Source of the DNA: Candidatus Eiseniibacteriota bacterium | GTDB taxonomy: Bacteria > Joyebacterota > Joyebacteria > Joyebacterales > Joyebacteraceae | Length of the DNA: 61,664 nucleotides | Direction: 5' to 3' | NCBI GenBank assembly: GCA_030622115.1 | Contig: JAUXGN010000015.1 | Coordinates: 1 to 61,664, forward strand | Shown: positions 1 through 61,664 of the stretch, one piece after another | Numbering within the stretch: position 1 is the stretch's first letter | How the letters are laid out: every line of letters starts with the position of its first letter | Position numbers and translations under genes: made by a program | The notes under the pieces: model-generated | The model's input: only the letters and a program-made list of their open reading frames with translations | Told to the model about the DNA's origin: nothing | Database searches by the model: none

Positions 1-1207
1 CGAAGCTGATCTCCGACACCGCCAGCGTGTCCACAATGCTGACCGCCGGGGGTGGCGCGTCTTCGCCGACCACGGTTGGAAGCAGCGTGTCGATCGGTGC
101 GTCTTCCGCCACACGTGGTTCGGTCCACTCCTTGATCGTCAGGAGATAGCCCTGCAGACTCTCAACGTCCTTCATCGCATTTGCGGCCAGCTTCGCCACA
201 TCGCTCCTCGGAGACTCATCCCTGGCCTCCCTGAACGCCTCAATCGCCTCATCGAACTGTCCGAAGTGATCTCTCCTGATGAGACCGATGCGATAGCGCG
301 CCTCGGCTGCTGCCTCGGAGCGTGCGTGCGACGCAGCAATGCCGCCGTACGTTGTCACGGATTCCTCGTAGTCCCCCCCCGCCGCATGGACCTCGCCGCT
401 GAGAAGCAGAACACGATTCAGTTCGTCGCGATCCGCGGTGCGGCGCTCCAGATCACCAAGCACATCCTGCGCCGCATCGAGTTCATTCAGATCGAGGTAG
501 ACACCCGCCAACTTGATGCGCGCCTCGAATGCCAGCTGCCGCGAGCCGCTCTCCTCGGCTACAGCACGCAGATGTCGAGCAGCGTCATCGAGCCTGCCCA
601 TTGCGGTGTAGTTCTCCGCTGTCAGAAAATGCAGTTCCGCACGCAGGTCGCTTCGCGGGAAATGCTCCAGCGCCGACATGTACACCTCTGCCGCATCGTC
701 GAAGTGCCGTCTCGCGTTCTTCGCCCTGCCGATAAGGATCATGGCGTCATCGGAGAGCTCCCCCGGGGCGTCGGCATACGCGAGGGCCTCGACCGCCTGC
801 TCCGCAGAGACCGGATTCCCACGCTCCAGCATGACCGCGGCCAGTGCGTATTCAGCCTGTGGACGGAGTTCACTCTCGGGATAGAGAGCCAGAAAACTGG
901 TCAGGCGCATCTCGGCGCTCTCGTACTTGCCCTGGCGATAGAGGGCCTGCGCAAGAAGGAGAAGGGCATCGTCGGCCCACGAGGACTCCGGATAGAGTTT
1001 GATCACGCGACCGCTTTTCTCGATAACCCTGTCAAGGAGATCCAGCTCATTCGCTGTGGGATTCGAATCCGGCGGGCGGGTCGTTCGGATGCGCTCGGCT
1101 TCATTGTACGCCGTGCGGGCATGGTAGAATGTATTGTAGTAAACGCAGCCGGGGGTCACCGCGACCAGAGCAATAAGGACAATGGCGAGTAGTACTCTAC
1201 GAATCAC
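1..1207 (-). CDS. TPR lipoprotein, 3' part (gene continues past the window edge)
   Basis: This is an outer- or inner-membrane lipoprotein with tetratricopeptide-like repeats, and the window edge cuts off its C-terminus. I read it from a GTG at 1207 because an AAAGGAG ribosome site lies 11 bases upstream. The protein opens with two arginines, a hydrophobic stretch and a TPGC lipobox, so the mature form starts at that Cys. Helical repeats of the kind 'LYPESSWADDALLLLAQALY' follow, as in BamD/YbgF-like scaffold proteins. The last visible residues are a Pro/Asp/Val-rich linker, so a further domain may follow beyond the edge. It begins 17 bases after pyrR and is probably the last known gene of the dus-led operon. 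The function is not recognisable beyond envelope scaffolding. The frame is fully open for about 400 codons. Confidence 0.75.
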   Translation of the reverse strand, partial: MIRRVLLAIVLIALVAVTPGCVYYNTFYHARTAYNEAERIRTTRPPDSNPTANELDLLDRVIEKSGRVIKLYPESSWADDALLLLAQALYRQGKYESAEMRLTSFLALYPESELRPQAEYALAAVMLERGNPVSAEQAVEALAYADAPGELSDDAMILIGRAKNARRHFDDAAEVYMSALEHFPRSDLRAELHFLTAENYTAMGRLDDAARHLRAVAEESGSRQLAFEARIKLAGVYLDLNELDAAQDVLGDLERRTADRDELNRVLLLSGEVHAAGGDYEESVTTYGGIAASHARSEAAAEARYRIGLIRRDHFGQFDEAIEAFREARDESPRSDVAKLAANAMKDVESLQGYLLTIKEWTEPRVAEDAPIDTLLPTVVGEDAPPPAVSIVDTLAVSEISF

Positions 1208-1223
1208 GAGGACTCGGGCTCCT

Positions 1224-1844
<621 letters not shown>

Positions 1845-1847
1845 CTA

Positions 1848-2678
1848 TCACCTGCGCCCGACATCCGCAAGGTGTCGCCCAACTGATGGAAGAAGCAGGC
1901 GTTCCAACTCCGGAGCCTTGCTTGCCGCCAAGCTCTTCACGCGGTTCACAAGCTGGTATCTCGGTGGAGGATCGAGCGAGAGCCGCTCAAGAAGAGGAGC
2001 ATCTCTGAATATGCTGTCCGGAGTCGCATCGGCCACAACTCTCCCATCAGACAGAATGATCATGCGGCCGGCGACGCGACCAGCCAGCTCGAGGTCGTGC
2101 GTAACCAGAACGAGACCGCAGCCTTCCTCGAGCATGTCGAGCATGAACTTGACGAGTCTCTCACGCATCGCCGGATCGATCCCGGCGCTCGGCTCGTCGA
2201 GGAGAAGAAAAGGCCTGTCGAGCGCTATCATGCAGGCGAGAGCCGCCCGTCGCTTTTCCCCTGCGCTGAGGCTGAGCGGCGACCTATCCAGGAAAAGGCC
2301 CGGATCGAGTCCGGCCCTCGCAAGTGCATTCCTGACGATTCCTGGTATCTCTTCCTCTGCAGCTCCTTGATGCCGGAGTCCGAACGCCACTTCATCGAGA
2401 ATGCTCTCCTCGAAGAACTGCAGCTCGGGGAACTGATAGACAAGCCCAACAGCCGATCTGAGTGTGCCGTCAGCACCTTCAAGAGCAGCGGTGCCGGAAG
2501 TCGGCGCCACGAGTCCCGCCATTACCTCCAGCAGAGATGTCTTACCTGACCCGGTTGGTCCTGCGATGGCCACGGACTCGCCCTGGTCCACCGACAGAGT
2601 GACCCCACTCACGGCAGCCCGTTCATCGGGAAGCCCGCGTTCGTAGATGACACTCAAATCTGTGATGACTATCCTCAC
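1848..2678 (-). CDS. ECF transporter ATPase, EcfA2-like
   Basis: ABC ATPase of the energy-coupling-factor (vitamin or cobalt/nickel uptake) class, 276 residues. Visible motifs in order are Walker A GPTGSGKTS, the Q-loop YQFPELQFFEE typical of EcfA2 subunits, signature LSAGEKRR, Walker B FLLLDEPSAG and switch VTHD. All catalytic positions look intact. In ECF transporters two ATPases pair with a membrane EcfT and a substrate-specific S protein. Here the companion ATPase is directly upstream (four-base overlap), but no EcfT or S component is in the window. The substrate therefore cannot be named. The protein has no signal peptide and would sit on the cytoplasmic face of the inner membrane. Confidence 0.85.
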   Translation of the reverse strand: MRIVITDLSVIYERGLPDERAAVSGVTLSVDQGESVAIAGPTGSGKTSLLEVMAGLVAPTSGTAALEGADGTLRSAVGLVYQFPELQFFEESILDEVAFGLRHQGAAEEEIPGIVRNALARAGLDPGLFLDRSPLSLSAGEKRRAALACMIALDRPFLLLDEPSAGIDPAMRERLVKFMLDMLEEGCGLVLVTHDLELAGRVAGRMIILSDGRVVADATPDSIFRDAPLLERLSLDPPPRYQLVNRVKSLAASKAPELERLLLPSVGRHLADVGRR

Positions 2679-3514
2679 ACGCCCCCCTCCCGACTCTCAT
2701 CGCGCGACACCGCGAGGACCAGCTCATCGAGAGTCGCCACGCTCGCCGGAATGGTGATTCCATTCGCCCTCAGCTCGTCTGCGATTGCCATAGCCGGTGG
2801 ACGCTTGAGCCCCCAGTTCCTGAGGTCGGACGCCGCACCAAAGAGATCAAGAGGACGCCCGTCGAACACGAGCTTCCCACCATCCAGCACAAGCACGCGC
2901 GTCGCGAGAGCGATCTCCTCGGGGAATTGCGTTACGTGCACGACGGCACATGAGGCGTCCTCCGCGAGGCCGGCGATGATGCTCCACACCTCTCGCCGAC
3001 CCAAGGCATCGAGAAGCGAGGTTGGTTCGTCGAGCAGCAGATAGGTGGGCCGCATCGCCAGTACGGCTGCGACGGCGACACGCTGTTTCTCGCCCCCTGA
3101 GAGATGATGCGGAGGTCTGTCGCGGAGCGATTCAAGGCTCAGCCTTGAGAGCACGTCCGAGATACGCTCACGCATCTCGGCTCTGTCCAATCCGAGATTC
3201 TCCATGCCGAAAGCGATCTCGCGCTCGACCGTGGTACTGACAAGCTGGTTGTCCGGGTTCTGGAAGATAAGACCTACACGGCGACGTATCTCCCACACGT
3301 GCTTCTCATTCGCCGTATCCATCTCGTCCACGACAACACGACCCGACGAGGGAAGCCTGAGTCCGTTCAGCAGTCTCAGCAGTGTCGTCTTCCCGGAGCC
3401 GCTGGCCCCCGCAATCGCGACCGATTCCCCGGGATGGACCGAGAGGCTCACGTTCGAGAGCGCAGACGTCCCCGCTCCGTGATAGGTGAGACTGACATCC
3501 TGCACCTCTATCAA
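2675..3514 (-). CDS. ECF transporter ATPase, EcfA1-like
   Basis: Second ECF-class ATPase, 279 residues, overlapping the next ATPase by four bases and the preceding lipoprotein gene by four. Motifs are Walker A GASGSGKTT, Q-loop FQNPDNQL (typical of EcfA1), signature LSGGEKQR and Walker B YLLLDEPTS. At the H-switch the sequence reads HVTQFPEE, so the usual His after Thr is a Gln. This may leave one of the two composite ATP sites with weak hydrolysis, as in other asymmetric ABC pairs, while the partner keeps VTHD. A conserved C-terminal extension follows the nucleotide-binding domain, as in the family. The membrane partner must be encoded elsewhere. Confidence 0.85.
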   Translation of the reverse strand: MIEVQDVSLTYHGAGTSALSNVSLSVHPGESVAIAGASGSGKTTLLRLLNGLRLPSSGRVVVDEMDTANEKHVWEIRRRVGLIFQNPDNQLVSTTVEREIAFGMENLGLDRAEMRERISDVLSRLSLESLRDRPPHHLSGGEKQRVAVAAVLAMRPTYLLLDEPTSLLDALGRREVWSIIAGLAEDASCAVVHVTQFPEEIALATRVLVLDGGKLVFDGRPLDLFGAASDLRNWGLKRPPAMAIADELRANGITIPASVATLDELVLAVSRDESREGGV

Positions 3515-4404
3515 GGTGAATCCTCCTGAGCTTCTCCCTCAGGCTCCGCGCGATGATCGGCTCTCTCCAGCTTCTCGAGCGTCAGACTCTTTCTACCCAC
3601 AGCCTCGGCGGCGATCTCACGCCCCGCCACCGCACTACCCGCGAGTTCGATGAGACGCGCTCTGGCGACGTCGGCCCAGGCCCCGAAGGGAAAGCGCCTC
3701 ACGTAGCCATCCAGAGCAACGATGCCGCTCTTGGTCTCTCCCAATTCAAGAAGCGCCACCGCCCGAGCGAATACGGCGTCCTCGAGCCCCGGATCGAGGA
3801 CCTCCGCAGCATTGAAACGTTCGATGGCGTCGGCCACTCTTCCAGCATCGAAGTAGGCCTTGCCCAAGGCGAACTCCTGGGCGGCGTCACCCGGTCTGAC
3901 CTCTATGACCTGTTCGAGCACCCGAGCCGATATCTCCGGCTCACCCATCATCAGGAGTACAACACCGAGATTGTACCCCGCATCGGTGAACCGGGGGTCC
4001 TCTTTGAGCGCAGCCCTGAATTCGTCAGCCGCCTTTCTCAGTTCGCCCCTATCGGCTAGCGCGGTTCCTCGATTGTAGCGGGCCTTTGCGTCGGTCCTCA
4101 GAGCGTACCGCGCGATGTCCTCTTCTCCCACGGGCACCTCAACAAGCATTCCGGGGCTCAGCTCGAAGGCATCGTTCACGCCGTTGACGTTCGCGAGATA
4201 GGAGACCCCACTGAGACTCCCGTAGTAGTCATCGGCGATGCTCGCAAGCGTCTCTCCCTCGGAAGCCACATGCGTCACGATCTGGACAGTGGCAACGCCG
4301 CTCCCGCTGGATCTGGGCGGACCGCCGCAGCCGCCGGCGGTCACAACCGCCAGAAGCACCGCCGCTGCCAGGAACCAGCGTTCCGCTCCGCCTCGTTGTC
4401 TCAT
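3511..4404 (-). CDS. LysM and TPR lipoprotein
   Basis: Predicted lipoprotein of 297 residues. The N-terminus has a hydrophobic signal ending in the lipobox-like TAGGCG. A LysM-type fold follows at about residues 40 to 95 (SEGETLASIADDYYGS... ELSPGMLVEVP), which would bind peptidoglycan glycan strands. Three to four TPR units come next (about 105 to 250), with segments such as 'YNRGTALADRGELRKAADEF'. The last 40 residues are charged and acidic. It sits between dus and the ECF ATPases with four-base overlaps on both sides, so all are translated as one unit. A cell-wall-anchored scaffold is the reasonable inference, and no enzymatic motif is seen. Confidence 0.75.
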   Translation of the reverse strand: MRQRGGAERWFLAAAVLLAVVTAGGCGGPPRSSGSGVATVQIVTHVASEGETLASIADDYYGSLSGVSYLANVNGVNDAFELSPGMLVEVPVGEEDIARYALRTDAKARYNRGTALADRGELRKAADEFRAALKEDPRFTDAGYNLGVVLLMMGEPEISARVLEQVIEVRPGDAAQEFALGKAYFDAGRVADAIERFNAAEVLDPGLEDAVFARAVALLELGETKSGIVALDGYVRRFPFGAWADVARARLIELAGSAVAGREIAAEAVGRKSLTLEKLERADHRAEPEGEAQEDSP

Positions 4405-5405
4405 TGCGTCTCACCCCCACTGGCGCCCGTCTCCCGACCCACGCCGAGTTCAGCCAGGGCTCCTCTGATTCTGTCCTTCACAACCTCGGGATCCTCAATG
4501 ACGACAAGCTCGGCCCTGAGCTTCGAAGCACTGTGAAAACCCCTGAGATATGCCACGATGTGCTTCCGCATCTCGTGCACGCCGCGGCGCACGCCTTTCA
4601 TCTCAACCATGAGATCCAGCTGTTCGATCGCAGTCTCGAGACGCTCGGACAGCGATGGCGGCAGCGGTGGCTCCGCCCCCGTCATCGCAGCGCGCACTTC
4701 GCGAAAGATCCAAGGGTTGCCGATCGCTCCCCGCCCGATCATCACGGCATCACATCCCGTAGTATCGATCATGCGAATGGCATCGTCCCCGCATCTGATG
4801 TCTCCGTTCCCGATGACGGGGATCCCCACCGATCGCTTGACCTCGGTGATGAGACGCCAGTCGGCCGTCCCAGTGAAGCTCTGAGCTTTTGTCCTCGGGT
4901 GGATCGTGATCGCGGAGGCTCCAAGTTCCTCGATGAACCCGGCCACTTCGGGCGCGTTGATCGAGTCCTCGTCCCATCCACTTCTGATCTTGACGGTTAC
5001 GGGCCGGGTCGTCGACTCGACAAGAGCCCGAACGACCTCCTGCATCAGCACCGGATCGCGCATGAGAGCGGCGCCGGAGCCGGACTTCACGACCTTCTTC
5101 GCCGGGCACCCGGCATTGAGATCGATGACGTCGGGGCCCATCCTATCCAAGATGCGCGCCGCCTTCGCGACAGACTCGGGATTCGCCCCGAAGAGCTGAA
5201 AGACGATCGGACGCTCCTCCTCGACGAAATCGAGGAACTCGAACGTCCGCTGACTCTCCCGGATGGTCCCCTCAGCGCTCACCATCTCCGTCCAGACCAG
5301 CGACGCGCCCATCCGGCGACAGAGCCTGCGCATCGGGCTGTCAGTCAACCCGGCCAGCGGCCCAAGGATAAGAGGGGGGTCTATGACAAGTTTCCCTATT
5401 CTCAT
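4401..5405 (-). CDS. dusB: tRNA-dihydrouridine synthase (DusB-like)
   Basis: FMN-dependent enzyme that reduces uridine to dihydrouridine in tRNA, 334 residues, full length. The N-terminus matches the family (LGPLAGLTDSPMRRL). The catalytic-Cys motif DLNAGCPAKKVVKSGSG is present, and the phosphate/FMN-binding segment 'IPVIGNGDIRCGDD...VMIGRGAIGNPWIF' is intact. A short C-terminal helical part follows, with HEMRKHIVAYLRG typical of DusB. It leads an operon with the LysM/TPR lipoprotein. Unusually, the start ATG lies only seven bases after a good -10 box (TATACT, 5413..5418), so the mRNA appears to begin at or next to the start codon without a Shine-Dalgarno. Confidence 0.93.
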   Translation of the reverse strand: MRIGKLVIDPPLILGPLAGLTDSPMRRLCRRMGASLVWTEMVSAEGTIRESQRTFEFLDFVEEERPIVFQLFGANPESVAKAARILDRMGPDVIDLNAGCPAKKVVKSGSGAALMRDPVLMQEVVRALVESTTRPVTVKIRSGWDEDSINAPEVAGFIEELGASAITIHPRTKAQSFTGTADWRLITEVKRSVGIPVIGNGDIRCGDDAIRMIDTTGCDAVMIGRGAIGNPWIFREVRAAMTGAEPPLPPSLSERLETAIEQLDLMVEMKGVRRGVHEMRKHIVAYLRGFHSASKLRAELVVIEDPEVVKDRIRGALAELGVGRETGASGGETQ

Positions 5406-5412
5406 TGTCCGG

Positions 5413-5442
5413 AGTATATTGCCCCGCTCTCCAGGGCGTCAA
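5413..5442 (-). promoter_or_regulatory. Promoter of the dus operon (leaderless)
   Basis: On the minus strand TTGACG (5442..5437), an 18-base spacer and TATACT (5418..5413) form a sigma-70-type promoter. The expected transcription start is about 5406, next to the dus ATG at 5405, which leaves no room for a leader. Confidence 0.7.
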
Positions 5443-5447
5443 GAAGA

Positions 5448-5472
5448 CGGGGCGGCCTTGTCGACCGCCCCG
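5448..5472 (-). terminator. Hairpin terminator after ctp
   Basis: An 8-bp perfect GC stem (CGGGGCGG / CCGCCCCG) with a 9-base loop lies 39 bases after the ctp stop and just upstream of the dus promoter. No clean U-run follows, so termination efficiency is uncertain. Confidence 0.5.
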
Positions 5473-5510
5473 CGTGGCATCCACAGCGGCTCTCAAGTGG
5501 TTGCGGCGAG

Positions 5511-7088
5511 CTATTCCTCCGCTTCCACGGATTCGTCGGCCAGCGCGAAGAGATCCGCCAGGCCTTTGGCGCTGCCGGCGATCTTTGCGGTCTGGCTGAG
5601 CTGTCCGTCACCTTCGATAGCAACAATGTAGGCCTCGGTCCTGCCGTAGAGCTTGCGTGCGAGATCGCGCCGCATGGAGAGCTCAATCTCGTCACGGTGT
5701 TCCTCAAGCACATCTTCATCGAACTCGAAGCCGTCTCTCTCCAAGAAACTGAGGAACGCGCTCCACAAGGAAGCATCGATTTCGATCGCACCGCTGCCGA
5801 GCTCATGCTCCGACAGGTAGTGAATGGCGAATTCGAAGTACTCCTCGCGACGCTCGAGATCTACGGCAATGTCGGATCTTCGCGTGCCCTCTATCGTAAC
5901 GTCGGGGATTATTCCGCCGCCGCCATAGACGACCCGGCCGGCCGCCGTCGCATATTGAGGTCTCTCTGTCTCCTCGTCCTCTCCTTCGGCCACTTCTGCG
6001 CCCGGATCCCAGCGCTCGGGCTTCTCAATGAGCCTGCCGCTCGCCGTGTACCACTTGGCAGTCGTCAACTTGATGGCGCAGTCCTTCGTATACGGCTTGA
6101 GTCGCATCAGCGTCTGAACGGAACCCTTGCCGAAACTCGTTGTTCCAACGACGATTCCCCGGTCCCAATCCTGGATGGCGCCGGCGACGATCTCCGACGC
6201 GCTTGCGCTGCCGCCGTTGATGAGAACTACGATCGGGAAGTCTCTCGAAAAGCGCGCAGGCCTTCTCGCGTAGAACTCCTTGTTCTGCTCGCGGAGACGC
6301 CCTCGCGTGCTCACTACCAGCTCCCCGGCTTCGAGGAAGACATCACTCACATCGACGGCCTGAGAAAGGAGACCTCCAGGATTGCTCCTGAGATCCACGA
6401 TCAGGGATCGCATCCCCTCGCCCTCGAGATCGTCGAGCCTCGCGGAAAGCTCCTCCGCGGTCGTGCGAGCGAATCTGGAGATACGCACATACCCGACATC
6501 GCCATCCATGACGAAAGCGTAGGGCACGCTGTCGATCTTGATGATGTCTCTCGTGACGGTGTACTCAAGGAGATCCTCGAGTCCTTCGCGATGAATCGAG
6601 ATACTGACCTTCGTGCCCGGCTCGCCGCGGAGAGTTCCGATGGCCTCGTCAACAGTGATTCCTATTGTCGACTCGCCTTCGATGGCGACTATGCGATCAC
6701 CGGACTGAATGCCGAGATCGTACGCCGGTGTTCCTTCTATCGGACTCACAACCGTCAGCACACCGTCTCTGACAGCTATCTGAATACCCAATCCCCCAAA
6801 CTCACCCTCCGTCGATACCTTGAAATCCCCGAAGGACTCCTCATCAAGAAACATGGAGTACGGATCGAGACTGGCGAGCATTCCCCGCACCGCTCCGTAC
6901 ATCAGCTCCTTGGCATCCACGTCCTCGACGTACGCCCGCTCTACTTTGGAGAGGGCGTCAGTGAAGAGATCGAGATACGTGTAGAGATCACCGCGCGCGC
7001 TCACGCGCTCGACCGTCCACGCGCCGAGGAGAATCCCGACGATGAGTGCCAGGACCACCGGCGCGAACCGCCCGAATCGTCTCGTCAT
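5511..7088 (-). CDS. Carboxy-terminal processing protease, S41 family
   Basis: Periplasmic serine protease of the CtpA/Prc family, about 525 residues. Residues 8 to 28 form an uncleaved or signal-type membrane helix. A PDZ domain spans about 90 to 180 (GLGIQIAVRDGVLTVVSP...DLGIQSGDRIVAIEG). The protease core follows, with the nucleophile segment NGGSASASEIVAGA near residue 295 and the general-base Lys in TSFGKGSVQ near 321. The long C-terminal region (about 370 to 525) is charged and is found in many family members. It would trim C-termini of envelope proteins. The start at 7088 (MTRRFG) is chosen because CAGGAG lies nine bases upstream and the ATG follows the tmk stop by one base. Confidence 0.92.
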   Translation of the reverse strand: MTRRFGRFAPVVLALIVGILLGAWTVERVSARGDLYTYLDLFTDALSKVERAYVEDVDAKELMYGAVRGMLASLDPYSMFLDEESFGDFKVSTEGEFGGLGIQIAVRDGVLTVVSPIEGTPAYDLGIQSGDRIVAIEGESTIGITVDEAIGTLRGEPGTKVSISIHREGLEDLLEYTVTRDIIKIDSVPYAFVMDGDVGYVRISRFARTTAEELSARLDDLEGEGMRSLIVDLRSNPGGLLSQAVDVSDVFLEAGELVVSTRGRLREQNKEFYARRPARFSRDFPIVVLINGGSASASEIVAGAIQDWDRGIVVGTTSFGKGSVQTLMRLKPYTKDCAIKLTTAKWYTASGRLIEKPERWDPGAEVAEGEDEETERPQYATAAGRVVYGGGGIIPDVTIEGTRRSDIAVDLERREEYFEFAIHYLSEHELGSGAIEIDASLWSAFLSFLERDGFEFDEDVLEEHRDEIELSMRRDLARKLYGRTEAYIVAIEGDGQLSQTAKIAGSAKGLADLFALADESVEAEE

Positions 7089-7089
7089 G

Positions 7090-7776
7090 TTAGTCATCTC
7101 CTGCATGTTTTCCGGTCCATTCTTCCAGCAGATCGTCGGCCCGCGACGCTATCTCGCGTGCCAACTCTTCAATGTGGCCTCTCGCGTCGAGAACCGCAAA
7201 CCGCTTGGGTTCTAGAATGGCCTCATCAAGATATGCCTGCCTGACCGTTCCGTGAAACTCGATCGCCTCACTCTCGATCCGATCCCGTGCCGCGACCAGA
7301 CCATCATCCTGAATCCTACCGGTGAGACGCCCGAGACCCTCCCCTGCGTCCAGATCGAGAAGGAAGCTTATGTCTGGTTTGACGCCGCCTGTCGCCGTTT
7401 CGTTCAACGAACGCACAAGATCAGCCCCGAGCCCACGTCCTCCGCCCTGGTAGGCTACACTCGCATCAGCGAAGCGGTCGGATATGACAACGGCCCCCCT
7501 CTTGAGAGCGGGAACAATGACATGGGCCACGTGCTCGGACCTGGAGGCAAGATAGAGGAATAGCTCCGTCTCAGCACGCATGCCGGTCTGACCAGTATCG
7601 AGCAGAATCTCGCGAAGGCGTTCGCCGAGAGCCGTTCCTCCGGGTTCCCGAGTGAGCACCACTCCGATACCGCGAGCCTCGAGGTGTTTGACCAGGAGCC
7701 GGGCCTGCGTCGACTTGCCGCAACCCTCAACGCCCTCAAACGTGATGAAGAGCCCTGTTCGCTCCTGCTCGCTCAT
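7090..7776 (-). CDS. tmk: Thymidylate kinase
   Basis: dTMP kinase (dTMP + ATP to dTDP), 228 residues. The P-loop is GVEGCGKST near residue 15, the nucleotide-base segment is TREPGGTALGERLRE, and the DRF motif (ISDRFADASVAYQGGGRG) contacts the substrate. The LID region follows DLDAGEGLGRLTGR. It is intact and of normal length. It precedes ctp by one base, so the two are cotranscribed. The pairing of tmk with a protease has no clear functional logic and probably reflects operon packing. Confidence 0.95.
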   Translation of the reverse strand: MSEQERTGLFITFEGVEGCGKSTQARLLVKHLEARGIGVVLTREPGGTALGERLREILLDTGQTGMRAETELFLYLASRSEHVAHVIVPALKRGAVVISDRFADASVAYQGGGRGLGADLVRSLNETATGGVKPDISFLLDLDAGEGLGRLTGRIQDDGLVAARDRIESEAIEFHGTVRQAYLDEAILEPKRFAVLDARGHIEELAREIASRADDLLEEWTGKHAGDD

Positions 7777-7809
7777 GGTTCCCGTCTCTCGTGGCCGACC
7801 CCTGTTAGC

Positions 7810-7840
7810 ACTTCAGGTCGGACACCTCCCGACCTGAAGT
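7810..7840 (-). terminator. Perfect hairpin between tmk and inositol-phosphate synthase
   Basis: A 12-bp perfect inverted repeat (ACTTCAGGTCGG / CCGACCTGAAGT) with a 7-base loop lies 60 bases after the inositol-phosphate synthase stop. No U-run is present. It is placed where a terminator for the upstream transcript would be. Confidence 0.5.
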
Positions 7841-7900
7841 TCGCGACCACAGCCCAATCGGTCGCGCCCACGCGACTGCAGTCCAATCGGTCGCGCCCAC
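7841..7900 (-). repeat. Tandem 29-bp repeat with internal hairpins
   Basis: The 18-base unit CCAATCGGTCGCGCCCAC occurs at 7854..7871 and 7883..7900, a period of 29. A shortened third unit precedes them. Each unit carries a small inverted repeat (GCGACC/GGTCGC at 7843..7865, GCGAC/GTCGC at 7872..7894), and GACTGCAGTC (7874..7883) is a perfect palindrome. The block abuts the stop codon of the inositol-phosphate synthase gene. Confidence 0.7.
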
Positions 7901-9006
7901 TACTTCCCCGTCGCCTTCTGAGCCTTCTGCCCGTACTTGGCGATGTACGCTTCGGTCTTCGTCCGCGCGTCGTAGTCAGTGAACTGCTTGGGCGGCGACT
8001 TGAAGAAGTACGATGACGGTGCGTCAATTGCACCCGAGAGACCGTTGTCGAGCGCAAGCTTCATGCACCGCACAGCGTCAATCATGACGCCTGCCGAGTT
8101 CGGCGAGTCCCAGACCTCAAGCTTGAGTTCGACATTGAGCGGCACATCCCCGAACGTGCGCCCCTCCATCCGGACGTAGGCCCACTTGCGGTCGGAAAGC
8201 CACTCGATGTAGTCCGAGGGGCCTATATGAACGTTGCTCGCCCCGATATCGTAGTCCAGCTGAGATGTCACGGCATTCGTCTTTGATATCTTCTTCGATT
8301 CCAGTCTGGAGCGCTCGAGCATGTTGAGAAAATCAGTGTTGCCGCCAACGTTGAGCTGACTCGTCCGTTCGAGACGAACGCCGCGCTCTCTGAAAAGCGT
8401 GGTGAGCACGCGATGCACGATGGTGGCGCCGACCTGCGACTTGACATCGTCCCCCATCACAGGCAACCCCTTCTTCTCAAAACGCTGTTGCCAGTAGCGT
8501 TCGCGCGCGATGAAGACCGGGATCCCATTCACAAAACCGCACCCGGCCTCCAGGATCTGCTCGACGTACCACTTCGTTGCCTCTTCGCTCCCTACCGGGA
8601 GAAAACTGAGCACAACATCCGTCTTGGTATCCTTGAGAAGCCCGACGATGTCATCCGTCGGACCGGGCGCCTTCTCGATGATCTCTGACAAATACTTCCC
8701 AAGTCCATCGTGCGTCATGCCCCTCGCGACTTTCACTCCCAGTTTCGGCACATCGCTGAACTTGTACGTGTTGTTCGGTTTCGTGAAGATGGCCTCGGAC
8801 AGGTCCTTGCCTACCTTGTTCTTGTCGATGTCGATGGCTGCCGAGAATTCGATGTCGCTGATGTGATACCCGCCGAGATTGACATGCATGAGTCCCGGAA
8901 CGAATTCATCGTCAGCTGCGTTCTTGTAGTACTCCACGCCCTGAACGAGTGACGATGAGCAATTCCCAACGCCGATGATCGCTACCCTTACCTTCTTCTT
9001 GCCCAT
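7900..9006 (-). CDS. Inositol-3-phosphate synthase
   Basis: NAD-dependent enzyme converting glucose 6-phosphate to 1L-myo-inositol 1-phosphate, 368 residues, the length of the actinobacterial/archaeal form. The N-terminal Rossmann motif [18 protein letters not shown] is clear. Later landmarks are '[16 protein letters not shown]', '[14 protein letters not shown]' and '[18 protein letters not shown]', characteristic of the family. A GGGGGTGA ribosome site precedes the ATG. The next gene downstream on the complementary side of the same transcript direction is a CDP-alcohol phosphatidyltransferase immediately upstream (41 bases apart), so the product is probably used for phosphatidylinositol-type lipid synthesis. 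This enzyme is uncommon outside Actinobacteria, archaea and some candidate phyla. Confidence 0.93.
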
Positions 9007-9047
9007 CGAAAGTCACCCCCGATGTGTGCTTGTGTTCAAGTCTGTCC

Positions 9048-9677
9048 CTATGAACCAGTGTTGCTGATAACGTGTCGGACTCTCTGAATCGCCGTGATCT
9101 GTGACACTATCGCAAGGACCCAGATGGCCACCCTGAAAACATTCGGCCCAAAAAGCGCACCGATGATCGCAATGACAAGGCGTTCTGGTCGCTCAGCGAT
9201 CCCAACCTCGCAGCTCGTCCCTATCGCTTCGGCCCTGGCTCGGGTGTAGCTCACGAGGAACGATCCACCGAGCGCCAGGAAGATGAGAACCGCAGTCAGG
9301 GATTCGGGCGCCGCCGCTGATCGGGTCAGATAGTAGACTAAGGCCCCTAGGAGTACTACCATCTCCGAGTACCTGTCTATCGTCGAATCCACAAATGCGC
9401 CGGACCGCGTCGCCCTGTTCGCAGCCCTTGCCGCAGCGCCATCGATCATGTCGCAGACGCCGGCGAGGATCAGCAGAACCCCTGCAGTCGGAAAGCGGCC
9501 GACCGCAAGCGCCCAGCCCGATGCGACGGAGAGAACGAGCCCCGCCATTGTTATGGCCGTTGGTGAGATCCCCAGCTCGGCAGCGAAATTCGCAGCAGGA
9601 TTGAGAAGTTCTCGCGCCTTGCTCTTTATTCTGTTTGTCATCGGTATCCCGCCGCTCTGAGCGGACTCCTCGCCCAT
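9048..9677 (-). CDS. CDP-alcohol phosphatidyltransferase (possible PI-phosphate synthase)
   Basis: Integral membrane enzyme with the full CDP-alcohol phosphotransferase signature DMIDGAAARAANRATRSGAF continuing to VDSTIDR, so all catalytic aspartates are present. About six hydrophobic helices are visible over 209 residues. The family transfers a phosphatidyl group from CDP-diacylglycerol to an alcohol such as glycerol phosphate or inositol phosphate. Because the inositol-phosphate synthase gene follows 41 bases downstream on the same strand, inositol 1-phosphate is the likely acceptor, as in mycobacterial PIP synthase. This is inference from context. A second start at 9641 (MTNRIK) would remove a low-complexity N-terminus, and neither start has a strong ribosome site. 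Confidence 0.85.
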   Translation of the reverse strand: MGEESAQSGGIPMTNRIKSKARELLNPAANFAAELGISPTAITMAGLVLSVASGWALAVGRFPTAGVLLILAGVCDMIDGAAARAANRATRSGAFVDSTIDRYSEMVVLLGALVYYLTRSAAAPESLTAVLIFLALGGSFLVSYTRARAEAIGTSCEVGIAERPERLVIAIIGALFGPNVFRVAIWVLAIVSQITAIQRVRHVISNTGS

Positions 9678-9730
9678 CTTCCCACTTGAATGCCGCAGTC
9701 TATCACTCGGGAATCGTGAGTGTCAATATG

Positions 9731-10507
9731 TTAGGGCAGTTCCGGAAATGGCGTGGCAGCGGGGCCATCGGGAAGATCGGACGGACTCTCACCATGATCG
9801 GGCCCCGCAACAATGATCACGATCTCGCCCTTGAGAGTGCGCCCCTCGACGAGTTCGGCGAGCGCTGGGAGGCGATCCCGCAGGAACTCCTCATGGATCT
9901 TGGTGAGTTCTCGTGCGATGACGGCAGGCCTATCTCCGAGCTCCTCGGCCATGTCCCTGATGGATGACGCCACTCGGTGCGGAGACTCGTAGAACAGGAG
10001 TGTGCAGGGAAGACTGGAGAGAACGGCAAGACGTCTCCTCCTGGCTCCGGTCTTCCTCGGCAAGAAGCCCGCGAAGTAGAACGGGTGTGGTGGCAGTCCT
10101 GACGCACAGAGCGCCGCGACGAGTGCAGACGGCCCCGGAATCGGCACGACATCGATGCTCGCCTTCACGCAGGCCGCTACCAGCAGAAACCCGGGGTCCG
10201 AGACCAGCGGCGTGCCCGCATCGGTCACAAGTGCGATACTCTCGCCACCCAGGATCCTCTCCACGATCGCGCGAGCGGCGCGCGCCTCATTGTGCTCGTG
10301 GTACGCGACAAGCCTGTTCTTGATCTCATAGTGTGAGAGGAGTTTTCCAGTGCGTCGCGTGTCCTCAGTGGCGATCGCATCGACGTCACGGAGAATCTGG
10401 GTGCCGCGGAATGTCATATCTCCGAGATTGCCGAGCGGGGTCGCCACGATGTACAGAGTCCCCGCCTCTCTGGGACCCTTGCGCGTTGGACCCAGCGCGG
10501 AATTCAT
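9731..10507 (-). CDS. rsmI: 16S rRNA (cytidine1402-2'-O)-methyltransferase RsmI
   Basis: SAM-dependent tetrapyrrole-methylase-fold enzyme that 2'-O-methylates C1402 of 16S rRNA, 258 residues. Family landmarks are LYIVATPLGNLGDMTFR at the N-terminus, 'AIATEDTRRTGKLLSHYEI', 'ALVTDAGTPLVSDPGFLLV', 'VVPIPGPSALVAALCASGLP' and 'LFYESPHRV'. The start overlaps the recJ stop by four bases and AGGGG lies upstream. The C-terminal 25 residues are Pro/Asp-rich and specific to this protein. Confidence 0.95.
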   Translation of the reverse strand: MNSALGPTRKGPREAGTLYIVATPLGNLGDMTFRGTQILRDVDAIATEDTRRTGKLLSHYEIKNRLVAYHEHNEARAARAIVERILGGESIALVTDAGTPLVSDPGFLLVAACVKASIDVVPIPGPSALVAALCASGLPPHPFYFAGFLPRKTGARRRRLAVLSSLPCTLLFYESPHRVASSIRDMAEELGDRPAVIARELTKIHEEFLRDRLPALAELVEGRTLKGEIVIIVAGPDHGESPSDLPDGPAATPFPELP

Positions 10508-12180
10508 GCGGAGTCCCCTGCAGGAGTTGTTTCATGAGTCTCGATCGTATCGACGATGCTCACGAACACTATCCCGTCTGACAAGCGAAGTCGGTAGACG
10601 AGATCGATGGGCCGTCTCATGCGAGGCACCGGCGTGCGGAATCGGATCCCAGCATCCCTCGCCGCATCAGCCACACTGTCGGTAACCCCTCTGGCCAAGA
10701 GAGTCGGCCGAGACCAGCCCTGTCCGAATGGGCCAAGTGCATCCATCTCTCCGGCAATGATCGCGGTGATACCGGCGAACGCAAGCTCCGCATCGATCTG
10801 CCTCGGAACGGGTGTGGGTGGGTTCGCTGCCGCGTACTCAAGCATGCGTTCACGGAAGAGGGGAATCTTCGCACTCTCGATCGAAAATCCAGCAGCCCGT
10901 GGGTGTCCGCCGTAGTTCAGGAAGAGCTCGGACATCGACCGGAACGCCTCGACGATGTTGTACCCTACAGGTCCCCTGGCTTCAGCTGTGGCATCGCCGT
11001 TCTTCCTTCTTATGAGTATGACGGGCTTGCCGCTGTGCTCAGCAAGGCGAGAAGTAGCCGCACCCATCACATCTATCGGGATATCGATGTCGATCACGAG
11101 TACGGACTCGGAGTCCTCCGGAACGAGAGCCTTGACCTTCTTCCAAGCAGCTGCCGCTGATTGCCGCCATTCGTTCCTCTCCAGGACCAGTTCACGAACG
11201 ATATCCTGAGCTTCCTCATCACTCGCGACAAAGAGGTCGTACGCTGTGTTCCCCCCCCTACCGTTCGAGGTGCGGCCAAAGATCGATCCGAGGAACTCCC
11301 TGGCATCGTCGTGGGTCACCTCCCCACCTGCGAGACCTGTCTCCGCCAAAAGGGCTTTGAGACCCGGACGCTCACTCCGCATCACCGCCTTCAACCCATC
11401 GACCACCATGTCCCTGTTGTCTCCCGTCAGCGGCACGCGATCGGCGATGGAACCAATGGCGACCAGCGCAAGCGCCTCATCGTCCCACGTAGAGCCGTAC
11501 CACGCTGCTCCCCCACCTCCGTGTTTTCCCGACAGTTCCTCCAGAAGAAGCTCAGAGACTCGCCATGCAACGCCGACGCCGGCAAGATAGCGGTATGGGT
11601 AGTCGATGTCTGGGAGTTTTGCATTCACAATCGCAACAGCGGGTGGAAGCTCCGGGGGTATTTCATGATGATCCGTCACGACCGTATCGATGCCCAGACT
11701 GTTCCCGTAGGCAATGTCGTCGCGATCGCTGACGCAGGAGTCGACCGTGATGACGAGCGTCACACCTCTCGCCGCGAACCCGTCGAGTTCGACTCTGTTG
11801 AGCCCGTGTCCCTCCGTCCGCCTGTCCGGAATGTAGGAATCAACAGTCGCGCCCAGCTTGAGCAGCGCCTCGACCATGATGACGCTCGCCGTGACGCCGT
11901 CGGCATCATCATGCCCGTGCACGACGATACGTTCACCCTCATCGAGAGCGCGCTTAACGCGTTCCACGACGCGTTCCACGTCCGGCAGGGAGCGGACATC
12001 CGGAAGCGATTCCACACCGGGGTTCAAGAGCCGCACCGCCTCGGCGCCGGTAAGCAGTCCGCGGGCAGCGATTACGCGTGCGGTAGTCACTGACACACCG
12101 GCCGACCTCGCAATCTCATCGATGACTGCGGGATCGGCCGGCTCGAGGCTCCACGAACGCGAGCCACCATCGAGGATCAT
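10504..12180 (-). CDS. recJ: Single-stranded-DNA exonuclease RecJ-like (DHH family)
   Basis: DHH-family phosphoesterase of 558 residues with RecJ domain order: a short N-terminal part, the DHH domain ([12 protein letters not shown] near residue 95, '[12 protein letters not shown]', then VVTDHHEIP), the DHHA1 domain ('[14 protein letters not shown]') and a C-terminal OB-like segment. It would degrade ssDNA 5' to 3' in repair. Motif I reads HGHDDADG rather than the usual HGDYDVDG, but the metal-binding aspartates are kept. It overlaps slipin by four bases upstream and rsmI by four downstream. The reading frame is intact. Confidence 0.88.
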
Positions 12181-12932
12181 CCGCCACCCTTCCCAAAAGC
12201 CTTCACGAAGTGCTGAATGAGATCGATCGGGACGGGGAATATGATCGTTGAGTTCTTCTCTACAGAGATCTCACTGAGCGTCTGCAGAAATCTGAGCTGG
12301 ATAGATGTCGGCTGTTCGGCAAGCACGGCCGCGGCCTGCGAGAGCTTTTCGGACGCCTGCAGTTCGCCCTCGGCGTGGATGATCTTCGCCCGGCGCTCGC
12401 GCTCAGCTTCAGCCTGTCTCGCTATCGCCCGCTGCATCGTCTCGGGAAGATCGACGTGCTTGACCTCAACAGCTGAGACCTTGATACCCCAAACATCGGT
12501 CTGCTTATCAAGGATCGACTGAAGTTCGACGTTGATCTTCTCACGCGCGGAAAGGAGATCGTCCAGTTCAGCCGAACCGATGACGCTCCTGAGCGTCGTC
12601 TGTGCGAGCTGCGACGTGGCGTAGTTGTAGTCCCGGACTTCGACGATGGCCTTGCTGGCATCGAAAACCCTGTAGTAGACCACTGCGTTGACCTTCACCG
12701 AGATATTGTCTTTGGTGATCACATCCTGGGAAGGAACGTCCATCGCGATGATTCTGAGACCGACCCGCACGAGGCGATCGATGAACGGGATAACCAGGAT
12801 CAGTCCGGGACCGCGTGCGCCCACGAGGCGTCCCAATCGAAAAACGACGCCGCGCTCGTACTCGCGAAGGACATAGATCGCCTTCGAGAATAGGACCAGC
12901 ACGACCAGTATCAGTACTACGACTCCACCCAT
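12177..12932 (-). CDS. Slipin/stomatin-like SPFH-domain protein
   Basis: Membrane-anchored SPFH protein, 251 residues. A single N-terminal helix (residues 3 to 20) is followed by the stomatin signature '[15 protein letters not shown]' and the SPFH/band-7 domain ('[16 protein letters not shown]', '[20 protein letters not shown]'). A coiled-coil stretch rich in Ala/Glu/Arg follows ([19 protein letters not shown]). Slipins form oligomers in membrane microdomains and typically pair with an NfeD protein, which is encoded 11 bases upstream here. AGGGGGTGA precedes the ATG. Confidence 0.92.
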
Positions 12933-12943
12933 TTGTCACCCCC

Positions 12944-13282
12944 TTAGAAAATCGCTTCCACCGAGAGGATCATCCCCTTGACTCCAACAACTCTTATCCT
13001 GGTTCCCCTCGGTATCTCCGCATGCGCCACAGCATCCCAGTACTCGCTGTGAACGTAGACTTTGCCATCAGGAGCCAGATCGCTGATTGCTTCGCCCTCC
13101 TCACCGATCATCCCGACCCTTCCAGTCACGACCCGCCGCGCGTGCGACAGGAGTCCCACCGGCACCGCAATGATGAAAAAGAGGATGACAAGAGCGATGG
13201 CAGGGAGAATGGCGCTCTGCTCGATACCGAAGAGCCTTAGAAGTGCCACCAGAAGATCTATCAGACTCGTAAACTCACCCAT
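12944..13282 (-). CDS. NfeD-like membrane protein (short form)
   Basis: Short NfeD family member of about 112 residues: one or two membrane helices (LPAIALVILFFIIAVPVGLL) followed by the C-terminal OB fold 'VTGRVGMIGEEGEAISDLAPDGKVYVHSEYW'. It lacks the N-terminal ClpP-like protease of long NfeD proteins. NfeD and slipin are known to be encoded together, and the slipin gene follows 11 bases downstream, so a joint membrane-microdomain role is expected. The start at 13282 (MGEFTS) is preferred over upstream ATG and TTG codons because GGGAGG lies five bases before it. Confidence 0.85.
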   Translation of the reverse strand: MGEFTSLIDLLVALLRLFGIEQSAILPAIALVILFFIIAVPVGLLSHARRVVTGRVGMIGEEGEAISDLAPDGKVYVHSEYWDAVAHAEIPRGTRIRVVGVKGMILSVEAIF

Positions 13283-13396
13283 CACACCCTCCCAGAACAT
13301 TCTCCAACGCCCGCGTTTCCTCAATCCCCATCCTGCTTCATCCTGAGCATCGATGTCAATGCCATTCCCCGCGGAGCTGTCAGCAGGGCGGGCGTG

Positions 13397-13430
13397 AAAA
13401 AGGGCAGGGAGCCGATGCGGCCCCCTGCCC
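13397..13430 (-). terminator. Intrinsic terminator of the HU gene
   Basis: A strong stem (GGGCAGGG / CCCTGCCC with an inner GCC/GGC pairing, 13402..13430) is followed on the minus strand by TTTTT (13401..13397). This is a classic rho-independent terminator 26 bases after the HU stop. Confidence 0.85.
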
Positions 13431-13455
13431 TAAACACTCTGCAGTCGTCCAGAGA

Positions 13456-13740
13456 CTACTTCACATAGTCCTTCAGCGACTTGCCGGCCTTGAACTTCGG
13501 GTAGAAATGAGCCTCGACATGCTTCGTCCTGTCGGTCCCCGGAATTCTCCAATCCCTTGCATCGCGATGATCAGCGCTGAAGGTGCCGAAACCCGTGATC
13601 TGGATCTTGCCGTGAGCCTTGAGCTCTTCGGAGAAGATGCCGCCACCGATACCAAATAGTGAATCCAGAATATCCTTGGCGGCCTTGTTCGAAAGACCGT
13701 TCTTGCTTGCCAGCTTCTCGATCAGCTCTGCCTTGTTCAT
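13456..13740 (-). CDS. HU/IHF-family DNA-binding protein
   Basis: Histone-like DNA-bending protein of 94 residues, a typical HU length, from an ATG with GGGGAG just upstream. The N-terminal helices MNKAELIEKLASKNGLSNKAA and the C-terminus FKAGKSLKDYVK match the family. The DNA-contacting arm reads 'RDARDWRIPGTDRTKH' instead of the common R-N-P-x-T-G form. It keeps the intercalating proline but differs around it, so DNA preference may differ. It is a single-gene transcript with its own promoter (13803..13831) and terminator. Confidence 0.93.
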   Translation of the reverse strand: MNKAELIEKLASKNGLSNKAAKDILDSLFGIGGGIFSEELKAHGKIQITGFGTFSADHRDARDWRIPGTDRTKHVEAHFYPKFKAGKSLKDYVK

Positions 13741-13802
13741 CTCCACTCCCCGTTTGCGGCCTGTCGATCTTGCCAATTGCCCAACACCCCAAGTTTTCGG
13801 AC

Positions 13803-13831
13803 AAGTTACACCAGACCCCATATCTTGTCAA
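13803..13831 (-). promoter_or_regulatory. Promoter of the HU gene
   Basis: A perfect -35 TTGACA (13831..13826) is followed after 17 bases by TAACTT (13808..13803) on the minus strand. The start would be near 13796, leaving a leader of about 55 bases before the ATG. Confidence 0.6.
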
Positions 13832-13963
13832 TGGGAATTGCCCTAGAACTGGGAAAACCCGGACACGCCAGTACCGGTCTTCTCTTGTGGTATATTTATG
13901 TCCTGGCCATAATACTGACACACGCACCCCTCAAGCACCCCGCCAGGCTGCGGTGCTACTTGC

Positions 13964-16900
13964 CTATCTTATGGTTCTGTTCAGATGCTTGCTCCCTGCC
14001 TCACCCTGGATCTCAGGCAGTGCCTTGATGCTGATGCGGAAATAGTACTCCCACTCATCGTTGTAGTAGCGTGACACGAAGCGTGCCTCCCAGCAGTGCA
14101 TATCTCGATAGACGGCGTACTCCTGGCTCGCGACCTCTTCACCCGAGAGATCGTAGTGGATCTTGTAATTCACACGCCAGTTTGCAGTTAGCGAGAGCGC
14201 GAGCTTCAGATCAACCCAATATGTGGCGTTTCTTGGGTCCGATCCACGCGAGTAGCGGAAGGTTGTTGACGCATTCCACGGTCGTCCCCCGACTCTGTCG
14301 GTCATCGACCGCTGGGCGAGTTCCCGCCTGAGCTCATCGGCGGGAGAGCCGGTTCCGCCGGCGATTCGGTCCTCCCAGGACTCATCCGGCATAACAGGTT
14401 GCTGTCCTGTGAGATTCAGGGTCACTGTCAGATCAGCGCGCTCCATCTCCCAATCGTAGGCGTCATGCCGCATGTTGAGCCGCACGGATGACCCGCGCCA
14501 GGGCTTGAGATCCACACGAGACGTCACATCTGCCCAGCGCAGATCGTCACTCTTGAAGTCGTATGAGCTGGACACCGTGAACCGGAGGAGATCATCCATC
14601 TTCCGCGTCTCTCCTCCCTCACTGAGTTTGAGCTGGATCTTGTTCACAAGAGACACGCCTACGGATTTCCTCGAATGCGGAGTCGCTCCAAATCCTGAGA
14701 AGGTGTAGAAGCGATCGCTACCGTCCGCACTGAAGTGCTGCGAGAGTTCGGGCTTCCATGTGTACGAGACGGACGGCTCGATGACGTGCCGGATGCCCGC
14801 CAGTGACCCAACCTCCGGAAAGAATGTCCCGTAGATGGTGGTGCGGGCCGAAACGCCGGCATCGTACGTGAGCCGCGACGGGAAGCGGTTGCCATCCCTG
14901 TCACGGTCATACCAGTTCTGCTGTGCGCTGAAGCGAGGGGTGATGTTCAACCACCCCATAGCCTTCCTTGAACCCCGCAGTGTGCCGCCAAAGCCTATGC
15001 CCTGCTTAACATCGGTCTCACCAGCCGATCGATCCCTGTCGTTCACGGCCCTGGCTTTCCAGTTGTAGGAGAGGCGGCCCAACCATTCCTTGAGCCCGCT
15101 GTCCCCGATCTCAGTCTCAACCAGCGGCCGCTGGGAAACACTGATCTCTATCTTGGGAAGGAGTTCCGATATGACCCCGTCATCCAACTGCTCCCTGCGG
15201 TCCAGTGTGAGGCCTGCTGAGAGGCCGCTCCAACGCCCTTGCACCCACAACTGGGAGTGCAGACTTCTATTCACGCTCTCCTGAATGGATTCGTTGGAGT
15301 CGCTCGCGTAGAACTCGTCGCTCCGGAAATCACCCGATACCCCGGCCGTCCAGTGTCGCCCCATCTCCTGACGGTGATCGATCCTGAGATCCCACCGCCG
15401 CTTGTCCTGGTGAAGCTCCTGCATGAACGAGGATCTCACGGACCCGGCCAGCGAGTAGCGGATCTTGTAGCGGCCTTCCAGATGTACGGTCCATTTCGTC
15501 TGCTCATAGTAGCCGGCCCAGCCCGACAGATCCCAGTAGTCGCTCGGCGCCCAGTAGTAGCCGAAGTTCTTAATGAAACGCCCCTTGTTCTCGGAAAGAC
15601 CGATCTCGATCTGCGGGATGAGGAATCCCGAGTGCCGCTCCTTCCTGATGGGGAAAACATAGAAGGGCAGCGCCAGAACAGGGATCTCCCCGATGTAGAG
15701 GATCACCGGCTTGGCAATGACCTTGTCATTGAGGTAGACCTTCATCCTGTGCGAGACAAGTCTGAAATGCGGCTTCGGATTCGAGCACGTCGTGTAGACA
15801 CCGTTCCTCGCCCTGAGCGTCCCATCACCCTCACGGATGATGTGTTCGCCATAGTAGAGACCGTCTTCGAATACCGTGACCCCGTCGCTCACGACACCCA
15901 GCCTCTGCCCCATGTCGTATGACAAGCTCCCACCAACCAGGCGATCCGACGTTTCCCTGAGATCGGGGTCGCCCTCAGCGGAGAGAATTTCGCTTTCCGG
16001 ATCGAACGTCACGACATCCGCATCCAGCTCAGTGCCGTCATACTCCGCATGAGCCGCGCCGGTCAGAACCACACGATTTCTCCGGACGTAGTAGTCGATT
16101 CTGTCACCAGCGTATTTCACCTCGCCCAGCGTGATCGAATCAGCCGGCGCTTCACCTTCGTCGTCAGGGTCGCTCTCCTCAGAGCCGCCTTCCTCGTCGA
16201 CAAGCCAGTACGATCCGGTCGCTCCTCTTCTGAAGGTCGTGCGCGTGACACTCCCCTCCGAAAACAGCACATCCGCAGAAGGAGCCGTGATGAGATTGCG
16301 CTCCCCCAGCGATCCGACGATGTGCTCGCTCTCCACGTGCCCTCGTACCGCCGTGAGAACTATCTCACCACTCGTGAAGAACATCGTAAGAGTATCGCCA
16401 GCTACGTGACCGAACTCGATGTCATCATCGGTCCCTTCCTCGCGATCCACCGTGTAGTCTACCTGCACGTCCTCTGTCGCGATGACGCGCGAGATCTCTC
16501 CGTCCGAACTCAGGATCCTGATGAGTTTTCCAGAGAGCCGATTCGACTCCTCCTGTACGTCGGGTTCACCCTTGAGCACTACGCTGTCATCCACGCCGGA
16601 GATAACGATGACTCGCGCGTGCCCGGCCACGTCCTCGCGCAGTACGACCGCATTTCCCAGCGCACGCACCATGTCGCTCTCGGGGTAGAGCTCTATGACT
16701 TCGGCCGAGAGCTCTGCCTCAACCTCGCCGTCCTCGTTGTATGTCGTGAGAAGGGGATCCAGGGACGCTCTGATCTCGTGCCGCTCGAAGTCGTAGATGA
16801 GATAGCCACTGGTGAGCCGCGACTTCCCCTCATCATCCACCGCAACGCAGGATCCACTCGCGACAGCCATTCCGGGACTACGGTGCATCTCCATCCTGTC

Positions 16901-17281
16901 CGCACTGAGAACGCCGGCCGTGTCCGCAAACGAAGCGCTGCCTATTAGCACAATGAGGCCCCAGTCCCGGAAGTACTTGAGCGTGTCGCACGCTATGCGA
17001 GCGCCCTGATCCGTGCCGTGGACATCACCGTAGATGACTGCCACCCTCTCACGCTGGCGATAGAACCCATGGTCCCCGATGAGCAGGCTTCCCTCGCGCG
17101 TTATGGTGACGTCGTCCTCAAGACGGATCCAGCGTCCTGTGGGACCCTCGCCGCTCTCAACACTGTCGGCCGTGATGACGAAGCCGTCCGAATCGACGGG
17201 GGAAGCCGGCTCACCCGCCTGCCCAAAGGCCCCGGATGTGAGGAGTATCAGGGAGAGAAAGACCGCTCTGGTAAGTCGCAT
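13964..17281 (-). CDS. lptD: LptD LPS-assembly outer-membrane protein with enlarged OstA region
   Basis: LPS translocon barrel, about 1105 residues against roughly 780 in E. coli. After a signal peptide (LSLILLTSGAFGQA) comes an unusually long periplasmic region of about 450 residues. It is built of repeated OstA/LptA-like beta-jellyroll units (for example 'LEDDVTITREGSLLIGDHG', 'GEVKYAGDRIDYYVRRNRVV' and 'TELDADVVTFDPESEILSAEG'). The LptD core then starts ('YTTCSNPKPHFRL', 'YIGEIPVLALPFYVFPIRKE', 'HSGFLIPQIEIGLSENKG') and continues as a beta-barrel to the C-terminus. The ATG at 17281 is used, and a TTG two codons upstream is possible. It lies 39 bases after the ROK kinase gene. The protein shows that the cell has an LPS-bearing outer membrane. 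Confidence 0.92.
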   Translation of the reverse strand: MRLTRAVFLSLILLTSGAFGQAGEPASPVDSDGFVITADSVESGEGPTGRWIRLEDDVTITREGSLLIGDHGFYRQRERVAVIYGDVHGTDQGARIACDTLKYFRDWGLIVLIGSASFADTAGVLSADRMEMHRSPGMAVASGSCVAVDDEGKSRLTSGYLIYDFERHEIRASLDPLLTTYNEDGEVEAELSAEVIELYPESDMVRALGNAVVLREDVAGHARVIVISGVDDSVVLKGEPDVQEESNRLSGKLIRILSSDGEISRVIATEDVQVDYTVDREEGTDDDIEFGHVAGDTLTMFFTSGEIVLTAVRGHVESEHIVGSLGERNLITAPSADVLFSEGSVTRTTFRRGATGSYWLVDEEGGSEESDPDDEGEAPADSITLGEVKYAGDRIDYYVRRNRVVLTGAAHAEYDGTELDADVVTFDPESEILSAEGDPDLRETSDRLVGGSLSYDMGQRLGVVSDGVTVFEDGLYYGEHIIREGDGTLRARNGVYTTCSNPKPHFRLVSHRMKVYLNDKVIAKPVILYIGEIPVLALPFYVFPIRKERHSGFLIPQIEIGLSENKGRFIKNFGYYWAPSDYWDLSGWAGYYEQTKWTVHLEGRYKIRYSLAGSVRSSFMQELHQDKRRWDLRIDHRQEMGRHWTAGVSGDFRSDEFYASDSNESIQESVNRSLHSQLWVQGRWSGLSAGLTLDRREQLDDGVISELLPKIEISVSQRPLVETEIGDSGLKEWLGRLSYNWKARAVNDRDRSAGETDVKQGIGFGGTLRGSRKAMGWLNITPRFSAQQNWYDRDRDGNRFPSRLTYDAGVSARTTIYGTFFPEVGSLAGIRHVIEPSVSYTWKPELSQHFSADGSDRFYTFSGFGATPHSRKSVGVSLVNKIQLKLSEGGETRKMDDLLRFTVSSSYDFKSDDLRWADVTSRVDLKPWRGSSVRLNMRHDAYDWEMERADLTVTLNLTGQQPVMPDESWEDRIAGGTGSPADELRRELAQRSMTDRVGGRPWNASTTFRYSRGSDPRNATYWVDLKLALSLTANWRVNYKIHYDLSGEEVASQEYAVYRDMHCWEARFVSRYYNDEWEYYFRISIKALPEIQGEAGSKHLNRTIR

Positions 17282-17320
17282 GAGCAAGGAACTCGCCGTT
17301 CAGTGAGGCGTGTGAAACAG

Positions 17321-18244
17321 CTACCGCTTGAACTCGTCGCGGGCCAAGAGCGCCGCGCCTACGACGCCGGCTGCCGGTCCCAGCGTGGCTGGGACCACTC
17401 GCGGCAGGTCCTCCCGACATCTCGACGTGCGCCGGACCAGCTCGTCCCGCGCGGCGTCAAGAAGGGGCCGGCCGGCCTCCGCCACACCCCCGCCGATCAC
17501 AATGATCTCCGGATCAAGCAGAGCCGTGATATTGGCAAGCCCCACGCCGAGCGCCTGTCCAAGTTCTTCAACGGCAGCCAGGGCCACCGTGTCTCCGCCC
17601 GCCGCCCTGGTCCCAATGTCACGAGCCGTGAGCGATTCGGCCTCGTCCCTCTCTGCGCCGGAGAGAACGCGGCTCACAAGCGAGCCCGCACTGACAAGTG
17701 GCTCCAGACACCCGGTGGCCCCACAGGCGCATGGTGTCAGGCTCGACATGTCGACAGTCATGTGCCCTACCTCGCCGGCGAACCCGTGCTTGCCACGGTA
17801 GAGCGAGCCGCCGAGCACGATGCCAGCGCCCATTCCGGTGCCAAGCGTGATGACGACGGCACTCGTCGCGCCGCGCGCGGCCCCAACCATGTACTCGGCA
17901 TAGGCGGCCGCGTTCGCGTCGTTGTCGACGATCATCGGCAGGGCTATCTTCCTTCCCAATATCTCAGCAAGTCTGACGTCACGCCAGGTCGGAAGATTCG
18001 GTGACCGTCGGACGATTCCCTGCTTGTGGGCCACGATTCCCGCACAGCCAACCCCGCAGGCAATGGGAACTCCATCGGTTTGACCGATGACAACGTCTGC
18101 GAGTTTGACCGCTACGGACACGAGTTCGGATGGATCCCCGCCCGACCACCGGCGCTCTGCGAACGCCTGCACTCCGCCATCTTCTGCAATGACGGCGGCT
18201 TTGATATTCGTGCCACCTATGTCGATGCCGAGATAGTGGGCCAC
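17321..18244 (-). CDS. ROK-family glucokinase
   Basis: Sugar kinase of the ROK family, 307 residues. The N-terminal ATP motif is GIDIGGTNIKAAV. The sugar-binding signature 'VDNDANAAAYAEYMVGAARG' is present, and the ROK zinc motif CACGATGCLE follows 'HGFAGEVGHM'. The GE-GH pair and catalytic Asp (DNDAN) are intact, so glucose or a related hexose is phosphorylated at C6 in the cytoplasm. It starts five bases after a MalK-type ATPase gene, suggesting a link between sugar uptake and phosphorylation. Substrate specificity cannot be read from sequence alone. Confidence 0.92.
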   Translation of the reverse strand: MAHYLGIDIGGTNIKAAVIAEDGGVQAFAERRWSGGDPSELVSVAVKLADVVIGQTDGVPIACGVGCAGIVAHKQGIVRRSPNLPTWRDVRLAEILGRKIALPMIVDNDANAAAYAEYMVGAARGATSAVVITLGTGMGAGIVLGGSLYRGKHGFAGEVGHMTVDMSSLTPCACGATGCLEPLVSAGSLVSRVLSGAERDEAESLTARDIGTRAAGGDTVALAAVEELGQALGVGLANITALLDPEIIVIGGGVAEAGRPLLDAARDELVRRTSRCREDLPRVVPATLGPAAGVVGAALLARDEFKR

Positions 18245-18249
18245 CGTGC

Positions 18250-19368
<1,119 letters not shown>

Positions 19369-19392
19369 CTGCACCTCCCGCGTCCTTCAACC

Positions 19393-20703
19393 TCAGAGGG
19401 AATCCCCTATCCCAAGGCTTATCATGGCATCGCCAACAGTGTAGTGGGAACCGGTGATCAAGACAAGGTCCGCTTCGCGGGCCAAGGACAACGCTCTGGC
19501 CACGGCGGCGCCCGGCGAGTCGACTATTTCGTATTCCAGTCGGTGCTTCTCGGCGATCTTCGCCAGTTCAGCGGGGTCTGCGGCTCTCACACTTGACGGC
19601 CGTGTCAGTATGACAAGTCCCGCCACGTCTGAGATCGCACTCATGATGCCCTCAAGATCCTTGTCGGCCATCACGCCAAGAACCACTATCACAGAACCGT
19701 ATTCGAAGACCTCGCGCACGGCCTTCGCAAGGACGCCGATCGCATCGGGATTGTGCGCCACGTCCACCAGAATCGTCGGCCGTCGGTCGAGTATCTGCAT
19801 TCTACCTATGCTGCCGGCCTCGGCGAGCCCGCGTCTGAGCGACGCTTCCGAGAGATCGAGCACTCCCTCGCGCGCGAGTTCGTGAAGAACAAGAGTCGCA
19901 CAGATCGCATTTGCGACCTGATGGCGTCCGAGGAACGAGATGGAGAGTCCCTTGTAGACGGCCCCGTCGTAGGTGAGGTCGAAGATGCTGCCGGTCGAAA
20001 TGACTGACAGGCGGTCGATCTCCGCCTCCTCGCTCACGGAGATGAAACGCGCGCCGCGCGTAGCCGCCGTATCGCGAATGACGCCCAACGCATCTCCCTC
20101 TGCACCGGAAACAACCACGCCACTCGTCTTGATTATCCCCGCCTTCTTGCCGGCGATCTCATCCACGGTGGGTCCCAGGATCTCGGCGTGATCCATGGCA
20201 ACGCTCGTGATCACCGACAGTATCGAATCCAGGGCGCTCGTCGCATCCATGGCGCCCCCCATGCCGACCTCGACCACGGCGATATCCACGTTCTCCTCCG
20301 CGAAGAAGACAGCCGCTGCTGCCGTTGCGATCTCGAAGAACGTGGCCTCGATATCATCGGCGCCCGGCTTCAGTCGTTCAATGATCGACGCTATGCGGTC
20401 CGCAGACACTCGAGAGCCGTTCACGACGAAGCGTTCGGTGAAATCGATCACATGAGGAGAGGTGAAGAGCCCCGTCCTGAGTCCGTGTTCGACCAGAATC
20501 GAGGCGATCATGGCCGACGTGGATCCCTTGCCGTTTGTTCCACCGACATGGACGATGCGAAAGCGCTTGTGGGGGTTTCCGACGGTCCCGAGCAGGTGTT
20601 CGACCCTCTCGAGTCCCGGCTTCATCACGAATCGCCGGCGAGTGAAGAGCCAGTCAAGGCACGCTTGGTAGGAATCAAAGACCTTGTTTGCGCGCCTGCT
20701 CAA
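19393..20703 (-). CDS. folC: Folylpolyglutamate/dihydrofolate synthase
   Basis: Mur-ligase-like enzyme adding glutamate to folates, about 436 residues. The N-terminal family segment FDSYQACLDWLF is followed by 'KPGLERVEHLLGTVGNPHK', the P-loop HVGGTNGKGSTSAM, 'GLFTSPHVIDFTERF' and 'VVEVGMGGAMDATSA'. The C-terminal domain has DVAHNPDAIGVLA. The start is inferred as a TTG at 20703: GGAGG stands six bases before it and the family N-terminus begins a few residues later. This overlaps the accD 3' end by 29 bases. An ATG farther upstream would give a 74-base overlap and a nonconserved extension. Confidence 0.9.
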   Translation of the reverse strand: MSRRANKVFDSYQACLDWLFTRRRFVMKPGLERVEHLLGTVGNPHKRFRIVHVGGTNGKGSTSAMIASILVEHGLRTGLFTSPHVIDFTERFVVNGSRVSADRIASIIERLKPGADDIEATFFEIATAAAAVFFAEENVDIAVVEVGMGGAMDATSALDSILSVITSVAMDHAEILGPTVDEIAGKKAGIIKTSGVVVSGAEGDALGVIRDTAATRGARFISVSEEAEIDRLSVISTGSIFDLTYDGAVYKGLSISFLGRHQVANAICATLVLHELAREGVLDLSEASLRRGLAEAGSIGRMQILDRRPTILVDVAHNPDAIGVLAKAVREVFEYGSVIVVLGVMADKDLEGIMSAISDVAGLVILTRPSSVRAADPAELAKIAEKHRLEYEIVDSPGAAVARALSLAREADLVLITGSHYTVGDAMISLGIGDSL

Positions 20704-21577
20704 GCGTGTCCTCCGCTCGGTCCCGTGCGTCATCAGAGAAGAAGTCAAGAATCCGCACGATGGCGCCCTTCAGTTCCTTGCGGTGGACGATCATGTCGAC
20801 CATCCCGTGCTCGAGAAGGAACTCGGAGCGCTGGAAGCCGTCGGGAAGATCCTGCTTGATGGTCTGCTGAATGACCCTGGGCCCCGCGAATCCGATGAGT
20901 GCGCCCGGCTCAGCGATGATGACGTCACCGAGAGATGCGAAGCTGGCGGTAACCCCGCCGGTCGTCGGGTGAGCCTGAATGGCGATATGCGGGAGTCCTT
21001 CAGCGTGGAGCTTGGCGAACATGGCGCTCGTCTTGCCCATCTGCATGAGCGAGAGAATGCCCTCCTGCATCCTCGCCCCACCGGTACTCGATAGTGTGAT
21101 GACGGGGACGCGCTCCTCGACAGCCATCCTGGTGAGCCGCGCTATCTTCTCGCCCATGACGGATCCCATGCTCCCTCCGAGGAATCCGAAGTCGAGGACC
21201 GCGAGCATGACCAGATGACCGCCGACCCGGGCGCTGCCTGTGAGAACGGCTGAGTTGTGCCCGGTCTTCTTCTTCGCAGCCTCTATCCGATCTACGTACT
21301 TCTTCGAGTCCACAAAACCCAAAGGATCCAGCGACTCGAGACCGGTCAGGAGTTCCACGTAGCTACCAGAGTCCGTGAGAACGTTCATGTACTTGTCGGC
21401 GGAGATGCGGAAGTGATGCCCACACTTACCGCATGTCCAAAGGTTCTTCTCCAGTTCCTTGTGATAGAGGATTTCCCCGCAACTATCACATTTCTTCCAG
21501 AGGCCGTCGGGCACATCGCGCTTCTTGGTATCCTTGATACGTGGCTTGCGGCGCTTGAGCCATGAGACCTGGTCCAT
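20675..21577 (-). CDS. accD: Acetyl-CoA carboxylase carboxyltransferase beta subunit
   Basis: Beta subunit of the heterotetrameric acetyl-CoA carboxylase, 300 residues, the first committed step of fatty-acid synthesis. The N-terminal zinc ribbon is visible as two Cys pairs, CDSCGE and CGKCGH, near residues 30 to 55. The carboxyltransferase core follows ('VLDFGFLGGSMGSVMGEK', 'SSTGGARMQEGILSLMQM', 'HPTTGGVTASFASLGD', 'FAGPRVIQQTIKQDLPDGFQ'). An AGGAGAA site precedes the ATG. folC overlaps its 3' end, an arrangement common in bacteria. accA is not in the window. Confidence 0.96.
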   Translation of the reverse strand: MDQVSWLKRRKPRIKDTKKRDVPDGLWKKCDSCGEILYHKELEKNLWTCGKCGHHFRISADKYMNVLTDSGSYVELLTGLESLDPLGFVDSKKYVDRIEAAKKKTGHNSAVLTGSARVGGHLVMLAVLDFGFLGGSMGSVMGEKIARLTRMAVEERVPVITLSSTGGARMQEGILSLMQMGKTSAMFAKLHAEGLPHIAIQAHPTTGGVTASFASLGDVIIAEPGALIGFAGPRVIQQTIKQDLPDGFQRSEFLLEHGMVDMIVHRKELKGAIVRILDFFSDDARDRAEDTLEQARKQGL

Positions 21578-21645
21578 CTCTCGGTTCTCCTGTGTAGTCG
21601 TGCGATTCTCCAGAACAACAGGTGATCGGTCAATCGTGCATATAT

Positions 21646-21660
21646 CATGACACGGTCATG
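21646..21660. promoter_or_regulatory. Palindrome upstream of accD (possible operator)
   Basis: CATGAC-ACG-GTCATG is a perfect 6-bp inverted repeat around three bases, placed about 70 bases upstream of the accD start beside an AT-rich TGATATATG stretch that could be the -10 region. The position suits a transcription-factor site controlling accD-folC. No regulator is assigned. Confidence 0.35.
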
Positions 21661-21662
21661 GC

Positions 21663-21707
21663 CGCCTGGCAACCCCTACTGACGGCTTCGCGCCAGGCAA
21701 CCCCTAC
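21663..21707 (-). repeat. Direct repeat after the purine nucleoside phosphorylase gene
   Basis: CGCCxGGCAACCCCTAC occurs at 21663..21679 and 21691..21707 (one mismatch, period 28). On the minus strand each copy begins GTAGGGGTTGCC. It sits seven bases beyond the pnp stop, a placement like that of the 29-bp repeat at 7841..7900. Confidence 0.6.
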
Positions 21708-21713
21708 CGGCAG

Positions 21714-22553
21714 CTACATCCGGCGCGCAACGCCTGAAACGATGCGATACAGCTTTTCCCCACCGGCTCTTCCAGCTGCCAGAACCTCCTTGTGGGTCGT
21801 CTCGTGCCCGCTCCCGGGAACCGCGAGATTCGTGACGAGCGCTATGCCCATCACCTTGAGACCCAGTACCCTTGCCGCCTGGACCTCCAGCACAGTCGAC
21901 ATCCCGATTGCGGAGCCACCGATCCGGCGCATCATCCTTATCTCGGCCGGCGTCTCGTACGTCGGCCCGAGAGCTCCGATATAGACACCACTTCTGAGCG
22001 TAACTCCCTCCTCGGCGGCCACGGTCGCGGCCTTCCGACGCAGGCGCTCCGAGTAGGCACAACCCATTCTGAAAGTCGGTACGGGAAGCCGACGCGGTCC
22101 CGAGATGAGCGAGAGCTGGTCCGCTATCAACATAAGATCGCCGACCTCGAAGCCGGGATCGAGCCCGCCCGATGCGTTCGTCACGACGATGGTGTGCACA
22201 CCGAGTTCGGCCGCCAGTCTCACTGTGAATGTGACGTCCAGCGGCGAATGCCCCTCGTAGAGATGGACACGCCCGGCGAACACGATCGTCTTCTCTCCGC
22301 CTATTCTCCCGAGCACGAGAGTTCCACGATGCCCCGCCACTGCGGTCGGTGGAAACCCGGGGATCTTCTCGTACGGCACCGTGAGGTCCGGGTCGAAGCT
22401 GTCGGTGAACGATGATAACCCGGATCCAAGAATGACACAGACGCCGGGAGACACCACTCCAAGCTCCCGCAGCCGATCCGCCGCTCTCTTGATAACCCTC
22501 TCCGGAGCCCCTTCCGGAACCTTCTCCGGAGCCCCGCTCATAGCAGATTCCAT
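21714..22553 (-). CDS. Purine nucleoside phosphorylase
   Basis: Trimeric-type (PNP family 2) phosphorylase that cleaves inosine or guanosine with phosphate, about 279 residues. Family landmarks are 'VCVILGSGLSSFTDSF' with the phosphate-binding GSG, 'GHRGTLVLGRIGG', 'VHLYEGHSPLDVTFTVRL', 'VTNASGGLDPGFEVGDLMLI', 'YETPAEIRMMRRIGGSAIGMSTV' and the C-terminal 'GIALVTNLAVPGSGHETTHKEVL'. The start at 22553 (MESAM) is chosen since GGGGAG precedes it and it lies just beyond the rimI stop. The much longer open frame upstream is out-of-frame rimI. An alternative start is 22541. Confidence 0.93.
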   Translation of the reverse strand: MESAMSGAPEKVPEGAPERVIKRAADRLRELGVVSPGVCVILGSGLSSFTDSFDPDLTVPYEKIPGFPPTAVAGHRGTLVLGRIGGEKTIVFAGRVHLYEGHSPLDVTFTVRLAAELGVHTIVVTNASGGLDPGFEVGDLMLIADQLSLISGPRRLPVPTFRMGCAYSERLRRKAATVAAEEGVTLRSGVYIGALGPTYETPAEIRMMRRIGGSAIGMSTVLEVQAARVLGLKVMGIALVTNLAVPGSGHETTHKEVLAAGRAGGEKLYRIVSGVARRM

Positions 22554-22567
22554 CCCGCTCCCCGATC

Positions 22568-23026
22568 TCACTCCGCCACCTCCGCCAGCATCACGATCGC
22601 ATCCTCGCCGTTGTCCGTGTAGTATCCCCTGCGAATCGCCACCGGTCTGAATCCGTAACGTTCGTACAGAGCGATGGCCCCCTCGTTGGATGAGCGCACC
22701 TCGAGCGTCGCCAGACGCACTCCTCGTTCGCACGCGGTACGAATCCCCTCGGCCAGGAGTCGCTTTGCGATACCCTGCCTCTGTCTCGATCCTGTGACCG
22801 CCATGTTCCCTATATGGAATTCGTCCTCGATGATCCAGCCGATGATGTAACCGACAACGTGCCCCTGCTCCTCAACGATGAGCGCGAGTGTCGGAGGCGA
22901 GCGTTTGAGATCCGCCTCGAACGCCTGTCTCGACCACGGGGTCGGAAACAGCTCCGTCTCAATGGCACACACATCATCGAGGTCGCCGAGCGTCATGGCC
23001 CGGAGATCGGTGGACGGCGTTGGCAC
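22568..23026 (-). CDS. rimI: Ribosomal-protein S18 alanine N-acetyltransferase
   Basis: GNAT acetyltransferase of about 152 residues. The N-terminal 'LRAMTLGDLDDVCAIETELF' and 'PWSRQAFEADL' are RimI hallmarks, and the acetyl-CoA loop is 'GSRQRQGIAKRLLAEGI'. 'TLEVRSSNEGAIALYERYGF' and 'RRGYYTDNGEDAIVM' complete the family pattern. The start is inferred as GTG at 23026, six bases after GGGGGG, because the longer ATG-led frame runs through tsaB in a different frame. It lies between tsaB and pnp. rimI with tsaB is a common pairing. Confidence 0.9.
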   Translation of the reverse strand: MPTPSTDLRAMTLGDLDDVCAIETELFPTPWSRQAFEADLKRSPPTLALIVEEQGHVVGYIIGWIIEDEFHIGNMAVTGSRQRQGIAKRLLAEGIRTACERGVRLATLEVRSSNEGAIALYERYGFRPVAIRRGYYTDNGEDAIVMLAEVAE

Positions 23027-23063
23027 GATGCACCCCCCGGCGATGTCCAGAAGACCCAGTCTA

Positions 23064-23738
23064 TCATATGCCCCTGAGGTAGACCGGTTCAAGACCGTCA
23101 AGCTCCGGCGCTTCACCCTCGTCGGCCGCTCTGGTTGCCAATACCGCCAGCGCCACGGGGTTGCTGACATCGACGCTGGACTCGGGGACCGACAGGCCAT
23201 CACCCAGAATGGCCTTGAACTCGCGCGCATATTCGGAAGCTCCGGAACCGATTGGTTGAACCATGCGGCCGTTGGCCGCACTGAGCGCCATTCGCGCCGC
23301 CTTCTGAGGCTCGAGAGCGGCATCCTCGGAGAGACGTTCCCGTCCCTCCCCCTTCGCTTCAAACAGAGCGCAGTAGACTTCTCCCTTCCTCGCGTCGACC
23401 GCCGAGAGGATCAGCCCGTCGCGAGCAGCCGCGCTCGTCGCGAGCGCCTCGGTCGTTGAGACAGGCCAGACCGGTAGCCCGATCGAAACAGCCAGCCCTT
23501 TGGCGGTCGCCAGACCAACCCTGAGGCCACTGAATCTGCCGGGCCCCACTGCGACGGCTATGCCGTCGAGGTCTGATAGAGCGACTCCTGCCTCACGAAG
23601 GACCGTCGCAACAGCCTCCATCAAGCGCTCGGCATGCCCTCTCTCCACACGTCTCTCCGAGACGTGCAGTAGTCTGTCCCCGTCCACGACGGCAACAACC
23701 TCCACGGGCGTCGACGTATCAATCGTGAGGATTTTCAT
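23064..23738 (-). CDS. tsaB: tRNA threonylcarbamoyladenosine protein TsaB
   Basis: TsaB (YeaZ), 224 residues, the noncatalytic ASKHA partner of TsaD in t6A37 synthesis. The start MKILTIDTSTP is typical, followed by 'HAERLMEAVATVLREAGVAL', 'LDGIAVAVGPGRFSGLRVGL' and 'ATAKGLAVSIGLPVWPVSTTEAL'. It overlaps tsaE by 20 bases upstream and is followed by rimI. tsaD and tsaC are not in the window. Confidence 0.94.
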   Translation of the reverse strand: MKILTIDTSTPVEVVAVVDGDRLLHVSERRVERGHAERLMEAVATVLREAGVALSDLDGIAVAVGPGRFSGLRVGLATAKGLAVSIGLPVWPVSTTEALATSAAARDGLILSAVDARKGEVYCALFEAKGEGRERLSEDAALEPQKAARMALSAANGRMVQPIGSGASEYAREFKAILGDGLSVPESSVDVSNPVALAVLATRAADEGEAPELDGLEPVYLRGI

Positions 23739-24225
23739 CTTGCGGCCGCTCTCTCCACAGTTTGAGGAGCGTACTCTTCACACGGGCGTGCCTGTCGCCA
23801 CGCGCGTAAAGCACCATGGTGCGTCTATCTGGGGCATCGATCGAAATGTGTATGTCGAGCCTCTCATCCGGAAGAAACTCCTTGGCGCGCTCCGCCCACT
23901 CGATGATCGCCACTCCTTCACCGAAGAAGAGCTCCCTGTACCCAAGATCCTCGATCTCAGCGGTATCGTGAATTCTGTAGAGATCGATGTGCAGGATCGG
24001 GACGCGCCCGGCGTATTCGTTGACCACAATGAAGCTGGGACTGGACACGTAGCCATCAAACCCGAGACCGACCGAGATGCCCTGCGCAAGCACGGTCTTC
24101 CCGCTTCCCAGATCCCCGTATAGCGCGACGAGATCACCGGCCTCAAGCACGCGCCCCAGTGCGCGACCCAGCTCCCGGCTCTCGCCGGCTGACGTGGAGA
24201 CAAGGCTCTCTGCTCTCGCACTCAT
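23719..24225 (-). CDS. tsaE: tRNA threonylcarbamoyladenosine ATPase TsaE
   Basis: TsaE (YjeE), 168 residues, the small ATPase that drives turnover of the TsaBD complex. Walker A is GDLGSGKTVLAQGISVGLG. The segments 'VSSPSFIVVNEY', 'ILHIDLYRIHD' and 'IIEWAERAKEFLP' are the family's switch and Walker-B-like motifs. The C-terminus is about 15 residues longer than in E. coli. It begins 13 bases after the porX-like stop and overlaps tsaB by 20 bases, so it is probably cotranscribed with tsaB and rimI. Confidence 0.93.
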   Translation of the reverse strand: MSARAESLVSTSAGESRELGRALGRVLEAGDLVALYGDLGSGKTVLAQGISVGLGFDGYVSSPSFIVVNEYAGRVPILHIDLYRIHDTAEIEDLGYRELFFGEGVAIIEWAERAKEFLPDERLDIHISIDAPDRRTMVLYARGDRHARVKSTLLKLWRERPQDENPHD

Positions 24226-24238
24226 CGCCTATGACCTA

Positions 24239-25801
24239 TCACCTGGGAGTCATTATGGCACAGGGAAGAATCATCTCTTCGGTCGAGATCCCGCCATGCT
24301 GGAAGGTGCCCCGGTACTGCCGCTCGTATTTGTGGAACTCCGTCGGGTAGACGAAGTAGTAGTCCTCCTTCGCGATGGCGTACTGCTTGCTCAGACCATC
24401 GGTCGGGAGCCGGAAGCGACGTGGATCATCTATCAGGAACGTCTCCTTCGGGTTGTAGCCGAGGTTGCTTCCAAACTTGTAGCGGATGTTCGTTGTCGTC
24501 GCCTTGTTGCCTCGCACGAGTGCTGCGCGTCTCCCGAGAACGGCGCCGTGATCGGTCGTCAGAACGACCGTGGCCTTCTGCCGTGCCATCTCTTGTATGA
24601 TGTGGTACAGGGCCGAGTGAATGAACCACGAGCGAACGAGCGAGCGGAACGCCGGCTCATCCGGCGCGATCTCCTGGAGAATCTCAGACTCCGAGCGCCC
24701 GTGCGATAGGATGTCGACGAAGTTGTAGACGAGCGAAACGAACTGGAGGTCATGGAACGATCCCATTCTCCGCCTCACGTTGTCCGCTTCATCCTTCTCA
24801 TAGATCTTCACGTACTTGTGCAAAGGGCTCACTCTGATGCCCATCCGCCTCAACTGCCCATCCATGAGCTGACGCTCGTAGCGATTCTTGCTGTACTGGT
24901 CCTTCGAGTGCGCATCCCATATGTCGGGAAACTTCTCGCCGAACTCCAAGGGATAGAGTCCGCTGAACAGCGCGTTTCGCGAGTACGGCGTCGCCGTCGG
25001 CAGGATCGAGTAGTAGTAGTGATTCTCGATATTGAAGAAGGGCTCCAGACTCGGCAAGAGACTCATCCAGTGGTCGAGTCTCAGGCAATCGAGCACGACG
25101 AAGTAGACCTTCTTCTTGGCCGTCAGAAGCGGCGCCACATATTCCCGGAAGATATCCGGAGAGAGAAGCGGACGATCCGGGGTGTCGTTGACCCACCCCT
25201 CGTACGCACCCTCTACGTAGCGTGAGAACTCCGCGTTGGCCGACATCTGGAGATCACGATGGATCTGCCTGAGGCCCGGGTCTCGAACGCGGTCGAGTTC
25301 CAGATCCCAGTGCACGAACTTGGTGTAGAACTGCACCCACTCTCGCCAATCCATCGTATCCATGATCTGCGCCCGGAGCTGGCTGTTCTCCCGAGCGTAT
25401 GTCTGCGCCAGTTGGTCCCGCCGTATCTTCTGCCCATCAAGAATGCGCTTGATCGCACTCAGGACCTGCGTCGGCTTGACGGGCTTGATGAGAAAGTCAT
25501 CGATGCGCTTGCCAAGCGCATCGTTCATCAGCTCCTCTTCCTCGCTCTTGGTCACCATGACGACGGGAACGGAAGGGTCCAGCTCCTTCATCTCTGCCAG
25601 CGTCTCGAGTCCGTCCATCCCAACCATCATCTCGTCGAGCAGGACGATATCGTAGCGCCCTTCCTTGATCATCTCGATCGCTGTTTCGCCGCTGGTCGCC
25701 GTCGCCAGATCGTAGCCTCGCTGCTCGAGGAAGATGATGTGCGGCTTGAGCATGTCTATCTCATCGTCGACCCAGAGGATTCGTCTATTCGCCGTACTCA
25801 T
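24239..25801 (-). CDS. porX: PorX-like response regulator with PglZ phosphodiesterase domain
   Basis: About 520 residues in three parts. A receiver domain (1 to 125) carries acidic residues DDE near 12, phospho-acceptor Asp near 56 (VLLDEMMVGMDGL), Thr near 84 (VVMVTKSEEE) and Lys near 106 (FLIKPVKP). A helical linker (126 to 225) follows. The C-terminal alkaline-phosphatase-superfamily PglZ domain has metal ligands in VVLDCLRLDHW, nucleophile Thr in ATPYSRNALFSG near 271, VDILSHGRS, LTTDHGAVLG and a final His in FQHGGISTEEM. The architecture and motif spacing match PorX, the Bacteroidota regulator of type IX secretion that is a phosphodiesterase on oligonucleotides. The start at 25801 (MSTANRR) is chosen because conservation begins there. 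A histidine-kinase gene lies 88 bases upstream. Confidence 0.9.
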   Translation of the reverse strand: MSTANRRILWVDDEIDMLKPHIIFLEQRGYDLATATSGETAIEMIKEGRYDIVLLDEMMVGMDGLETLAEMKELDPSVPVVMVTKSEEEELMNDALGKRIDDFLIKPVKPTQVLSAIKRILDGQKIRRDQLAQTYARENSQLRAQIMDTMDWREWVQFYTKFVHWDLELDRVRDPGLRQIHRDLQMSANAEFSRYVEGAYEGWVNDTPDRPLLSPDIFREYVAPLLTAKKKVYFVVLDCLRLDHWMSLLPSLEPFFNIENHYYYSILPTATPYSRNALFSGLYPLEFGEKFPDIWDAHSKDQYSKNRYERQLMDGQLRRMGIRVSPLHKYVKIYEKDEADNVRRRMGSFHDLQFVSLVYNFVDILSHGRSESEILQEIAPDEPAFRSLVRSWFIHSALYHIIQEMARQKATVVLTTDHGAVLGRRAALVRGNKATTTNIRYKFGSNLGYNPKETFLIDDPRRFRLPTDGLSKQYAIAKEDYYFVYPTEFHKYERQYRGTFQHGGISTEEMILPCAIMTPR

Positions 25802-25889
25802 TCTGAAACCCCATCCCCTCTCAATGCACGGATCCCGGCGGACATGTGATCGGTCCACCTGAAGCGATTCTTGCGGCAGAAGACTCGTA

Positions 25890-27170
25890 CTAGCTAGCCG
25901 GAAGGCAGATCACGAAGGTCGTGCCTTTCCCGGGCTCGGACCATCCGATGTAGAGTCGCCCATCGTGATACTCCTCTACAATTCGCCTGGCCAGAGCCAA
26001 CCCCAGACCCCATCCCTTCCTCTTCGTGGAATAGCCCGGGAGAAAAACGCGCCTGCGCTCGGCGGGAGAGAGACCTCTGCCGTTGTCGGTGAAGAATATC
26101 CGCACGCCGCCTTCCTTGGTCGCGTGCTCGGTTCTGATCTCGATCGTGCCCCCCTTCGGCGGAAGCGCCTCCAGCGAGTTCTTCACGAGATTCTCAACGA
26201 CCCACTCCATCAGCTGAGCATTAACGTCAACGAGCGGGACATCCGCGTAGTCCTCTTTGATTTCGATGTCCTTGCCAAGTGAGGGCAGCCGCCAGCTGAG
26301 GTAGTCCACCGCTCCCCTCAGCACGACGGCCACATCCTGCCGCTTCATCTTCGGAGTGGAACCTATCTGATTGAATCGCTGGGAGATCCTGTCCAATCGG
26401 TCAAGGTCCCGTTGCATCTCGACCGACATCCGCGAGATCTCACCACACGACTCACATTCCTTGGACCCGGTCTCCCTGAGAAGCTCCACCCACCCCATGA
26501 GTGATGAGATCGGGGTCCCCAACTGGTGGGCGGTCTCTTTCGCCAGCCCAACCCAGATCGAACGAAGCTCCGCGATCTTCGCGTTGCGGAAGCCCAGAAA
26601 TCCTAGAAGGAGGAGAACGCCGAACGCCAGGATCTCGAGCGCCGGAACGAAGCGCATCTCCTTTATCATGCTGGACTCACCGTAGTGGACATAGCCCAGA
26701 ACGGTCTCGTCCCCTATCTGAGTCATCGGGATCGGAGAGCGACGACGATCAACCTCAGCCATCAGCCGCATCACATCGCCCAACGGTGAGTCCGAGGGGT
26801 TCTCCGGGTCGGCAGTGAGGTACTCCTCGTGGCTGATGTTCTCGGGATCGGCGGCGAGAGGGAGCCCCTTCCACGTGATGGGCACGCCTCTCACATCGGA
26901 GATGATCATGGGGAAGTTGATGCTCTCGATCAGCTCTCCGAAGACGACGGACAGCTCCACGTTCTCCCGAGCTGCGTAGGTGGCTGTGGCACAAAGCCCC
27001 GCTATGGATCGGGAGAGCGTGGCAGATTGAACCTCGAGTCTTCGAATCAGGCTGTTCGTATACAGGAAGATAACCACCGCGAGGAGCGAGACGGCGACAA
27101 AGACGTAGGCCCTCGTGCGAAGTTCCGCCGCCTGCATGTGATCAGATGTGGTTTTGAAACCCAGAGCCAT
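25890..27170 (-). CDS. Sensor histidine kinase, probable partner of the PorX-like regulator
   Basis: Membrane sensor kinase of about 426 residues. A first helix (about 22 to 42), an extracytoplasmic part (about 45 to 175) and a second helix (about 178 to 195) are visible. The cytoplasmic transmitter has the H-box WVGLAKETAHQLGTPISSL (His near 215), N-box NLVKNSLEALPP, G1 TDNGRGLSP, F-box and G2 KGWGLGLALARRIVEEYH. The unusual AHQLGTPISSL H-box resembles a family common in Bacteroidota. A CESC pair follows the H-box. There is no attached receiver. Orientation and adjacency to the PorX-like gene make it the likely phosphodonor, as PorY is for PorX, although PorY identity is inference. AAGGA precedes the ATG at 27170. 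Confidence 0.88.
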   Translation of the reverse strand: MALGFKTTSDHMQAAELRTRAYVFVAVSLLAVVIFLYTNSLIRRLEVQSATLSRSIAGLCATATYAARENVELSVVFGELIESINFPMIISDVRGVPITWKGLPLAADPENISHEEYLTADPENPSDSPLGDVMRLMAEVDRRRSPIPMTQIGDETVLGYVHYGESSMIKEMRFVPALEILAFGVLLLLGFLGFRNAKIAELRSIWVGLAKETAHQLGTPISSLMGWVELLRETGSKECESCGEISRMSVEMQRDLDRLDRISQRFNQIGSTPKMKRQDVAVVLRGAVDYLSWRLPSLGKDIEIKEDYADVPLVDVNAQLMEWVVENLVKNSLEALPPKGGTIEIRTEHATKEGGVRIFFTDNGRGLSPAERRRVFLPGYSTKRKGWGLGLALARRIVEEYHDGRLYIGWSEPGKGTTFVICLPAS

Positions 27171-27247
27171 GACCACAGTCCTTGCAGAATGCCTGCCCTA
27201 TAGACTTCCTGGTCGGCCCGGCTGCGGCCCGCGAGGGTCCGGACCGA

Positions 27248-28525
27248 CTACGCGCCGGCTATCTCATCGAGGCCATCCATGTACGGCTGGAGGACCTTGG
27301 GGATGCGAACGGCTCCCCCGGGGGTCTGGTAGTTCTCGAGGATTGCGACAATGGTCCGAGCCAGAGCAACGCCTGAACCGTTCAGTGTGTGCACGTACCT
27401 GGCCTTGCCGCCACCGACAGGACGGTACTTGATCCCGGCCCGTCTGGCCTGAAAGTCCTCGAAGTTACTGCACGAGGAGACCTCGAGCCACTTGCCGACG
27501 CCGGCCGACCACACATCGATATCGTAGCACTTCGCCGCGGCGAATGAGAGATCGCCGGTGCAGAGCGTCTTGACTCTGTACGGCAGATCGAGCCGCTCGA
27601 AGATCAGCTCCGCATTGGCGACCAGCGATTCCAGCTCATCGTAGGAGGTCTCGGGTTCCACGAACTTGACCATCTCAACCTTGTCAAACCTGTGCAGCCG
27701 CAGTAGCCCCCTGGTGTCCTTGCCGTAGGACCCGGCCTCACGCCGGAAACACGGCGTGTAGGCGGTGTGATAGATCGGCAGCCGGGCGCCATCCAGGATC
27801 TCGTCGCGGTAGAGATTGGTGAGAGGAACCTCTCCAGTCGGGATGAGAAAGAGGTCGTCGGCCTCAAGGCGGTACATATCGAACTCAAGCTTCGGAAGCT
27901 GCCCCGTCCCCTGCATTGAGTCGCGATTGGCCAGGAATGGCGGCGCAACCTCGACGTAGTCGTGCTCCGTGGTGTGGGTGTCCAGCATGAACTGAATGAG
28001 CGCGCGGACAAGACGTGCCCCCGCTCCGATGAAGACAGGGAAGCCCGATCCAGCGATCTTCGTCCCTCGCTTGAGATCGAGGATCCCAAGAGCCTCTCCG
28101 ATCTCCCAGTGCGGGACGGGATTGTCGCAGACCGACCAAGGCTCGCCCCAACTTCTGAACTCGACGTTATCGTCCTCGTCCTTGCCGATGGGCACAGATT
28201 CGTGAGGGATGTTCGGCACTGTGAGCATGAGCTCCCGGAGCTTCATCCGAACATCGGAGACCTCCTCGTCCAATCCCTTGATCCTCTCCGAGACCTCGCG
28301 CATCCGAGTGATTATCTCATCCCCACTCTCGCCCTTCCGCTTCAGCTCGGCCACGCGCTCGCTCTCGACGTTGCGCTCCTTCTTGAGTTCCTCGACCTGC
28401 ACGAGAAGAGACCTGAGCTTCTCATCGAACACAAGCAACTCGTCGAGATCCGCCTTCTCATTCTTGTTCCTGATGGCTGCCCTGACAATGTCGGGATTCG
28501 CTCTCAGGTACTTCAGGTCCAGCAT
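27248..28525 (-). CDS. serS: Seryl-tRNA synthetase
   Basis: Class II synthetase charging tRNA-Ser, 425 residues. The N-terminal coiled-coil arm (about 30 to 110, rich in Glu/Lys/Leu) binds the long variable arm. The core has motif 2 'TPCFRREAGSYGKDTRGLLR' with 'HRFDKVEMVKF', the TGEVPLTNLY segment and motif 3 'NGSGVALARTIVAILENYQ'. The start MLDLKYLRANPDIVR at 28525 is preceded by GGGAGAGGA. It lies between the kinase gene and a WecA-like gene, with 43 bases to the latter. Confidence 0.96.
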   Translation of the reverse strand: MLDLKYLRANPDIVRAAIRNKNEKADLDELLVFDEKLRSLLVQVEELKKERNVESERVAELKRKGESGDEIITRMREVSERIKGLDEEVSDVRMKLRELMLTVPNIPHESVPIGKDEDDNVEFRSWGEPWSVCDNPVPHWEIGEALGILDLKRGTKIAGSGFPVFIGAGARLVRALIQFMLDTHTTEHDYVEVAPPFLANRDSMQGTGQLPKLEFDMYRLEADDLFLIPTGEVPLTNLYRDEILDGARLPIYHTAYTPCFRREAGSYGKDTRGLLRLHRFDKVEMVKFVEPETSYDELESLVANAELIFERLDLPYRVKTLCTGDLSFAAAKCYDIDVWSAGVGKWLEVSSCSNFEDFQARRAGIKYRPVGGGKARYVHTLNGSGVALARTIVAILENYQTPGGAVRIPKVLQPYMDGLDEIAGA

Positions 28526-28568
28526 AGTCCTCTCCCTTGTTCCGCCCTCTTGCTCGGATGCGGAACTG

Positions 28569-29735
28569 CTACACTTCGATAGTTTCGCGGGAATGGGTCG
28601 GGGCGGGTTCCATATCAGTCCGTCCCTCATTGATCTTCGTGTGGGCAGCTGACAGAAGAGCGATCTCCTGTGCAGTAGGACGGTACAGCCTCACCGCGGC
28701 CGGTGAGAGCATGCCGGCCCTCCGCACCTGTGTCGGAACACGGAACAACCTCATACCCATGAAGAAAAGCCCCCCTGCCACCGCGAGCGTGGCGAGCGCC
28801 AGAATCGGCAGGTCGCCCGCATGATGGAACGAGAGATAGACGGCGGTGACTGTGAGCAAGATCGAGAGAATGTATATGGTCGCGGCCGTCTGCTTCGCGG
28901 ACAGACCCAGCCCCGCAAGTCGATGAGAACTGTGGTCCTTCCCTCCTTGAGCCACGTCACGCCCGTCGGCTACTCTGGCTACTGTGACCAGGCTCGCATC
29001 GAAGATGGGATAGGCGAGCATGAGCACCGGGATGACAATGGCCGTTGGATCGGCGCCGGCATATGCGACCGCCCTCATAGACAGGGCACCCACCACGTAG
29101 CCGAGGAACAGACTGCCTGCATCTCCCAGAAAGATCGATGCCGGGCTGAAGTTGTACGTGAGGAAACCCAGCGCCCCACCGGCCACGACGATCGCTGCTA
29201 TCGCAGTGAGAACCTGGCCATGCCCAAGCGCGAGCGCAAAAATCCCAAAGGTTGCAATGGAAGCTATGCCCGCTGTGATCCCGTCCATGTTGTCGAGGAA
29301 GTTGAAGGCGTTCATGAGCCCGACCATCCAGATGAGCCCCAGCACAAAGGAGATCACCGGATGAAACGGAAGGCCGCTCAGGCCCCCGGAGAGCATCATC
29401 ACGGCCGCGGCCGCGGCCTGCCCTGCGAGCTTGACCACCGGGCGCATCCCGTTCGCATCATCGGCAAGCCCAAGAACGACAACTATCAGACCGCCCGACA
29501 TGAAGCCGACTATCTTGGCACTGTAGGGGTAGTTGATCAGGGCGAGGGCTGCCGCCGCCGAGGCCAGACTTGCCAGAGCAACAGCAATGCCGCCCATCAG
29601 AGGTGTGGGTGTCCTGTGGACCTTGATCGTGTTCGGGTAGTCGAGAAAGTGCAGATGCGTCGCCAAGCTGCGAAGAGCAGGCGTCAGAGCGAGCACGGCC
29701 ATCATTGAGAGAAGAAAAGCTCCAAGAAAAATCAT
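28569..29735 (-). CDS. Undecaprenyl-phosphate glycosyl-1-phosphate transferase (WecA/TagO/MraY-like)
   Basis: Polytopic membrane enzyme of 388 residues with about eleven helices. Catalytic landmarks of the WecA/TagO group are present: PNTIKVHRTPTPLMGGIA near the N-terminus, GLADDANG, 'NAFNFLDNMDGITAG', 'IFLGDAGSLFLGY' and GGKDHSSHRL. It would load a sugar phosphate, probably N-acetylhexosamine, from UDP-sugar onto undecaprenyl phosphate. This initiates a polysaccharide such as the one made by the locus just to its right. The C-terminal 45 residues are soluble and poorly conserved. GGGGAT precedes the ATG. The serS gene follows 43 bases downstream. Confidence 0.9.
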   Translation of the reverse strand: MIFLGAFLLSMMAVLALTPALRSLATHLHFLDYPNTIKVHRTPTPLMGGIAVALASLASAAAALALINYPYSAKIVGFMSGGLIVVVLGLADDANGMRPVVKLAGQAAAAAVMMLSGGLSGLPFHPVISFVLGLIWMVGLMNAFNFLDNMDGITAGIASIATFGIFALALGHGQVLTAIAAIVVAGGALGFLTYNFSPASIFLGDAGSLFLGYVVGALSMRAVAYAGADPTAIVIPVLMLAYPIFDASLVTVARVADGRDVAQGGKDHSSHRLAGLGLSAKQTAATIYILSILLTVTAVYLSFHHAGDLPILALATLAVAGGLFFMGMRLFRVPTQVRRAGMLSPAAVRLYRPTAQEIALLSAAHTKINEGRTDMEPAPTHSRETIEV

Positions 29736-29976
29736 ACGGATCCCCGCGGTTCCCCTGTTCGTGTGGGCAGACTATCCCCAACGAACGGCTGTTGTCAAGG
29801 CCTTACGGCCTGTCCCCGATCCGATCCCGCCGGCAGATCCGGGGGTTCCGTGACTCTCAAGAACAGGCAATCCGTAGCAATCCTGGCGTCTTCCTCCTTG
29901 TGTGACGGTACGACTTCGCCGCGGCGCCCGACGGGTTCTTTCGACAACCGCCTAGAGAACCGGGAGGGCAGCCTCG
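29736..29976. other. Intergenic stretch between the epimerase and WecA-like genes
   Basis: This 241-base gap holds no frame that looks coding and no recognised RNA. It separates the end of the epimerase transcript from the WecA-like gene, so the latter's promoter probably lies here. I could not pick a convincing -35/-10 pair. Confidence 0.4.
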
Positions 29977-30936
29977 CTACTTCTTGAAATCGGCGACAAC
30001 GCGCTCAAGGAGCTGATCAACCGAAATCCTCGGCTCATAGCCCGTGAGATCCTTGAGCTTCGTGAGATCCGGAATCCTCCGCCTCATGTCCTCGAAGCCC
30101 CGCTCGTACGCCTTGTCGTACGGTATATAATCTACCGGCGAACCGCTATTTGTCAACTCCTTGATCCTCTCGGCGAGTTCCTCGATCGAAATGGGGGTAT
30201 CGCTCCCCACATTGAAAACCTCCCCGATCGCGGCCGGCTCGTCCGAAAGAGCGATAACGGCCCGAATCACGTCGGAAACATCACCGAAACACCGTGTCTG
30301 CTTCCCATCTCCGTAGACCGTAATCGGATGGTCCAGGAGCGCCTGCTTTACGAAACGAGGAATCACCATCCCATACTGGCCGGTCTGTCGCGGGCCACAG
30401 GTGTTGAAACACCTCACGATCACCACAGGCAGCTGTTTCTCCCTGTGGTAGGCCAGTGCCAGGAACTCGTCGATGGCCTTGGATGAGGAGTAACCCCATC
30501 GGGCAATAGTTGTCGCGCCAAGGATCCTGTCGTCGGTCTCCTTGCAGGGCTGCTGGTTGGCCTTCCCGTAGATCTCTGAGGTCGAGAAGAGTATGACCTT
30601 CTTCTTCCCCTCGTTGGCTGCCTGTAGGACGAACTCCGTGCCCTTGATATTCGTCTCGAGCGACTTCAACGGGTTGTCGATTATGTAGGCGACGCCTACA
30701 GCAGCGGCCAGATGGAAGACGGTATCGACCCTCGCGGTCGCGTCACCCACAACGCGCTCATCGAGGATGGTGTCTATTGTGTAGTGGAACTTGGAATCGT
30801 TCTCCAGGTGAGCGATGTTCTCAAACCGCCCCGTGGAAAGATCATCCACGACCCAGACCTCATCCCCCCTCTTGAGGAGCGCTTCACAGAGATGGGAGCC
30901 TATAAATCCTGCTCCGCCGGTGACAAGTGCCTTCAT
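29977..30936 (-). CDS. NAD-dependent sugar-nucleotide epimerase/decarboxylase
   Basis: Extended short-chain dehydrogenase of 319 residues. The NAD motif is TGGAGFIGSHLCEALL, then 'VVDDLSTGRFENIAHL', 'VFHLAAAVGVAYII', the Ser/Thr of 'FSTSEIYGKA' and the catalytic YSSSK. 'RCFNTCGPRQTGQYGMVIPRF' and 'ITVYGDGKQTRCFGDVSDVI' resemble UDP-glucuronate decarboxylases and UDP-glucose 4-epimerases. With a UDP-glucose dehydrogenase in the same locus, a UDP-glucuronate decarboxylase is plausible but unproven. It has its own good promoter (31003..31031), so it can be expressed apart from the upstream glycosyltransferase genes. The start at 30936 is used because the Rossmann fold begins there. Confidence 0.88.
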   Translation of the reverse strand: MKALVTGGAGFIGSHLCEALLKRGDEVWVVDDLSTGRFENIAHLENDSKFHYTIDTILDERVVGDATARVDTVFHLAAAVGVAYIIDNPLKSLETNIKGTEFVLQAANEGKKKVILFSTSEIYGKANQQPCKETDDRILGATTIARWGYSSSKAIDEFLALAYHREKQLPVVIVRCFNTCGPRQTGQYGMVIPRFVKQALLDHPITVYGDGKQTRCFGDVSDVIRAVIALSDEPAAIGEVFNVGSDTPISIEELAERIKELTNSGSPVDYIPYDKAYERGFEDMRRRIPDLTKLKDLTGYEPRISVDQLLERVVADFKK

Positions 30937-30960
30937 CGCGAGCTGTCCTCTCCAGAATGA

Positions 30961-30977
30961 GGGCCCCTGGAGGGCCC
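30961..30977 (-). promoter_or_regulatory. Hairpin in the epimerase 5' leader
   Basis: GGGCCC-CTGGA-GGGCCC forms a 6-bp GC-only hairpin. It lies between the predicted transcription start (about 30996) and the ATG (30936), so it would be in the mRNA leader. It may shield the leader or act as residual termination of upstream read-through. Confidence 0.4.
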
Positions 30978-31002
30978 CGATCAAGCAGATCCAAGAGATG
31001 GG

Positions 31003-31031
31003 AGTATACTGTTTCCTCCCGCACGCGGCAA
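31003..31031 (-). promoter_or_regulatory. Promoter of the epimerase gene
   Basis: On the minus strand TTGCCG (31031..31026), a 17-base spacer and TATACT (31008..31003). The -10 matches the consensus at five of six positions. It lies between the stop of the glycosyltransferase fusion and the epimerase gene. Confidence 0.65.
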
Positions 31032-31127
31032 CCGTTTTGCGAGATACTCCCCGCCCGCAGCCTACCTCACGCAGGGTGTGCACCGCCTCCAGAGGGGCAA
31101 GCCGCGAATCCCGCACCGGGCCCGTGC

Positions 31128-34100
31128 CTAAACGGACGGCTCACCGTAGACGAGTTCGTCGTAGAGATCCTCCAGCCCACGAATCATCTTCTCCTCGGAG
31201 AACGAACGATCGAACTCCTGGACTGCTCTGTGACTCATTCCGTCACGGAGCGTACGATCATCGACGAGGAGGGACAGCCGATCGACCATATCGTCGATCG
31301 CACCGGAAGCCACCAGAAAACCGTTCTTGCCCTCGACTACGCTCTCCCTGATCCCGGCCGTATCGTATGCGACGACGGGCACGCCCGTCGCCAACGCCTG
31401 CGGCACGACTCGCGGCAGTCCTTCCCAAAGCGAGGTTAGTATGAAGATGTCCATCGCTCGTAGAAGTTCGTCGACATCGCCGCGAATTCCAAGCAGGCTC
31501 ACGCGGTCCGCCAGCCCGGCCTCAGCTATCTCCGCCTCCACCGATGCGCGAAGCGGACCGTCCCCGACATAGATGAAGCGGAGGTTCTCGAAGCGCTCTG
31601 AGAGTTCGACTGCAACGCGGACGAAGTCGGATGGGTTCTTCTGAAGAGAGAGACGCCCCACGGTTCCGATGACAAGATCTTCCCGACCCACTCCCATCTT
31701 CTCTCGAGCGCGCAGCCTGGATTCCGCGTCACAATGGAAACGCGACAGCGGGATGCCGCTCCGGATCAGACGATAGACACCCGGCGAGCCGATCCCGGCC
31801 TCCAGTCCCACTCGTGTGGTCCGTTCCGAGACTGATACGAGAGCGTGCGTCAACGGCTCAAGGAGCTTCTCAAGTGTGATGTAAAACCAACGAAGCACCG
31901 GACTCATGTGCTCATGAAATCCCCAGCCGTGTATCGTATGGACAATGTGCGGGACACCAGCCAGTCTCGCGGCGATGCGTCCAACGATACCGGCCTTCGA
32001 ACTGTGCGTATGAACGATGTCAAAACGGCCTTGCTTCATCAGCCGCACGAGCTGGACCAGAACTGCGAGATCCTTGAATGGATTGATCTCTCGGACGAGA
32101 TTCGGCAGCACGCGCGGCACGATCCCGACGGTTCTCGCCTCGTCCAGAAGTGAGCCCTCCGAACCTGTCTGTGGTCCCATCCACAGTCTGGAGTCGTAGC
32201 GCTCCGGAGCGACCTGAGCCACGGATGCGATCGTGTTCTCCTGCGCCCCACCAACGATGAGCCGCGTGATGATGTGCAGCACACGCGTCCTCCGGTGAGG
32301 TTCCCTCTGAGCAAGGGCGTCATCGTAGATCCGTCTCAATCTGCCTCCGTAGTCAGCACGCGCCGCCACCCAATCCTTTGCATTCGCGACCATCTCTCTG
32401 TAGCGGTCATGATCGTCGCATATCTCGATCACTTTGGCTACGACAGCCTCCGGATCGGCTCCCTCGACGAAGCAATCAGAGAGATCCGGCGGCAGCGCTT
32501 CCTCGACACCGTCCGTGCGTCGCACGACGGGCACCCTCCCTCTCGCCAGCGCCTCCAGCACTACGAGTCCAAACCCCTCATAGTCGGAGAGAAGAAGCAC
32601 GAGGTCAGCGTCGTCGAGTTCCGCAGCGACGTCCGACACGGCGTGGCGAAGCTCAACGAGTTCCCTGATGCCGAGTTCGTCGGAGAGCCTTTCGAGTCTC
32701 TCCCGCTCGGGACCGTCACCGACAACACGGAACTCGAAACGCCCGGGGCGAAGCTGCTCCAGCTGTTCCGCCATCTTCAGGAAGATATCCACTCGCTTGA
32801 CGCGGTGCAACCGACCTACCATCAGAAGACGGATGCGTCCATCTCTTCTGAAGAGAGGCGCCGGCCGTTCTGCAAGCGGTACCGTCGGCGGACTCTGCAC
32901 AACCACGGGAAGCATGCCGTATCGTCCGAGATACGCTTTCGCAGCGACGACCGCTCCGCTGACCGCCAGGACCAGTTGCGCCCGTCTGAGGACAAATCGC
33001 TCTACGGCTCTGGGGATCGCGGTCATCCAGACGTCGACACTGTGTTTCGTCGACACCCACGGCACACGCCCACGGAAGCCGAAGTACGCAGCGATATCTC
33101 CGGGGAGAAGATGCGAATGAACGAGATCCGGTTCGTAGAGCGCCGCGATGTTGGCCGCTCTCCTCCAATCGGCCGGCCGTCTCCACCCCTTCAGACCTGC
33201 AACGAAGACGTCGAGCCCTCGCAGCCGGAGTTCCTCCCCTATCTCCCCCACGTGCGTGAGACACAGAATCGCGAATCGGAAGCTCGACCCGAGAGATCCC
33301 TCGACCGTCGCCTCCACGATTCGCTGCGCCCCGCCAAACTCCATATTCGGGATGACCTGAAGTACAAGCGGCCGCTTGTCATCCGGATCCGCGAAGTGCT
33401 GTTCGGGAAATTCCATCAGCCGCGACGGATGTGCATTCTGGCCGGTCTCGTCCTGCGACCAGCGAAACCGGGTGAGCGCATTCGCCAGGAGAGCATAGAT
33501 GGCGGCCCGCCGCCGCGAGCGTTCTCGCCGCCCTGCGCCGCTCCTTGTGCGCGTGTCCCCCCCGTGGTGAACGGTCGCCGGACGCCGGAGCACAGACTCA
33601 ATGCGATAAGCCAACGCCCTGAATCGCAGACGGCGAAGCCAGATGCGACGGATACGTTCGGCGCTCTCTCCCTCTATCTCGCAGAAGTACTGGAAGTCTG
33701 CGAGGACGCGCGCGGCGAAGGCCGGTCCCTCCTGCCCGCGAGTCGTGGCGCCACCCGCGTGTGCGAACTTCGCGCCCCGAACCAATCCAACTCGAAGCCC
33801 GCGCTCGTGCGCGCGACGACACCATTCGGAATCCTCGTGATAGAGAAAGAAGTCGTCGCACATCGGCCCGAGTCGATCCAGCGCCTCCCTGCCAACCGCC
33901 ATGACCGCTCCGGACACCATCGGTACTTCGATGATCTCAGAACCGGACGGTGCCTCCGCCCCGGTCATGCCCCGCTTCCGCGCGGGAAGGAAGAGCCCCT
34001 CCCGAAGGATGCCGGACACCGTCGGTAGATCTCTGCCTGCTGTTCTGACCGTCCGGCCGTCAGCGGCGACGAGAAGCGCTCCCATGATCCCGAAATCCTG

Positions 34101-34415
34101 GTGCGCTTCGAGGGCTCGGCCCATGACCAGAAGCGCGTCGCCCACCGGCGCCACGTCCGGATTCAGAATCAGCACGTGCGATTCGCCGGCCTCGTCAAGA
34201 CCCAGGTTCACACCGGCTGCGTAGCCACGGTTTGTCGACGCGATTACCACGCGGGCGCGCGGTACTGCGACACGGATGGCATCAACGCTTCCATCGCGCG
34301 ATGCGTTGTCCACCACAATGATGTCCCAGTCAGGGCACTGCGATTCGAGTGTTCGCACGTTGTTCACGATCTCTGAGCCGCCGTTGTAGTTGACGACCAC
34401 GACAGCGATGCTCAT
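31128..34415 (-). CDS. Triple glycosyltransferase fusion (GT2-GT4-GT4)
   Basis: One uninterrupted frame of 1095 residues holding three glycosyltransferases. Residues 1 to about 310 are a GT2 rhamnosyltransferase-like domain (VVVVNYNGGSEIVNNV, VVDNASRDGS, LNPDVAP, FFLYHEDSEWCRR). About 348 to 715 is a first GT4 domain (VIPNMEFGGAQRIVEA, HSHLLPGDIAAYFG, LLMVGRLHRVKRVD, DYEGFGLVVLEALA). About 725 to 1095 is a second GT4 domain (IITRLIVGGAQENTIAS, HTHSSKAGIVGRIAA, 'GTVGRLSLQKNPSDFV', LWEGLPRVVPQALATG). The start at 34415 overlaps the next gene's stop by four bases. The domains probably add successive sugars of a repeat unit at the inner membrane. Separate genes are the usual arrangement. Confidence 0.88.
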   Translation of the reverse strand: MSIAVVVVNYNGGSEIVNNVRTLESQCPDWDIIVVDNASRDGSVDAIRVAVPRARVVIASTNRGYAAGVNLGLDEAGESHVLILNPDVAPVGDALLVMGRALEAHQDFGIMGALLVAADGRTVRTAGRDLPTVSGILREGLFLPARKRGMTGAEAPSGSEIIEVPMVSGAVMAVGREALDRLGPMCDDFFLYHEDSEWCRRAHERGLRVGLVRGAKFAHAGGATTRGQEGPAFAARVLADFQYFCEIEGESAERIRRIWLRRLRFRALAYRIESVLRRPATVHHGGDTRTRSGAGRRERSRRRAAIYALLANALTRFRWSQDETGQNAHPSRLMEFPEQHFADPDDKRPLVLQVIPNMEFGGAQRIVEATVEGSLGSSFRFAILCLTHVGEIGEELRLRGLDVFVAGLKGWRRPADWRRAANIAALYEPDLVHSHLLPGDIAAYFGFRGRVPWVSTKHSVDVWMTAIPRAVERFVLRRAQLVLAVSGAVVAAKAYLGRYGMLPVVVQSPPTVPLAERPAPLFRRDGRIRLLMVGRLHRVKRVDIFLKMAEQLEQLRPGRFEFRVVGDGPERERLERLSDELGIRELVELRHAVSDVAAELDDADLVLLLSDYEGFGLVVLEALARGRVPVVRRTDGVEEALPPDLSDCFVEGADPEAVVAKVIEICDDHDRYREMVANAKDWVAARADYGGRLRRIYDDALAQREPHRRTRVLHIITRLIVGGAQENTIASVAQVAPERYDSRLWMGPQTGSEGSLLDEARTVGIVPRVLPNLVREINPFKDLAVLVQLVRLMKQGRFDIVHTHSSKAGIVGRIAARLAGVPHIVHTIHGWGFHEHMSPVLRWFYITLEKLLEPLTHALVSVSERTTRVGLEAGIGSPGVYRLIRSGIPLSRFHCDAESRLRAREKMGVGREDLVIGTVGRLSLQKNPSDFVRVAVELSERFENLRFIYVGDGPLRASVEAEIAEAGLADRVSLLGIRGDVDELLRAMDIFILTSLWEGLPRVVPQALATGVPVVAYDTAGIRESVVEGKNGFLVASGAIDDMVDRLSLLVDDRTLRDGMSHRAVQEFDRSFSEEKMIRGLEDLYDELVYGEPSV

Positions 34416-35644
34416 GCCCTGTCCAACCCCCTGTAGATATCGTCGTACTGCTTGAGCGTCGCGTGCATGTCCAGCTCCGCTCCGGCATATGCGGTGCACC
34501 GTTTCCGCACGGCGCCGGACCTGAAGTCGTCCGATTCGAAGAACGCCCCTACGCGGCGCGCCGCATCGTCTTCGTTGTCGGGATCAACAATGATCCCGAT
34601 TCTCTCCTCCCGAATCCACTGCTCCGTATCGCCGATCCCGGCGCTGCCGATAACGGCGAGGCCCGCAGCCAAGTACTCAGCGAACTTGATGGGAGCGCAT
34701 ACTGTTCTATTGATGTCATCCGCTTCCAGCATGAGGCCGGCATCTCCGGCGCTCAGCAGAACCGGGACATCTTCGACAGGAGCAGTCACAAAGTGAACGT
34801 GCTCCGGAGAGAGACCGATCTCCCCGGCCAGTTCCTCGGCCGGGAGTGTCGATGGATAGGCGGCAACCAGGAGCCTGATACCGGTGTTCTGATCCGCGAT
34901 ACGTCGAACAATGCTCATGCCCGCTCGGAGCCTATGCCACGGCGCCGTGGAACCGACGTAGACGATGACTGTGTTGTGTTCCCAACCCAGCCGTTCTCTC
35001 AGAGCGCGCGCCGGTTTCTGAGCTCCCGTGAAGCGCTCGCGGTCAACTCTGTTCGGAATGACTGTGATGCGCTCGTCATGGGTGACACCGACGAGATCGG
35101 GCCTGGATAGCAGGTGATCCCTGAAGCGCTCCGAAACCACGACTACAATATCCGAAGCATGTATCAGCGTTCGCTCCAACCACCGGACAAAGGCGAGCTT
35201 CCGTGTCCCGTGTTTCAGGGCGCCTTCGAAGATGTACTCATCCACAAAGAGCCCTCTCATATCAAACACGAGTCGCGCGCGAGTCATCATCACAACCGGC
35301 AGCACCATGACCGTGGGTATGTAGCTTCTGGAGTGCACGATCCGAACCCCGTGGAAGAGCACCTGCGCCAGCACAGCGAGCGCCCCCAATGGGATCTCGA
35401 GCCAACGCGACCCGATCACCGGGAGAGCAACGTGCCGAACACCCTTGGCAGCCAATCGGGCGCGCATCCCGTTGTATGCCTCAAGATCGCTCTTCGTGCG
35501 GCTTCGACGCGACGGTTCAAATGAGGCCACCGTGAACGGTCGCTTCTCTGCGAGCGCGAGTACCTGGTCTATTCCGTGGAGCCGCGGTATGGGTTCCGTC
35601 AGGCTCTTGTGAAAGAGATAGAGTACCCTGCCAGGTTTTCTCAT
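34412..35644 (-). CDS. Glycosyltransferase family 4
   Basis: GT-B-fold retaining glycosyltransferase, about 410 residues. The N-terminal domain begins VLYLFHKSLTEPIPRLHG, and 'HSRSYIPTVMVLPVVM' and 'VFDMRGLFVDEYIFEG' follow. The C-terminal domain has the nucleotide-sugar segments 'VIPNRVDRERFTG', 'VIVYVGSTAPWHRLRAGM' and 'IKFAEYLAAGLAVIGSAGIG' in place of the EX7E loop. The start at 35644 overlaps the polymerase gene's stop by four bases. It would transfer one sugar of the exopolysaccharide or O-antigen repeat. The acceptor and donor are not deducible. Confidence 0.88.
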   Translation of the reverse strand: MRKPGRVLYLFHKSLTEPIPRLHGIDQVLALAEKRPFTVASFEPSRRSRTKSDLEAYNGMRARLAAKGVRHVALPVIGSRWLEIPLGALAVLAQVLFHGVRIVHSRSYIPTVMVLPVVMMTRARLVFDMRGLFVDEYIFEGALKHGTRKLAFVRWLERTLIHASDIVVVVSERFRDHLLSRPDLVGVTHDERITVIPNRVDRERFTGAQKPARALRERLGWEHNTVIVYVGSTAPWHRLRAGMSIVRRIADQNTGIRLLVAAYPSTLPAEELAGEIGLSPEHVHFVTAPVEDVPVLLSAGDAGLMLEADDINRTVCAPIKFAEYLAAGLAVIGSAGIGDTEQWIREERIGIIVDPDNEDDAARRVGAFFESDDFRSGAVRKRCTAYAGAELDMHATLKQYDDIYRGLDRA

Positions 35645-37020
35645 GCGGCGTCTCCCCGTTTGCGCTCTGAAGCGGTCATGCTCGCCGCGAGAGCGAAGAG
35701 CATCCACAGCAAGTAGTTACCCGACGCCTCTGTAGTAGGAAAGGTCTGTGCCTGAACGTAGAAGGCGACTCCCGCCGCAAGCACGGCAACGCGGGGCCAG
35801 CCCGGACGGCCCCGCGATCGAACCATGCCCAGGAAGAATATCACGCAGAGCGCCCCATACAAGAGAATCCCAGGCACACCGAGAGCCATGCCTCTCTGCA
35901 GGAAGTAGTTCTCTGCACCGAAGGCCACAACGTGAGCTCTGGTTACCTGGTAGTCGTGCTCGAGTGCCCTCCTGATGCCACCCCATCCAACTCCGACAAA
36001 CGGATGGGCACGCATGACAGCGAGTGCCTGTGAGTAGGTGACAAGCCGAGCAACTCCCGTGGTCGCCTCACCCTTGAAGACCCGCTCCGCCTTGTTCAGA
36101 AAGGCCGCCGGGGCAAAAGCAGTCAGGAGAACGAAGAACAGGAGCAGAAGCACGATCGTGCGCCGTCCCCATCCGATGACAAGAGCAGTCACGACTCCAG
36201 CGGTCATCCCAATCAGTCCGCCAATCGAGTAAGTGAAGAGATTGCAGTACACCGCTGCGATGGCCAGAAGGGCGACGAAAACGCGGAGTCCTCGCGAAAG
36301 CCTGTGCGCCAGAAGGCCGATCGCGATCGCCACACTGACAGACAGGTAGTGCGAGAACAAGAGCGTCATCTTAAATGTCGAGAACACCCGGAGGTTGCGC
36401 TCTCCGTGGAAGCCGTAGGCTATGAGTCTGTTCCCCCAGTCCGGCAGATCGGCCCCGAACGGAAGCAACGCTTGGTAGAAGCCGTAGACAATTGCCGGGA
36501 CGAGCCCGACGAGGACAGCGAGAAGAGTCCGGGTTGCCTGCCGGCCGTCGCGCACAACGGTCGTCGCTACGACGAACACCGCGATCTGCCCGATGATCCG
36601 GTATATGGATGCGACACCCCAGAAGAAATGGGACGCGGTGAATAGCCCCGCGATACTCAACAGAACAATCGCAGCCGCGATATGGAGGGTGCGACGTTCG
36701 CGCCACATGTCTCTGAAGCCCCCTCGTCGAACGGAGGCTACCACAAGCCACAAGAGAAGTACGTCACTGGCGCACAGTGAGACCGTTCCATGGAAGTCGA
36801 AAGAGAGAGGCTCCCGCAGCGGGATTGAGGCAACGAACACATACCACAGTGCTTCAAGGGGACCGAACTGCCGTGAAAGCGCCACACCAGCGACGACCGC
36901 AACAACACCAATGGCAGTAGGTAGTGGGGCGGCGTTCACGGCGAGGGCCAGGAGCCCAAGAACCCCAGCGAGGAGAATCCAGACGCCGGCCGACTTCCCC
37001 ACTGACAGAGGTTCCGTCAC
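35641..37020 (-). CDS. O-antigen ligase/polymerase-like membrane protein (Wzy/WaaL)
   Basis: Polytopic protein of 459 residues with about twelve hydrophobic helices and a larger extracytoplasmic loop near residues 310 to 390. That loop contains RLVTYSQALAVMRAHPFVGV and GWGGIRRALEHDY, the pattern of the Wzy_C domain of polymerases and ligases (R, H and G-x-G positions). It would join repeat units or ligate them to lipid A core in the periplasmic leaflet. Position between a GT4 and a Wzx flippase favours the polymerase role. The start is GTG at 37020 with GGAGG six bases before it, overlapping the flippase stop by four bases. Confidence 0.85.
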   Translation of the reverse strand: MTEPLSVGKSAGVWILLAGVLGLLALAVNAAPLPTAIGVVAVVAGVALSRQFGPLEALWYVFVASIPLREPLSFDFHGTVSLCASDVLLLWLVVASVRRGGFRDMWRERRTLHIAAAIVLLSIAGLFTASHFFWGVASIYRIIGQIAVFVVATTVVRDGRQATRTLLAVLVGLVPAIVYGFYQALLPFGADLPDWGNRLIAYGFHGERNLRVFSTFKMTLLFSHYLSVSVAIAIGLLAHRLSRGLRVFVALLAIAAVYCNLFTYSIGGLIGMTAGVVTALVIGWGRRTIVLLLLFFVLLTAFAPAAFLNKAERVFKGEATTGVARLVTYSQALAVMRAHPFVGVGWGGIRRALEHDYQVTRAHVVAFGAENYFLQRGMALGVPGILLYGALCVIFFLGMVRSRGRPGWPRVAVLAAGVAFYVQAQTFPTTEASGNYLLWMLFALAASMTASERKRGDAA

Positions 37021-38486
37021 GACTTGCCTCCATCACCGGATACGCGCCCCGGCAACCCGGAGCGAAAGCGCAACCGACGCAGCTCACCGCGGAGTTCCGG
37101 ATCAAGCACCACCCAGATGCTCGCGAACGCGGAGCCCAGCAGAACCGCTGCACCGATAACGGCAATGATCCCGCTCCCCCTGGAGAGAACGTGTGCAAGC
37201 CCCCAGGCGGGCGCCAGCACGATCACCGTGGTCACGACGGGCGCCCTGAGTGCCCTAAACATGTCACTCCGTCCGATTCCCAAGATCGACGCAGCGGCCG
37301 GCCAGCCGACGGCGAGAGCGGCGGCGGCGGCTACCGTCATCACGCAGGCCACGCCCGCAACACCCCATCGACCGGCAACCGGATAGAGCCCCACGACTGC
37401 CACCGCAAGTTGCACTCCGCAGATCGTCCGAAAGACGTGCGGTCGTCCGGTCCCGATCAGAAGATCCCCGACAAGAGCCGAGAGAGCGCGAAACAGAGCG
37501 AAGACGCCAAGCAGAGCGAGCGGCACAACTGCCGCCTCCCACTTGCTTGCGTAGAGTGCGGTGAGAAGCGGACGCCCGAGGAAAGCAAGGCCCACAGCAT
37601 ACAGAAGCCCGGCTCCGGCCATGCACGACGTTGCCCGGAGGAAGAGGGTTCGCTGCGCGACCCTGTCTTCACGAAGTGAGCTGTACGTGGGAAAGAGCAC
37701 CGTATTGAGGATTCTGACCAAGAGCGTCGCCGGGATATTCGCGATCGCATAGGCGAAGACGTAGATCCCGAGCGAGTGCGTACCGAGCAATCGGCTCAGG
37801 GTCAGCCTGTCGGCGTTTCGAAAGGCAAAGATAAGCGCGCTGCCACCGATGACGGTCCACCCGAACGCAAGGTTCTGCCTCGCGAGTCCTGCATTGAAGC
37901 GCAGGCGAGGCTTCCACGGGGATACGATCCAATAAGAGACGGTTTCGAGAAACACGGATGCGATCTCGCCGCCGAGCAGCGCCCAAGCTCCGGCGCCACG
38001 AAACGCAAGGAAGAGAGAGACCACCAGATAGGCCAGAGAACCTGCGAGTGCCGGAACGAGCTTCTGCCTGAAATCGAGAGCCTTCTCGAACAGTCGAAAT
38101 GGGACCATGCGGAAGGCGTGAAGCAGGACGATGATCAACCCCACCCGGAAGAGATCCGTCATCGCCTCTTCGCCATAGAAGCGGCCGATCTGGGGTGCCA
38201 CCAACCAGGCAACAACGATCAGCACGGTACCGATCGCTACTGACAGCAGGAACGACGTGTCAGCGGCTTCGCCCGTCTCGTCCTGTTTGTAGACAAGAGC
38301 GTGCCCGATGCCCAGTCCCTGAAGCAGAGCCAGTCCGTCCAGGATGATGAAGACCGCGAAGAACAGGCCGAAATCGCTCGGCGTGAGGAGACCGCCCAGC
38401 ACGAACAGCGCAACGTAGCGGACGGAACGAACCGCAAACATCGCGCCACCGACCCATGCTACACCCTTGAGCACGGTTCTCTTCAT
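37017..38486 (-). CDS. Wzx-type polysaccharide flippase
   Basis: MOP-superfamily exporter, 489 residues, with about fourteen predicted membrane helices. The N-terminus 'VLKGVAWVGGAMFAVRSVRY' with 'LLTPSDFGLFFAVFIILDGLALLQGLGIGHALV' is typical of the WzxC/RfbX group. The basic loop 'RLFEKALDFRQKLVPAL' is a frequent landmark. It would flip undecaprenyl-linked repeat units to the periplasm. It is coupled by four-base overlaps to wzy downstream and wzz upstream. Confidence 0.88.
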   Translation of the reverse strand: MKRTVLKGVAWVGGAMFAVRSVRYVALFVLGGLLTPSDFGLFFAVFIILDGLALLQGLGIGHALVYKQDETGEAADTSFLLSVAIGTVLIVVAWLVAPQIGRFYGEEAMTDLFRVGLIIVLLHAFRMVPFRLFEKALDFRQKLVPALAGSLAYLVVSLFLAFRGAGAWALLGGEIASVFLETVSYWIVSPWKPRLRFNAGLARQNLAFGWTVIGGSALIFAFRNADRLTLSRLLGTHSLGIYVFAYAIANIPATLLVRILNTVLFPTYSSLREDRVAQRTLFLRATSCMAGAGLLYAVGLAFLGRPLLTALYASKWEAAVVPLALLGVFALFRALSALVGDLLIGTGRPHVFRTICGVQLAVAVVGLYPVAGRWGVAGVACVMTVAAAAALAVGWPAAASILGIGRSDMFRALRAPVVTTVIVLAPAWGLAHVLSRGSGIIAVIGAAVLLGSAFASIWVVLDPELRGELRRLRFRSGLPGRVSGDGGKS

Positions 38487-39730
38487 AGGGATTCCGGCGA
38501 GAGATCAGTCCCTTCCGCAGCGTCCTTTCGTCCCCAGCTCGCGAGCGGCTTCAGCAACCGAAGGAGGATCCGGGATTCTCTGGAGTCAGTGATCGTGGTG
38601 GGTGACTCCGTGTCCTCTGCGAAATCAAGGAAGGATTCGGCCGCAAGCGTCATTCCAAGCGAGGCAGCAAGTGCGAGAAGAGTAGTGAGGATACAGACAA
38701 TGCTCCTGCGCGGGCGGGTCTTCTTGATGGGAGGAACGGCCTCATCAAGAACCATCACGACCTGGAGGTCCCTGGACTCCTGAATCCGCGCGTCCTCGAG
38801 CTGCGCCCGCAGGAACTCGTAGACCTTCTCGTGAACCATGACTTCACGCGAGAGATCCGCGTACTGGAACACAAGTGACGGTATCTCGTCCACTGGGAGA
38901 AAGACCCCGCTCGGCGGGCTCGAATCCCCATCCATGGAGCCTCCTCGCAACTCTTCAAGCGCCTGCCCGATTGCGCTCAATCTCGTTTCAATCTCACGTA
39001 GCCTCGGCTGGCTGGGCAACGAAAACGTCTCCAAAACACGTTTTTCGATCTCGAGCTTGCCGCGTTCCGATTCCAGCTCCGCCACGACCTCGACGGTGAC
39101 GCGCGTCTGCGCAGATAGCTCGATAGCACCGTTGGCCTTTTGGAATGCACGGAGCTCTTCGGCCGATTCATCGAGACGGACCCTCACATCGACAATCGCA
39201 CTCTCAATGAACTCCCGCGTCCGGCCGGCGTTCCGAACGCTCACACGGCGACTGTGCTCGTCTAGATACTCCGCAAACGCGTTGGCCATGTTTGCGGCCC
39301 GCTTCGGGTCTCGGTCCTCTACCCAGATCTCTATGAGTCCCTCGGCTGTCGTGTTGAAGCGAATGTGATCCCACAGGTCCTCAATGGCGTGTCCTCTTGT
39401 CTCGGCGCCGTACACCGACACAAGATCGAACCTGTCGACGATCTTGCCCCTAAGAAGCCGGCTTTTCAGGATGCCGATGCTCAGATCGGTAGCCGGCGTC
39501 GTGGAGAGGAGCCCGGAGCCGCCGAAATCCATGCCGATCTTTGTGAACATACCGAGCAGACTGCCGCGGGACTCTCCCTCTTCCGGCGGCATGATCAGGC
39601 TACTGGCCCCGTACCAGTTGGGGAGCAGAAGACTGACGATCACGGAGACTATGGCCGCCGTCCCCGTCACACGGTAGATGAAACGTCTCCAAGAAAAGAG
39701 GACACCTATTGCGCTCGCGTTCTTCCGCAT
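38483..39730 (-). CDS. Wzz-type chain-length determinant
   Basis: Polysaccharide co-polymerase of 415 residues. Two membrane helices bracket a long periplasmic coiled-coil region: the first near residues 20 to 40 (AAIVSVIVSLLLP) and the second near 345 to 370 (SIVCILTTLLALAASLGMTLAAE). The Pro-rich 'VMVLDEAVPPIKKTRPRR' precedes helix 2, as in the Wzz family. There is no cytoplasmic tyrosine-kinase domain, so any BY-kinase is separate or absent. It probably sets chain length with the neighbouring Wzy. A GGAG site precedes the ATG. Confidence 0.9.
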   Translation of the reverse strand: MRKNASAIGVLFSWRRFIYRVTGTAAIVSVIVSLLLPNWYGASSLIMPPEEGESRGSLLGMFTKIGMDFGGSGLLSTTPATDLSIGILKSRLLRGKIVDRFDLVSVYGAETRGHAIEDLWDHIRFNTTAEGLIEIWVEDRDPKRAANMANAFAEYLDEHSRRVSVRNAGRTREFIESAIVDVRVRLDESAEELRAFQKANGAIELSAQTRVTVEVVAELESERGKLEIEKRVLETFSLPSQPRLREIETRLSAIGQALEELRGGSMDGDSSPPSGVFLPVDEIPSLVFQYADLSREVMVHEKVYEFLRAQLEDARIQESRDLQVVMVLDEAVPPIKKTRPRRSIVCILTTLLALAASLGMTLAAESFLDFAEDTESPTTITDSRESRILLRLLKPLASWGRKDAAEGTDLSPESL

Positions 39731-39782
39731 CAGACTCCATTCCCACCGTTGTCAGGTCTGCCGGCGAACCGGGAAACATCGG

Positions 39783-41375
39783 CTAGTTGGTCGACGCCTG
39801 ATTCACCAGGAGATAGACGGTCGCGAGCGACGCAATGAACTGAACGACCTCTCTCACCGTCACCCACCAATCGCCCTCGGTTCCCTCGGGCACCCATATC
39901 TCATCCCCTGCCATGATCACTCCGGCGCGACGCGCCGTGAGACGCTGACCGGTAGAGCGTCTGAAAACCTTGATATTGCCTTTCTTGGCGCCGTCCGCGA
40001 ACCCTCCGGCCTCGTGGATGTAGTGACCGTATCGCTGCCCCGGTGTGTACTCTACCGATCCGGGGTTCACGACCTGTCCAGAGACCCCGACGCGGTTGCT
40101 CACGCGAGGAATCACAATGCGATCACCATTCATGAGCGTAACGTCCTCAGACGTATCGCCGGACAAAGCCGCTTCGAAGTCGACGACGACAGCGCATGGT
40201 TGCTCTCGAAGCCTCGTCTTGAAGTAGGCGTACTCAGTCGGGGTCATATCGCCGACGGGGGTCTTTGCCAGACGATCGAATTCAAGGTCTGCAGCGCTCG
40301 CGGGGCGGACGCGGGTCAGTGTTGCATCGTGAAGAGATGCCCGCTCGGTGGGCCCGCCGGCCCGACGGATGATGTCCGAAAGCGTGTCAGTACCCTCGTT
40401 GATCCCGTATGCACCCGGTCGCCGCACCTCACCGTCCACGCGTACCTGTCTCACAAGATTCCAATCCTGCCGATACATCACGTACAACTGGTCACCGTCA
40501 CCGACCGGCCAGGATGCACCCACGTCAGTCCTGACATCCAGCAGCCTCGAGCGCGTCGTGCGCCCATCCACAAAGGTCCTCAGCTCGACCGTGTCTCGCA
40601 CGGCTCCGGACGAGAAGCCACCGGCCAGTTCTATGAGCGAGTCAACTGTCTCGCCATCGACGCATTCGTACCGCCCCTGTCGCCCAACAGCGCCGAACAC
40701 GTGTGCGAAGCGTGACGCGTACGGAACCAGGATCACGTCTCCATCGAGTATCGGGGGATCAAGACCGGCGTCTCCCGTGTTCCGTACCTTCGTCAGATCG
40801 ACGATCTCGACCTTGCCGCTGCGGCGCGTGATCGTGATGTTCCGCTTGCTCGCCCTGGGTTCGAAGCCGCCGGCCATCGCAATCAGCGTACTGGCCGGAT
40901 CCAACGCATTCCCGATGTAGCTCCCCGGGGTCTTGACGGCGCCGAGCACACTGATCCGCATTCTCCTGAGATCTATCAGCACGACCGTGATTTCAACATC
41001 GTGATAGACGCGCTTCAGCTCAACCGCAAGCACATGCTTGGCCTGCAGCAAGGTCAAGCCCGAAACTGACGCTACAGCCACACCGGGGAGGACAAGAGTC
41101 CCCTCCGGCGTCACGGCTCCTTTGTGCGTAACAACGCTCTGCCCGGAGATCGTTATCGCGAAAACGTCACCCGGACCGACGACATAGGTCGCCGCATCCA
41201 CTGGACCGGCCAGCACTGACTCGGTCACGAGGGCGGCCGTTGTCACGAAATCGTATCCCTCACCCGCGCCGGGCTCACCCAAGACGACGCCAAACGGAGC
41301 AAGAAGCAGAAGCACTGCCGTGATGAAAATCGGCAGCAAAGACGTGCGATGTTCCCATGGAGAAGATGACTTCAT
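39783..41375 (-). CDS. Polysaccharide export protein with SLBB repeats (Wza-like)
   Basis: Periplasmic/outer-membrane export protein, 530 residues. A signal segment (about 12 to 32) is followed by the Poly_export domain ('YVVGPGDVFAITISGQ', 'GTLVLPGVAVASVSGL') and at least four SLBB units. Examples are 'RISVLGAVKTPGSYIGNA', 'HVFGAVGRQGRYECVDG', 'VRVDGEVRRPGAYGINEG' and 'GVSGQVVNPGSVEYTPG'. The C-terminal helix 'VREVVQFIASLATVYLLVN' resembles the amphipathic pore helix of Wza. No lipobox Cys is evident, unlike E. coli Wza. wzz follows after 52 bases. Confidence 0.92.
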   Translation of the reverse strand: MKSSSPWEHRTSLLPIFITAVLLLLAPFGVVLGEPGAGEGYDFVTTAALVTESVLAGPVDAATYVVGPGDVFAITISGQSVVTHKGAVTPEGTLVLPGVAVASVSGLTLLQAKHVLAVELKRVYHDVEITVVLIDLRRMRISVLGAVKTPGSYIGNALDPASTLIAMAGGFEPRASKRNITITRRSGKVEIVDLTKVRNTGDAGLDPPILDGDVILVPYASRFAHVFGAVGRQGRYECVDGETVDSLIELAGGFSSGAVRDTVELRTFVDGRTTRSRLLDVRTDVGASWPVGDGDQLYVMYRQDWNLVRQVRVDGEVRRPGAYGINEGTDTLSDIIRRAGGPTERASLHDATLTRVRPASAADLEFDRLAKTPVGDMTPTEYAYFKTRLREQPCAVVVDFEAALSGDTSEDVTLMNGDRIVIPRVSNRVGVSGQVVNPGSVEYTPGQRYGHYIHEAGGFADGAKKGNIKVFRRSTGQRLTARRAGVIMAGDEIWVPEGTEGDWWVTVREVVQFIASLATVYLLVNQASTN

Positions 41376-41503
41376 GGTCTTCCTGTTCTCTGTGGACGCA
41401 CGCGAAGCACGCCCCGGGGCAGGTGAAGCCTTGACGCTTCGGACCGCGAACGCTCATTATCTGCCGCTGCCGGCGGAGGCGTCAAGCGCTTTCGGCGCCA
41501 CGA

Positions 41504-42001
41504 CTAGCCTTCCTCGAGACTCCAGTCGTACGGAACGGTCCCGTCATGTGGATCTACGCGGAACTCATCCGGCTCGTCATAGTTGTAGGACTTGGTCGGG
41601 CAGTTCACAAGAAACCCGGGCGCATCTCCGATGGCCTTCATTCCGTGGAGCACACCCGGAGGAATCGTGATGAGAATCGGGTTGAGTTCACCCATGAAAA
41701 ACTCGTTGATCTCACCTCGGGTCGGCGAATCCGGACGATCATCGTAGAGGACGACTTTCATCATCCCCTTCACGATCGTGAAGAAGTCCGTCTGCACCTT
41801 GTGGTAGTGCCAGCCCTTCACGACGCCCGGGTAGGCCACAGACAGGTAGACCTGACCGAACTCCTGGAAGATCTCGTCATCCGAACGGAGCATCTCCATC
41901 AGATAGCCGCGTTCGTCAGGGATGAGCCTCAGTTCCTTGACACTGACACCGTCAATCAGTCGCTTCGCTTTGATTCCCCTGGGCAGTATCGTTCCGGCCA
42001 T
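41504..42001 (-). CDS. RmlC-like cupin (dTDP-sugar 3,5-epimerase family)
   Basis: Cupin-fold protein of 165 residues related to dTDP-4-dehydrorhamnose 3,5-epimerase. Family features are LIPDERGYLMEMLRSDDEIF, the metal-free cupin segment 'VVKGWHYHKVQTDFFTIVKG', 'IPPGVLHGMKAIGDAPGFLV' and 'NCPTKSYNYDEPDEFRVDPHD'. The catalytic His of RGLHYQ corresponds to the His in KGWHYH. It probably acts on a nucleotide sugar for the adjacent locus. rmlA, B and D are not in the window. The start at 42001 has GAGGAGGAG directly upstream, and ugd precedes it by 16 bases. Confidence 0.87.
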   Translation of the reverse strand: MAGTILPRGIKAKRLIDGVSVKELRLIPDERGYLMEMLRSDDEIFQEFGQVYLSVAYPGVVKGWHYHKVQTDFFTIVKGMMKVVLYDDRPDSPTRGEINEFFMGELNPILITIPPGVLHGMKAIGDAPGFLVNCPTKSYNYDEPDEFRVDPHDGTVPYDWSLEEG

Positions 42002-42017
42002 CTTCTCCTCCTCGGAA

Positions 42018-43340
42018 TCACTGCTTCGCATGCTTGCCGCGGCCGACCCCAACATAGCTGAAGCCTGCTTTCTCGAACGTCTCAGGATCGTAGATATTCC
42101 TGCAATCGACTATCACCCGACCAGCCATCACCTCGCTGAGTCGGTCGGTGTCGAGCTGCCTGAACTCGTTCCACTCCGTCACAAGCACGACCACGTCGGC
42201 GCCCGTAGCAGCGTCATAGGCGTCCGACGTGAACTCCACGAACGACATGATGGCGCGTGCATTGTCCATTGCGACAGGATCGTAGCCTCGGACGACCGCG
42301 CCCTTCGCACTGAGACCCTCCGCGAGGACTATCGAGGCCGCATATCGCATGTCGTCGGTGTTCGGCTTGAATGACAGACCCAGGAGCGCCACGGTCTTGC
42401 CCGACACATCACCTCCGGCGGCTGCCAGGACCTTGTCGACCATCTGCTCCTTCTGAAACCTGTTGACCTCGACCGTCGCGTTCACAATGCGGCAATCCAC
42501 GCCGGCCGCAGCAGCGATCTTCGTCAGCGCCTTCGTGTCCTTCGGAAAACAGGACCCACCGTACCCGGCTCCGGCGTGAAGGAACTTCGGACCTATCCGC
42601 TTGTCCAGTCCCATCGCATACGCCACGGTCTGCACATCGGCGCCCACTTTGTCGCAGAGATTCGCAATCTCATTGATGAACGAGATCTTCGTCGCCAAGA
42701 AAGCGTTGGACGCATACTTGATGAGTTCGGCGCTCTCCGGCGTAGTCTCCACGATCGGCGTGCGGATCAGATACAGCGGAGCATAAATGCTCCTCAGGAT
42801 CTCTTTCGCCCGGTCGCTGTCCGCCCCTACGACGACTCTGTCCGGACGCATGAAGTCCCCGACCGCCGCCCCCTCACGGAGAAACTCTGGATTCGACACC
42901 ACGTCGAACTCGTACGGTTCGCTCTGGTTCTCCTCGATGATCCTGCGCACGCGGCGTGCCGTGCCGACAGGAACCGTGCTCTTCTGCACGATGACGCGAT
43001 AGCCGTCCATGTTGCGCCCGATGTCACGGGCGACCGCATCAACCTGGGTGAGGTCGACGGCGCCATCCTCCCCCTCGGGTGTGCCCACGGCACAGAAGAT
43101 GACATCGTTTTCTTTCACTGCGGCTGCAAAGTCCGTTGTGAAATCGAGCCGTCCCTCTTTCACGTTCCTCAGGACGACGTCGGAGAGTCCTGGTTCGTAG
43201 AACGGGATTTCACCGGTCTGAAGGCGCTTGATCTTCTCTTCGACCTGATCCACACAGGTGACGCGGTTTCCGAGATCCGCCAGCCCGGCGCCTCCGACAA
43301 GACCGACGTAGCCTGTTCCAATGATCGCTATTCTGTGCAT
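42018..43340 (-). CDS. ugd: UDP-glucose 6-dehydrogenase
   Basis: Oxidises UDP-glucose to UDP-glucuronate with two NAD, 440 residues. The N-terminal Rossmann motif IIGTGYVGLVGGAGLADLG is followed by 'GEIPFYEPGLSDVV', 'QKSTVPVGTARRV', 'SNPEFLREGAAVGDFMRPDR' and the catalytic-Cys segment GAGYGGSCFPKDTKAL near residue 255. 'LGLSFKPNTDDMRYAAS' marks the UDP-binding domain. It supplies uronic acid, or pentose after decarboxylation, to the polysaccharide locus. Its start overlaps the end of the WalJ-like hydrolase gene by 13 bases. Confidence 0.95.
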   Translation of the reverse strand: MHRIAIIGTGYVGLVGGAGLADLGNRVTCVDQVEEKIKRLQTGEIPFYEPGLSDVVLRNVKEGRLDFTTDFAAAVKENDVIFCAVGTPEGEDGAVDLTQVDAVARDIGRNMDGYRVIVQKSTVPVGTARRVRRIIEENQSEPYEFDVVSNPEFLREGAAVGDFMRPDRVVVGADSDRAKEILRSIYAPLYLIRTPIVETTPESAELIKYASNAFLATKISFINEIANLCDKVGADVQTVAYAMGLDKRIGPKFLHAGAGYGGSCFPKDTKALTKIAAAAGVDCRIVNATVEVNRFQKEQMVDKVLAAAGGDVSGKTVALLGLSFKPNTDDMRYAASIVLAEGLSAKGAVVRGYDPVAMDNARAIMSFVEFTSDAYDAATGADVVVLVTEWNEFRQLDTDRLSEVMAGRVIVDCRNIYDPETFEKAGFSYVGVGRGKHAKQ

Positions 43341-44182
43341 GTCGTCATCATTCCCTTCGCCCGAGCCCGTCTGACGCCGCCGCCCCGACTGCGCCCGTAC
43401 GCTCCGTTGCCCAGATCCACCGGGCCAAGTGTCTCTCCGCCGCCTGCAAGAAGTACGTGGACGTCGGATCTGCCTGCCTTTTCCAGAACACCCACGGCCG
43501 TCTCGAACGCAAGCCTGGGTGTGTTGTTATCACGGGAAAGATGCGCCAGTATCAGTACCGAGAGTGGCCCATCGACCAGCGCGGTGAGTTCTTCCGCCGC
43601 AGCCGTGTTAGAGAGATGACCCGTGTTGGCCATAATGCGCTGCTTGAGGCTCCAGGGATAGTCACCGTCCAGGAGCATCCGCTCGTCGTGATTGAACTCC
43701 AGAACCACGCAGTCCGCCTGAGACAGATGGCGGCGAACGTTTCTACCCACGGTTCCCAGATCGGTCACGACCGTCACCCGATGATCTCCGTCTGTGATCG
43801 TATACCCGACAGGGTCAACACAGTCGTGACTCACGCTGAATGCTGAGACAGTGAGATCACCGATCTTCTGCGACGTTCCGGATTCGATCACGACCGCATC
43901 AATGGTCCCCGCGACGCGGGTCTTGAGCGCCTCGTGAGTGCGCCGGGTGGCAAAGACCGGCAACCCAAAACGTCTTGCCACCGGCCCCAGCCCACTGATG
44001 TGGTCCGAGTGCTCGTGAGTCACAAGGACAGCGGATAGGTGTCCAACATCCACGCCGACTTCGTCAAGTGCACTCTCTACACGCTTGGCGGACATGCCCG
44101 CATCCACCAAGAGCGAGCCCGAGTCGGAAGAGACAACCAGTGAGTTGCCTGAGCTGCCGCTCGCCAACACAGAGACCTTCAT
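43328..44182 (-). CDS. Metallo-beta-lactamase-fold hydrolase, WalJ/YycJ-like
   Basis: MBL-fold hydrolase of about 284 residues. It starts MKVSVLASGSSGNSLVV, the diagnostic N-terminus of the WalJ (YycJ) group. The metal motif is THEHSDHISGLG, with later ligands in 'SVSHDCVDPVGY', 'LEFNHDERML' and 'ILAHLSRDNNTPRLAFETA'. WalJ proteins are putative 5' exonucleases in mismatch repair and cell-wall signalling. The C-terminal 30 residues are Gly/Arg-rich. The start at 44182 is preceded by AGGGGAG. It overlaps ugd by 13 bases although the roles differ. Confidence 0.88.
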   Translation of the reverse strand: MKVSVLASGSSGNSLVVSSDSGSLLVDAGMSAKRVESALDEVGVDVGHLSAVLVTHEHSDHISGLGPVARRFGLPVFATRRTHEALKTRVAGTIDAVVIESGTSQKIGDLTVSAFSVSHDCVDPVGYTITDGDHRVTVVTDLGTVGRNVRRHLSQADCVVLEFNHDERMLLDGDYPWSLKQRIMANTGHLSNTAAAEELTALVDGPLSVLILAHLSRDNNTPRLAFETAVGVLEKAGRSDVHVLLAGGGETLGPVDLGNGAYGRSRGGGVRRARAKGMMTTCTE

Positions 44183-44289
44183 CCACTCCCCTGTCATGGA
44201 TTCCGGCCCGGCGCTGCCGGACCGGCCAGTAACCCCACAGTCGCAGAGAGTACCGTGCCCCAAGGAACGGCTGAGCGCTGACTCCCGGC

Positions 44290-44556
44290 TCAGGTGGAGT
44301 GAATCTTGATGTACTGAGAGATCAGGCGTTCGAATCTGGTCTGGTAGATGAGATCGAACTTGTCCATCATGTCAGGGATGATCTCCTGGGCCTGACGACG
44401 AACACGCTGCGCGAGAACCGTGGCCTCCTGGCGGTCCAGCCTCCCCCCCATGATCTCCTCGCAGGCGCTGTCCACAAGCTCCCTCAACTGGGTCAGCTTG
44501 AGTTCTTCCGCTGCCAGCAGTCTTGCCATCTCGTCGTCATCGAAACGCTCGGTCAT
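44290..44556 (-). CDS. Small conserved-looking protein of unknown function
   Basis: An 88-residue cytoplasmic protein that I do not recognise. It is mostly alpha-helical by composition, acidic at the start (MTERFDDDEMARLLAAEE), and has a central helix 'DRQEATVLAQRVRRQAQEII' and a hydrophobic C-terminus (FERLISQYIK). The start at 44556 has GGGAG eight bases upstream, so translation is credible. It lies upstream of the WalJ-like gene, 107 bases away, and is divergent from the TPR membrane protein gene. No signal peptide, membrane helix or catalytic motif is seen. Confidence 0.6.
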   Translation of the reverse strand: MTERFDDDEMARLLAAEELKLTQLRELVDSACEEIMGGRLDRQEATVLAQRVRRQAQEIIPDMMDKFDLIYQTRFERLISQYIKIHST

Positions 44557-44695
44557 GGCCTCCGCTCCCTGTGATCCTCGATCCCCAATCCAGCCAAATC
44601 CATTGTAGGGCGAGCGCTCCGGCAGGTCAAGCTTTTCGGGCAGGTGCACGGAGGTGGAATCGTGGGTTCGACCTGCCGATCGATCCCCACGCGCC

Positions 44696-44724
44696 TTGAC
44701 AGCGCTATCTGTTGCAGCTTAGGC
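44696..44724 (+). promoter_or_regulatory. Candidate promoter of the membrane-TPR gene
   Basis: TTGACA (44696..44701) is a perfect -35, but the box 17 bases later, TTAGGC, is a poor -10. If it is used, transcription starts near 44731, which favours the GGAGGT-preceded ATG at 44780 as the true start. Confidence 0.35.
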
Positions 44725-44734
44725 TCAGGGAAGG

Positions 44735-47251
44735 ATGATACGGAGTACCACGCAGGCAGACACGGAGGTCAACCAACACATGGTCGCACGGCTCAAGGAG
44801 AGGGTTACCGAGCTCATAAACACTATCGAAGAAACGCCCATATCGATCGGGCGCTGGATCCTGATCCTGGCCGCCATCATTGCGCTCAGGCATTTCCTCG
44901 AGCAGGTATCCGGACAACTGAGAACGGTCCAATTCCTTTCGTACTTCGTGCATTACCCACTTGCATACATCGCCCCTCTCCTGGCTCTCTCGGTCGTCCT
45001 TGCGGCCATGGCAAGGGAGAGGATAGAGCGCGTTACCAAGCTGATGTTGTTCGCGTGGCTTCTGACACTCCTTCCCCCACTTGTGGATCTGCTCCTGAGT
45101 AAAGCAGGTCAGCAACCGGAGCTGATCGGATATCTGATCCCGGAGGGTCACACACTCGTCGAAGCGTTCATCAATCTCCTGAATCCGTTCTATCACGGAT
45201 TCCAGGGAACGACTGCGGGTATCAGAATCGAAGCGGCCGTCGGCTGCGTTCTGGCGGCTGTCTACGTCCAGATCAAGACCGGAAGGCCGGCTCGCGCGCT
45301 CTTGACGGCGATTCTCATCTACCCGACGATGTTCTTCTTCTTCACGCTGCCGTCGATAGCTCTCGCGGTGACCAGAATACTCGGCTCTCAGCTTGACAAC
45401 GTGTATCAGCTTTTCCTCGCCAAGGCCGATGTCCACAGAGCGTTCGCCGGCGTGACGCCCTTCGCCCTGTCCGATCTGTCGAATTCCCTGATCGACCTCA
45501 TTGTGATCACCCCTCTACTGGCCCTCTGGTACAGAATGTACTCACCTGAAGGATTCAGAGACACTGTCCGCTCGATCGATCTCACCACAACGGTTTGTCA
45601 CGTCGCGGCGACCGCTGTCGGAATCGTACTCGCAGCGCGGCTTCTGATGGGTTCGCACGGTCTCGTGTCGGTCGCGCACGCCTTCGACATCATTGCACTG
45701 ACCGGTCTTCTCGCGGCGGCGTTCTTCACGGCGCAGGTCGCGACTGCAATGCGCCTCCTGCATGATGAAGCCGCTACGCTTCCGGGGACCGCCGCGCCTC
45801 CCACGGCCAGAGACCGTGTCTCCATGACCGGGATCATGTACACAGCGCTGGCTCTTTTCTTCTCACTCTCCGTCAGCTACGTCGCCCTGACATATGTCGT
45901 GGCCACAATGTCCATCTACTTCCTGTACTACGCCCCGCCGCTTCGTCTCTCAAGATACATGCCGCTCACCGGCTTCATGATGGGAGCCGCTCTGCTCTTC
46001 GCGCTAAGCTTGGGATACTCCGCCTACGCGGGCGAACAGACAGCGCTCTGGCTCCCGAAGAGCATTGTCGCACTGGCTCTGCTTATCCCGTCGCTGGGTA
46101 TGCTGTCGCGAGACATATGGCAGCCCCAAGCTGAGACGGGAAACAGATGGAATCTGGTGACAGCCATGGGCGAGAGACGCGCTCGTGCACTTGCCGGAAT
46201 CGCCCTTCTAGCCGCGGCGCTCCTCCCCGCTCTGCTCCTAGGAATCCCGGCGCTCGCCATTCCGGGAGTCATCGGCGGAGTCGCCGCACTGCTTTTGATG
46301 CTACGCGGGCAACCCAATCATGTACCGGGAGGCTTGGTGGCCCTGGCGCTGATTCTGGTGGCAGCCGGACTCGCGATCGGCGTGGCGGATTCGGAGTTCG
46401 TTCGACAGCAGCTGGCATCAACAAGCTTCGCCGATGCATCGAGAAAGGGCGGGAATTTCGAGCTAATGCGGAAGGCGGACGCCTCGGCAGAACAGGACAT
46501 GGTGAACGAGGGTGTCGTCCTGTTCCATTCGGGAGATATGGAGGGCGCTATCGATCTCTTCAGGAGAGCGATAGAGATCAACCCCGAGTACGTTCACGCC
46601 TACATAAGCCTCGGCTCGGCCCAGCTTCGCCTCGATCAGATCGATGCCGCCGAGCGCTCCTTCCGCCGGGCAATAGAGTTCGATGCCGAGAACTCCCTGG
46701 CGTATCTCGGGCTCGGGCAGGCATACAAGCTGTTCGGAAGCACGGACGAGGCGATCACATACGTAGAGCGAGCGCTCGAGCTTGATCCGGAGAATGCGGA
46801 CGCGGCCTTCACGCTTGCGCTCATCTACGCGGACGAAGCGGACTACGAAAAGGAATTCGCGGCTCTGACACGAACCGTGGGGATCGACCCGCGCAATGGA
46901 CAGGCCTACTCCCGTCTGGCTGACCTCTTCCTTGCGAACGGGATGTACCCGGAAGCGGTGCGGGCTCTCAATGCTGCGAAGGCCGGCCGCGTACCTGTCG
47001 AACACCTCCACACGCGACTCGGTGAGGCCTACTATTCGATGGGAGATCTCGATGGGGCCGAGAACGAGCTTCGAAGGCAGATCTCGCTGAGACCGAGAAC
47101 AGCGTCGCCGCGAGCCAACCTGGCTCGTCTTCTCACGGAGACGGGCAGGATCGAGGAGGCGATCTCCGAGTGGACGGTCGCCATCGATCTCACCATGGAC
47201 CCACGGCTCCGATCGCTTTTCGAGGCGGAGCTCGCAAAGCTCACGAACTGA
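44735..47251 (+). CDS. Polytopic membrane protein with C-terminal TPR domain, possible degenerate UbiA-like fold
   Basis: An 838-residue protein in two halves. Residues about 40 to 560 contain some twelve to fourteen membrane helices. About 590 to 838 are six or seven TPR units ('NEGVVLFHSGDMEGAIDLFRRAIEINPEY' type, quoted only in part: GAIDLFRRAIEINPEY). The segment YYAPPLRLSRYMPLTG near residue 415 resembles the conserved 'YSxPPLRLKR' loop of UbiA prenyltransferases. The first Asp-rich NDxxDxxxD motif of that family is not visible, so enzymatic activity is doubtful. I do not assign a function. The ATG at 44780, with GGAGGT 11 bases upstream, is an alternative start. It is the only rightward gene between the left edge and gltX. 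Confidence 0.8.
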   Translation: MIRSTTQADTEVNQHMVARLKERVTELINTIEETPISIGRWILILAAIIALRHFLEQVSGQLRTVQFLSYFVHYPLAYIAPLLALSVVLAAMARERIERVTKLMLFAWLLTLLPPLVDLLLSKAGQQPELIGYLIPEGHTLVEAFINLLNPFYHGFQGTTAGIRIEAAVGCVLAAVYVQIKTGRPARALLTAILIYPTMFFFFTLPSIALAVTRILGSQLDNVYQLFLAKADVHRAFAGVTPFALSDLSNSLIDLIVITPLLALWYRMYSPEGFRDTVRSIDLTTTVCHVAATAVGIVLAARLLMGSHGLVSVAHAFDIIALTGLLAAAFFTAQVATAMRLLHDEAATLPGTAAPPTARDRVSMTGIMYTALALFFSLSVSYVALTYVVATMSIYFLYYAPPLRLSRYMPLTGFMMGAALLFALSLGYSAYAGEQTALWLPKSIVALALLIPSLGMLSRDIWQPQAETGNRWNLVTAMGERRARALAGIALLAAALLPALLLGIPALAIPGVIGGVAALLLMLRGQPNHVPGGLVALALILVAAGLAIGVADSEFVRQQLASTSFADASRKGGNFELMRKADASAEQDMVNEGVVLFHSGDMEGAIDLFRRAIEINPEYVHAYISLGSAQLRLDQIDAAERSFRRAIEFDAENSLAYLGLGQAYKLFGSTDEAITYVERALELDPENADAAFTLALIYADEADYEKEFAALTRTVGIDPRNGQAYSRLADLFLANGMYPEAVRALNAAKAGRVPVEHLHTRLGEAYYSMGDLDGAENELRRQISLRPRTASPRANLARLLTETGRIEEAISEWTVAIDLTMDPRLRSLFEAELAKLTN

Positions 47252-47309
47252 GTCCGATGGACGGCGCCGGACCGGGCCCTGTCCTTCCCATGGCCGACGC
47301 ACAAACAAC

Positions 47310-47335
47310 GACCGGGGGCCACACGGCCCCCGGTC
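47310..47335. terminator. Bidirectional terminator hairpin
   Basis: An 11-bp perfect stem (GACCGGGGGCC / GGCCCCCGGTC) with a 4-base loop lies between two converging genes, 59 bases after the TPR protein stop and 42 bases after the carboxypeptidase stop. Position and strength suit termination of both. Confidence 0.75.
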
Positions 47336-47376
47336 TTGCATTCAGTTCATGGATCTGCATGATGCTTGCTATGACG

Positions 47377-49704
47377 CTACTTGAGAAGGACCAGCTTAGA
47401 GGCCGCGAAGTCTCCCCCTGCCTCGATCCTGACGAAGTAGATGCCTGCGGCCGTCTCGCGACCGGCATCATCAGAGCCGTCCCACCTGATCTCGTGTCCA
47501 CCCGCCTCGCGCTCCTGATCCGCAAGAAGTGTACGTACGACTCGCCCGGCAGCATCGTAGACGACGACGCTCACCGCTCCGGCAGCCGGGATTTGGAATC
47601 TGACGGTTGTCTTTGGATTGAACGGATTCGGATAGTTGGAGACAGAGAGCGGCAGCACGGCGATATCGCCCACACCGGTACCCGGCATGTCACTTGAGAT
47701 CGTGACATCATCGACGTACCAGCCATCCTCGGTGATGTACCCGTCGGAATCGAGCCTGAATCTCACCTTGAAGGTGCTCGTGCCGACGTAGCTTGCGAGA
47801 TCGATCTGCTCCTCGGCCCAGTCCCCAAGATAGCCGTCGTACGACGCAACCTCGATCCAGCTCGAGCCACCGTTCGTGCTGACCTCAACATAGCAGTAGT
47901 CGTATTCGGGCTCTGTGTCGTACTTGTGCCAAAACGAGAGAAGACCCGTCGTCGCCTCGGACAGATCCACGGAGCTCTGGAGCGCAATGGTGGTGTTAGC
48001 GTGGTTGCCGTAGTTTCCACCGGGACTGTCGGTCATCGATGTTGATGGGCTGTAGGACTCGCTCGTTGTCGTTCCCCAGGCTCCCGTCCACGCCGCGAGA
48101 CCCGATTCGAAGTCATCGAAGAACGTCGGAGTGGCAAGAATGAAGTTCTCGCTCGAGGTTGCACCGTCGAACACGATGACGTCGTCGATCGTAGCAGGCG
48201 TGTAACCGGACCTGGTCGCCTTCATGTCGTAGGTTCCGACCGGAATGTAGTTGATCTCGTAGTAGCCGGTCCCGGCGGCGCTCACGGATGAGTAGCCCTC
48301 TATGTCGGTGAGTTCTACGGTCGCGCCACCGAGCGGACTCATGCTCTCATCGTAGACGTAGCCTGCAATCGTCCCGCGAGGCGGCGGTTCGAGCGCGAAG
48401 TTGACGATCACAAATGTGTCGAGACTCGCCGAAACATTGTAGACCGTCTGCGTCGGATACTCGGCGGCCGTGCATATGACCGTGTAGGTCCCCGACTCGA
48501 CCATGCGATGGTAGTCGCCGACTGCCGGATCCGTGTAGACGTCCTTGCCAATCTCGGGAATGCTGATGGTCGCGTAGATCGGATCCCCGGTGTCGCCGTC
48601 GGTCACGAGGCCGCGAATGCCACGTCCCGACACGCGAGCCTGGTGGAGCATCGCATCGCGGTTGTCGTCGAAGATCGGAGTGATCTGTGACGCGGGCGGG
48701 TCCTTGATCGTCGACACTTCGATGGTCGTGTCTATCTCGCCACGCACATCGTAGCACCAATCCTGGCAGCTTCCCTTGACTATGTACCAGTCGGCGCCGT
48801 TGGTAACCGGGAGACCACTGTACGCACCGTACACGTTCGAGATGGTGATGATCATGGGTTCATCCGGCGTCGGATCGTACGTGTAATCCCAGAGGTAGTT
48901 CACATAGACGGCGCCGGAATGGAACGTGAGAGACGTCACAGGATTCATACCCACATTGAAATCCCTGAGCGCCCTCGACTCGGCCCCCCTCCAGCACGTA
49001 CCCGCATTGGAACCGTCCGGGCTGTAGTAATCGCGGTTCAGGTCGATGCCGTCGGCATTGTATCGCGAACCGCTCTCGTAGCCGTCGGGATTGAGCATCG
49101 GGATTATCCAGATCTCGCGCTCGTTGACGATCCATGTGATATTCGGGTCGACGCCGTAGTTCTCCAGAAGGTGCTCGATCATGTAGTAGCAGACCTCGGC
49201 GCTGATCGTCTCATCCCCGTGGTGTGCCCCTATCCACTGGACCTCGGGCTCGAACTCCTCAATGCCGGGATTGTCCGTGATCTTCATCGCCCAGAGCTCG
49301 CGGCCCTGAACGCTCTGCCCGATAGTGACGAGTTCCGTGATGGCCGGATAGCTTGCCGCCCACGCGGCCATGTCTGCCGTCAGCTCGGCGTAGCTGTGGT
49401 ACTCACCCCGATCGGCCAGCCGCAGCGAGTGGACATCGGCGATCATGTTCTCAACCACAACAACAGGTCGGTAGCCGTTCGCCCAGAGGATCTCTATCTC
49501 CCCCGGAATCGCAGCGATCTCCGCCACTCCGTCCCGCACGGACATGATGTCCATACCAAGATCGTTCAGACGATGGATGTCTTCCCTGGAAAGAATCTCT
49601 ACCTCCACCACTGCCGCATCGTCCCGTGGATACGCGGACGACACAACCGGGAAGAGCAGGGAAACGAAGAGCAAAGCTGCAAACGCAAGATGCCACACAC
49701 GCAT
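47377..49704 (-). CDS. Secreted M14 zinc carboxypeptidase with T9SS-type C-terminal domain
   Basis: Secreted peptidase of about 775 residues. After a signal peptide (AFAALLFVSLLFPVVSSAYP) comes a propeptide and the M14 catalytic domain (about 115 to 400). Its zinc motif is GAHHGDETISAE, with 'IPMLNPDGYESGSRYNADGI', 'DLNRDYY', the third ligand in LTFHSGAVYVNYLWDY and the catalytic Glu in DTTIEVST. Two carboxypeptidase-regulatory folds follow (IRGLVTDGDTGDPIYATI and IAGYVYDESMSPLGGATVEL), then a jelly-roll-like domain. The last 95 residues carry NYPNPFNPKTTVRFQIP and AAGIYFVRIEAG, the FlgD-like/T9SS type A sorting pattern. AAGGAG precedes the start at 49704. Confidence 0.92.
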   Translation of the reverse strand: MRVWHLAFAALLFVSLLFPVVSSAYPRDDAAVVEVEILSREDIHRLNDLGMDIMSVRDGVAEIAAIPGEIEILWANGYRPVVVVENMIADVHSLRLADRGEYHSYAELTADMAAWAASYPAITELVTIGQSVQGRELWAMKITDNPGIEEFEPEVQWIGAHHGDETISAEVCYYMIEHLLENYGVDPNITWIVNEREIWIIPMLNPDGYESGSRYNADGIDLNRDYYSPDGSNAGTCWRGAESRALRDFNVGMNPVTSLTFHSGAVYVNYLWDYTYDPTPDEPMIITISNVYGAYSGLPVTNGADWYIVKGSCQDWCYDVRGEIDTTIEVSTIKDPPASQITPIFDDNRDAMLHQARVSGRGIRGLVTDGDTGDPIYATISIPEIGKDVYTDPAVGDYHRMVESGTYTVICTAAEYPTQTVYNVSASLDTFVIVNFALEPPPRGTIAGYVYDESMSPLGGATVELTDIEGYSSVSAAGTGYYEINYIPVGTYDMKATRSGYTPATIDDVIVFDGATSSENFILATPTFFDDFESGLAAWTGAWGTTTSESYSPSTSMTDSPGGNYGNHANTTIALQSSVDLSEATTGLLSFWHKYDTEPEYDYCYVEVSTNGGSSWIEVASYDGYLGDWAEEQIDLASYVGTSTFKVRFRLDSDGYITEDGWYVDDVTISSDMPGTGVGDIAVLPLSVSNYPNPFNPKTTVRFQIPAAGAVSVVVYDAAGRVVRTLLADQEREAGGHEIRWDGSDDAGRETAAGIYFVRIEAGGDFAASKLVLLK

Positions 49705-49742
49705 TCGGGACTCCTTCCAGAGAGAACCTGTGTGATGCAGGC

Positions 49743-49764
49743 GGCCGGCGGAACCCCGCCGGCC
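49743..49764 (-). other. Intercistronic hairpin
   Basis: GGCCGGCGG-AACC-CCGCCGGCC forms a 9-bp stem between the second Omp28-like gene and the carboxypeptidase gene. No U-run follows, so it may set differential expression through RNA processing or partial termination. Confidence 0.5.
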
Positions 49765-49795
49765 ACCCACTCACCACAACTCAACGTCAAGCGCT

Positions 49796-51814
49796 CTACT
49801 TGAGGAGCGCCATCTTCCTTTCTGCTGTCTCACCACCGGCCGTCAGCTTCGCGAAATAGATGCCGGAGGCGAGACTTCTGCCACTGTCGTCCTTGCCGTT
49901 CCAGACGACAGAGTGCGGCCCGGCAGTCAGCTCATCATCGACGAGCGTGCGCACGAGCCTTCCGCTCACATTGTAGACATGGAGCTCAACGGGACCGGCA
50001 TTGTCCGGCACGCTGAACTGGATGCTCGTGATCGGATTGAACGGGTTAGGCATGTTCTGGTTGAGCACCAGCTTCGCGAACTCGGGTGCACCATCGTCCG
50101 GCACATCGGTCTCGTCAAAGTCGAACCACGCCATGATCCGCTCGACCAGCACACGGTTGTTGTCGGGTGGAGCGTACACCGACTTTACGCACTCGAACGG
50201 GAACGCAAGGAAGACCACCTTGTGATCGTCCTCTGATATCTTGACCGCCTTATCTCCCACGCTGTCCGCCGTGAAGATGACATCGTCACCGGACGCCGGC
50301 GTCACACTGTCGCTCTCAGTAACCGGGAACGGACCACCGAGAAGACCGAGTGCCATGCCATCGGATACCATGTCGTCTGTAACACCATTCATGATGAACC
50401 CTGACGTGTCGTTCGTCCACGACGTGATATGGAGATAGTCGGTTATGAACGAGTTCGAGGTACGACTCGACAGGTAGTTCATGCTGGCGAGGCAGAGGTT
50501 TCCGCCCGCGTCAAGATAGTCGGCCATCGCCTGCTCATCGCCCGCGACTATCGTCGTCGCGTCCCCGCTGGCGGTGGTCCAGAACGCCGCATAGAACGAC
50601 TTGAGGAGCGTGGCGCTCGGCCGACCCTTGGTGTAGCAATCCCAGGTGTACGGCGGGTAGCCAGTGTCTGTGAGAGCCCCCTGGAAATACGTCTCATACG
50701 TCATCGGACCATCGTCGTCGACGAGCAGAACCGATGTCAGGTCACAGAAGGCGACGAACTCCGCCTCCCTCGTGAACCCGGCTGCATCGCTCTCTACAGA
50801 CATGATCATCGTTCCGATGTCCTGATGCGTACCGTTGTAGTCCGTGATGTGGACGTAGAGCGTCTCGGTGGCCCCGACCGGAACGAAGAACGTATGCGCA
50901 CCCATGTAGCAGATGCCCTCCGTTGTGCAGTAGTTGGCGACCCAGTTGTAGGGATCACCAGGGAAGTCCGTGGTGAAATCCACGTTCAGATCGTCATCGA
51001 CCGTGCCTGTGTTATGCAGGAGGAGCGTGTAGATGGCCTCGCCCCAGTAGTCGATCTCGTGCGCGTAGGTGTCAACCAACATCTCGAAATCGTACGGATC
51101 CGGCATGAGCGCCGACTGAACGATCTGCTGGGGGTCCGTGTCCTCGATGAAGACGATGATGTGCATGTTGAGCGTGTTGTCCGTCGAGTTCGTGATGCCA
51201 CTGAAGTACTTCGTGAACTCGATCGAATCTCCCGCAGCACTGAGCGTTGTCACCGCCTCAGGCGCCAGCATGTCGCGAACCGTGTACGGGTACGATGCAC
51301 TGACCTCTTCGTACACCACGAACTGTGCCCTGAGATCCCCCAGGCCGACGGCGTCGGTGGCTCTGAACTTCGCGGTCACCCACCCCCCGACAGTTCCACG
51401 AGTCCCCTCGGCCTCAATCGAACCATAGCACTCAATCTCGATTGGACTCGGCACAGCGAGTCTGGCGTCGACGATGGGACGATACATGTCGATGACCGTC
51501 GGACCCGCGCCGATAACCTGGTCCACAGCATCGAACTCGACGTGCGGGATTCCGCCGACGCCATAGTAGCTGGCACGGGCGTAGGTCTCACCTGTCGCAT
51601 AGCCGTCACTGACGTGGTAGTAGAGCACGACCAGCTGGTCGGTGCCCTTTTCTGCCTGGAGCTCAACGAGCGCCGCACAGGCATTCGGACAGTAGCCACA
51701 GCCGGTCGACCCGAACAGCTCCGCCAGCACCGCCCTGTCGGACGCGAGCGCGGAGAGCGCTGACATCACAAAAACAATTGTCACCAAACCAACGATCACC
51801 GATCGCCTTGCCAT
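49796..51814 (-). CDS. Omp28-like secreted protein with CxxC and T9SS-type C-terminal domain
   Basis: A 672-residue exported protein with signal peptide (IVFVMSALSALAS). The N-terminal part resembles Omp28/thioredoxin-fold proteins: LAELFGSTGCGYCPNACAAL contains a CxxC pair, followed by 'LVVLYYHVSDGYATGETYAR' and 'GIPHVEFDAVDQVIGAG'. A middle domain begins SVLLVDDDGPMTYETYF and includes DYLDAGGNLCLASMNYL, a layout seen in glutaminase-like folds of other surface proteins. The last 95 residues contain NMPNPFNPITSIQFSVP and LASGIYFAKLTAGGET, a T9SS type A-like sorting domain. AAGGAGTAC precedes the ATG at 51814. The gene before it is an Omp28-like lipoprotein. Confidence 0.87.
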   Translation of the reverse strand: MARRSVIVGLVTIVFVMSALSALASDRAVLAELFGSTGCGYCPNACAALVELQAEKGTDQLVVLYYHVSDGYATGETYARASYYGVGGIPHVEFDAVDQVIGAGPTVIDMYRPIVDARLAVPSPIEIECYGSIEAEGTRGTVGGWVTAKFRATDAVGLGDLRAQFVVYEEVSASYPYTVRDMLAPEAVTTLSAAGDSIEFTKYFSGITNSTDNTLNMHIIVFIEDTDPQQIVQSALMPDPYDFEMLVDTYAHEIDYWGEAIYTLLLHNTGTVDDDLNVDFTTDFPGDPYNWVANYCTTEGICYMGAHTFFVPVGATETLYVHITDYNGTHQDIGTMIMSVESDAAGFTREAEFVAFCDLTSVLLVDDDGPMTYETYFQGALTDTGYPPYTWDCYTKGRPSATLLKSFYAAFWTTASGDATTIVAGDEQAMADYLDAGGNLCLASMNYLSSRTSNSFITDYLHITSWTNDTSGFIMNGVTDDMVSDGMALGLLGGPFPVTESDSVTPASGDDVIFTADSVGDKAVKISEDDHKVVFLAFPFECVKSVYAPPDNNRVLVERIMAWFDFDETDVPDDGAPEFAKLVLNQNMPNPFNPITSIQFSVPDNAGPVELHVYNVSGRLVRTLVDDELTAGPHSVVWNGKDDSGRSLASGIYFAKLTAGGETAERKMALLK

Positions 51815-51934
51815 ACTTGTACTCCTTCCGCGGCGACACCGCTGCAATTGCTAGGATCCTCCCGCCGGTCGCTGTGGCGACAGTGTGGCTACTCCGTCCT
51901 ATCGGTCGTTCACAGTACTTCGTTCTCTCACCAT

Positions 51935-53008
51935 CTATCGTGCTTCCAGTCTCGCCGACTGGACTATCTCCATGGTGTCATCGTTCTGGACGAATACCAT
52001 CGCGTCCAGATTCGCCGGATTCCAGCTCGGGTCGATCGTGACATCATAGATAACCTCTGTGGAATCCCCGACTGCGGTCAGTGTGAACGCCTCGTCGTCG
52101 AGGAGATCGCGCGCGACGTACGGATAGAGATCGTGTGCAAAGTTGACGTCTTCCTCCAGCACAATCGTCCTCAGGACGTATGTGCCGGCCGGAAGGGAAT
52201 CCATCACCTCCACCTTGGCCGTGAGACTCACCCGCGCTCCACTCAGATCACCGGTCAGCTGGAGCGAGAGAGGCGAGCCTATGGCCCGTCTGAGCTCGAT
52301 CTCAAATTCATAGTCCGCCTGAGCCGTGGGAACTGAACTCGAACCCTCGACAATCCTCCCGCCATCGAAGACAGCGATCGGATAGGCGGTCGCCCCACCG
52401 GGGAACTCCGGATTATCCGTGTACCAATCGATCCTTGCGATCGTCTCATCCGTTCCCACGGGAGGCAGATCATGGTATGCGACGACGCAGAGCCTGTCGG
52501 CCCCATACTGGTCCATCAGGTTGTCGAGCGCCTCCTCCCCGAACGGGCAGTTGGTGCAGTTGTATGTCGTGAAGAACTCTACAAGCACATTTCTGTCGAC
52601 CAGGCCGCCGGCAGTTCCTACCGCGAACAAACAAGTGTCGGGCGGGCTCTCGTCGCCCTCATCATCGATGGCAACGACAATGAAGACGTGGTCGCCCTCG
52701 ACAACGTCCTCGACCGTGTGCGCGCCATCCGACGTGGCTCCGGTCACCGTGTCATCATAGCTCCACGCAAACTCTGCTATGGTCCCGTCGTAGTCGCCGC
52801 CGGCCCACTCAAATGTCACGTCGTCGCCGGCCACGGCTTCCCCACCGGACGGGCAGCTGGTGATCGTTACCCAAGGCAACAGGTTGATCTCGATAGGATC
52901 AGCGAACCAATCACATCCTCCCTGAGCCGCTATCCAAACCGTGATGAGGGCAATCATCGACACAAGTCGGCTCGCTCGCCGCCCGAGTCCGGAGTTCATA
53001 TTCAACAC
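51935..53008 (-). CDS. Omp28-like lipoprotein with CxxC motif
   Basis: A 357-residue predicted lipoprotein. A signal (VSMIALITVWIAAQGGC) ends in a Cys that could be lipidated. A PKD/Ig-like domain follows (SCPSGGEAVAGDDVTFEW... AFAWSYDD). The Omp28-type thioredoxin-like domain starts at about residue 140 with VLVEFFTTYNCTNCPFGEEAL, which holds the CxxC. 'LCVVAYHDLPPVGTDETIAR', 'ATAYPIAVFDGGRIVEGSSS' and 'VLEEDVNFAHDLYPYVARDL' follow, matching the region order of the larger CxxC protein encoded next. No sorting domain is present. The GTG at 53008 is chosen since GGAGG stands eight bases upstream. Confidence 0.87.
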   Translation of the reverse strand: MLNMNSGLGRRASRLVSMIALITVWIAAQGGCDWFADPIEINLLPWVTITSCPSGGEAVAGDDVTFEWAGGDYDGTIAEFAWSYDDTVTGATSDGAHTVEDVVEGDHVFIVVAIDDEGDESPPDTCLFAVGTAGGLVDRNVLVEFFTTYNCTNCPFGEEALDNLMDQYGADRLCVVAYHDLPPVGTDETIARIDWYTDNPEFPGGATAYPIAVFDGGRIVEGSSSVPTAQADYEFEIELRRAIGSPLSLQLTGDLSGARVSLTAKVEVMDSLPAGTYVLRTIVLEEDVNFAHDLYPYVARDLLDDEAFTLTAVGDSTEVIYDVTIDPSWNPANLDAMVFVQNDDTMEIVQSARLEAR

Positions 53009-53020
53009 TCGTCCGTCCTC

Positions 53021-54499
53021 CTAGAAAAACGCGCTGAGTCTGATACGCGCGCCTTCAAACTCGGGTTCATGGTAGCAGACACCGCCACTGCACTTGAGAC
53101 CGCCGCGCTCGCTTCCCACGCTGACGGAGACCTCGAAATCGTTAGCGAGGAGTTTCTTCACCTCGGTCATCATCCAGATGCTCCGCTCCTCGATCGTGTC
53201 ATTGCTGGTCTCGATCACGGTCGCGAAGGTCAGGCCGTGGCTCGGATAGACTGTTGTCGAGAAAAGGTAGTCCTCGTGCTTGTCCCCCGTAAGTTCCTCT
53301 GTCTGCTGCGCCTGGAGCTGAAACTCGATGTCCCGTCCTGATTCCGGCGACAGAATGAACTCCGTTCCGACCGTGAAGTGCTCGATGAACTTGCCCAGTT
53401 CGTACTCCCTCGACCAGGCCCCCGCGAGTGAGGCACTGCTTCCGCCCTCAAACCAGTGATCGGCCTGCGAGAAAATCTCCCAATGCAGGAGCTCGGCCTC
53501 ATGATTCCGTGCTTCGGAGGCGCCCCCCATGAGCATCGAGTGATGGCCAAAGGGGATGCTGCCCTCAACAAGAAACCCTCGCTCGTCATCGAGGTCGGGT
53601 TCATAGGTCGTACGGTTCATGAACGTCCAGAGATGGTCCCGCACGCACGTCGGTGGGCTGACAAGGTAGTGATAGAAATCCTCGAAGTCCTTGAACTCAC
53701 CGAAGAGCGTTGCCCAGGGAAGCTCGACTGTGCCTGCCACGTAGGTGGCGTGACCCTGCGATGCCTGTTCGCCTGTGTCCGTATCCTCCACATACCTGCC
53801 GGTATACTCGGCTGCGAGCGTGATCGGCCCCATCCACGACTCAAGCTCCGCACCCAGGAGCACGTCTTCCGATCTGCCGATGGTGTCCGGGACGAGAGGA
53901 TCGCTGTCCTCATCAGCGGCCATGCGCTCGATCGCGCTTCCGGCCAGATTCAGCCAACCGGCAATGGCTTGCTCAGCGCGGATCGCGCGAATCTCGTGTC
54001 GGCGGTAGCGCGTCCCGAAGAGGGCCTCGTCAGTCGCCCCCGCGAGCGCTGTGAGATGCACGTCCCCTGTGGTGTACTCCGCCAGAAGACCATCAAGAGC
54101 GGCATTGTGCTCCAGATCGATATCCTCAAAACTGCGAAGCGACAGACCCCGCCCGAACGTCGAGAAGAAATGCCCGACCCTCAGGTGCAGGTCGTCCTGC
54201 TCGAACTCGGCGAAGCGATGTCTGATCTCCGTGAGCGGCAGATCGACACCGGACGGGTTGTAGGTGGGGTCCGAGAGCTGGGAGGCGCGATAGACCACGC
54301 CGACCGTCAAGGGACCAATGCCTGCGTCCAGCGCCAATCTCGCATCGAAAGCTGATGCGCCGAGGCCTGTGTTGTAGAGATACTCACTCGTGACGACGCC
54401 GCCGGTCCACACATCGCTGTCCGCGCGCGCGGATACCACCGGAGACAGAAGAAGCCCGATGACGACGATGGTCATCCAAGAGCACACGTTCCTACTCAC
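53021..54499 (-). CDS. Outer-membrane protein, DUF6029-like
   Basis: A 492-residue exported protein with signal peptide (IVVIGLLLSPVVSARA). The rest alternates aromatic and polar residues in the beta-strand rhythm of an outer-membrane barrel and ends in Phe-Phe (IRLSAFF), the usual C-terminal barrel signal. Its content (HLRVGHFFSTFGRGLSLRSF, 'DLEHNAALDGLLAEYTTGD') resembles DUF6029 proteins of Bacteroidota, which often lie beside Omp28 and TlpA genes. The assignment is from memory of the family and needs a profile search. It overlaps the TlpA gene by eight bases and is 12 bases from the Omp28 lipoprotein gene. The GTG start has GGGGGAGG upstream. Confidence 0.72.
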   Translation of the reverse strand: MSRNVCSWMTIVVIGLLLSPVVSARADSDVWTGGVVTSEYLYNTGLGASAFDARLALDAGIGPLTVGVVYRASQLSDPTYNPSGVDLPLTEIRHRFAEFEQDDLHLRVGHFFSTFGRGLSLRSFEDIDLEHNAALDGLLAEYTTGDVHLTALAGATDEALFGTRYRRHEIRAIRAEQAIAGWLNLAGSAIERMAADEDSDPLVPDTIGRSEDVLLGAELESWMGPITLAAEYTGRYVEDTDTGEQASQGHATYVAGTVELPWATLFGEFKDFEDFYHYLVSPPTCVRDHLWTFMNRTTYEPDLDDERGFLVEGSIPFGHHSMLMGGASEARNHEAELLHWEIFSQADHWFEGGSSASLAGAWSREYELGKFIEHFTVGTEFILSPESGRDIEFQLQAQQTEELTGDKHEDYLFSTTVYPSHGLTFATVIETSNDTIEERSIWMMTEVKKLLANDFEVSVSVGSERGGLKCSGGVCYHEPEFEGARIRLSAFF

Positions 54500-55058
54500 C
54501 GGCCTCCCCCTGGTTCACAGTCTCGTCCGCGTCGGGCTCAGGACAACCGCCCGGAATGAGACCTTCGATGGCCCTCACCAGATCATCATGATTGCCCGGT
54601 CTGTACCCCGTGACTGCGTAGACGATGTTCCCATTGGTATCTACGAGAACCGTGCGCGGAATGGAGGTCACGTGGTACTTGCGTGCGACATTCATGCTCG
54701 GGTCCAGGACGACCTCGAACGTGTTCCCCTTCGCTCTTACGAACGCCCCGACCTTGGAGGTCGTGCGCGAACCGTCGATCGAAACGGCTACGACTGTAAG
54801 ACCGCAATCTTTGTAGTTGTCAAAGATCTCCTGAAGATCCGGGAAGGCCTTTATGCACGGCTTGCACGACATCGCCCAGAAATCGACGACCACCGGACCG
54901 TCCTTCAGTAGTTCCGAAAGCGTCACGTCTACGCCTGCGGGATTCCGAAGCGTGAAGTCGGCCGCCTTCTTCGCGGCCGCAAACGACGCGCTCGCCCCCA
55001 TCAACACGAGTACGACCGCACATATTGCCACGTGGGTCGTGAATCTCCTGCCAGTCAT
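54492..55058 (-). CDS. TlpA-family periplasmic thioredoxin (CKPC)
   Basis: Secreted thiol oxidoreductase of about 188 residues. A signal peptide (AVVLVLMGASASFAAA) is followed by the TlpA/ResA fold: 'AADFTLRNPAGVDVTLSELL', the active site WAMSCKPCIKAFPDL, 'LTVVAVSIDGSRTTSKVGAF' and the cis-Pro loop SIPRTVLVDTNGNIV. A C-terminal acidic tail carries one extra Cys (GGCPEPD). It is the first gene of the operon that continues into DUF6029, two Omp28-like proteins and the carboxypeptidase, so it may supply reductant or isomerase activity to those CxxC partners. GGGGG precedes the ATG. Confidence 0.92.
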   Translation of the reverse strand: MTGRRFTTHVAICAVVLVLMGASASFAAAKKAADFTLRNPAGVDVTLSELLKDGPVVVDFWAMSCKPCIKAFPDLQEIFDNYKDCGLTVVAVSIDGSRTTSKVGAFVRAKGNTFEVVLDPSMNVARKYHVTSIPRTVLVDTNGNIVYAVTGYRPGNHDDLVRAIEGLIPGGCPEPDADETVNQGEAGE

Positions 55059-55083
55059 GGATCCCCCATTCATCAACTTACTT

Positions 55084-55113
55084 ATTATATCACCGATGAG
55101 TACCAATCGTCAA
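55084..55113 (-). promoter_or_regulatory. Strong promoter of the TlpA-Omp28-carboxypeptidase operon
   Basis: TTGACG (55113..55108), 18-base spacer and a perfect TATAAT (55089..55084) preceded by TG at the extended -10 position. The start site is near 55077, about 20 bases before the TlpA ATG. Confidence 0.8.
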
Positions 55114-55258
55114 GAGTCCCGCCGGGAGCCGGCGAGACTCGGTGTCTCATATCTAATGCTGAGCTTCGACCAGAATATCGAACGGTCTATCGTGGACGCG
55201 CTTCTTCCCGTGCGCCGAACGTGCTTCTTGCCCCGGCTGGGTTCACCGGCGCCCGAGA

Positions 55259-55924
55259 CTACCCAACAAGCGCCGCTGTGGCTGTCTCTCTCTTCAATGA
55301 GCGGATCCCGAGCTGAGCAACGATCGTATCGAGAACGCCTCGTATCGCTGGCTCGTCTGAGATCAGATTCAGATCGTCTGTCTCGATGGTGATCACGCGC
55401 GTCTCCCGGGAGGCACGCTCGCTCCAGTCCTCGTAGGCCCGATTCAGAGCCTCCAGGTACGCAGGAGAGATGTCGCGCTCGCAATCCCGACCGCGACACC
55501 GGATCCGATCCATCAGTGTGTTGATATCCGCTCTCAGATAGACAACAAGATCCGGCTTCCTCAGGAAACTCGTCATCGAATCGAACAGCGCCGTATAGTT
55601 TTCGAAGTCGCGATCCGACATGTTGCCCTGGCGATGCAGGGTCGTCGCGAAGATCTCCTTGTCCTCGTAGATCGTTCGATCCTGGATACACGGCTCGTCG
55701 GACCCGACCATCCCCCGATGAATCTCGAACCGCTTCGAGAGGAAGAACACCTGAAGATGAAAGGACCACCTGTCCATGTCCTCGTAGAAGCTTGTGAGAT
55801 ACGGGTTGTCGATGACCGGTTCGTAGTAGGCGCGCCACCCCAGATGATTCGCAAGGAGCGTCGTCAGATGAGTCTTCCCGACACCGATGTTTCCCGCTAG
55901 GGCAACGAATTGGCCGGGCTTCAT
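55259..55924 (-). CDS. Deoxynucleoside kinase
   Basis: dNK-family kinase of 221 residues. The P-loop is ALAGNIGVGKTHLTTLL. 'YYEPVIDNPYLTSFYED' carries the substrate-contacting Glu-Pro, 'DRWSFHLQVFFLSKRF' is the family signature, and 'CIQDRTIYEDKEIFATTLH' contains the DR(T/S) motif. The LID arginines are in RIRCRGRDCERDIS. It phosphorylates deoxynucleosides, probably purines such as dG/dA, in salvage. The exact substrate is not deducible. It has its own good promoter (55989..56017), and the next gene 200 bases downstream has another promoter. Confidence 0.93.
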   Translation of the reverse strand: MKPGQFVALAGNIGVGKTHLTTLLANHLGWRAYYEPVIDNPYLTSFYEDMDRWSFHLQVFFLSKRFEIHRGMVGSDEPCIQDRTIYEDKEIFATTLHRQGNMSDRDFENYTALFDSMTSFLRKPDLVVYLRADINTLMDRIRCRGRDCERDISPAYLEALNRAYEDWSERASRETRVITIETDDLNLISDEPAIRGVLDTIVAQLGIRSLKRETATAALVG

Positions 55925-55988
55925 GGAGCAACTCCAGAGTATTGTAATGGGTTCGTCGACCGAAACACCGTCGACTCGAGGCGGCTGG

Positions 55989-56017
55989 AGTATACTTCCG
56001 CGCAGTCATGGTGTCAA
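55989..56017 (-). promoter_or_regulatory. Promoter of the deoxynucleoside kinase gene
   Basis: A perfect -35 TTGACA (56017..56012), 17-base spacer and TATACT (55994..55989) on the minus strand. The leader would be about 58 bases. Confidence 0.8.
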
Positions 56018-56072
56018 CTCATTTCAAAAGCCGCCGCCCCGTTGATGGAGACAACGGTTCTTCGTGTTCTGG

Positions 56073-56465
56073 TCACGGGAGAATGCTGACCTTCGTTCCA
56101 ATCCCCACCCGCGGCACGAGCTGCTTGAGATCCTCGTCGCGCATCCTGATGCACCCGCGACTCGCTCTGGTCCCGACAGTATCAGGGGCATCGGTGCCGT
56201 GGATACCTATGCCCTCCCAAGGCGGACAGTCGAGGCGCAGGAAGTAAGGACCGTAGGAACGGAGACCCTCGTGTTCCCAATCGCTCGACTCCTCGATGGA
56301 GACGATTCTGAATTCACCCTCGGGGGTCCTGTTGTCGCCCTCGGAGATCTTGTCTCCACCGTCCGGATTGAGACCTATGGCAATTCGGAAGGTCTCGGTA
56401 CCGTCCTCACAGACGAGTTCCAGACTGAAGATCGACTTCCTCACTATGATCCTGGTCGCCGCCAT
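56073..56465 (-). CDS. L,D-transpeptidase (YkuD) without a signal peptide
   Basis: YkuD-domain protein of about 130 residues. The active-site pattern is complete: GIHGTDAPDTVGTRASRGCI continuing RM, with the nucleophilic Cys and catalytic His. 'FRIAIGLNPDGGDKISEGDN' followed by RTPEGEFRI is the usual N-terminal half. YkuD enzymes cross-link meso-DAP to meso-DAP or attach Braun lipoprotein in the periplasm. No signal peptide or membrane helix precedes the domain, and the upstream frame does not supply one. Either export is by another route or the enzyme acts in the cytoplasm. It follows the 31-residue membrane peptide gene by 52 bases. Confidence 0.85.
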   Translation of the reverse strand: MAATRIIVRKSIFSLELVCEDGTETFRIAIGLNPDGGDKISEGDNRTPEGEFRIVSIEESSDWEHEGLRSYGPYFLRLDCPPWEGIGIHGTDAPDTVGTRASRGCIRMRDEDLKQLVPRVGIGTKVSILP

Positions 56466-56517
56466 CAGAAGACCCCTTAACCTCGGCCCGCTCCGCGGGC
56501 CCGCATCCGGGGCGCAG

Positions 56518-56613
56518 TCACGTTGACACGCCCAGCTTGGGGAGAACAACGAGCTGTATGATGAACCACGCACCCAGAATGATCAGTGGAAGCGCGATGT
56601 CGCCGAGTTTCAA
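56518..56613 (-). CDS. 31-residue membrane peptide
   Basis: A very short gene with a TTG start at 56613 and a strong AGGAGG six bases upstream. It encodes 31 residues: MKLGDIALPLIILGAWFIIQ, then LVVLPKLGVST. This is one hydrophobic helix followed by 'LPKLGV'. Similar short 'WVLPKLGVPT' proteins are found beside thioredoxin-like genes in other bacteria (recollection, not checked). It lies 40 bases after the TlpA lipoprotein gene and 52 before the L,D-transpeptidase gene, so it probably belongs to the same transcript. A regulatory or anchoring subunit is possible, but the function is unknown. Confidence 0.6.
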   Translation of the reverse strand: MKLGDIALPLIILGAWFIIQLVVLPKLGVST

Positions 56614-56653
56614 GCGTAGCCTCCTGCGCTCTACTGCCTCGCTGCTTCCCGAG

Positions 56654-57265
56654 CTAGGCGCCGGTAACGTCTGTCGCCAGTGCGTCTACGATGTCGGATG
56701 TAAGTTCTGCAGCCATCTCCATTGCGAAACCCACATGCTTCGCCACGATGCGCCCGTCCCTGCCAATGATGAACGTGGTTGGGATCCCCGTCACCTTGTA
56801 GGCCTCACTCACCGCGCGGCCACCGACGAGAATCGGATACGTGATGCCGTTTTCCTCGGCGAACGGCGCCAGTTCTGGGGCGCCTCCCCTGTCAAGACCG
56901 ACACCGAATATGACAAGCCCCTGGTCCTTGTGTTCATCATAGAGATCGATCAGCACCGGGATCTCCTCGCGGCACGGCCGACACCAGGTAGCCCAGAAAT
57001 CGACTACGACGACGCTGCCTCTGAAGTCTTCCACCGTCACCTCGTTCCCGTTGAGATCAGGAAGTGTGAATGTGGGAGGATACTGCCCAATCCTGATCCC
57101 CGTATCGTCGCCGGCTTCGGTAGAGACGTCAGCCTCGGTGGAGATGGCGTCAGCACTGCCGCCGATCTGCGTCGAGTCTTCGCCTTGACCACCACAGCCA
57201 CCAAGCATCAGCAGACTGACAAGCGCGGAGACGATCACAATAGACAGAAGAGTTCGCGTTCTCAT
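56654..57265 (-). CDS. TlpA-family thioredoxin lipoprotein
   Basis: About 203 residues. A signal with lipobox (LVSLLMLGGCGG) is followed by an acidic linker and the TlpA/ResA domain: 'YPPTFTLPDLNGNEVTVEDF', active site WATWCRPCREEIPVL, 'GLVIFGVGLDRGGAPELAPF' and the cis-Pro loop GIPTTFIIGRDGRIV. It is a membrane-tethered thiol reductase, perhaps for cytochrome c or cell-surface proteins. It differs from the other TlpA in its CRPC site and lipid anchor. GGAGGA precedes the ATG at 57265. The thioredoxin gene lies 125 bases upstream. Confidence 0.93.
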   Translation of the reverse strand: MRTRTLLSIVIVSALVSLLMLGGCGGQGEDSTQIGGSADAISTEADVSTEAGDDTGIRIGQYPPTFTLPDLNGNEVTVEDFRGSVVVVDFWATWCRPCREEIPVLIDLYDEHKDQGLVIFGVGLDRGGAPELAPFAEENGITYPILVGGRAVSEAYKVTGIPTTFIIGRDGRIVAKHVGFAMEMAAELTSDIVDALATDVTGA

Positions 57266-57390
57266 TTGCGTTTCCTCCACCGGATCTGCAGGCATCTCAG
57301 CCTCACACGCTCCGGTCTGTGTTCACGTGTCTGCCGAATCGGGGTTCGTTTGCGGCTCCCCACACACACTATTCCGCTACTGGACAGGCC

Positions 57391-57720
57391 CTAGAGCAGC
57401 CCGTCGATCTTCTCCTGGATGCTCTCCTTCACCGCCGCACCGACGATCATGTCCACCGGCTCGCCGTTCTTGAAGAAGAGAAGGGACGGGATCCCACGAA
57501 TACCATACTGCTGCGCGAGCGGCTGATTCTCGTCGACGTTGACCTTCGCCACCTTCATCTTACCGGCGTTGTCGTTCGCGATCTCCTCGACGACCGGCCC
57601 CACAACCCTGCACGGCGCACACCACGGCGCCCAGAAGTCAACGAGTGCAAGTCCCTCGTACTTGATGATCTCCGAATCGAAGTTCTCTTCCGTTGCTGTG
57701 AGTAGATTCTCTGTTGACAC
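57391..57720 (-). CDS. trxA: Thioredoxin
   Basis: Cytoplasmic thioredoxin of 109 residues. The active site is DFWAPWCAPCRVV, with Ala in place of the usual Gly between the two residues after Cys1 (WCAPC rather than WCGPC). The cis-Pro loop is GIRGIPSLLFFKNGE, and the C-terminal helix is VKESIQEKIDGLL. The start is taken as GTG at 57720 (VSTENLL) because AGGGG lies seven bases upstream. A longer frame from 57765 has a poor N-terminus. It is followed downstream by the TlpA lipoprotein and preceded by an ArsR regulator gene. Confidence 0.94.
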   Translation of the reverse strand: MSTENLLTATEENFDSEIIKYEGLALVDFWAPWCAPCRVVGPVVEEIANDNAGKMKVAKVNVDENQPLAQQYGIRGIPSLLFFKNGEPVDMIVGAAVKESIQEKIDGLL

Positions 57721-57854
57721 CTCTCTGCCCCTTTCCTGTGGCGATGCCGATCCAATCCGGCACACTGAACTCTGTTTTCGACTTTCAATCGGATGCGGTC
57801 AACGACACTAGGATTCCACATTCCGAACCCCAGAAGCGTAGAGACCGCTCTCTT

Positions 57855-58199
57855 CTACTTCATATCCCGGCGCTTAAGCGCCAACTGGACTATCTCCGCT
57901 GCCTTGCCTTCCAACAAACGGTAGCAGACCAGATGCCCTCGACGCTCTGATTCAATGAGCCCTCCGTACTTGAGCCTCCGCAGATGCTGCGAAACCGAGG
58001 GCTGCGAAACCCCCAGGAGTTCCTCAAGTCGCTTCACACAGAGTTCGCCCGAGCTAAGGAGTTCAATGATCCTCAGCCGCACCGGGTGGGCGAGTGCTTT
58101 CAGAAGCTCGGAAGCGGTGTCGAAATCGACATCAGCCGGGACTCCTCCGGGAATGCCGCGGACGCCACCCTGTCCTGCGCTGTCCTTTGCCCCACGCAT
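57855..58199 (-). CDS. ArsR-family transcriptional regulator
   Basis: Winged-helix repressor of 114 residues. The core 'LLKALAHPVRLRIIELLSSG' is followed by 'ELCVKRLEELLGVSQPSVSQ' and 'HLRRLKYGGLIESERRGHLV'. The only Cys in the DNA-binding region is in ELCVK, so a redox or metal cue is possible but a complete ArsR metal site is not obvious. It lies upstream of trxA, the TlpA lipoprotein and the membrane peptide, all on the same strand, and a symmetric site overlaps its own promoter (58227..58248). Autoregulation and control of the thiol genes are inferences. Confidence 0.9.
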   Translation of the reverse strand: MRGAKDSAGQGGVRGIPGGVPADVDFDTASELLKALAHPVRLRIIELLSSGELCVKRLEELLGVSQPSVSQHLRRLKYGGLIESERRGHLVCYRLLEGKAAEIVQLALKRRDMK

Positions 58200-58226
58200 G
58201 CCACGCTCCAGCGATTCCTGTTCGTG

Positions 58227-58248
58227 AATATGCGAATGTGCTTATATT
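58227..58248. promoter_or_regulatory. Candidate ArsR operator
   Basis: AATAT-GCGAATGTGCTT-ATATT is an imperfect inverted repeat of 22 bases, with AATAT and ATATT as outer arms. It lies directly after the -10 region of the arsR promoter and 28 bases before the start codon. The A/T arms suit ArsR-type sites. Confidence 0.4.
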
Positions 58249-58276
58249 ACATAGTCCGCATCATCACCCGCGTCAA
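58246..58276 (-). promoter_or_regulatory. Promoter of the arsR-like gene
   Basis: TTGACG (58276..58271) is followed after 19 bases by TGTAAT (58251..58246), or after 17 bases by TATGTA. It overlaps the candidate operator, as expected for a self-repressed gene. Confidence 0.45.
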
Positions 58277-58393
58277 GTGGGACTCGAAAACGATCTGCGC
58301 ATCCGCCCCCAGACAAGAAAGCGCCCTCGCATATCGCGAGAGCACCTGCAAGGAGTGCCGCTGTTCTCTGGGAACTGTTGCCCTATGGTGCTG

Positions 58394-59065
58394 CTACTCT
58401 ATAGAGAAGCGGAGTCGCTCGAGAAGAAGACCGTCCCGGTCGACGATGTCAACGTGCCACTCCCCCCGCCACTCATCGAGGACCTTCTTCTTGCTCCACG
58501 TGCGCCAGCGACTGCTCTTGACCTCCAGCGGAACCCGGCCCATGTTGCGATCGCCCCAGTACCAGACGTGAAAGACCGAATCCGGTTCGGCTGCTCCACC
58601 GATCTCACTGAAGCAGCAGATTCGTCCTACACCGTCCCCCTCGGGAAGAAAGCTCCTCCCAGCCTCAGTCGGTTCACTCTGCTCTATGCCCTTGCAGATG
58701 TAGGCACGGATCACTCTGAGTCCCGACAATGATACTCGATCAGGCTCCTCGCTGGGGGCATCCGACCGACTTGCCGTTTCTTCCTCTGCGGGAGTCATCT
58801 CGAGTGACAGGGGCTCCTCGCCACCCGGCGCATGGACCGTGCTATCAGAATCATCAGGCTCGCCGGTCGTCTGCTCGGACACCGCGACCACCGCGTCTCC
58901 TGGGACTTCGGTTGCCATTTCGCCGACCACACTCACATCAGGACTGCCGGAATCGGGTGATTCAGACGCATCGGCACTGGAGACGTCCTCACTGCGCTCT
59001 TCCGAACACCCTGCTGCGAGGATGGTCGCAGCTGCGAGGCAGATTACGAGAATCGCTCTGGTCAT
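58394..59065 (-). CDS. DUF2914-domain lipoprotein
   Basis: About 223 residues. A lipoprotein signal (AILVICLAAATILAAGC) is followed by a long acidic, low-complexity linker rich in Ser/Glu/Asp (about 20 to 115). A C-terminal DUF2914 domain follows ('VFHVWYWGDRNMGRVPLEV', 'SRWRTWSKKKVLDEWRGEWH', VDIVDRDGLLLE). The domain is small, beta-rich and of unknown function, often found in envelope proteins. The linker would hold it away from the membrane. The start at 59065 (MTRAIL) is used, with GGGGGG in the preceding 14 bases. It stands alone between the arsR-like gene and a cysE fragment. Confidence 0.82.
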   Translation of the reverse strand: MTRAILVICLAAATILAAGCSEERSEDVSSADASESPDSGSPDVSVVGEMATEVPGDAVVAVSEQTTGEPDDSDSTVHAPGGEEPLSLEMTPAEEETASRSDAPSEEPDRVSLSGLRVIRAYICKGIEQSEPTEAGRSFLPEGDGVGRICCFSEIGGAAEPDSVFHVWYWGDRNMGRVPLEVKSSRWRTWSKKKVLDEWRGEWHVDIVDRDGLLLERLRFSIE

Positions 59066-59172
59066 GGATCCCACCCCCCAGTCGCCGATCGTACGAGGAC
59101 GTCATCGTGACACATGTTCAGGAGAGCTGACTCAGACTAGCCCTCCCCTGCTCAGACTGTCAAGAGGTCTTC

Positions 59173-59676
59173 TCAGGTCCCTCGGCTCTCAAGTTCTTGA
59201 AGCCTCGTCTCAATGAGAATAAGCCGGTTGTCGACAGGATCCGGGATCGCATCGTGCGCCAGAGGGGCGTCGAGGACCTTCTTGTCCTTTCCTCTCACGA
59301 TTCTGGCCGGAACGCCGACGACTGTGCAATCGTCCGGCACTGGCTTGACCACGACGGAACCGGCGCCGATGCGGACGTCACTGCCGATCACGATATTCCC
59401 CAGCACACGCGCCCCACATCCGATCACTACGTCGCTTCCGATAGTGGGATGCCGCTTGCCGGTCTCCTTACCTGTGCCGCCAAGCGTCACGCCCTGGTAG
59501 ATCGTCACGTTGTCGCCAATGACAGCCGTTTCTCCGATGACGACTCCCATGCCGTGGTCGCGCTTGGCCCAAACCCTCGCATAGAGGAGGGGCCGCCGGA
59601 ACGCACGTCCCCGTTGGTGTGGACGCGCGCCGTTGGCGCGTAGGCACGCCGGCCGGCTGTGCCGATCCTGGCTCAA
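59173..59676 (-). pseudogene. Truncated serine O-acetyltransferase (CysE-like), N-terminal domain missing
   Basis: The hexapeptide-repeat half of a serine acetyltransferase is clear: [17 protein letters not shown], '[20 protein letters not shown]', '[20 protein letters not shown]' and '[19 protein letters not shown]'. The two His of the active region (DHG and KRHP) are present. Everything before DHGMG is Arg-rich and unlike CysE, and no other frame in the 170 bases up to gltX supplies the alpha-helical N-terminal domain or the catalytic Asp of 'DIHP'. The only in-frame start is a TTG at 59676 with no ribosome site. It is probably a decayed 5'-deleted gene, or a short acyltransferase starting internally. 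Confidence 0.65.
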
Positions 59677-59748
59677 ACGTGAGCTATGAGGGCAAGGACC
59701 GTGCCAGCCTCGCTTCCAGAGGCGGCTCTTCCCCCCTGCACCTCAATC

Positions 59749-59778
59749 TTGACACTGCGGTACACGCGCTGCTATAGT
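59749..59778 (+). promoter_or_regulatory. Promoter of gltX and the tRNA genes
   Basis: A perfect TTGACA (59749..59754), 18-base spacer and TATAGT (59773..59778) preceded by TG (extended -10). The leader of about 63 bases holds a small GGCCTC/GAGGCC hairpin. Confidence 0.8.
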
Positions 59779-59847
59779 TTCTCATAAGCACCGGGCCTCC
59801 TCTTCCTGCGAGGCCTGTTTCTTCATCCAGCGACGGGGTGGTTCCAT

Positions 59848-61320
59848 ATGAGCCGGACAAGAGTCAGATTCGCTCCAAGCCCGACGGGGTACCTGCACGT
59901 AGGAGGCGCCCGGACAGCTTTGTTCAACTGGCTCTTGGCAAAGCACAGCGGCGGCCGCTTCGTCCTCAGGATCGAGGACACTGACAGCAAGCGGTCCACG
60001 GCGGAGTTCCTCGATGCTATCCTCGAAGATCATAGATGGCTTGGACTCGCTTGGGATGAAGGCCCCGAGATCGGCGGGACTGCCGGCCCCTACTTCCAGT
60101 CGGAGAGAGCGGACACCTACGCTCCGCTCGTCGAGAAGCTCCTCAACGAGAGTTCTGCGTACAAGTGCTTCTGTTCACCCGATGAACTCGAAGACCGCAA
60201 GAGCGGATCCTCGCAGGAAGGACGCGACTGGAAGTACGACAGGAAGTGCGCCACACTATCCCGTGAGCAGTCGGCGGAGTATGAAGCGGAGAATCGCCCT
60301 TTCGTCGTGCGATTCAGGATTCCGGACGGCACGACCAGATTCGATGACATGGTGCTGGGATCCGTCGAGGTGGACAACCGGGAGTTGGATGATCTCGTTA
60401 TCGCGCGTTCAGATGGGACGCCCACCTACAACTTCGTCGTGGTGGTAGACGACAGCATGATGGGAATCACCCACGTCGTGCGCGGGAGCGACCACCTGTC
60501 CAACACACCCAAGCAGATACTGATCGCCGAGGCTCTAGGAACAGAGCCGCCGACATTCGGCCACCTACCACTTGTGCTCGGTTCGGACAAGCAAGTCCTC
60601 TCAAAAAGACGTGGCGCCGTTGCTGTCGGCGAATACCGGCGGAGAGGCTATCTCCCGGAGGCGCTCGTCAACTACATGGCGCTTCTGGGATGGTCCAGCG
60701 GCAGCGAACAGGAGTTCTTCAGCCTGGACGAGTTGATCGCCGCGTTCGATATCACGAAGGTGAGCAGAAAGGCGGCTGCCTTCGACCCCGAGAAACTGGC
60801 CTGGATGAACGCTCAGTGGATCAAGCGGCTCTCGGTCTCCGAAAGAACGGCGCGAGTGGTGCCATTCCTGGTAGCCGCCAGCCTGGTCAGCGATTCACCG
60901 GATGAAGAGGAGCTGGCTGAGCTGGAGCGTATTGTGGATCTCATAGATGATCGACTGAAGACACTGGCCGACATTGTCGAACACGCGAGTTTTCTTCTTG
61001 CGGACGATATCGTCTTTGACAATATTGCCGTCGACAAGGTGTTGACCAAGCCCGGCAGCGTCGATATACTTAATGATCTGTGCGAGGTTCTGTCGGACGC
61101 CCCGGATTTCGAGCCGGAGACCATAGAAGAACTCACTCGAAACCTCGCGGAGAAGAGGGGCGTGGGCGTCGGAAAGGTAATTCAACCGGCGCGCGTTGCA
61201 GTAACCGGCAGAAAGGTGAGCCCGGGGTTCTTCGAAACGCTCTCCGTCCTCGGTCGTGAGAAGGTGCTTGCAAGGCTCAAGACGGCAAGCGAACTGGCGG
61301 CGACACTGACAACCGAGTAG
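59848..61320 (+). CDS. gltX: Glutamyl-tRNA synthetase
   Basis: Class I synthetase, 490 residues. The HIGH-type signature is FAPSPTGYLHVGGARTALFN and the KMSKS-type loop is VLSKRRGAVAVGEYR near residue 250. 'FVLRIEDTDSKRSTAEFLDA' and 'VRGSDHLSNTPKQILIAEAL' are further core landmarks, and an anticodon-binding domain follows. Many bacteria use this enzyme to charge both tRNA-Glu and tRNA-Gln, the latter being amidated by GatCAB. The two tRNA genes directly downstream, tRNA-Gln and tRNA-Glu, fit this. Discriminating versus nondiscriminating behaviour cannot be settled from sequence here. The start is preceded by GGGGTGG. Confidence 0.96.
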   Translation: MSRTRVRFAPSPTGYLHVGGARTALFNWLLAKHSGGRFVLRIEDTDSKRSTAEFLDAILEDHRWLGLAWDEGPEIGGTAGPYFQSERADTYAPLVEKLLNESSAYKCFCSPDELEDRKSGSSQEGRDWKYDRKCATLSREQSAEYEAENRPFVVRFRIPDGTTRFDDMVLGSVEVDNRELDDLVIARSDGTPTYNFVVVVDDSMMGITHVVRGSDHLSNTPKQILIAEALGTEPPTFGHLPLVLGSDKQVLSKRRGAVAVGEYRRRGYLPEALVNYMALLGWSSGSEQEFFSLDELIAAFDITKVSRKAAAFDPEKLAWMNAQWIKRLSVSERTARVVPFLVAASLVSDSPDEEELAELERIVDLIDDRLKTLADIVEHASFLLADDIVFDNIAVDKVLTKPGSVDILNDLCEVLSDAPDFEPETIEELTRNLAEKRGVGVGKVIQPARVAVTGRKVSPGFFETLSVLGREKVLARLKTASELAATLTTE

Positions 61321-61324
61321 TTTC

Positions 61325-61398
61325 TGGGGAGTCGTCTAGTGGCAGGACAGCGGACTCTGGATCCGCCGGCGGAGGTTCGACCCCTCCCTCCCCAACCA
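61325..61398 (+). tRNA. tRNA-Gln (anticodon CTG)
   Basis: Cloverleaf of 74 bases including encoded CCA. The 7-bp acceptor TGGGGAG/CTCCCCA, D-arm GTCTAGTGGCAGGAC, anticodon stem GCGGA/TCCGC with loop CTCTGGA (anticodon CTG at 61357..61359), and T-arm GGAGG-TTCGACC-CCTCC all pair. It begins four bases after the gltX stop. Confidence 0.95.
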
Positions 61399-61405
61399 TG
61401 ATCAT

Positions 61406-61480
61406 GGCGCCATCGTCTAGTGGTTAGGACGCCGGCCTCTCAAGCCGGTAACACGGGTTCGATCCCCGTTGGCGCTACCA
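61406..61480 (+). tRNA. tRNA-Glu (anticodon CTC)
   Basis: Cloverleaf of 75 bases with encoded CCA. Acceptor GGCGCCA/TGGCGCT pairs with a G-U at the end, anticodon stem CCGGC/GCCGG holds loop CTCTCAA (anticodon CTC at 61439..61441), and the T-loop is TTCGATC. It lies seven bases after tRNA-Gln. Confidence 0.95.
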
Positions 61481-61484
61481 CCAA

Positions 61485-61521
61485 AGAGAGAGCGGAGCGC
61501 ATGTAGCGCTCCGCTCTCTCT
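61485..61521. terminator. Long perfect hairpin between tRNA-Glu and the lysine-rich gene
   Basis: A 16-bp perfect stem (AGAGAGAGCGGAGCGC and its complement) closes a 5-base loop ATGTA. It is five bases beyond tRNA-Glu and 21 beyond the converging gene's stop, so it can serve both as a terminator. No U-run follows. Confidence 0.6.
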
Positions 61522-61542
61522 ATCTCTATCGGAAGGCTCCTG

Positions 61543-61664
61543 CTACTTCTTCTTCGCAACCTTCCTCTTCGCCGGCTTCCTCTTCGCGACCTTCTTCTTC
61601 GCAACCTTCTTCTTCACGACCTTCTTCTTCGCCGGCTTCTTCTTCGCGACCTTCTTCTTCGCGA
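61543..61664 (-). CDS. Lysine-rich C-terminus of a histone H1-like protein (5' end beyond window)
   Basis: The last 39 codons of a leftward gene ending in TAG at 61545..61543. The encoded residues are pentapeptide repeats of the type A-K-K-K-(V/P), with occasional AKRK, and the protein ends in three lysines. The DNA itself is a 15-base tandem repeat. Such tails bind DNA nonspecifically in bacterial H1-like proteins (Hc1 type) and in some extended HU or RNA-binding proteins. The globular part, if any, lies outside the window, so identity is uncertain. Confidence 0.7.
   Translation of the reverse strand, partial: AKKKVAKKKPAKKKVVKKKVAKKKVAKRKPAKRKVAKKK
61546..61664 (-). repeat. 15-base tandem repeat encoding AKKK(V/P)
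   Basis: About eight copies of a GCGAAGAAGAAGGTC-like unit run to the window edge, with A/G changes at third positions. This stretch is prone to slippage and to assembly collapse. Confidence 0.8.

Follow-up and report, generated by a model that had tools for sequence, protein, structure and literature searches.

Two adjacent genes on the minus strand of the window (the whole 61,664-nucleotide stretch of DNA analyzed here) make up a putative two-component pair. The gene porX (24239-25801, minus strand) encodes a response regulator of 520 amino acids in which a receiver is joined to a PglZ/alkaline-phosphatase-superfamily (APS) effector, as indicated by NCBIfam model NF052313 and a PorX match in the PDB, while porY (25890-27170, minus strand) encodes an inner-membrane sensor histidine kinase of 426 amino acids with two transmembrane (TM) helices, as indicated by Pfam, topology, and the H-box. 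Both lie on the same strand with a gap of 88 nt, in agreement with an earlier note on this DNA, which had placed a membrane histidine kinase directly upstream of the regulator, and position 27170, where its range ended, is exactly the porY ATG. The porX start was assigned to the ATG at 25801, which is preceded by a GAGGGG stretch; an alternative GTG start at 25858 would give 539 amino acids.

The surrounding minus-strand gene order is serS, porY, porX, tsaE, tsaB, and a rimI-like GNAT gene. The seryl-tRNA synthetase gene serS (27248-28525, minus strand; Pfam, synteny) ends 77 nt upstream of porY, and tsaE (23719-24225, minus strand; Pfam TsaE), encoding a t6A synthesis ATPase, begins 13 nt downstream of porX. 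It is overlapped by a tsaB-like gene with a TsaD-family domain (23064-23738, minus strand; Pfam, synteny), and the same gene block includes the rimI-like GNAT acetyltransferase (frame 22568-23362, with the true start inside, minus strand; Pfam, synteny). No terminator-like sites were found on the minus strand from serS through tsaE and the intergenic gaps are short, and the sequence of this block is compatible with a single transcript. A large polysaccharide export/assembly cluster occupies 30-43 kb of the window. The host is Candidatus Eisenbacteria/Eiseniibacteriota, a candidate phylum, as the earlier note had considered possible; among named records, Candidatus Eisenbacteria CSMAG_1489 is the closest, its PorX and PorY being 96% and 92% identical, respectively.

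Identity of the regulator and the kinase

The regulator matched the NCBIfam model T9SS_RR_PorX (NF052313) at 658.9 bits (cut-off 300, E=5e-198) over positions 2-513 of 513, with Pfam Response_reg at 90 bits and PglZ at 61 bits. Its top five PDB matches are solved PorX chains (best E=7.8e-137), and it is ~42% identical to the crystallized P. gingivalis PorX. The receiver domain (25448-25780, minus strand; Pfam Response_reg and residue alignment) carries D13, E14, the phospho-acceptor D56, T84, and K106, numbered from the ATG at 25801. The PglZ/APS effector (24533-25114, minus strand, as the Pfam extent; residues mapped) carries D238, the nucleophile T271, D363, H367, D417, and H418, with H502 located C-terminal to the Pfam match; in F. 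johnsoniae numbering the APS zinc-binding and nucleophile residues are D237, T271, D360, H364, D414, H415, and H499 (PMC11320123), and residue roles were taken from PMC11320123 and PMC10951265. Across an alignment of 111 PorX sequences including that of P. gingivalis, receiver residues D56, T84, and K106 are invariant in 111/111, the seven APS metal/catalytic residues are invariant wherever aligned (one sequence is gapped at D417 and H418), and the receiver D, E, D, T, and K together with the seven APS residues are invariant in 108-111 of 111. The window protein has the complete set of phosphorylation and zinc/catalytic residues, which upholds the PorX-like architecture and active-site motifs proposed earlier; judged by its sequence, the product of 24239-25801 is a full-length PorX and an ordinary member of its family.

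For the kinase, Pfam gave HATPase_c at 73.8 bits and HisKA at 23.7 bits, just below the 26.9 cut-off, and the curated libraries gave no name beyond histidine kinase and no match to a curated PorY model. Two hydrophobic/TM helices flank a ~130-aa periplasmic domain and are followed by the H-box KETAHQLGTP (His215) and HATPase_c. A fold search with the predicted structure returned the kinase-core fold, and its results, dominated by that core, gave no clue to the sensed signal. A profile built from an alignment of 23 operonic kinases and run on 30 genomes found exactly one near full-length match (314-362 bits) in each of the 14/14 GldM-positive Bacteroidota genomes; the next-best kinase there scored ~100-120 bits over the catalytic core only. 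The match in genome G088 covers positions 73-406. Each of the same 14 genomes also has one PorX above the cut-off, which lies either on a different contig or some 90 kb to 3 Mb away from porY; this bears out the earlier statement that the two genes are usually unlinked in Bacteroidota. The Bacteroidota PorY-type matches show a pair of TM helices (in L162 one was scored), an H-box, and ~198-217 aa after the His, and their topology and His position fit the published description of P. gingivalis PorY (PgPorY, PGN_2001), which has two TM helices, H193, and about 394 aa (PMC5005315, PMC4800418). A tree that also included nine further kinases of the same genomes recovered the PorY-type sequences as a single clade (100/100). 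On this evidence the kinase at 25890-27170 is, at the level of sequence, the orthologue of the single Bacteroidota PorY, which in turn is matched to PgPorY by published description.

Type IX secretion genes in the host genome

The earlier note had pointed to secreted proteins with T9SS-type C-termini and had proposed a search for T9SS genes. Two genes of the window agree with the former: an M14 carboxypeptidase (47377-49770, minus strand; TIGR04183 41 bits, cut-off 23, and Pfam) and an Omp28-like secreted protein (49796-51847, minus strand; TIGR04183 32 bits and Pfam) both carry a T9SS-type CTD, ending in Por_Secre_tail/FlgD_ig domains, and are candidate T9SS cargo. Genome-wide, CTD cargo models gave 93 matches over the cut-off. 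SprA/Sov was found with a joined score of 529 bits (cut-off 200), adjoining an M28 peptidase gene and rimP-nusA-infB, and PorU with 535 bits (cut-off 420); beside PorU lies a PorV-family protein (244 bits, cut-off 90; the PorV equivalog model gave only 179 bits against a cut-off of 250), and the PorU locus also holds an M6-type inactive metalloprotease homologue. T9SS genes are therefore present in the host, as far as sprA, porU, and porV are concerned; porYX does not adjoin these core genes but sits among serS, tsaE, tsaB, and rimI.

The motor genes make up the part of that search that came out negative, in the host and in the other non-Bacteroidia genomes tested. By profile search, GldL was found in 0/20 Eisenbacteria genomes and in 0/17 non-Bacteroidia genomes vs 6/6 Bacteroidota controls, GldN in 0/17 vs 6/6, and GldM in 0/25 PorX-bearing genomes including the host vs 18/80 in the Bacteroidota sample. 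GldL, GldM, and GldN are thus undetectable in the host by a profile search, which could miss divergent homologues, and PorXY therefore cannot act here via a Bacteroidota-type PorL motor unless that motor has diverged beyond recognition. Profile searches likewise found no GldL, GldM, or GldN in Rhodothermales and Aliifodinibius genomes. The Rhodothermia, which we take to be the "Incertae sedis" class of the literature, and the Balneolia resemble the host in having a T9SS without a detectable motor, but their porY is unlinked from porX. A motor-less T9SS set has a precedent, because PorX, PorY, SigP, Sov, PorU, and PorV were reported without PorK/L/M/N in the "Incertae sedis" class of Bacteroidetes (PMC7323717). 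Our literature search found no paper on T9SS in Eisenbacteria.

Set beside the P. gingivalis and F. johnsoniae systems, the Eisenbacteria pair is alike in its single-copy REC-PglZ regulator with all catalytic residues, in the TM-periplasmic domain-TM-DHp-CA architecture of PorY, and in a host genome with SprA, PorU, PorV, and CTD cargo. It differs in its Eisenbacteria host, where PorL/M/N motor genes are undetectable and the known PorX-PorL contact is unavailable, and in the linkage of porY and porX in one operon, unlike P. gingivalis and all 14 motor-bearing Bacteroidota genomes tested. Linked order, host phylum, and missing motor are what set the system apart, and it is likely to represent an ancestral form.

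Distribution and history of the linked pair

The operon arrangement proposed for this genome is general in its phylum: among genomes of at least 80% completeness, PorX scored above the cut-off in 16/16, and the kinase lies directly upstream of porX in all 16. For the wider distribution, we took from GTDB genomes the best 80 named PorX loci; similarity to Eisenbacteria determined the ranking, and frequencies in this sample are hence not population estimates. Beyond Eisenbacteria, a PorY-type kinase lies directly upstream of porX in 19 loci among these best 80, belonging to Zixibacteria, Latescibacterota, UBP1, one each labeled Gemmatimonadetes and Poribacteria, and others, with one cut by a contig end. 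No kinase was found in the upstream porX flank, among the best 80 loci, in Ignavibacteria, Kapabacteria, Chlorobiota, Calditrichota, KSB1, Delongbacteria, Cloacimonadota, Balneolia, or Rhodothermales; genomes of these groups do have a PorY-family kinase elsewhere, sometimes recovered only in part.

Downstream, tsaE directly follows porX on the same strand in 96/107 loci with enough sequence, as counted on aligned segments, including 17/17 in Eisenbacteria, 10/14 in the motor-bearing genomes of Bacteroidota, and the majority of the remainder. In the FCB superphylum tsaE serves as a conserved, previously unreported syntenic anchor for porX, and a literature search for PorX together with TsaE found no paper. 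On the other side, serS is the upstream neighbor in most phyla with linked porYX. Around unlinked porY there is no shared ancestral context, and the neighbors change from one lineage to the next: two Ignavibacteriota genomes have purA there, a Kapabacteria genome has hisS, and others have purK, ABC-2 transporter, or metallophosphatase genes. Since tsaE has remained beside porX in so many loci, porX would have stayed in place and porY would have moved.

Phylogenies add to this picture. The PorX tree places the window protein within PorX, where Eisenbacteria form a clade with full support next to UBP1 and its relatives and separate from Bacteroidia and P. gingivalis, and in the PorY tree Eisenbacteria again form their own fully supported clade, apart from Bacteroidia. 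When the PorY tree is rooted on other kinases, one clade (100/99) unites all 24 unlinked sequences from Bacteroidota, Ignavibacteria, Calditrichota, KSB1, Chlorobiota, and Delongbacteria, and the linked sequences form several lineages outside it. The unlinked sequences of Cloacimonadota and one of Latescibacterota branch separately, which implies further losses of linkage. Of 1000 bootstrap trees, 934 made a linked ancestor the cheaper option and 2 the dearer one, with a tie in 64. The ancestral arrangement that the earlier note had raised as one option is hence favoured by the rooted tree, but not proven, because the deep branches are short, with poor resolution, and the taxa were not sampled at random.

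Three other readings of the pair were weighed. The first, by which the regulator would not be PorX but a receiver-bearing PglZ protein of the BREX type or another type, draws on the alkaline-phosphatase-superfamily PglZ domain common to PorX and BREX-3 PglZ and on a match of 97 bits to BREX_PglZ_3 (cut-off 250). BREX PglZ scores nevertheless reach only 97 and 70 bits against 659 bits over the full length of the PorX model, BREX-3 PglZ is of a different family and has no receiver, the protein is placed within PorX by the tree, and with serS, tsaE, tsaB, and rimI as neighbors the gene does not qualify as part of a BREX system. The two kinds of PglZ in this genome are easily distinguished, because a second PglZ protein, on contig C28, is a true BREX PglZ (PADLOC, 990 bits). 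These scores and the separate BREX gene on another contig rule out a BREX identity, which we regard as virtually impossible, and the regulator groups with PorX as the earlier note had expected. We also consider it very improbable that the kinase is an unrelated one newly linked to porX in these phyla. It is unnamed by any curated PorY model and was compared with PgPorY through published description rather than the PgPorY sequence, yet every PorX-bearing Bacteroidota genome tested has a single full-length match that outscores the next kinase by at least about 190 bits, and both the 100/100 clade and the agreement of H-box position and topology with PgPorY argue for orthology; the unique full-length orthologue in Bacteroidota genomes rules out a mere neighboring kinase. 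Recent horizontal acquisition of PorXY from Bacteroidota, to which the 42% identity to PgPorX might point, is extremely improbable, being ruled out by the PorX and PorY trees, both of which group the Eisenbacteria sequences by themselves, with full support, next to UBP1 and related phyla, and countered by the single conserved locus of PorXY in 16/16 phylum genomes.

Proposed function

We propose that the locus is a PorY-PorX two-component system in linked order, whose output is most likely expression of the T9SS outer-membrane module and CTD cargo rather than PorL, and we hold this reading with fair confidence. In the characterized system, PorY autophosphorylates and phosphorylates PorX, which dimerizes and is a zinc-dependent phosphodiesterase (PMC4800418, PMC11320123); PorX of P. 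gingivalis (PgPorX) is a phosphodiesterase that binds pGpG (PMC11320123, PMC10951265). By analogy, a signal at the periplasmic domain of the Eisenbacteria PorY would cause autophosphorylation of His215, the phosphate would pass to Asp56 of PorX, and phosphorylated PorX would dimerize, with activation of its zinc-dependent PglZ/APS phosphodiesterase. With less certainty than these steps, the output would then adjust, and most likely raise, expression of SprA, PorU, PorV, and CTD cargo. In P. gingivalis, PorX output increases the expression of T9SS components and cargo through the ECF sigma factor SigP (PMC4800418), although reports disagree on direct action of PorX on T9SS genes (PMC5005315 vs PMC8050853), and PorX also binds PorL/GldL (PMC5005315, PMC10951265). 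As this best-studied partner is undetectable in the host genome, output would probably run via another partner, e.g., an ECF sigma factor (SigP or other), and not the PorL motor. The control system would accordingly extend beyond Bacteroidota, as the earlier note had suggested, albeit without its known motor target.

Alternatively, PorXY may be a genuine orthologous pair that has served, originally and today, in a broader envelope or nucleotide-signaling response, with PglZ acting on a (cyclic) dinucleotide and T9SS as one target at most. Several observations agree with such a role: PorXY occurs without detectable GldL/M/N in all non-Bacteroidia genomes tested, porYX is embedded among translation and t6A genes (with tsaE adjoining porX in 96/107 loci) and not among T9SS genes, the polysaccharide cluster lies in the same window, and PgPorX has the pGpG-binding and phosphodiesterase activities mentioned above. 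Set against these, PorX co-occurs with SprA, PorU, and CTD genes in the phylum, the Bacteroidota orthologues are experimentally tied to T9SS, and gene neighborhood is a weak guide for regulators. We consider the wider role unlikely, if worth keeping in mind, and prefer control of T9SS expression by porYX in Eisenbacteria.

More speculatively, PorXY regulation may be ancient in the FCB superphylum and may have originated with a porY-porX operon that controlled a motor-less T9SS (or a broader envelope response), with coupling to PorL/GldL arising later, in Bacteroidia, after porY had moved away. Eisenbacteria, Zixibacteria, and Latescibacterota would then have retained the initial state of the system, which relies solely on the phosphodiesterase output of PglZ. 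We offer this history tentatively, as a possible account and not the expected one.

Conclusions

Much of the T9SS literature that we consulted confines the system to Bacteroidetes or to the Fibrobacteres-Chlorobi-Bacteroidetes group and treats porX and porY as puzzling unlinked "orphans". The locus described here encodes orthologues of PorY and PorX in one operon; its host belongs to a candidate phylum and has the translocon, sortase, and cargo of a T9SS but no detectable motor. The orphan state of the Bacteroidota genes may be explicable as loss of linkage. PorX function appears separable from PorL binding, and its phosphodiesterase role could therefore be addressed in a motor-less system, for which operonic PorYX pairs should be easier to express and to test for phosphotransfer. 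The PorY/PorX switch has so far been studied only in Bacteroidota, and the Eisenbacteria operon looks like an older form of it.

Gene neighborhood of porX and porY

The pairing of porX (24239-25801, minus strand) with tsaE (23719-24225, minus strand), which encodes the t6A synthesis ATPase, recurs well beyond the window: across the FCB superphylum, Bacteroidia included, 96 of 107 loci whose sequence reaches far enough (drawn from the range L033-L190) have tsaE as the immediate downstream neighbor of porX. On the other side, serS-porY-porX is adjoined by a GT4-family gene of the MraY/WecA type in nearly all Eisenbacteria relatives, and likewise in several Zixibacteria and UBP1 loci.

Beyond serS and this GT4-family gene, the window holds a cluster for polysaccharide assembly and export (30000-43340) that encodes glycosyltransferases, Wzx-like and Wzz-like proteins, a Wzy-like ligase, an SLBB export protein, and a UDP-sugar dehydrogenase.

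Other genes and open frames of the window and host genome

A true BREX-type PglZ gene (L001, 321-2330; PADLOC PDLC02558, 990 bits) is carried by a separate 11-kb contig of the same genome, C28, and suggests a BREX locus there. Near PorU/PorV on contig C77, a 1135-aa protein (L136, 5261-8668) without any Pfam match shares with SprA only a short stretch (positions 601-684, 26 bits); most other genomes of the phylum have long open frames with comparable short SprA-like matches, and the protein is possibly an undescribed T9SS component. Within the window, a 946-aa plus-strand frame (4404-7244), for which no match was found in Pfam, NCBIfam, or PADLOC, may not be a real gene, because shorter minus-strand frames overlap it.

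Reach of PorYX operons

Linked porY-porX operons on long branches (L111, L107, and L110) come from records labelled Poribacteria and unnamed bacteria, suggesting that the PorYX system extends past the classical FCB phyla.

Follow-up and report, generated by a model that had tools for sequence, protein, structure and literature searches.

A TlpA-DUF6029-Omp28 gene set as a candidate dithiol relay across the outer membrane

Thioredoxins occur on the outer surface of bacteria, and no mechanism that recharges them outside the cell is known to us. One of them is HBP35 of Porphyromonas gingivalis, a surface thioredoxin secreted by the type IX secretion system (T9SS). According to the accessible sections of one report (PMC2907840), recombinant HBP35 reduces insulin, with both of its cysteines being needed, HBP35 complemented an E. 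coli dsbA mutant, and it binds hemin, its mutant growing poorly without hemin. Those sections mention neither a barrel nor a TlpA as a partner of HBP35.

Two kinds of machinery are related in principle to the gene set described here. The inner-membrane relays DsbD, CcdA and ScsB move reducing power across a membrane by thiol exchange, as the proposed set would do. In comparison, the proposed set would belong to the outer membrane, with a barrel in place of helices, and DsbD was not found in its genome. The porin-cytochrome conduit MtrCAB resembles the set in its wide barrel (MtrB, 6r2q_B, Z score 16.3) and in having periplasmic and surface redox partners. MtrCAB carries haems, however, whereas thiols are found here, and none of the four cysteine sites has the haem motif CXXCH, the next residues being I, Y, P and P.

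The window (the whole stretch of 61,664 nucleotides that was analysed, from a Candidatus Eiseniibacteriota bacterium) contains the five-gene minus-strand set reported in the first-pass annotation, and all of its open reading frames were recovered. The features are as follows.

55084..55113, minus strand: sigma-70-like promoter with extended -10 (TTGACG, 18 nt, TGATATAAT; 11/12 matches)
54492..55058, minus strand: TlpA/ResA-like thioredoxin with signal peptide (refined start; AhpC-TSA 83.7 bits, above its cut-off; Redoxin 73.9 bits)
54855-54866, minus strand: CKPC motif of TlpA (sequence)
53021..54499, minus strand: DUF6029 outer-membrane barrel, about 24 strands predicted (refined start; Pfam 80.1 bits over two stretches)
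53075-53092, minus strand: CSGGVC cysteine pair of DUF6029, C470 and C475 (sequence)
51935..53008, minus strand: Omp28a, probable lipoprotein, with an Ig/FN3-like stretch and then a thioredoxin-Omp28 domain (refined start)
52547-52558, minus strand: CTNC motif of Omp28a (sequence)
49796..51814, minus strand: Omp28b, with an HBP35-like thioredoxin domain, a ThuA-like middle and a FlgD/T9SS-type sorting tail (refined start)
51689-51700, minus strand: CGYC motif of Omp28b (sequence)
47377..49707, minus strand: M14 zinc carboxypeptidase with MAM-like and sorting domains (Peptidase_M14 166 bits)
47310..47335, minus strand: terminator-like hairpin of 11 pairs, 10 of them G-C (fold 3' of the carboxypeptidase gene)

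The DUF6029 gene overlaps the TlpA gene by 8 bp, and the gaps that follow are 12 bp (DUF6029-Omp28a), 120 bp (Omp28a-Omp28b) and 88 bp (Omp28b-carboxypeptidase). The promoter, with TG preceding its TATAAT, had been called a strong extended -10 promoter. Its match of 11/12 stands, but taken together promoter-like sites are no more frequent than in shuffled sequences (four found, mean of 3.2 expected). The promoter was dropped as statistical evidence, and only its strength and position make it convincing. The CKPC, CTNC and CGYC motifs lie in TlpA, Omp28a and Omp28b as claimed; the fourth cysteine pair, CSGGVC in DUF6029, had been overlooked. Pfam and NCBIfam agree with the annotation that sorting-type domains stand at the end of two products, Omp28b and the carboxypeptidase, with TIGR04183 scores of 28.2 and 37.2 bits, respectively (cut-off 23), and Por_Secre_tail scores of 24.9 bits (under the cut-off of 27) and 28.5 bits. 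Omp28b also has a FlgD_ig tail (46.6 bits). The carboxypeptidase had been counted as a member of the set. Its profile is found in only 8 of the 79 loci from named genomes, none of them outside the Eisenbacteria block to which the window belongs, and it is rejected from the conserved module; it is a lineage-specific neighbour outside the conserved relay proposed below.

The linkage of TlpA, DUF6029 and Omp28, which the annotation offered as a check, is conserved across FCB lineages. Gene presence, order and fusions are read directly from the sequences. In 71 of 79 loci, which come from named genomes of many FCB lineages, the DUF6029 barrel gene has TlpA as its direct upstream neighbour. Among the loci studied, L150 and L172 come from MAGs named Melioribacter roseus and Caldithrix abyssi. 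In these loci there are 71 TlpA matches of at least 100 bits in the 109 kb within 1.5 kb upstream of DUF6029, and a single match in the 481 kb beyond a distance of 4 kb; the profile was trained on ORFs from the same kinds of loci, and the background density is that of this subfamily, not of all thioredoxins. In a partly overlapping first set, TlpA is within 400 nt of DUF6029 or fused to it in 64 of 76 loci, and none lies beside DUF6029 in L058, L062, L063, L085, L101, L104 and L105. Outside the window's family, TlpA is found within 700 nt in 49 of 59 loci. For 20 loci of a class taken to be Bacteroidia, chosen among the strongest matches listed and mostly one per family, TlpA adjoins DUF6029 in 16, with none beside it in L218, L221 and L224, and an Omp28-type gene is located just downstream in 18. 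The counts of the 76-locus and 79-locus sets are not independent, as they share genomes (for example, most of L108-L127, plus L129, L173 and L180, duplicate genomes of L032-L107).

In two of the 76 loci (L051 and L054), TlpA and DUF6029 form a single ORF with both Pfam families over the cut-off, which would put TlpA on the N-terminal, and hence periplasmic, side. The CxxC motif is kept in all 71 DUF6029-adjacent TlpAs, and it is CKPC in 55 of them; CxPC-type motifs point to reductases more than to oxidases. The window TlpA shares the AhpC-TSA/TlpA fold family, the CxPC site and the signal peptide with the periplasmic reductases ResA, TlpA and CcmG. It is far below the NCBIfam cut-offs for ResA (90 of 170 bits) and TlpA (47.7 of 230 bits), however, and its partner is an outer-membrane barrel, to which TlpA is even fused in other loci.

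The second gene had been noted for its outer-membrane-barrel look, and the structure prediction agrees with this. DUF6029 is above the gathering cut-off (PF19494, 80.1 bits against 27), and the AF2 model (mean pLDDT 90.6) is a wide barrel of about 24 strands. The best fold match is the FimD usher pore (Z score 20.3, rmsd 4.4 over 365 residues), and MtrB and AlgE are also among the matches. The chaperone-usher pores FimD and PapC share the barrel of about 24 strands, but identity is about 10%, Pfam names DUF6029 only, and a common barrel size is no proof of function. A cysteine pair of the C-x-G-G-x-C type precedes the last strand. It is kept in 74/75, 55/55 and 20/20 homologues of three sets, the lone exception being cut by a contig end. 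In the model the pair lies in a predicted tight hairpin (467-471/474-478) and, by strand parity, is probably on the surface-facing rim. Against a role in a relay, an invariant pair could equally be a structural disulfide or a metal site. DUF6029 is present in 210 of the 296 genomes sampled from one class taken to be Bacteroidia, and knowing its function would therefore matter for a great many species.

Omp28 (PF11551, NF033782, NF045500) is the best sequence family for both Omp28a and Omp28b, but the two are below every cut-off and carry Cys rather than Sec. Omp28a has 26.6 bits on PF11551 (cut-off 34.9) and Omp28b has no match, while more distant proteins score higher, the relative in L150 for instance 59.5 bits. 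On NF033782 (lipoprot_Omp28) they have 46.8 and 26.8 bits (cut-off 150), and on NF045500 (Omp28-related selenoprotein) the two genes have 38.4 and 33.3 bits (cut-off 200). Omp28a is a probable lipoprotein, with AAQGGC following its N-terminal hydrophobic stretch, and has FN3-module matches in the PDB. The two proteins align at 33% identity. Across 33 Omp28-type proteins, with Sec counted as Cys, residues E32, C39, C42, R80 and P90 are invariant, and Omp28a has the same positions.

A thioredoxin fold around the CxxC motifs, as first suggested, is predicted for Omp28b, and Omp28a, which aligns with it at the invariant residues, may share it. The AF2 model of Omp28b has the thioredoxin order beta-alpha-beta-alpha-beta-beta-alpha, in which C39xxC42 opens a helix and P90 is in a cis-Pro-like position. 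Residues 22-241 match HBP35 (PDB 5y1a) with a Z score of 22.1 and an rmsd of 2.6 for 209 aligned residues; 2axo is also matched. A whole-protein Foldseek search with Omp28b was uninformative, giving large multi-domain and Ig-type proteins, and it was VIA-align that gave HBP35. Omp28b resembles HBP35 in the thioredoxin and next domains, the CxxC motif and the C-terminal sorting domain. HBP35 lacks the selenocysteine that is apparent in Omp28-type relatives. Iterated Omp28 profiles drifted to general thioredoxins, and for this reason later counts demanded at least 140 profile positions; those in the first locus set are lower bounds, as deduplication lost some Omp28a matches.

The T9SS translocon is present in the window's genome (SprA_N at G000:C74, 81.5 bits). 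Omp28 is found at the locus in 38 of 56 genomes with SprA_N and in 0 of 15 without, a count that excludes the window's own locus and G003, G004, G014 and G020 (SprA_N unsearched); outside the window's family the numbers are 27/42 and 0/15. In four loci (Balneolaceae, Rhodothermia, Prolixibacteraceae and another Bacteroidetes MAG), the slot just after DUF6029 is occupied by a Redoxin with a T9SS tail, of a different thioredoxin-fold family; in L157 this protein carries a TGA.

In relatives of the window, the first Cys of the Omp28-type CxxC is often replaced by an in-frame TGA. The first set has 15 such sites in Omp28 proteins, and the second has 18 in Omp28 and redoxin proteins, with partly the same genomes in the two sets. 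Every TGA-bearing domain of the second set has exactly one TGA. These forms are apparent selenocysteine proteins, and the genomes checked possess tRNA-Sec. Omp28b of the window has TGT (Cys) at this position, and its genome carries a tRNA-Sec (tca anticodon, 70.9 bits) next to a SelD-type gene. Hairpins 3' of the TGA sites were folded without a control and were kept out of the evidence. Exchange of Cys and Sec is a mark of a redox site, and Sec forms favour reduction.

The annotation envisaged a relay in which TlpA and a barrel or lipoprotein serve a secreted Omp28-like protein. This is partly supported: the barrel has an invariant dithiol, TlpA and DUF6029 occur as fusions, and some forms apparently contain selenocysteine. 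The carboxypeptidase falls outside. Neither of the outcomes that the annotation had named as refuting it, CxxC motifs with no thioredoxin fold or a lack of linkage in relatives, was obtained. Our reading, to which we give an even chance, is that the operon encodes a dithiol relay that spans the outer membrane. Periplasmic TlpA would be positioned at or inside the periplasmic mouth of the wide barrel and would exchange electrons with the C-x-G-G-x-C-type pair on the surface-facing rim. This pair would in turn exchange with the thioredoxin-fold proteins of the surface, lipoprotein-like Omp28a and T9SS-tailed, HBP35-like Omp28b. Outside the cell, both would then serve to reduce disulfides or other oxidised groups, oxidation being the less likely course, and the flow of electrons would presumably be outward. 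With the cysteine pair on the surface side and TlpA in the periplasm, contact would need TlpA or the surface partner to be inside the barrel. An inner-membrane donor would presumably stand behind TlpA. The window's genome (G000, a 98-contig assembly) has no match to DsbD_TM or DsbD_2, which speaks against the relay; DsbD_TM is found in 9 of 16 searched genomes of its family. The CcdA-like genes looked at in relatives are clustered with a large permease, away from this locus.

The same genes could instead serve maturation, with DUF6029 as a porin or export channel that needs one structural disulfide in its last loop and TlpA (with Omp28) making or correcting it, much as Dsb proteins handle those of LptD. 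We consider this rather unlikely. It would suit the invariant cysteine pair in its predicted tight hairpin and a TlpA that adjoins or is fused to DUF6029, as well as the suggestion, in the available part of PMC9603273, that DUF6029 may export polysaccharide, AlgE being among the fold matches. It leaves unexplained, however, why surface-sorted thioredoxins of two families, often with apparent Sec, lie beside TlpA-DUF6029, and why Omp28 is at the locus in 38 of 56 genomes with SprA_N and in none of the 15 without. The prevalence of CKPC in TlpA is also reductase-like. If the electrons moved inward, these proteins would give surface-exposed T9SS cargo its disulfides. CPHC motifs, which are DsbA-like, occur in the redoxin partners of L177 and L185, and the dsbA complementation by HBP35 points the same way; but VKOR oxidase was found in none of the 13 searched genomes of the window's family (0/13) and the Sec forms favour reduction, and we regard this direction as distinctly improbable.

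Surface thiols that bind haem or metal, held reduced by TlpA, would agree with the hemin binding and hemin-dependent growth reported for HBP35, the nearest solved fold (PMC2907840, in part). Since His follows none of the window's cysteine motifs, in contrast to c-type haem sites, and replacement of CxxC by UxxC is typical of redox catalysis, acquisition of this kind is very unlikely. Finally, the genes may be mere neighbours in a general T9SS cargo cluster, with no shared redox path. T9SS genes are indeed common in carriers (SprA_N in 57/72 DUF6029 genomes, against 52/314 others), but TlpA stays beside DUF6029 in 11 of the 15 carriers without SprA_N, and the fusions and the steep fall in TlpA density away from DUF6029 also speak against it; we hold this to be the least probable explanation.

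If the relay is real, the TlpA-DUF6029-Omp28 set is a specific answer to how surface thioredoxins are recharged. More tentatively, and with the balance somewhat against it, the set could represent a general haem-free conduit of Bacteroidota and related phyla, in which TlpA in an usher-sized barrel passes electrons to the barrel dithiol and on to secreted thioredoxin or selenocysteine proteins. It would be a counterpart of MtrCAB and would supply HBP35-like surface thioredoxins with their missing reductase. The open-access literature searched has nothing on thiol transfer through an outer-membrane barrel or on Omp28 together with selenoproteins; DUF6029 is named in a single paper there (PMC9603273), Omp28 with TlpA gave only Helicobacter and Brucella papers, and selenoproteins with type IX secretion only unrelated work. 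If confirmed, the selenocysteine forms that have a T9SS-type sorting tail would be surface selenoproteins. The family name of NF045500 already records selenoproteins.

The five genes of the operon are separated by short gaps, with an overlap of 8 bp between TlpA and DUF6029, an extended -10 promoter on the 5′ side of the set, and an 11-pair terminator-like hairpin on its 3′ side. The layout and promoter described in the first-pass annotation are borne out by inspection of the genes and profiles, and a Cys pair in the DUF6029 barrel can be added to its CxxC motifs. The closest named relatives of this genome are Candidatus Eisenbacteria MAGs, and the DUF6029 gene shares 95% identity with that of a fetched locus, L108.

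47377-55113, minus strand: TlpA, DUF6029 barrel, Omp28a, Omp28b and M14 carboxypeptidase, in gene order
56654-57295, 57391-57765 and 57855-58199, about 2 kb upstream of the operon: a second TlpA-like protein (TlpA2), a cytoplasmic-type thioredoxin and an ArsR regulator

DUF6029 is present in 25 of 61 relatives, among them 18 of 20 genomes of the window's own family (own genome counted), and a broader sample gives 72 carriers among 386 genomes. The linkage to TlpA that had been proposed is conserved. In the first set of 76 fetched loci, TlpA is located within 400 nt upstream of DUF6029, or in the same ORF, in 64. The 12 misses include two loci at contig ends (L034, L107), one with TlpA slightly outside the limit (L075), one with a misplaced ORF start (L078), and one in which an Omp28 gene separates the pair (L092); L058, L062, L063, L085, L101, L104 and L105 have no adjoining TlpA. 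A second search, partly covering the same genomes, finds TlpA within 1.5 kb upstream in 71 of 79 loci, from records named Eisenbacteria, TA06, Gemmatimonadota, Calditrichota, KSB1, Zixibacteria, Ignavibacteria, Rhodothermia, Balneolaceae, Flammeovirgaceae, Prolixibacteraceae and others. More than 4 kb away from DUF6029, the same TlpA profile has one match in 481 kb of this set. In the class around genome G348, taken to be Bacteroidia based on its type IX secretion (T9SS) scores, 210 of 296 genomes carry DUF6029. TlpA is directly upstream in 16 of 20 loci of this class (one with an intervening called ORF), and an Omp28-type gene is directly downstream in 18. TlpA and DUF6029 are fused into a single protein in two genomes. 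In many loci of the third set (L210-L229), genes named by eye from their N-termini are also found, UbiX-like and porin-like after Omp28 and Sir2-like upstream.

The predicted structure of DUF6029 (mean pLDDT 90.6) is a barrel of about 24 strands by our count. Its best fold matches are the usher pores FimD (Z score 20.3) and PapC (19.0), with OccK and AlgE close behind and MtrB at 16.3. The conserved FGRGL, PP..REH and C-x-G-G-x-C stretches are placed in surface-side loops by strand parity in the model. The Cys pair is kept in every complete homolog of three sets (74/75, 55/55 and 20/20, the one exception being cut by a contig end), with some variation in the glycines between the cysteines.

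A thioredoxin domain is predicted at the Omp28b CxxC, as the earlier proposal anticipated, and the prediction continues with an Omp28-type domain, then a ThuA-like middle region and last a sorting tail. The closest solved structure (VIA-align) is HBP35, described in PMC2907840 as a P. gingivalis surface protein whose recombinant form reduces insulin via two cysteines. In relatives, TGA is found exactly at the first Cys codon of the Omp28-type motif, where the window has TGT. The Omp28b of L035, about 85% identical to its counterpart in the window, has SUGYCP, and WUGYCP, TUPYCP, SUGGCG and other forms occur elsewhere. From this exact position, and from a tRNA-Sec adjoining an AIRS/SelD-type gene in the window's own genome, we infer selenocysteine at these sites from sequence. 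NCBIfam already includes a family named Omp28-related selenoprotein, so its curators are aware of selenocysteine among Omp28 proteins.

Among DUF6029 carriers, 38 of 56 with the T9SS marker SprA_N have Omp28 at the locus versus 0 of 15 without it, while TlpA is kept in 11 of these 15. The core is therefore TlpA-DUF6029, with Omp28 as a partner that accompanies T9SS. Downstream of DUF6029, Balneolaceae, Rhodothermia, Prolixibacteraceae and L174 have a T9SS-tailed redoxin, with a second redoxin-like gene in between in the first two; in L157 such a redoxin contains TGA, and L173 encodes large lipoprotein-like proteins with a C-terminal redoxin domain. Different thioredoxin-fold families occupy one slot, which points to a shared surface task. 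Apparent selenoprotein redoxins, some T9SS-tailed or large lipoproteins, are located beside or near DUF6029 in L157 (6482-7267), L158 (10417-11031), L166 (3645-4613), L173 (16424-18793) and L180, with motifs NUPSC, GUPPC, GUGPC, SUGTC and WUTYC.

The simplest reading of the operon is a thiol relay across the outer membrane, which would run from TlpA to the barrel dithiol and on to a surface thioredoxin or selenol protein. Outward reduction is favored by the CxPC-type motifs, the apparent selenocysteine forms, the reductase activity of HBP35, and VKOR being found in 0 of 13 genomes of the family. Counting against the relay, DsbD and CcdA have no match in the window's genome, so the search yields no candidate donor for TlpA, and the modeled barrel dithiol would be on the opposite face from TlpA unless TlpA enters the barrel, which an usher-sized pore could allow. 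In the relatives G001 (L208, 529-3363) and G008 (L209, 3147-5214), a large permease comes after a CcdA-like gene, which in G001 is itself preceded by a thioredoxin-like gene; the window's genome gave no match to a CcdA-like gene of this kind.

The component proteins belong to, or near, known families, and we file the operon as akin to known extracytoplasmic thiol relays. Searches of open-access literature gave no description of the module, of its barrel dithiol or of a role in moving thiol redox through the outer membrane. If shown, this thiol relay would be the first in the outer membrane, as far as we know.

TlpA2 recurs upstream of the operon in most first-set loci of the window's family, and perhaps feeds the relay. 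Paraprevotella clara 00502, termed Omp28-related and T9SS-dependent, causes trypsin self-digestion (PMC9477747); the main text of that paper uses neither the word 'disulfide' nor 'thioredoxin'. One idea worth checking for this effect is that a surface thioredoxin might reduce the disulfides of trypsin. Elsewhere in the window, 58394-59074 encodes a DUF2914-domain protein (76.7 bits), and the AT skew of 36001-39000 is 0.268, far off the rest.
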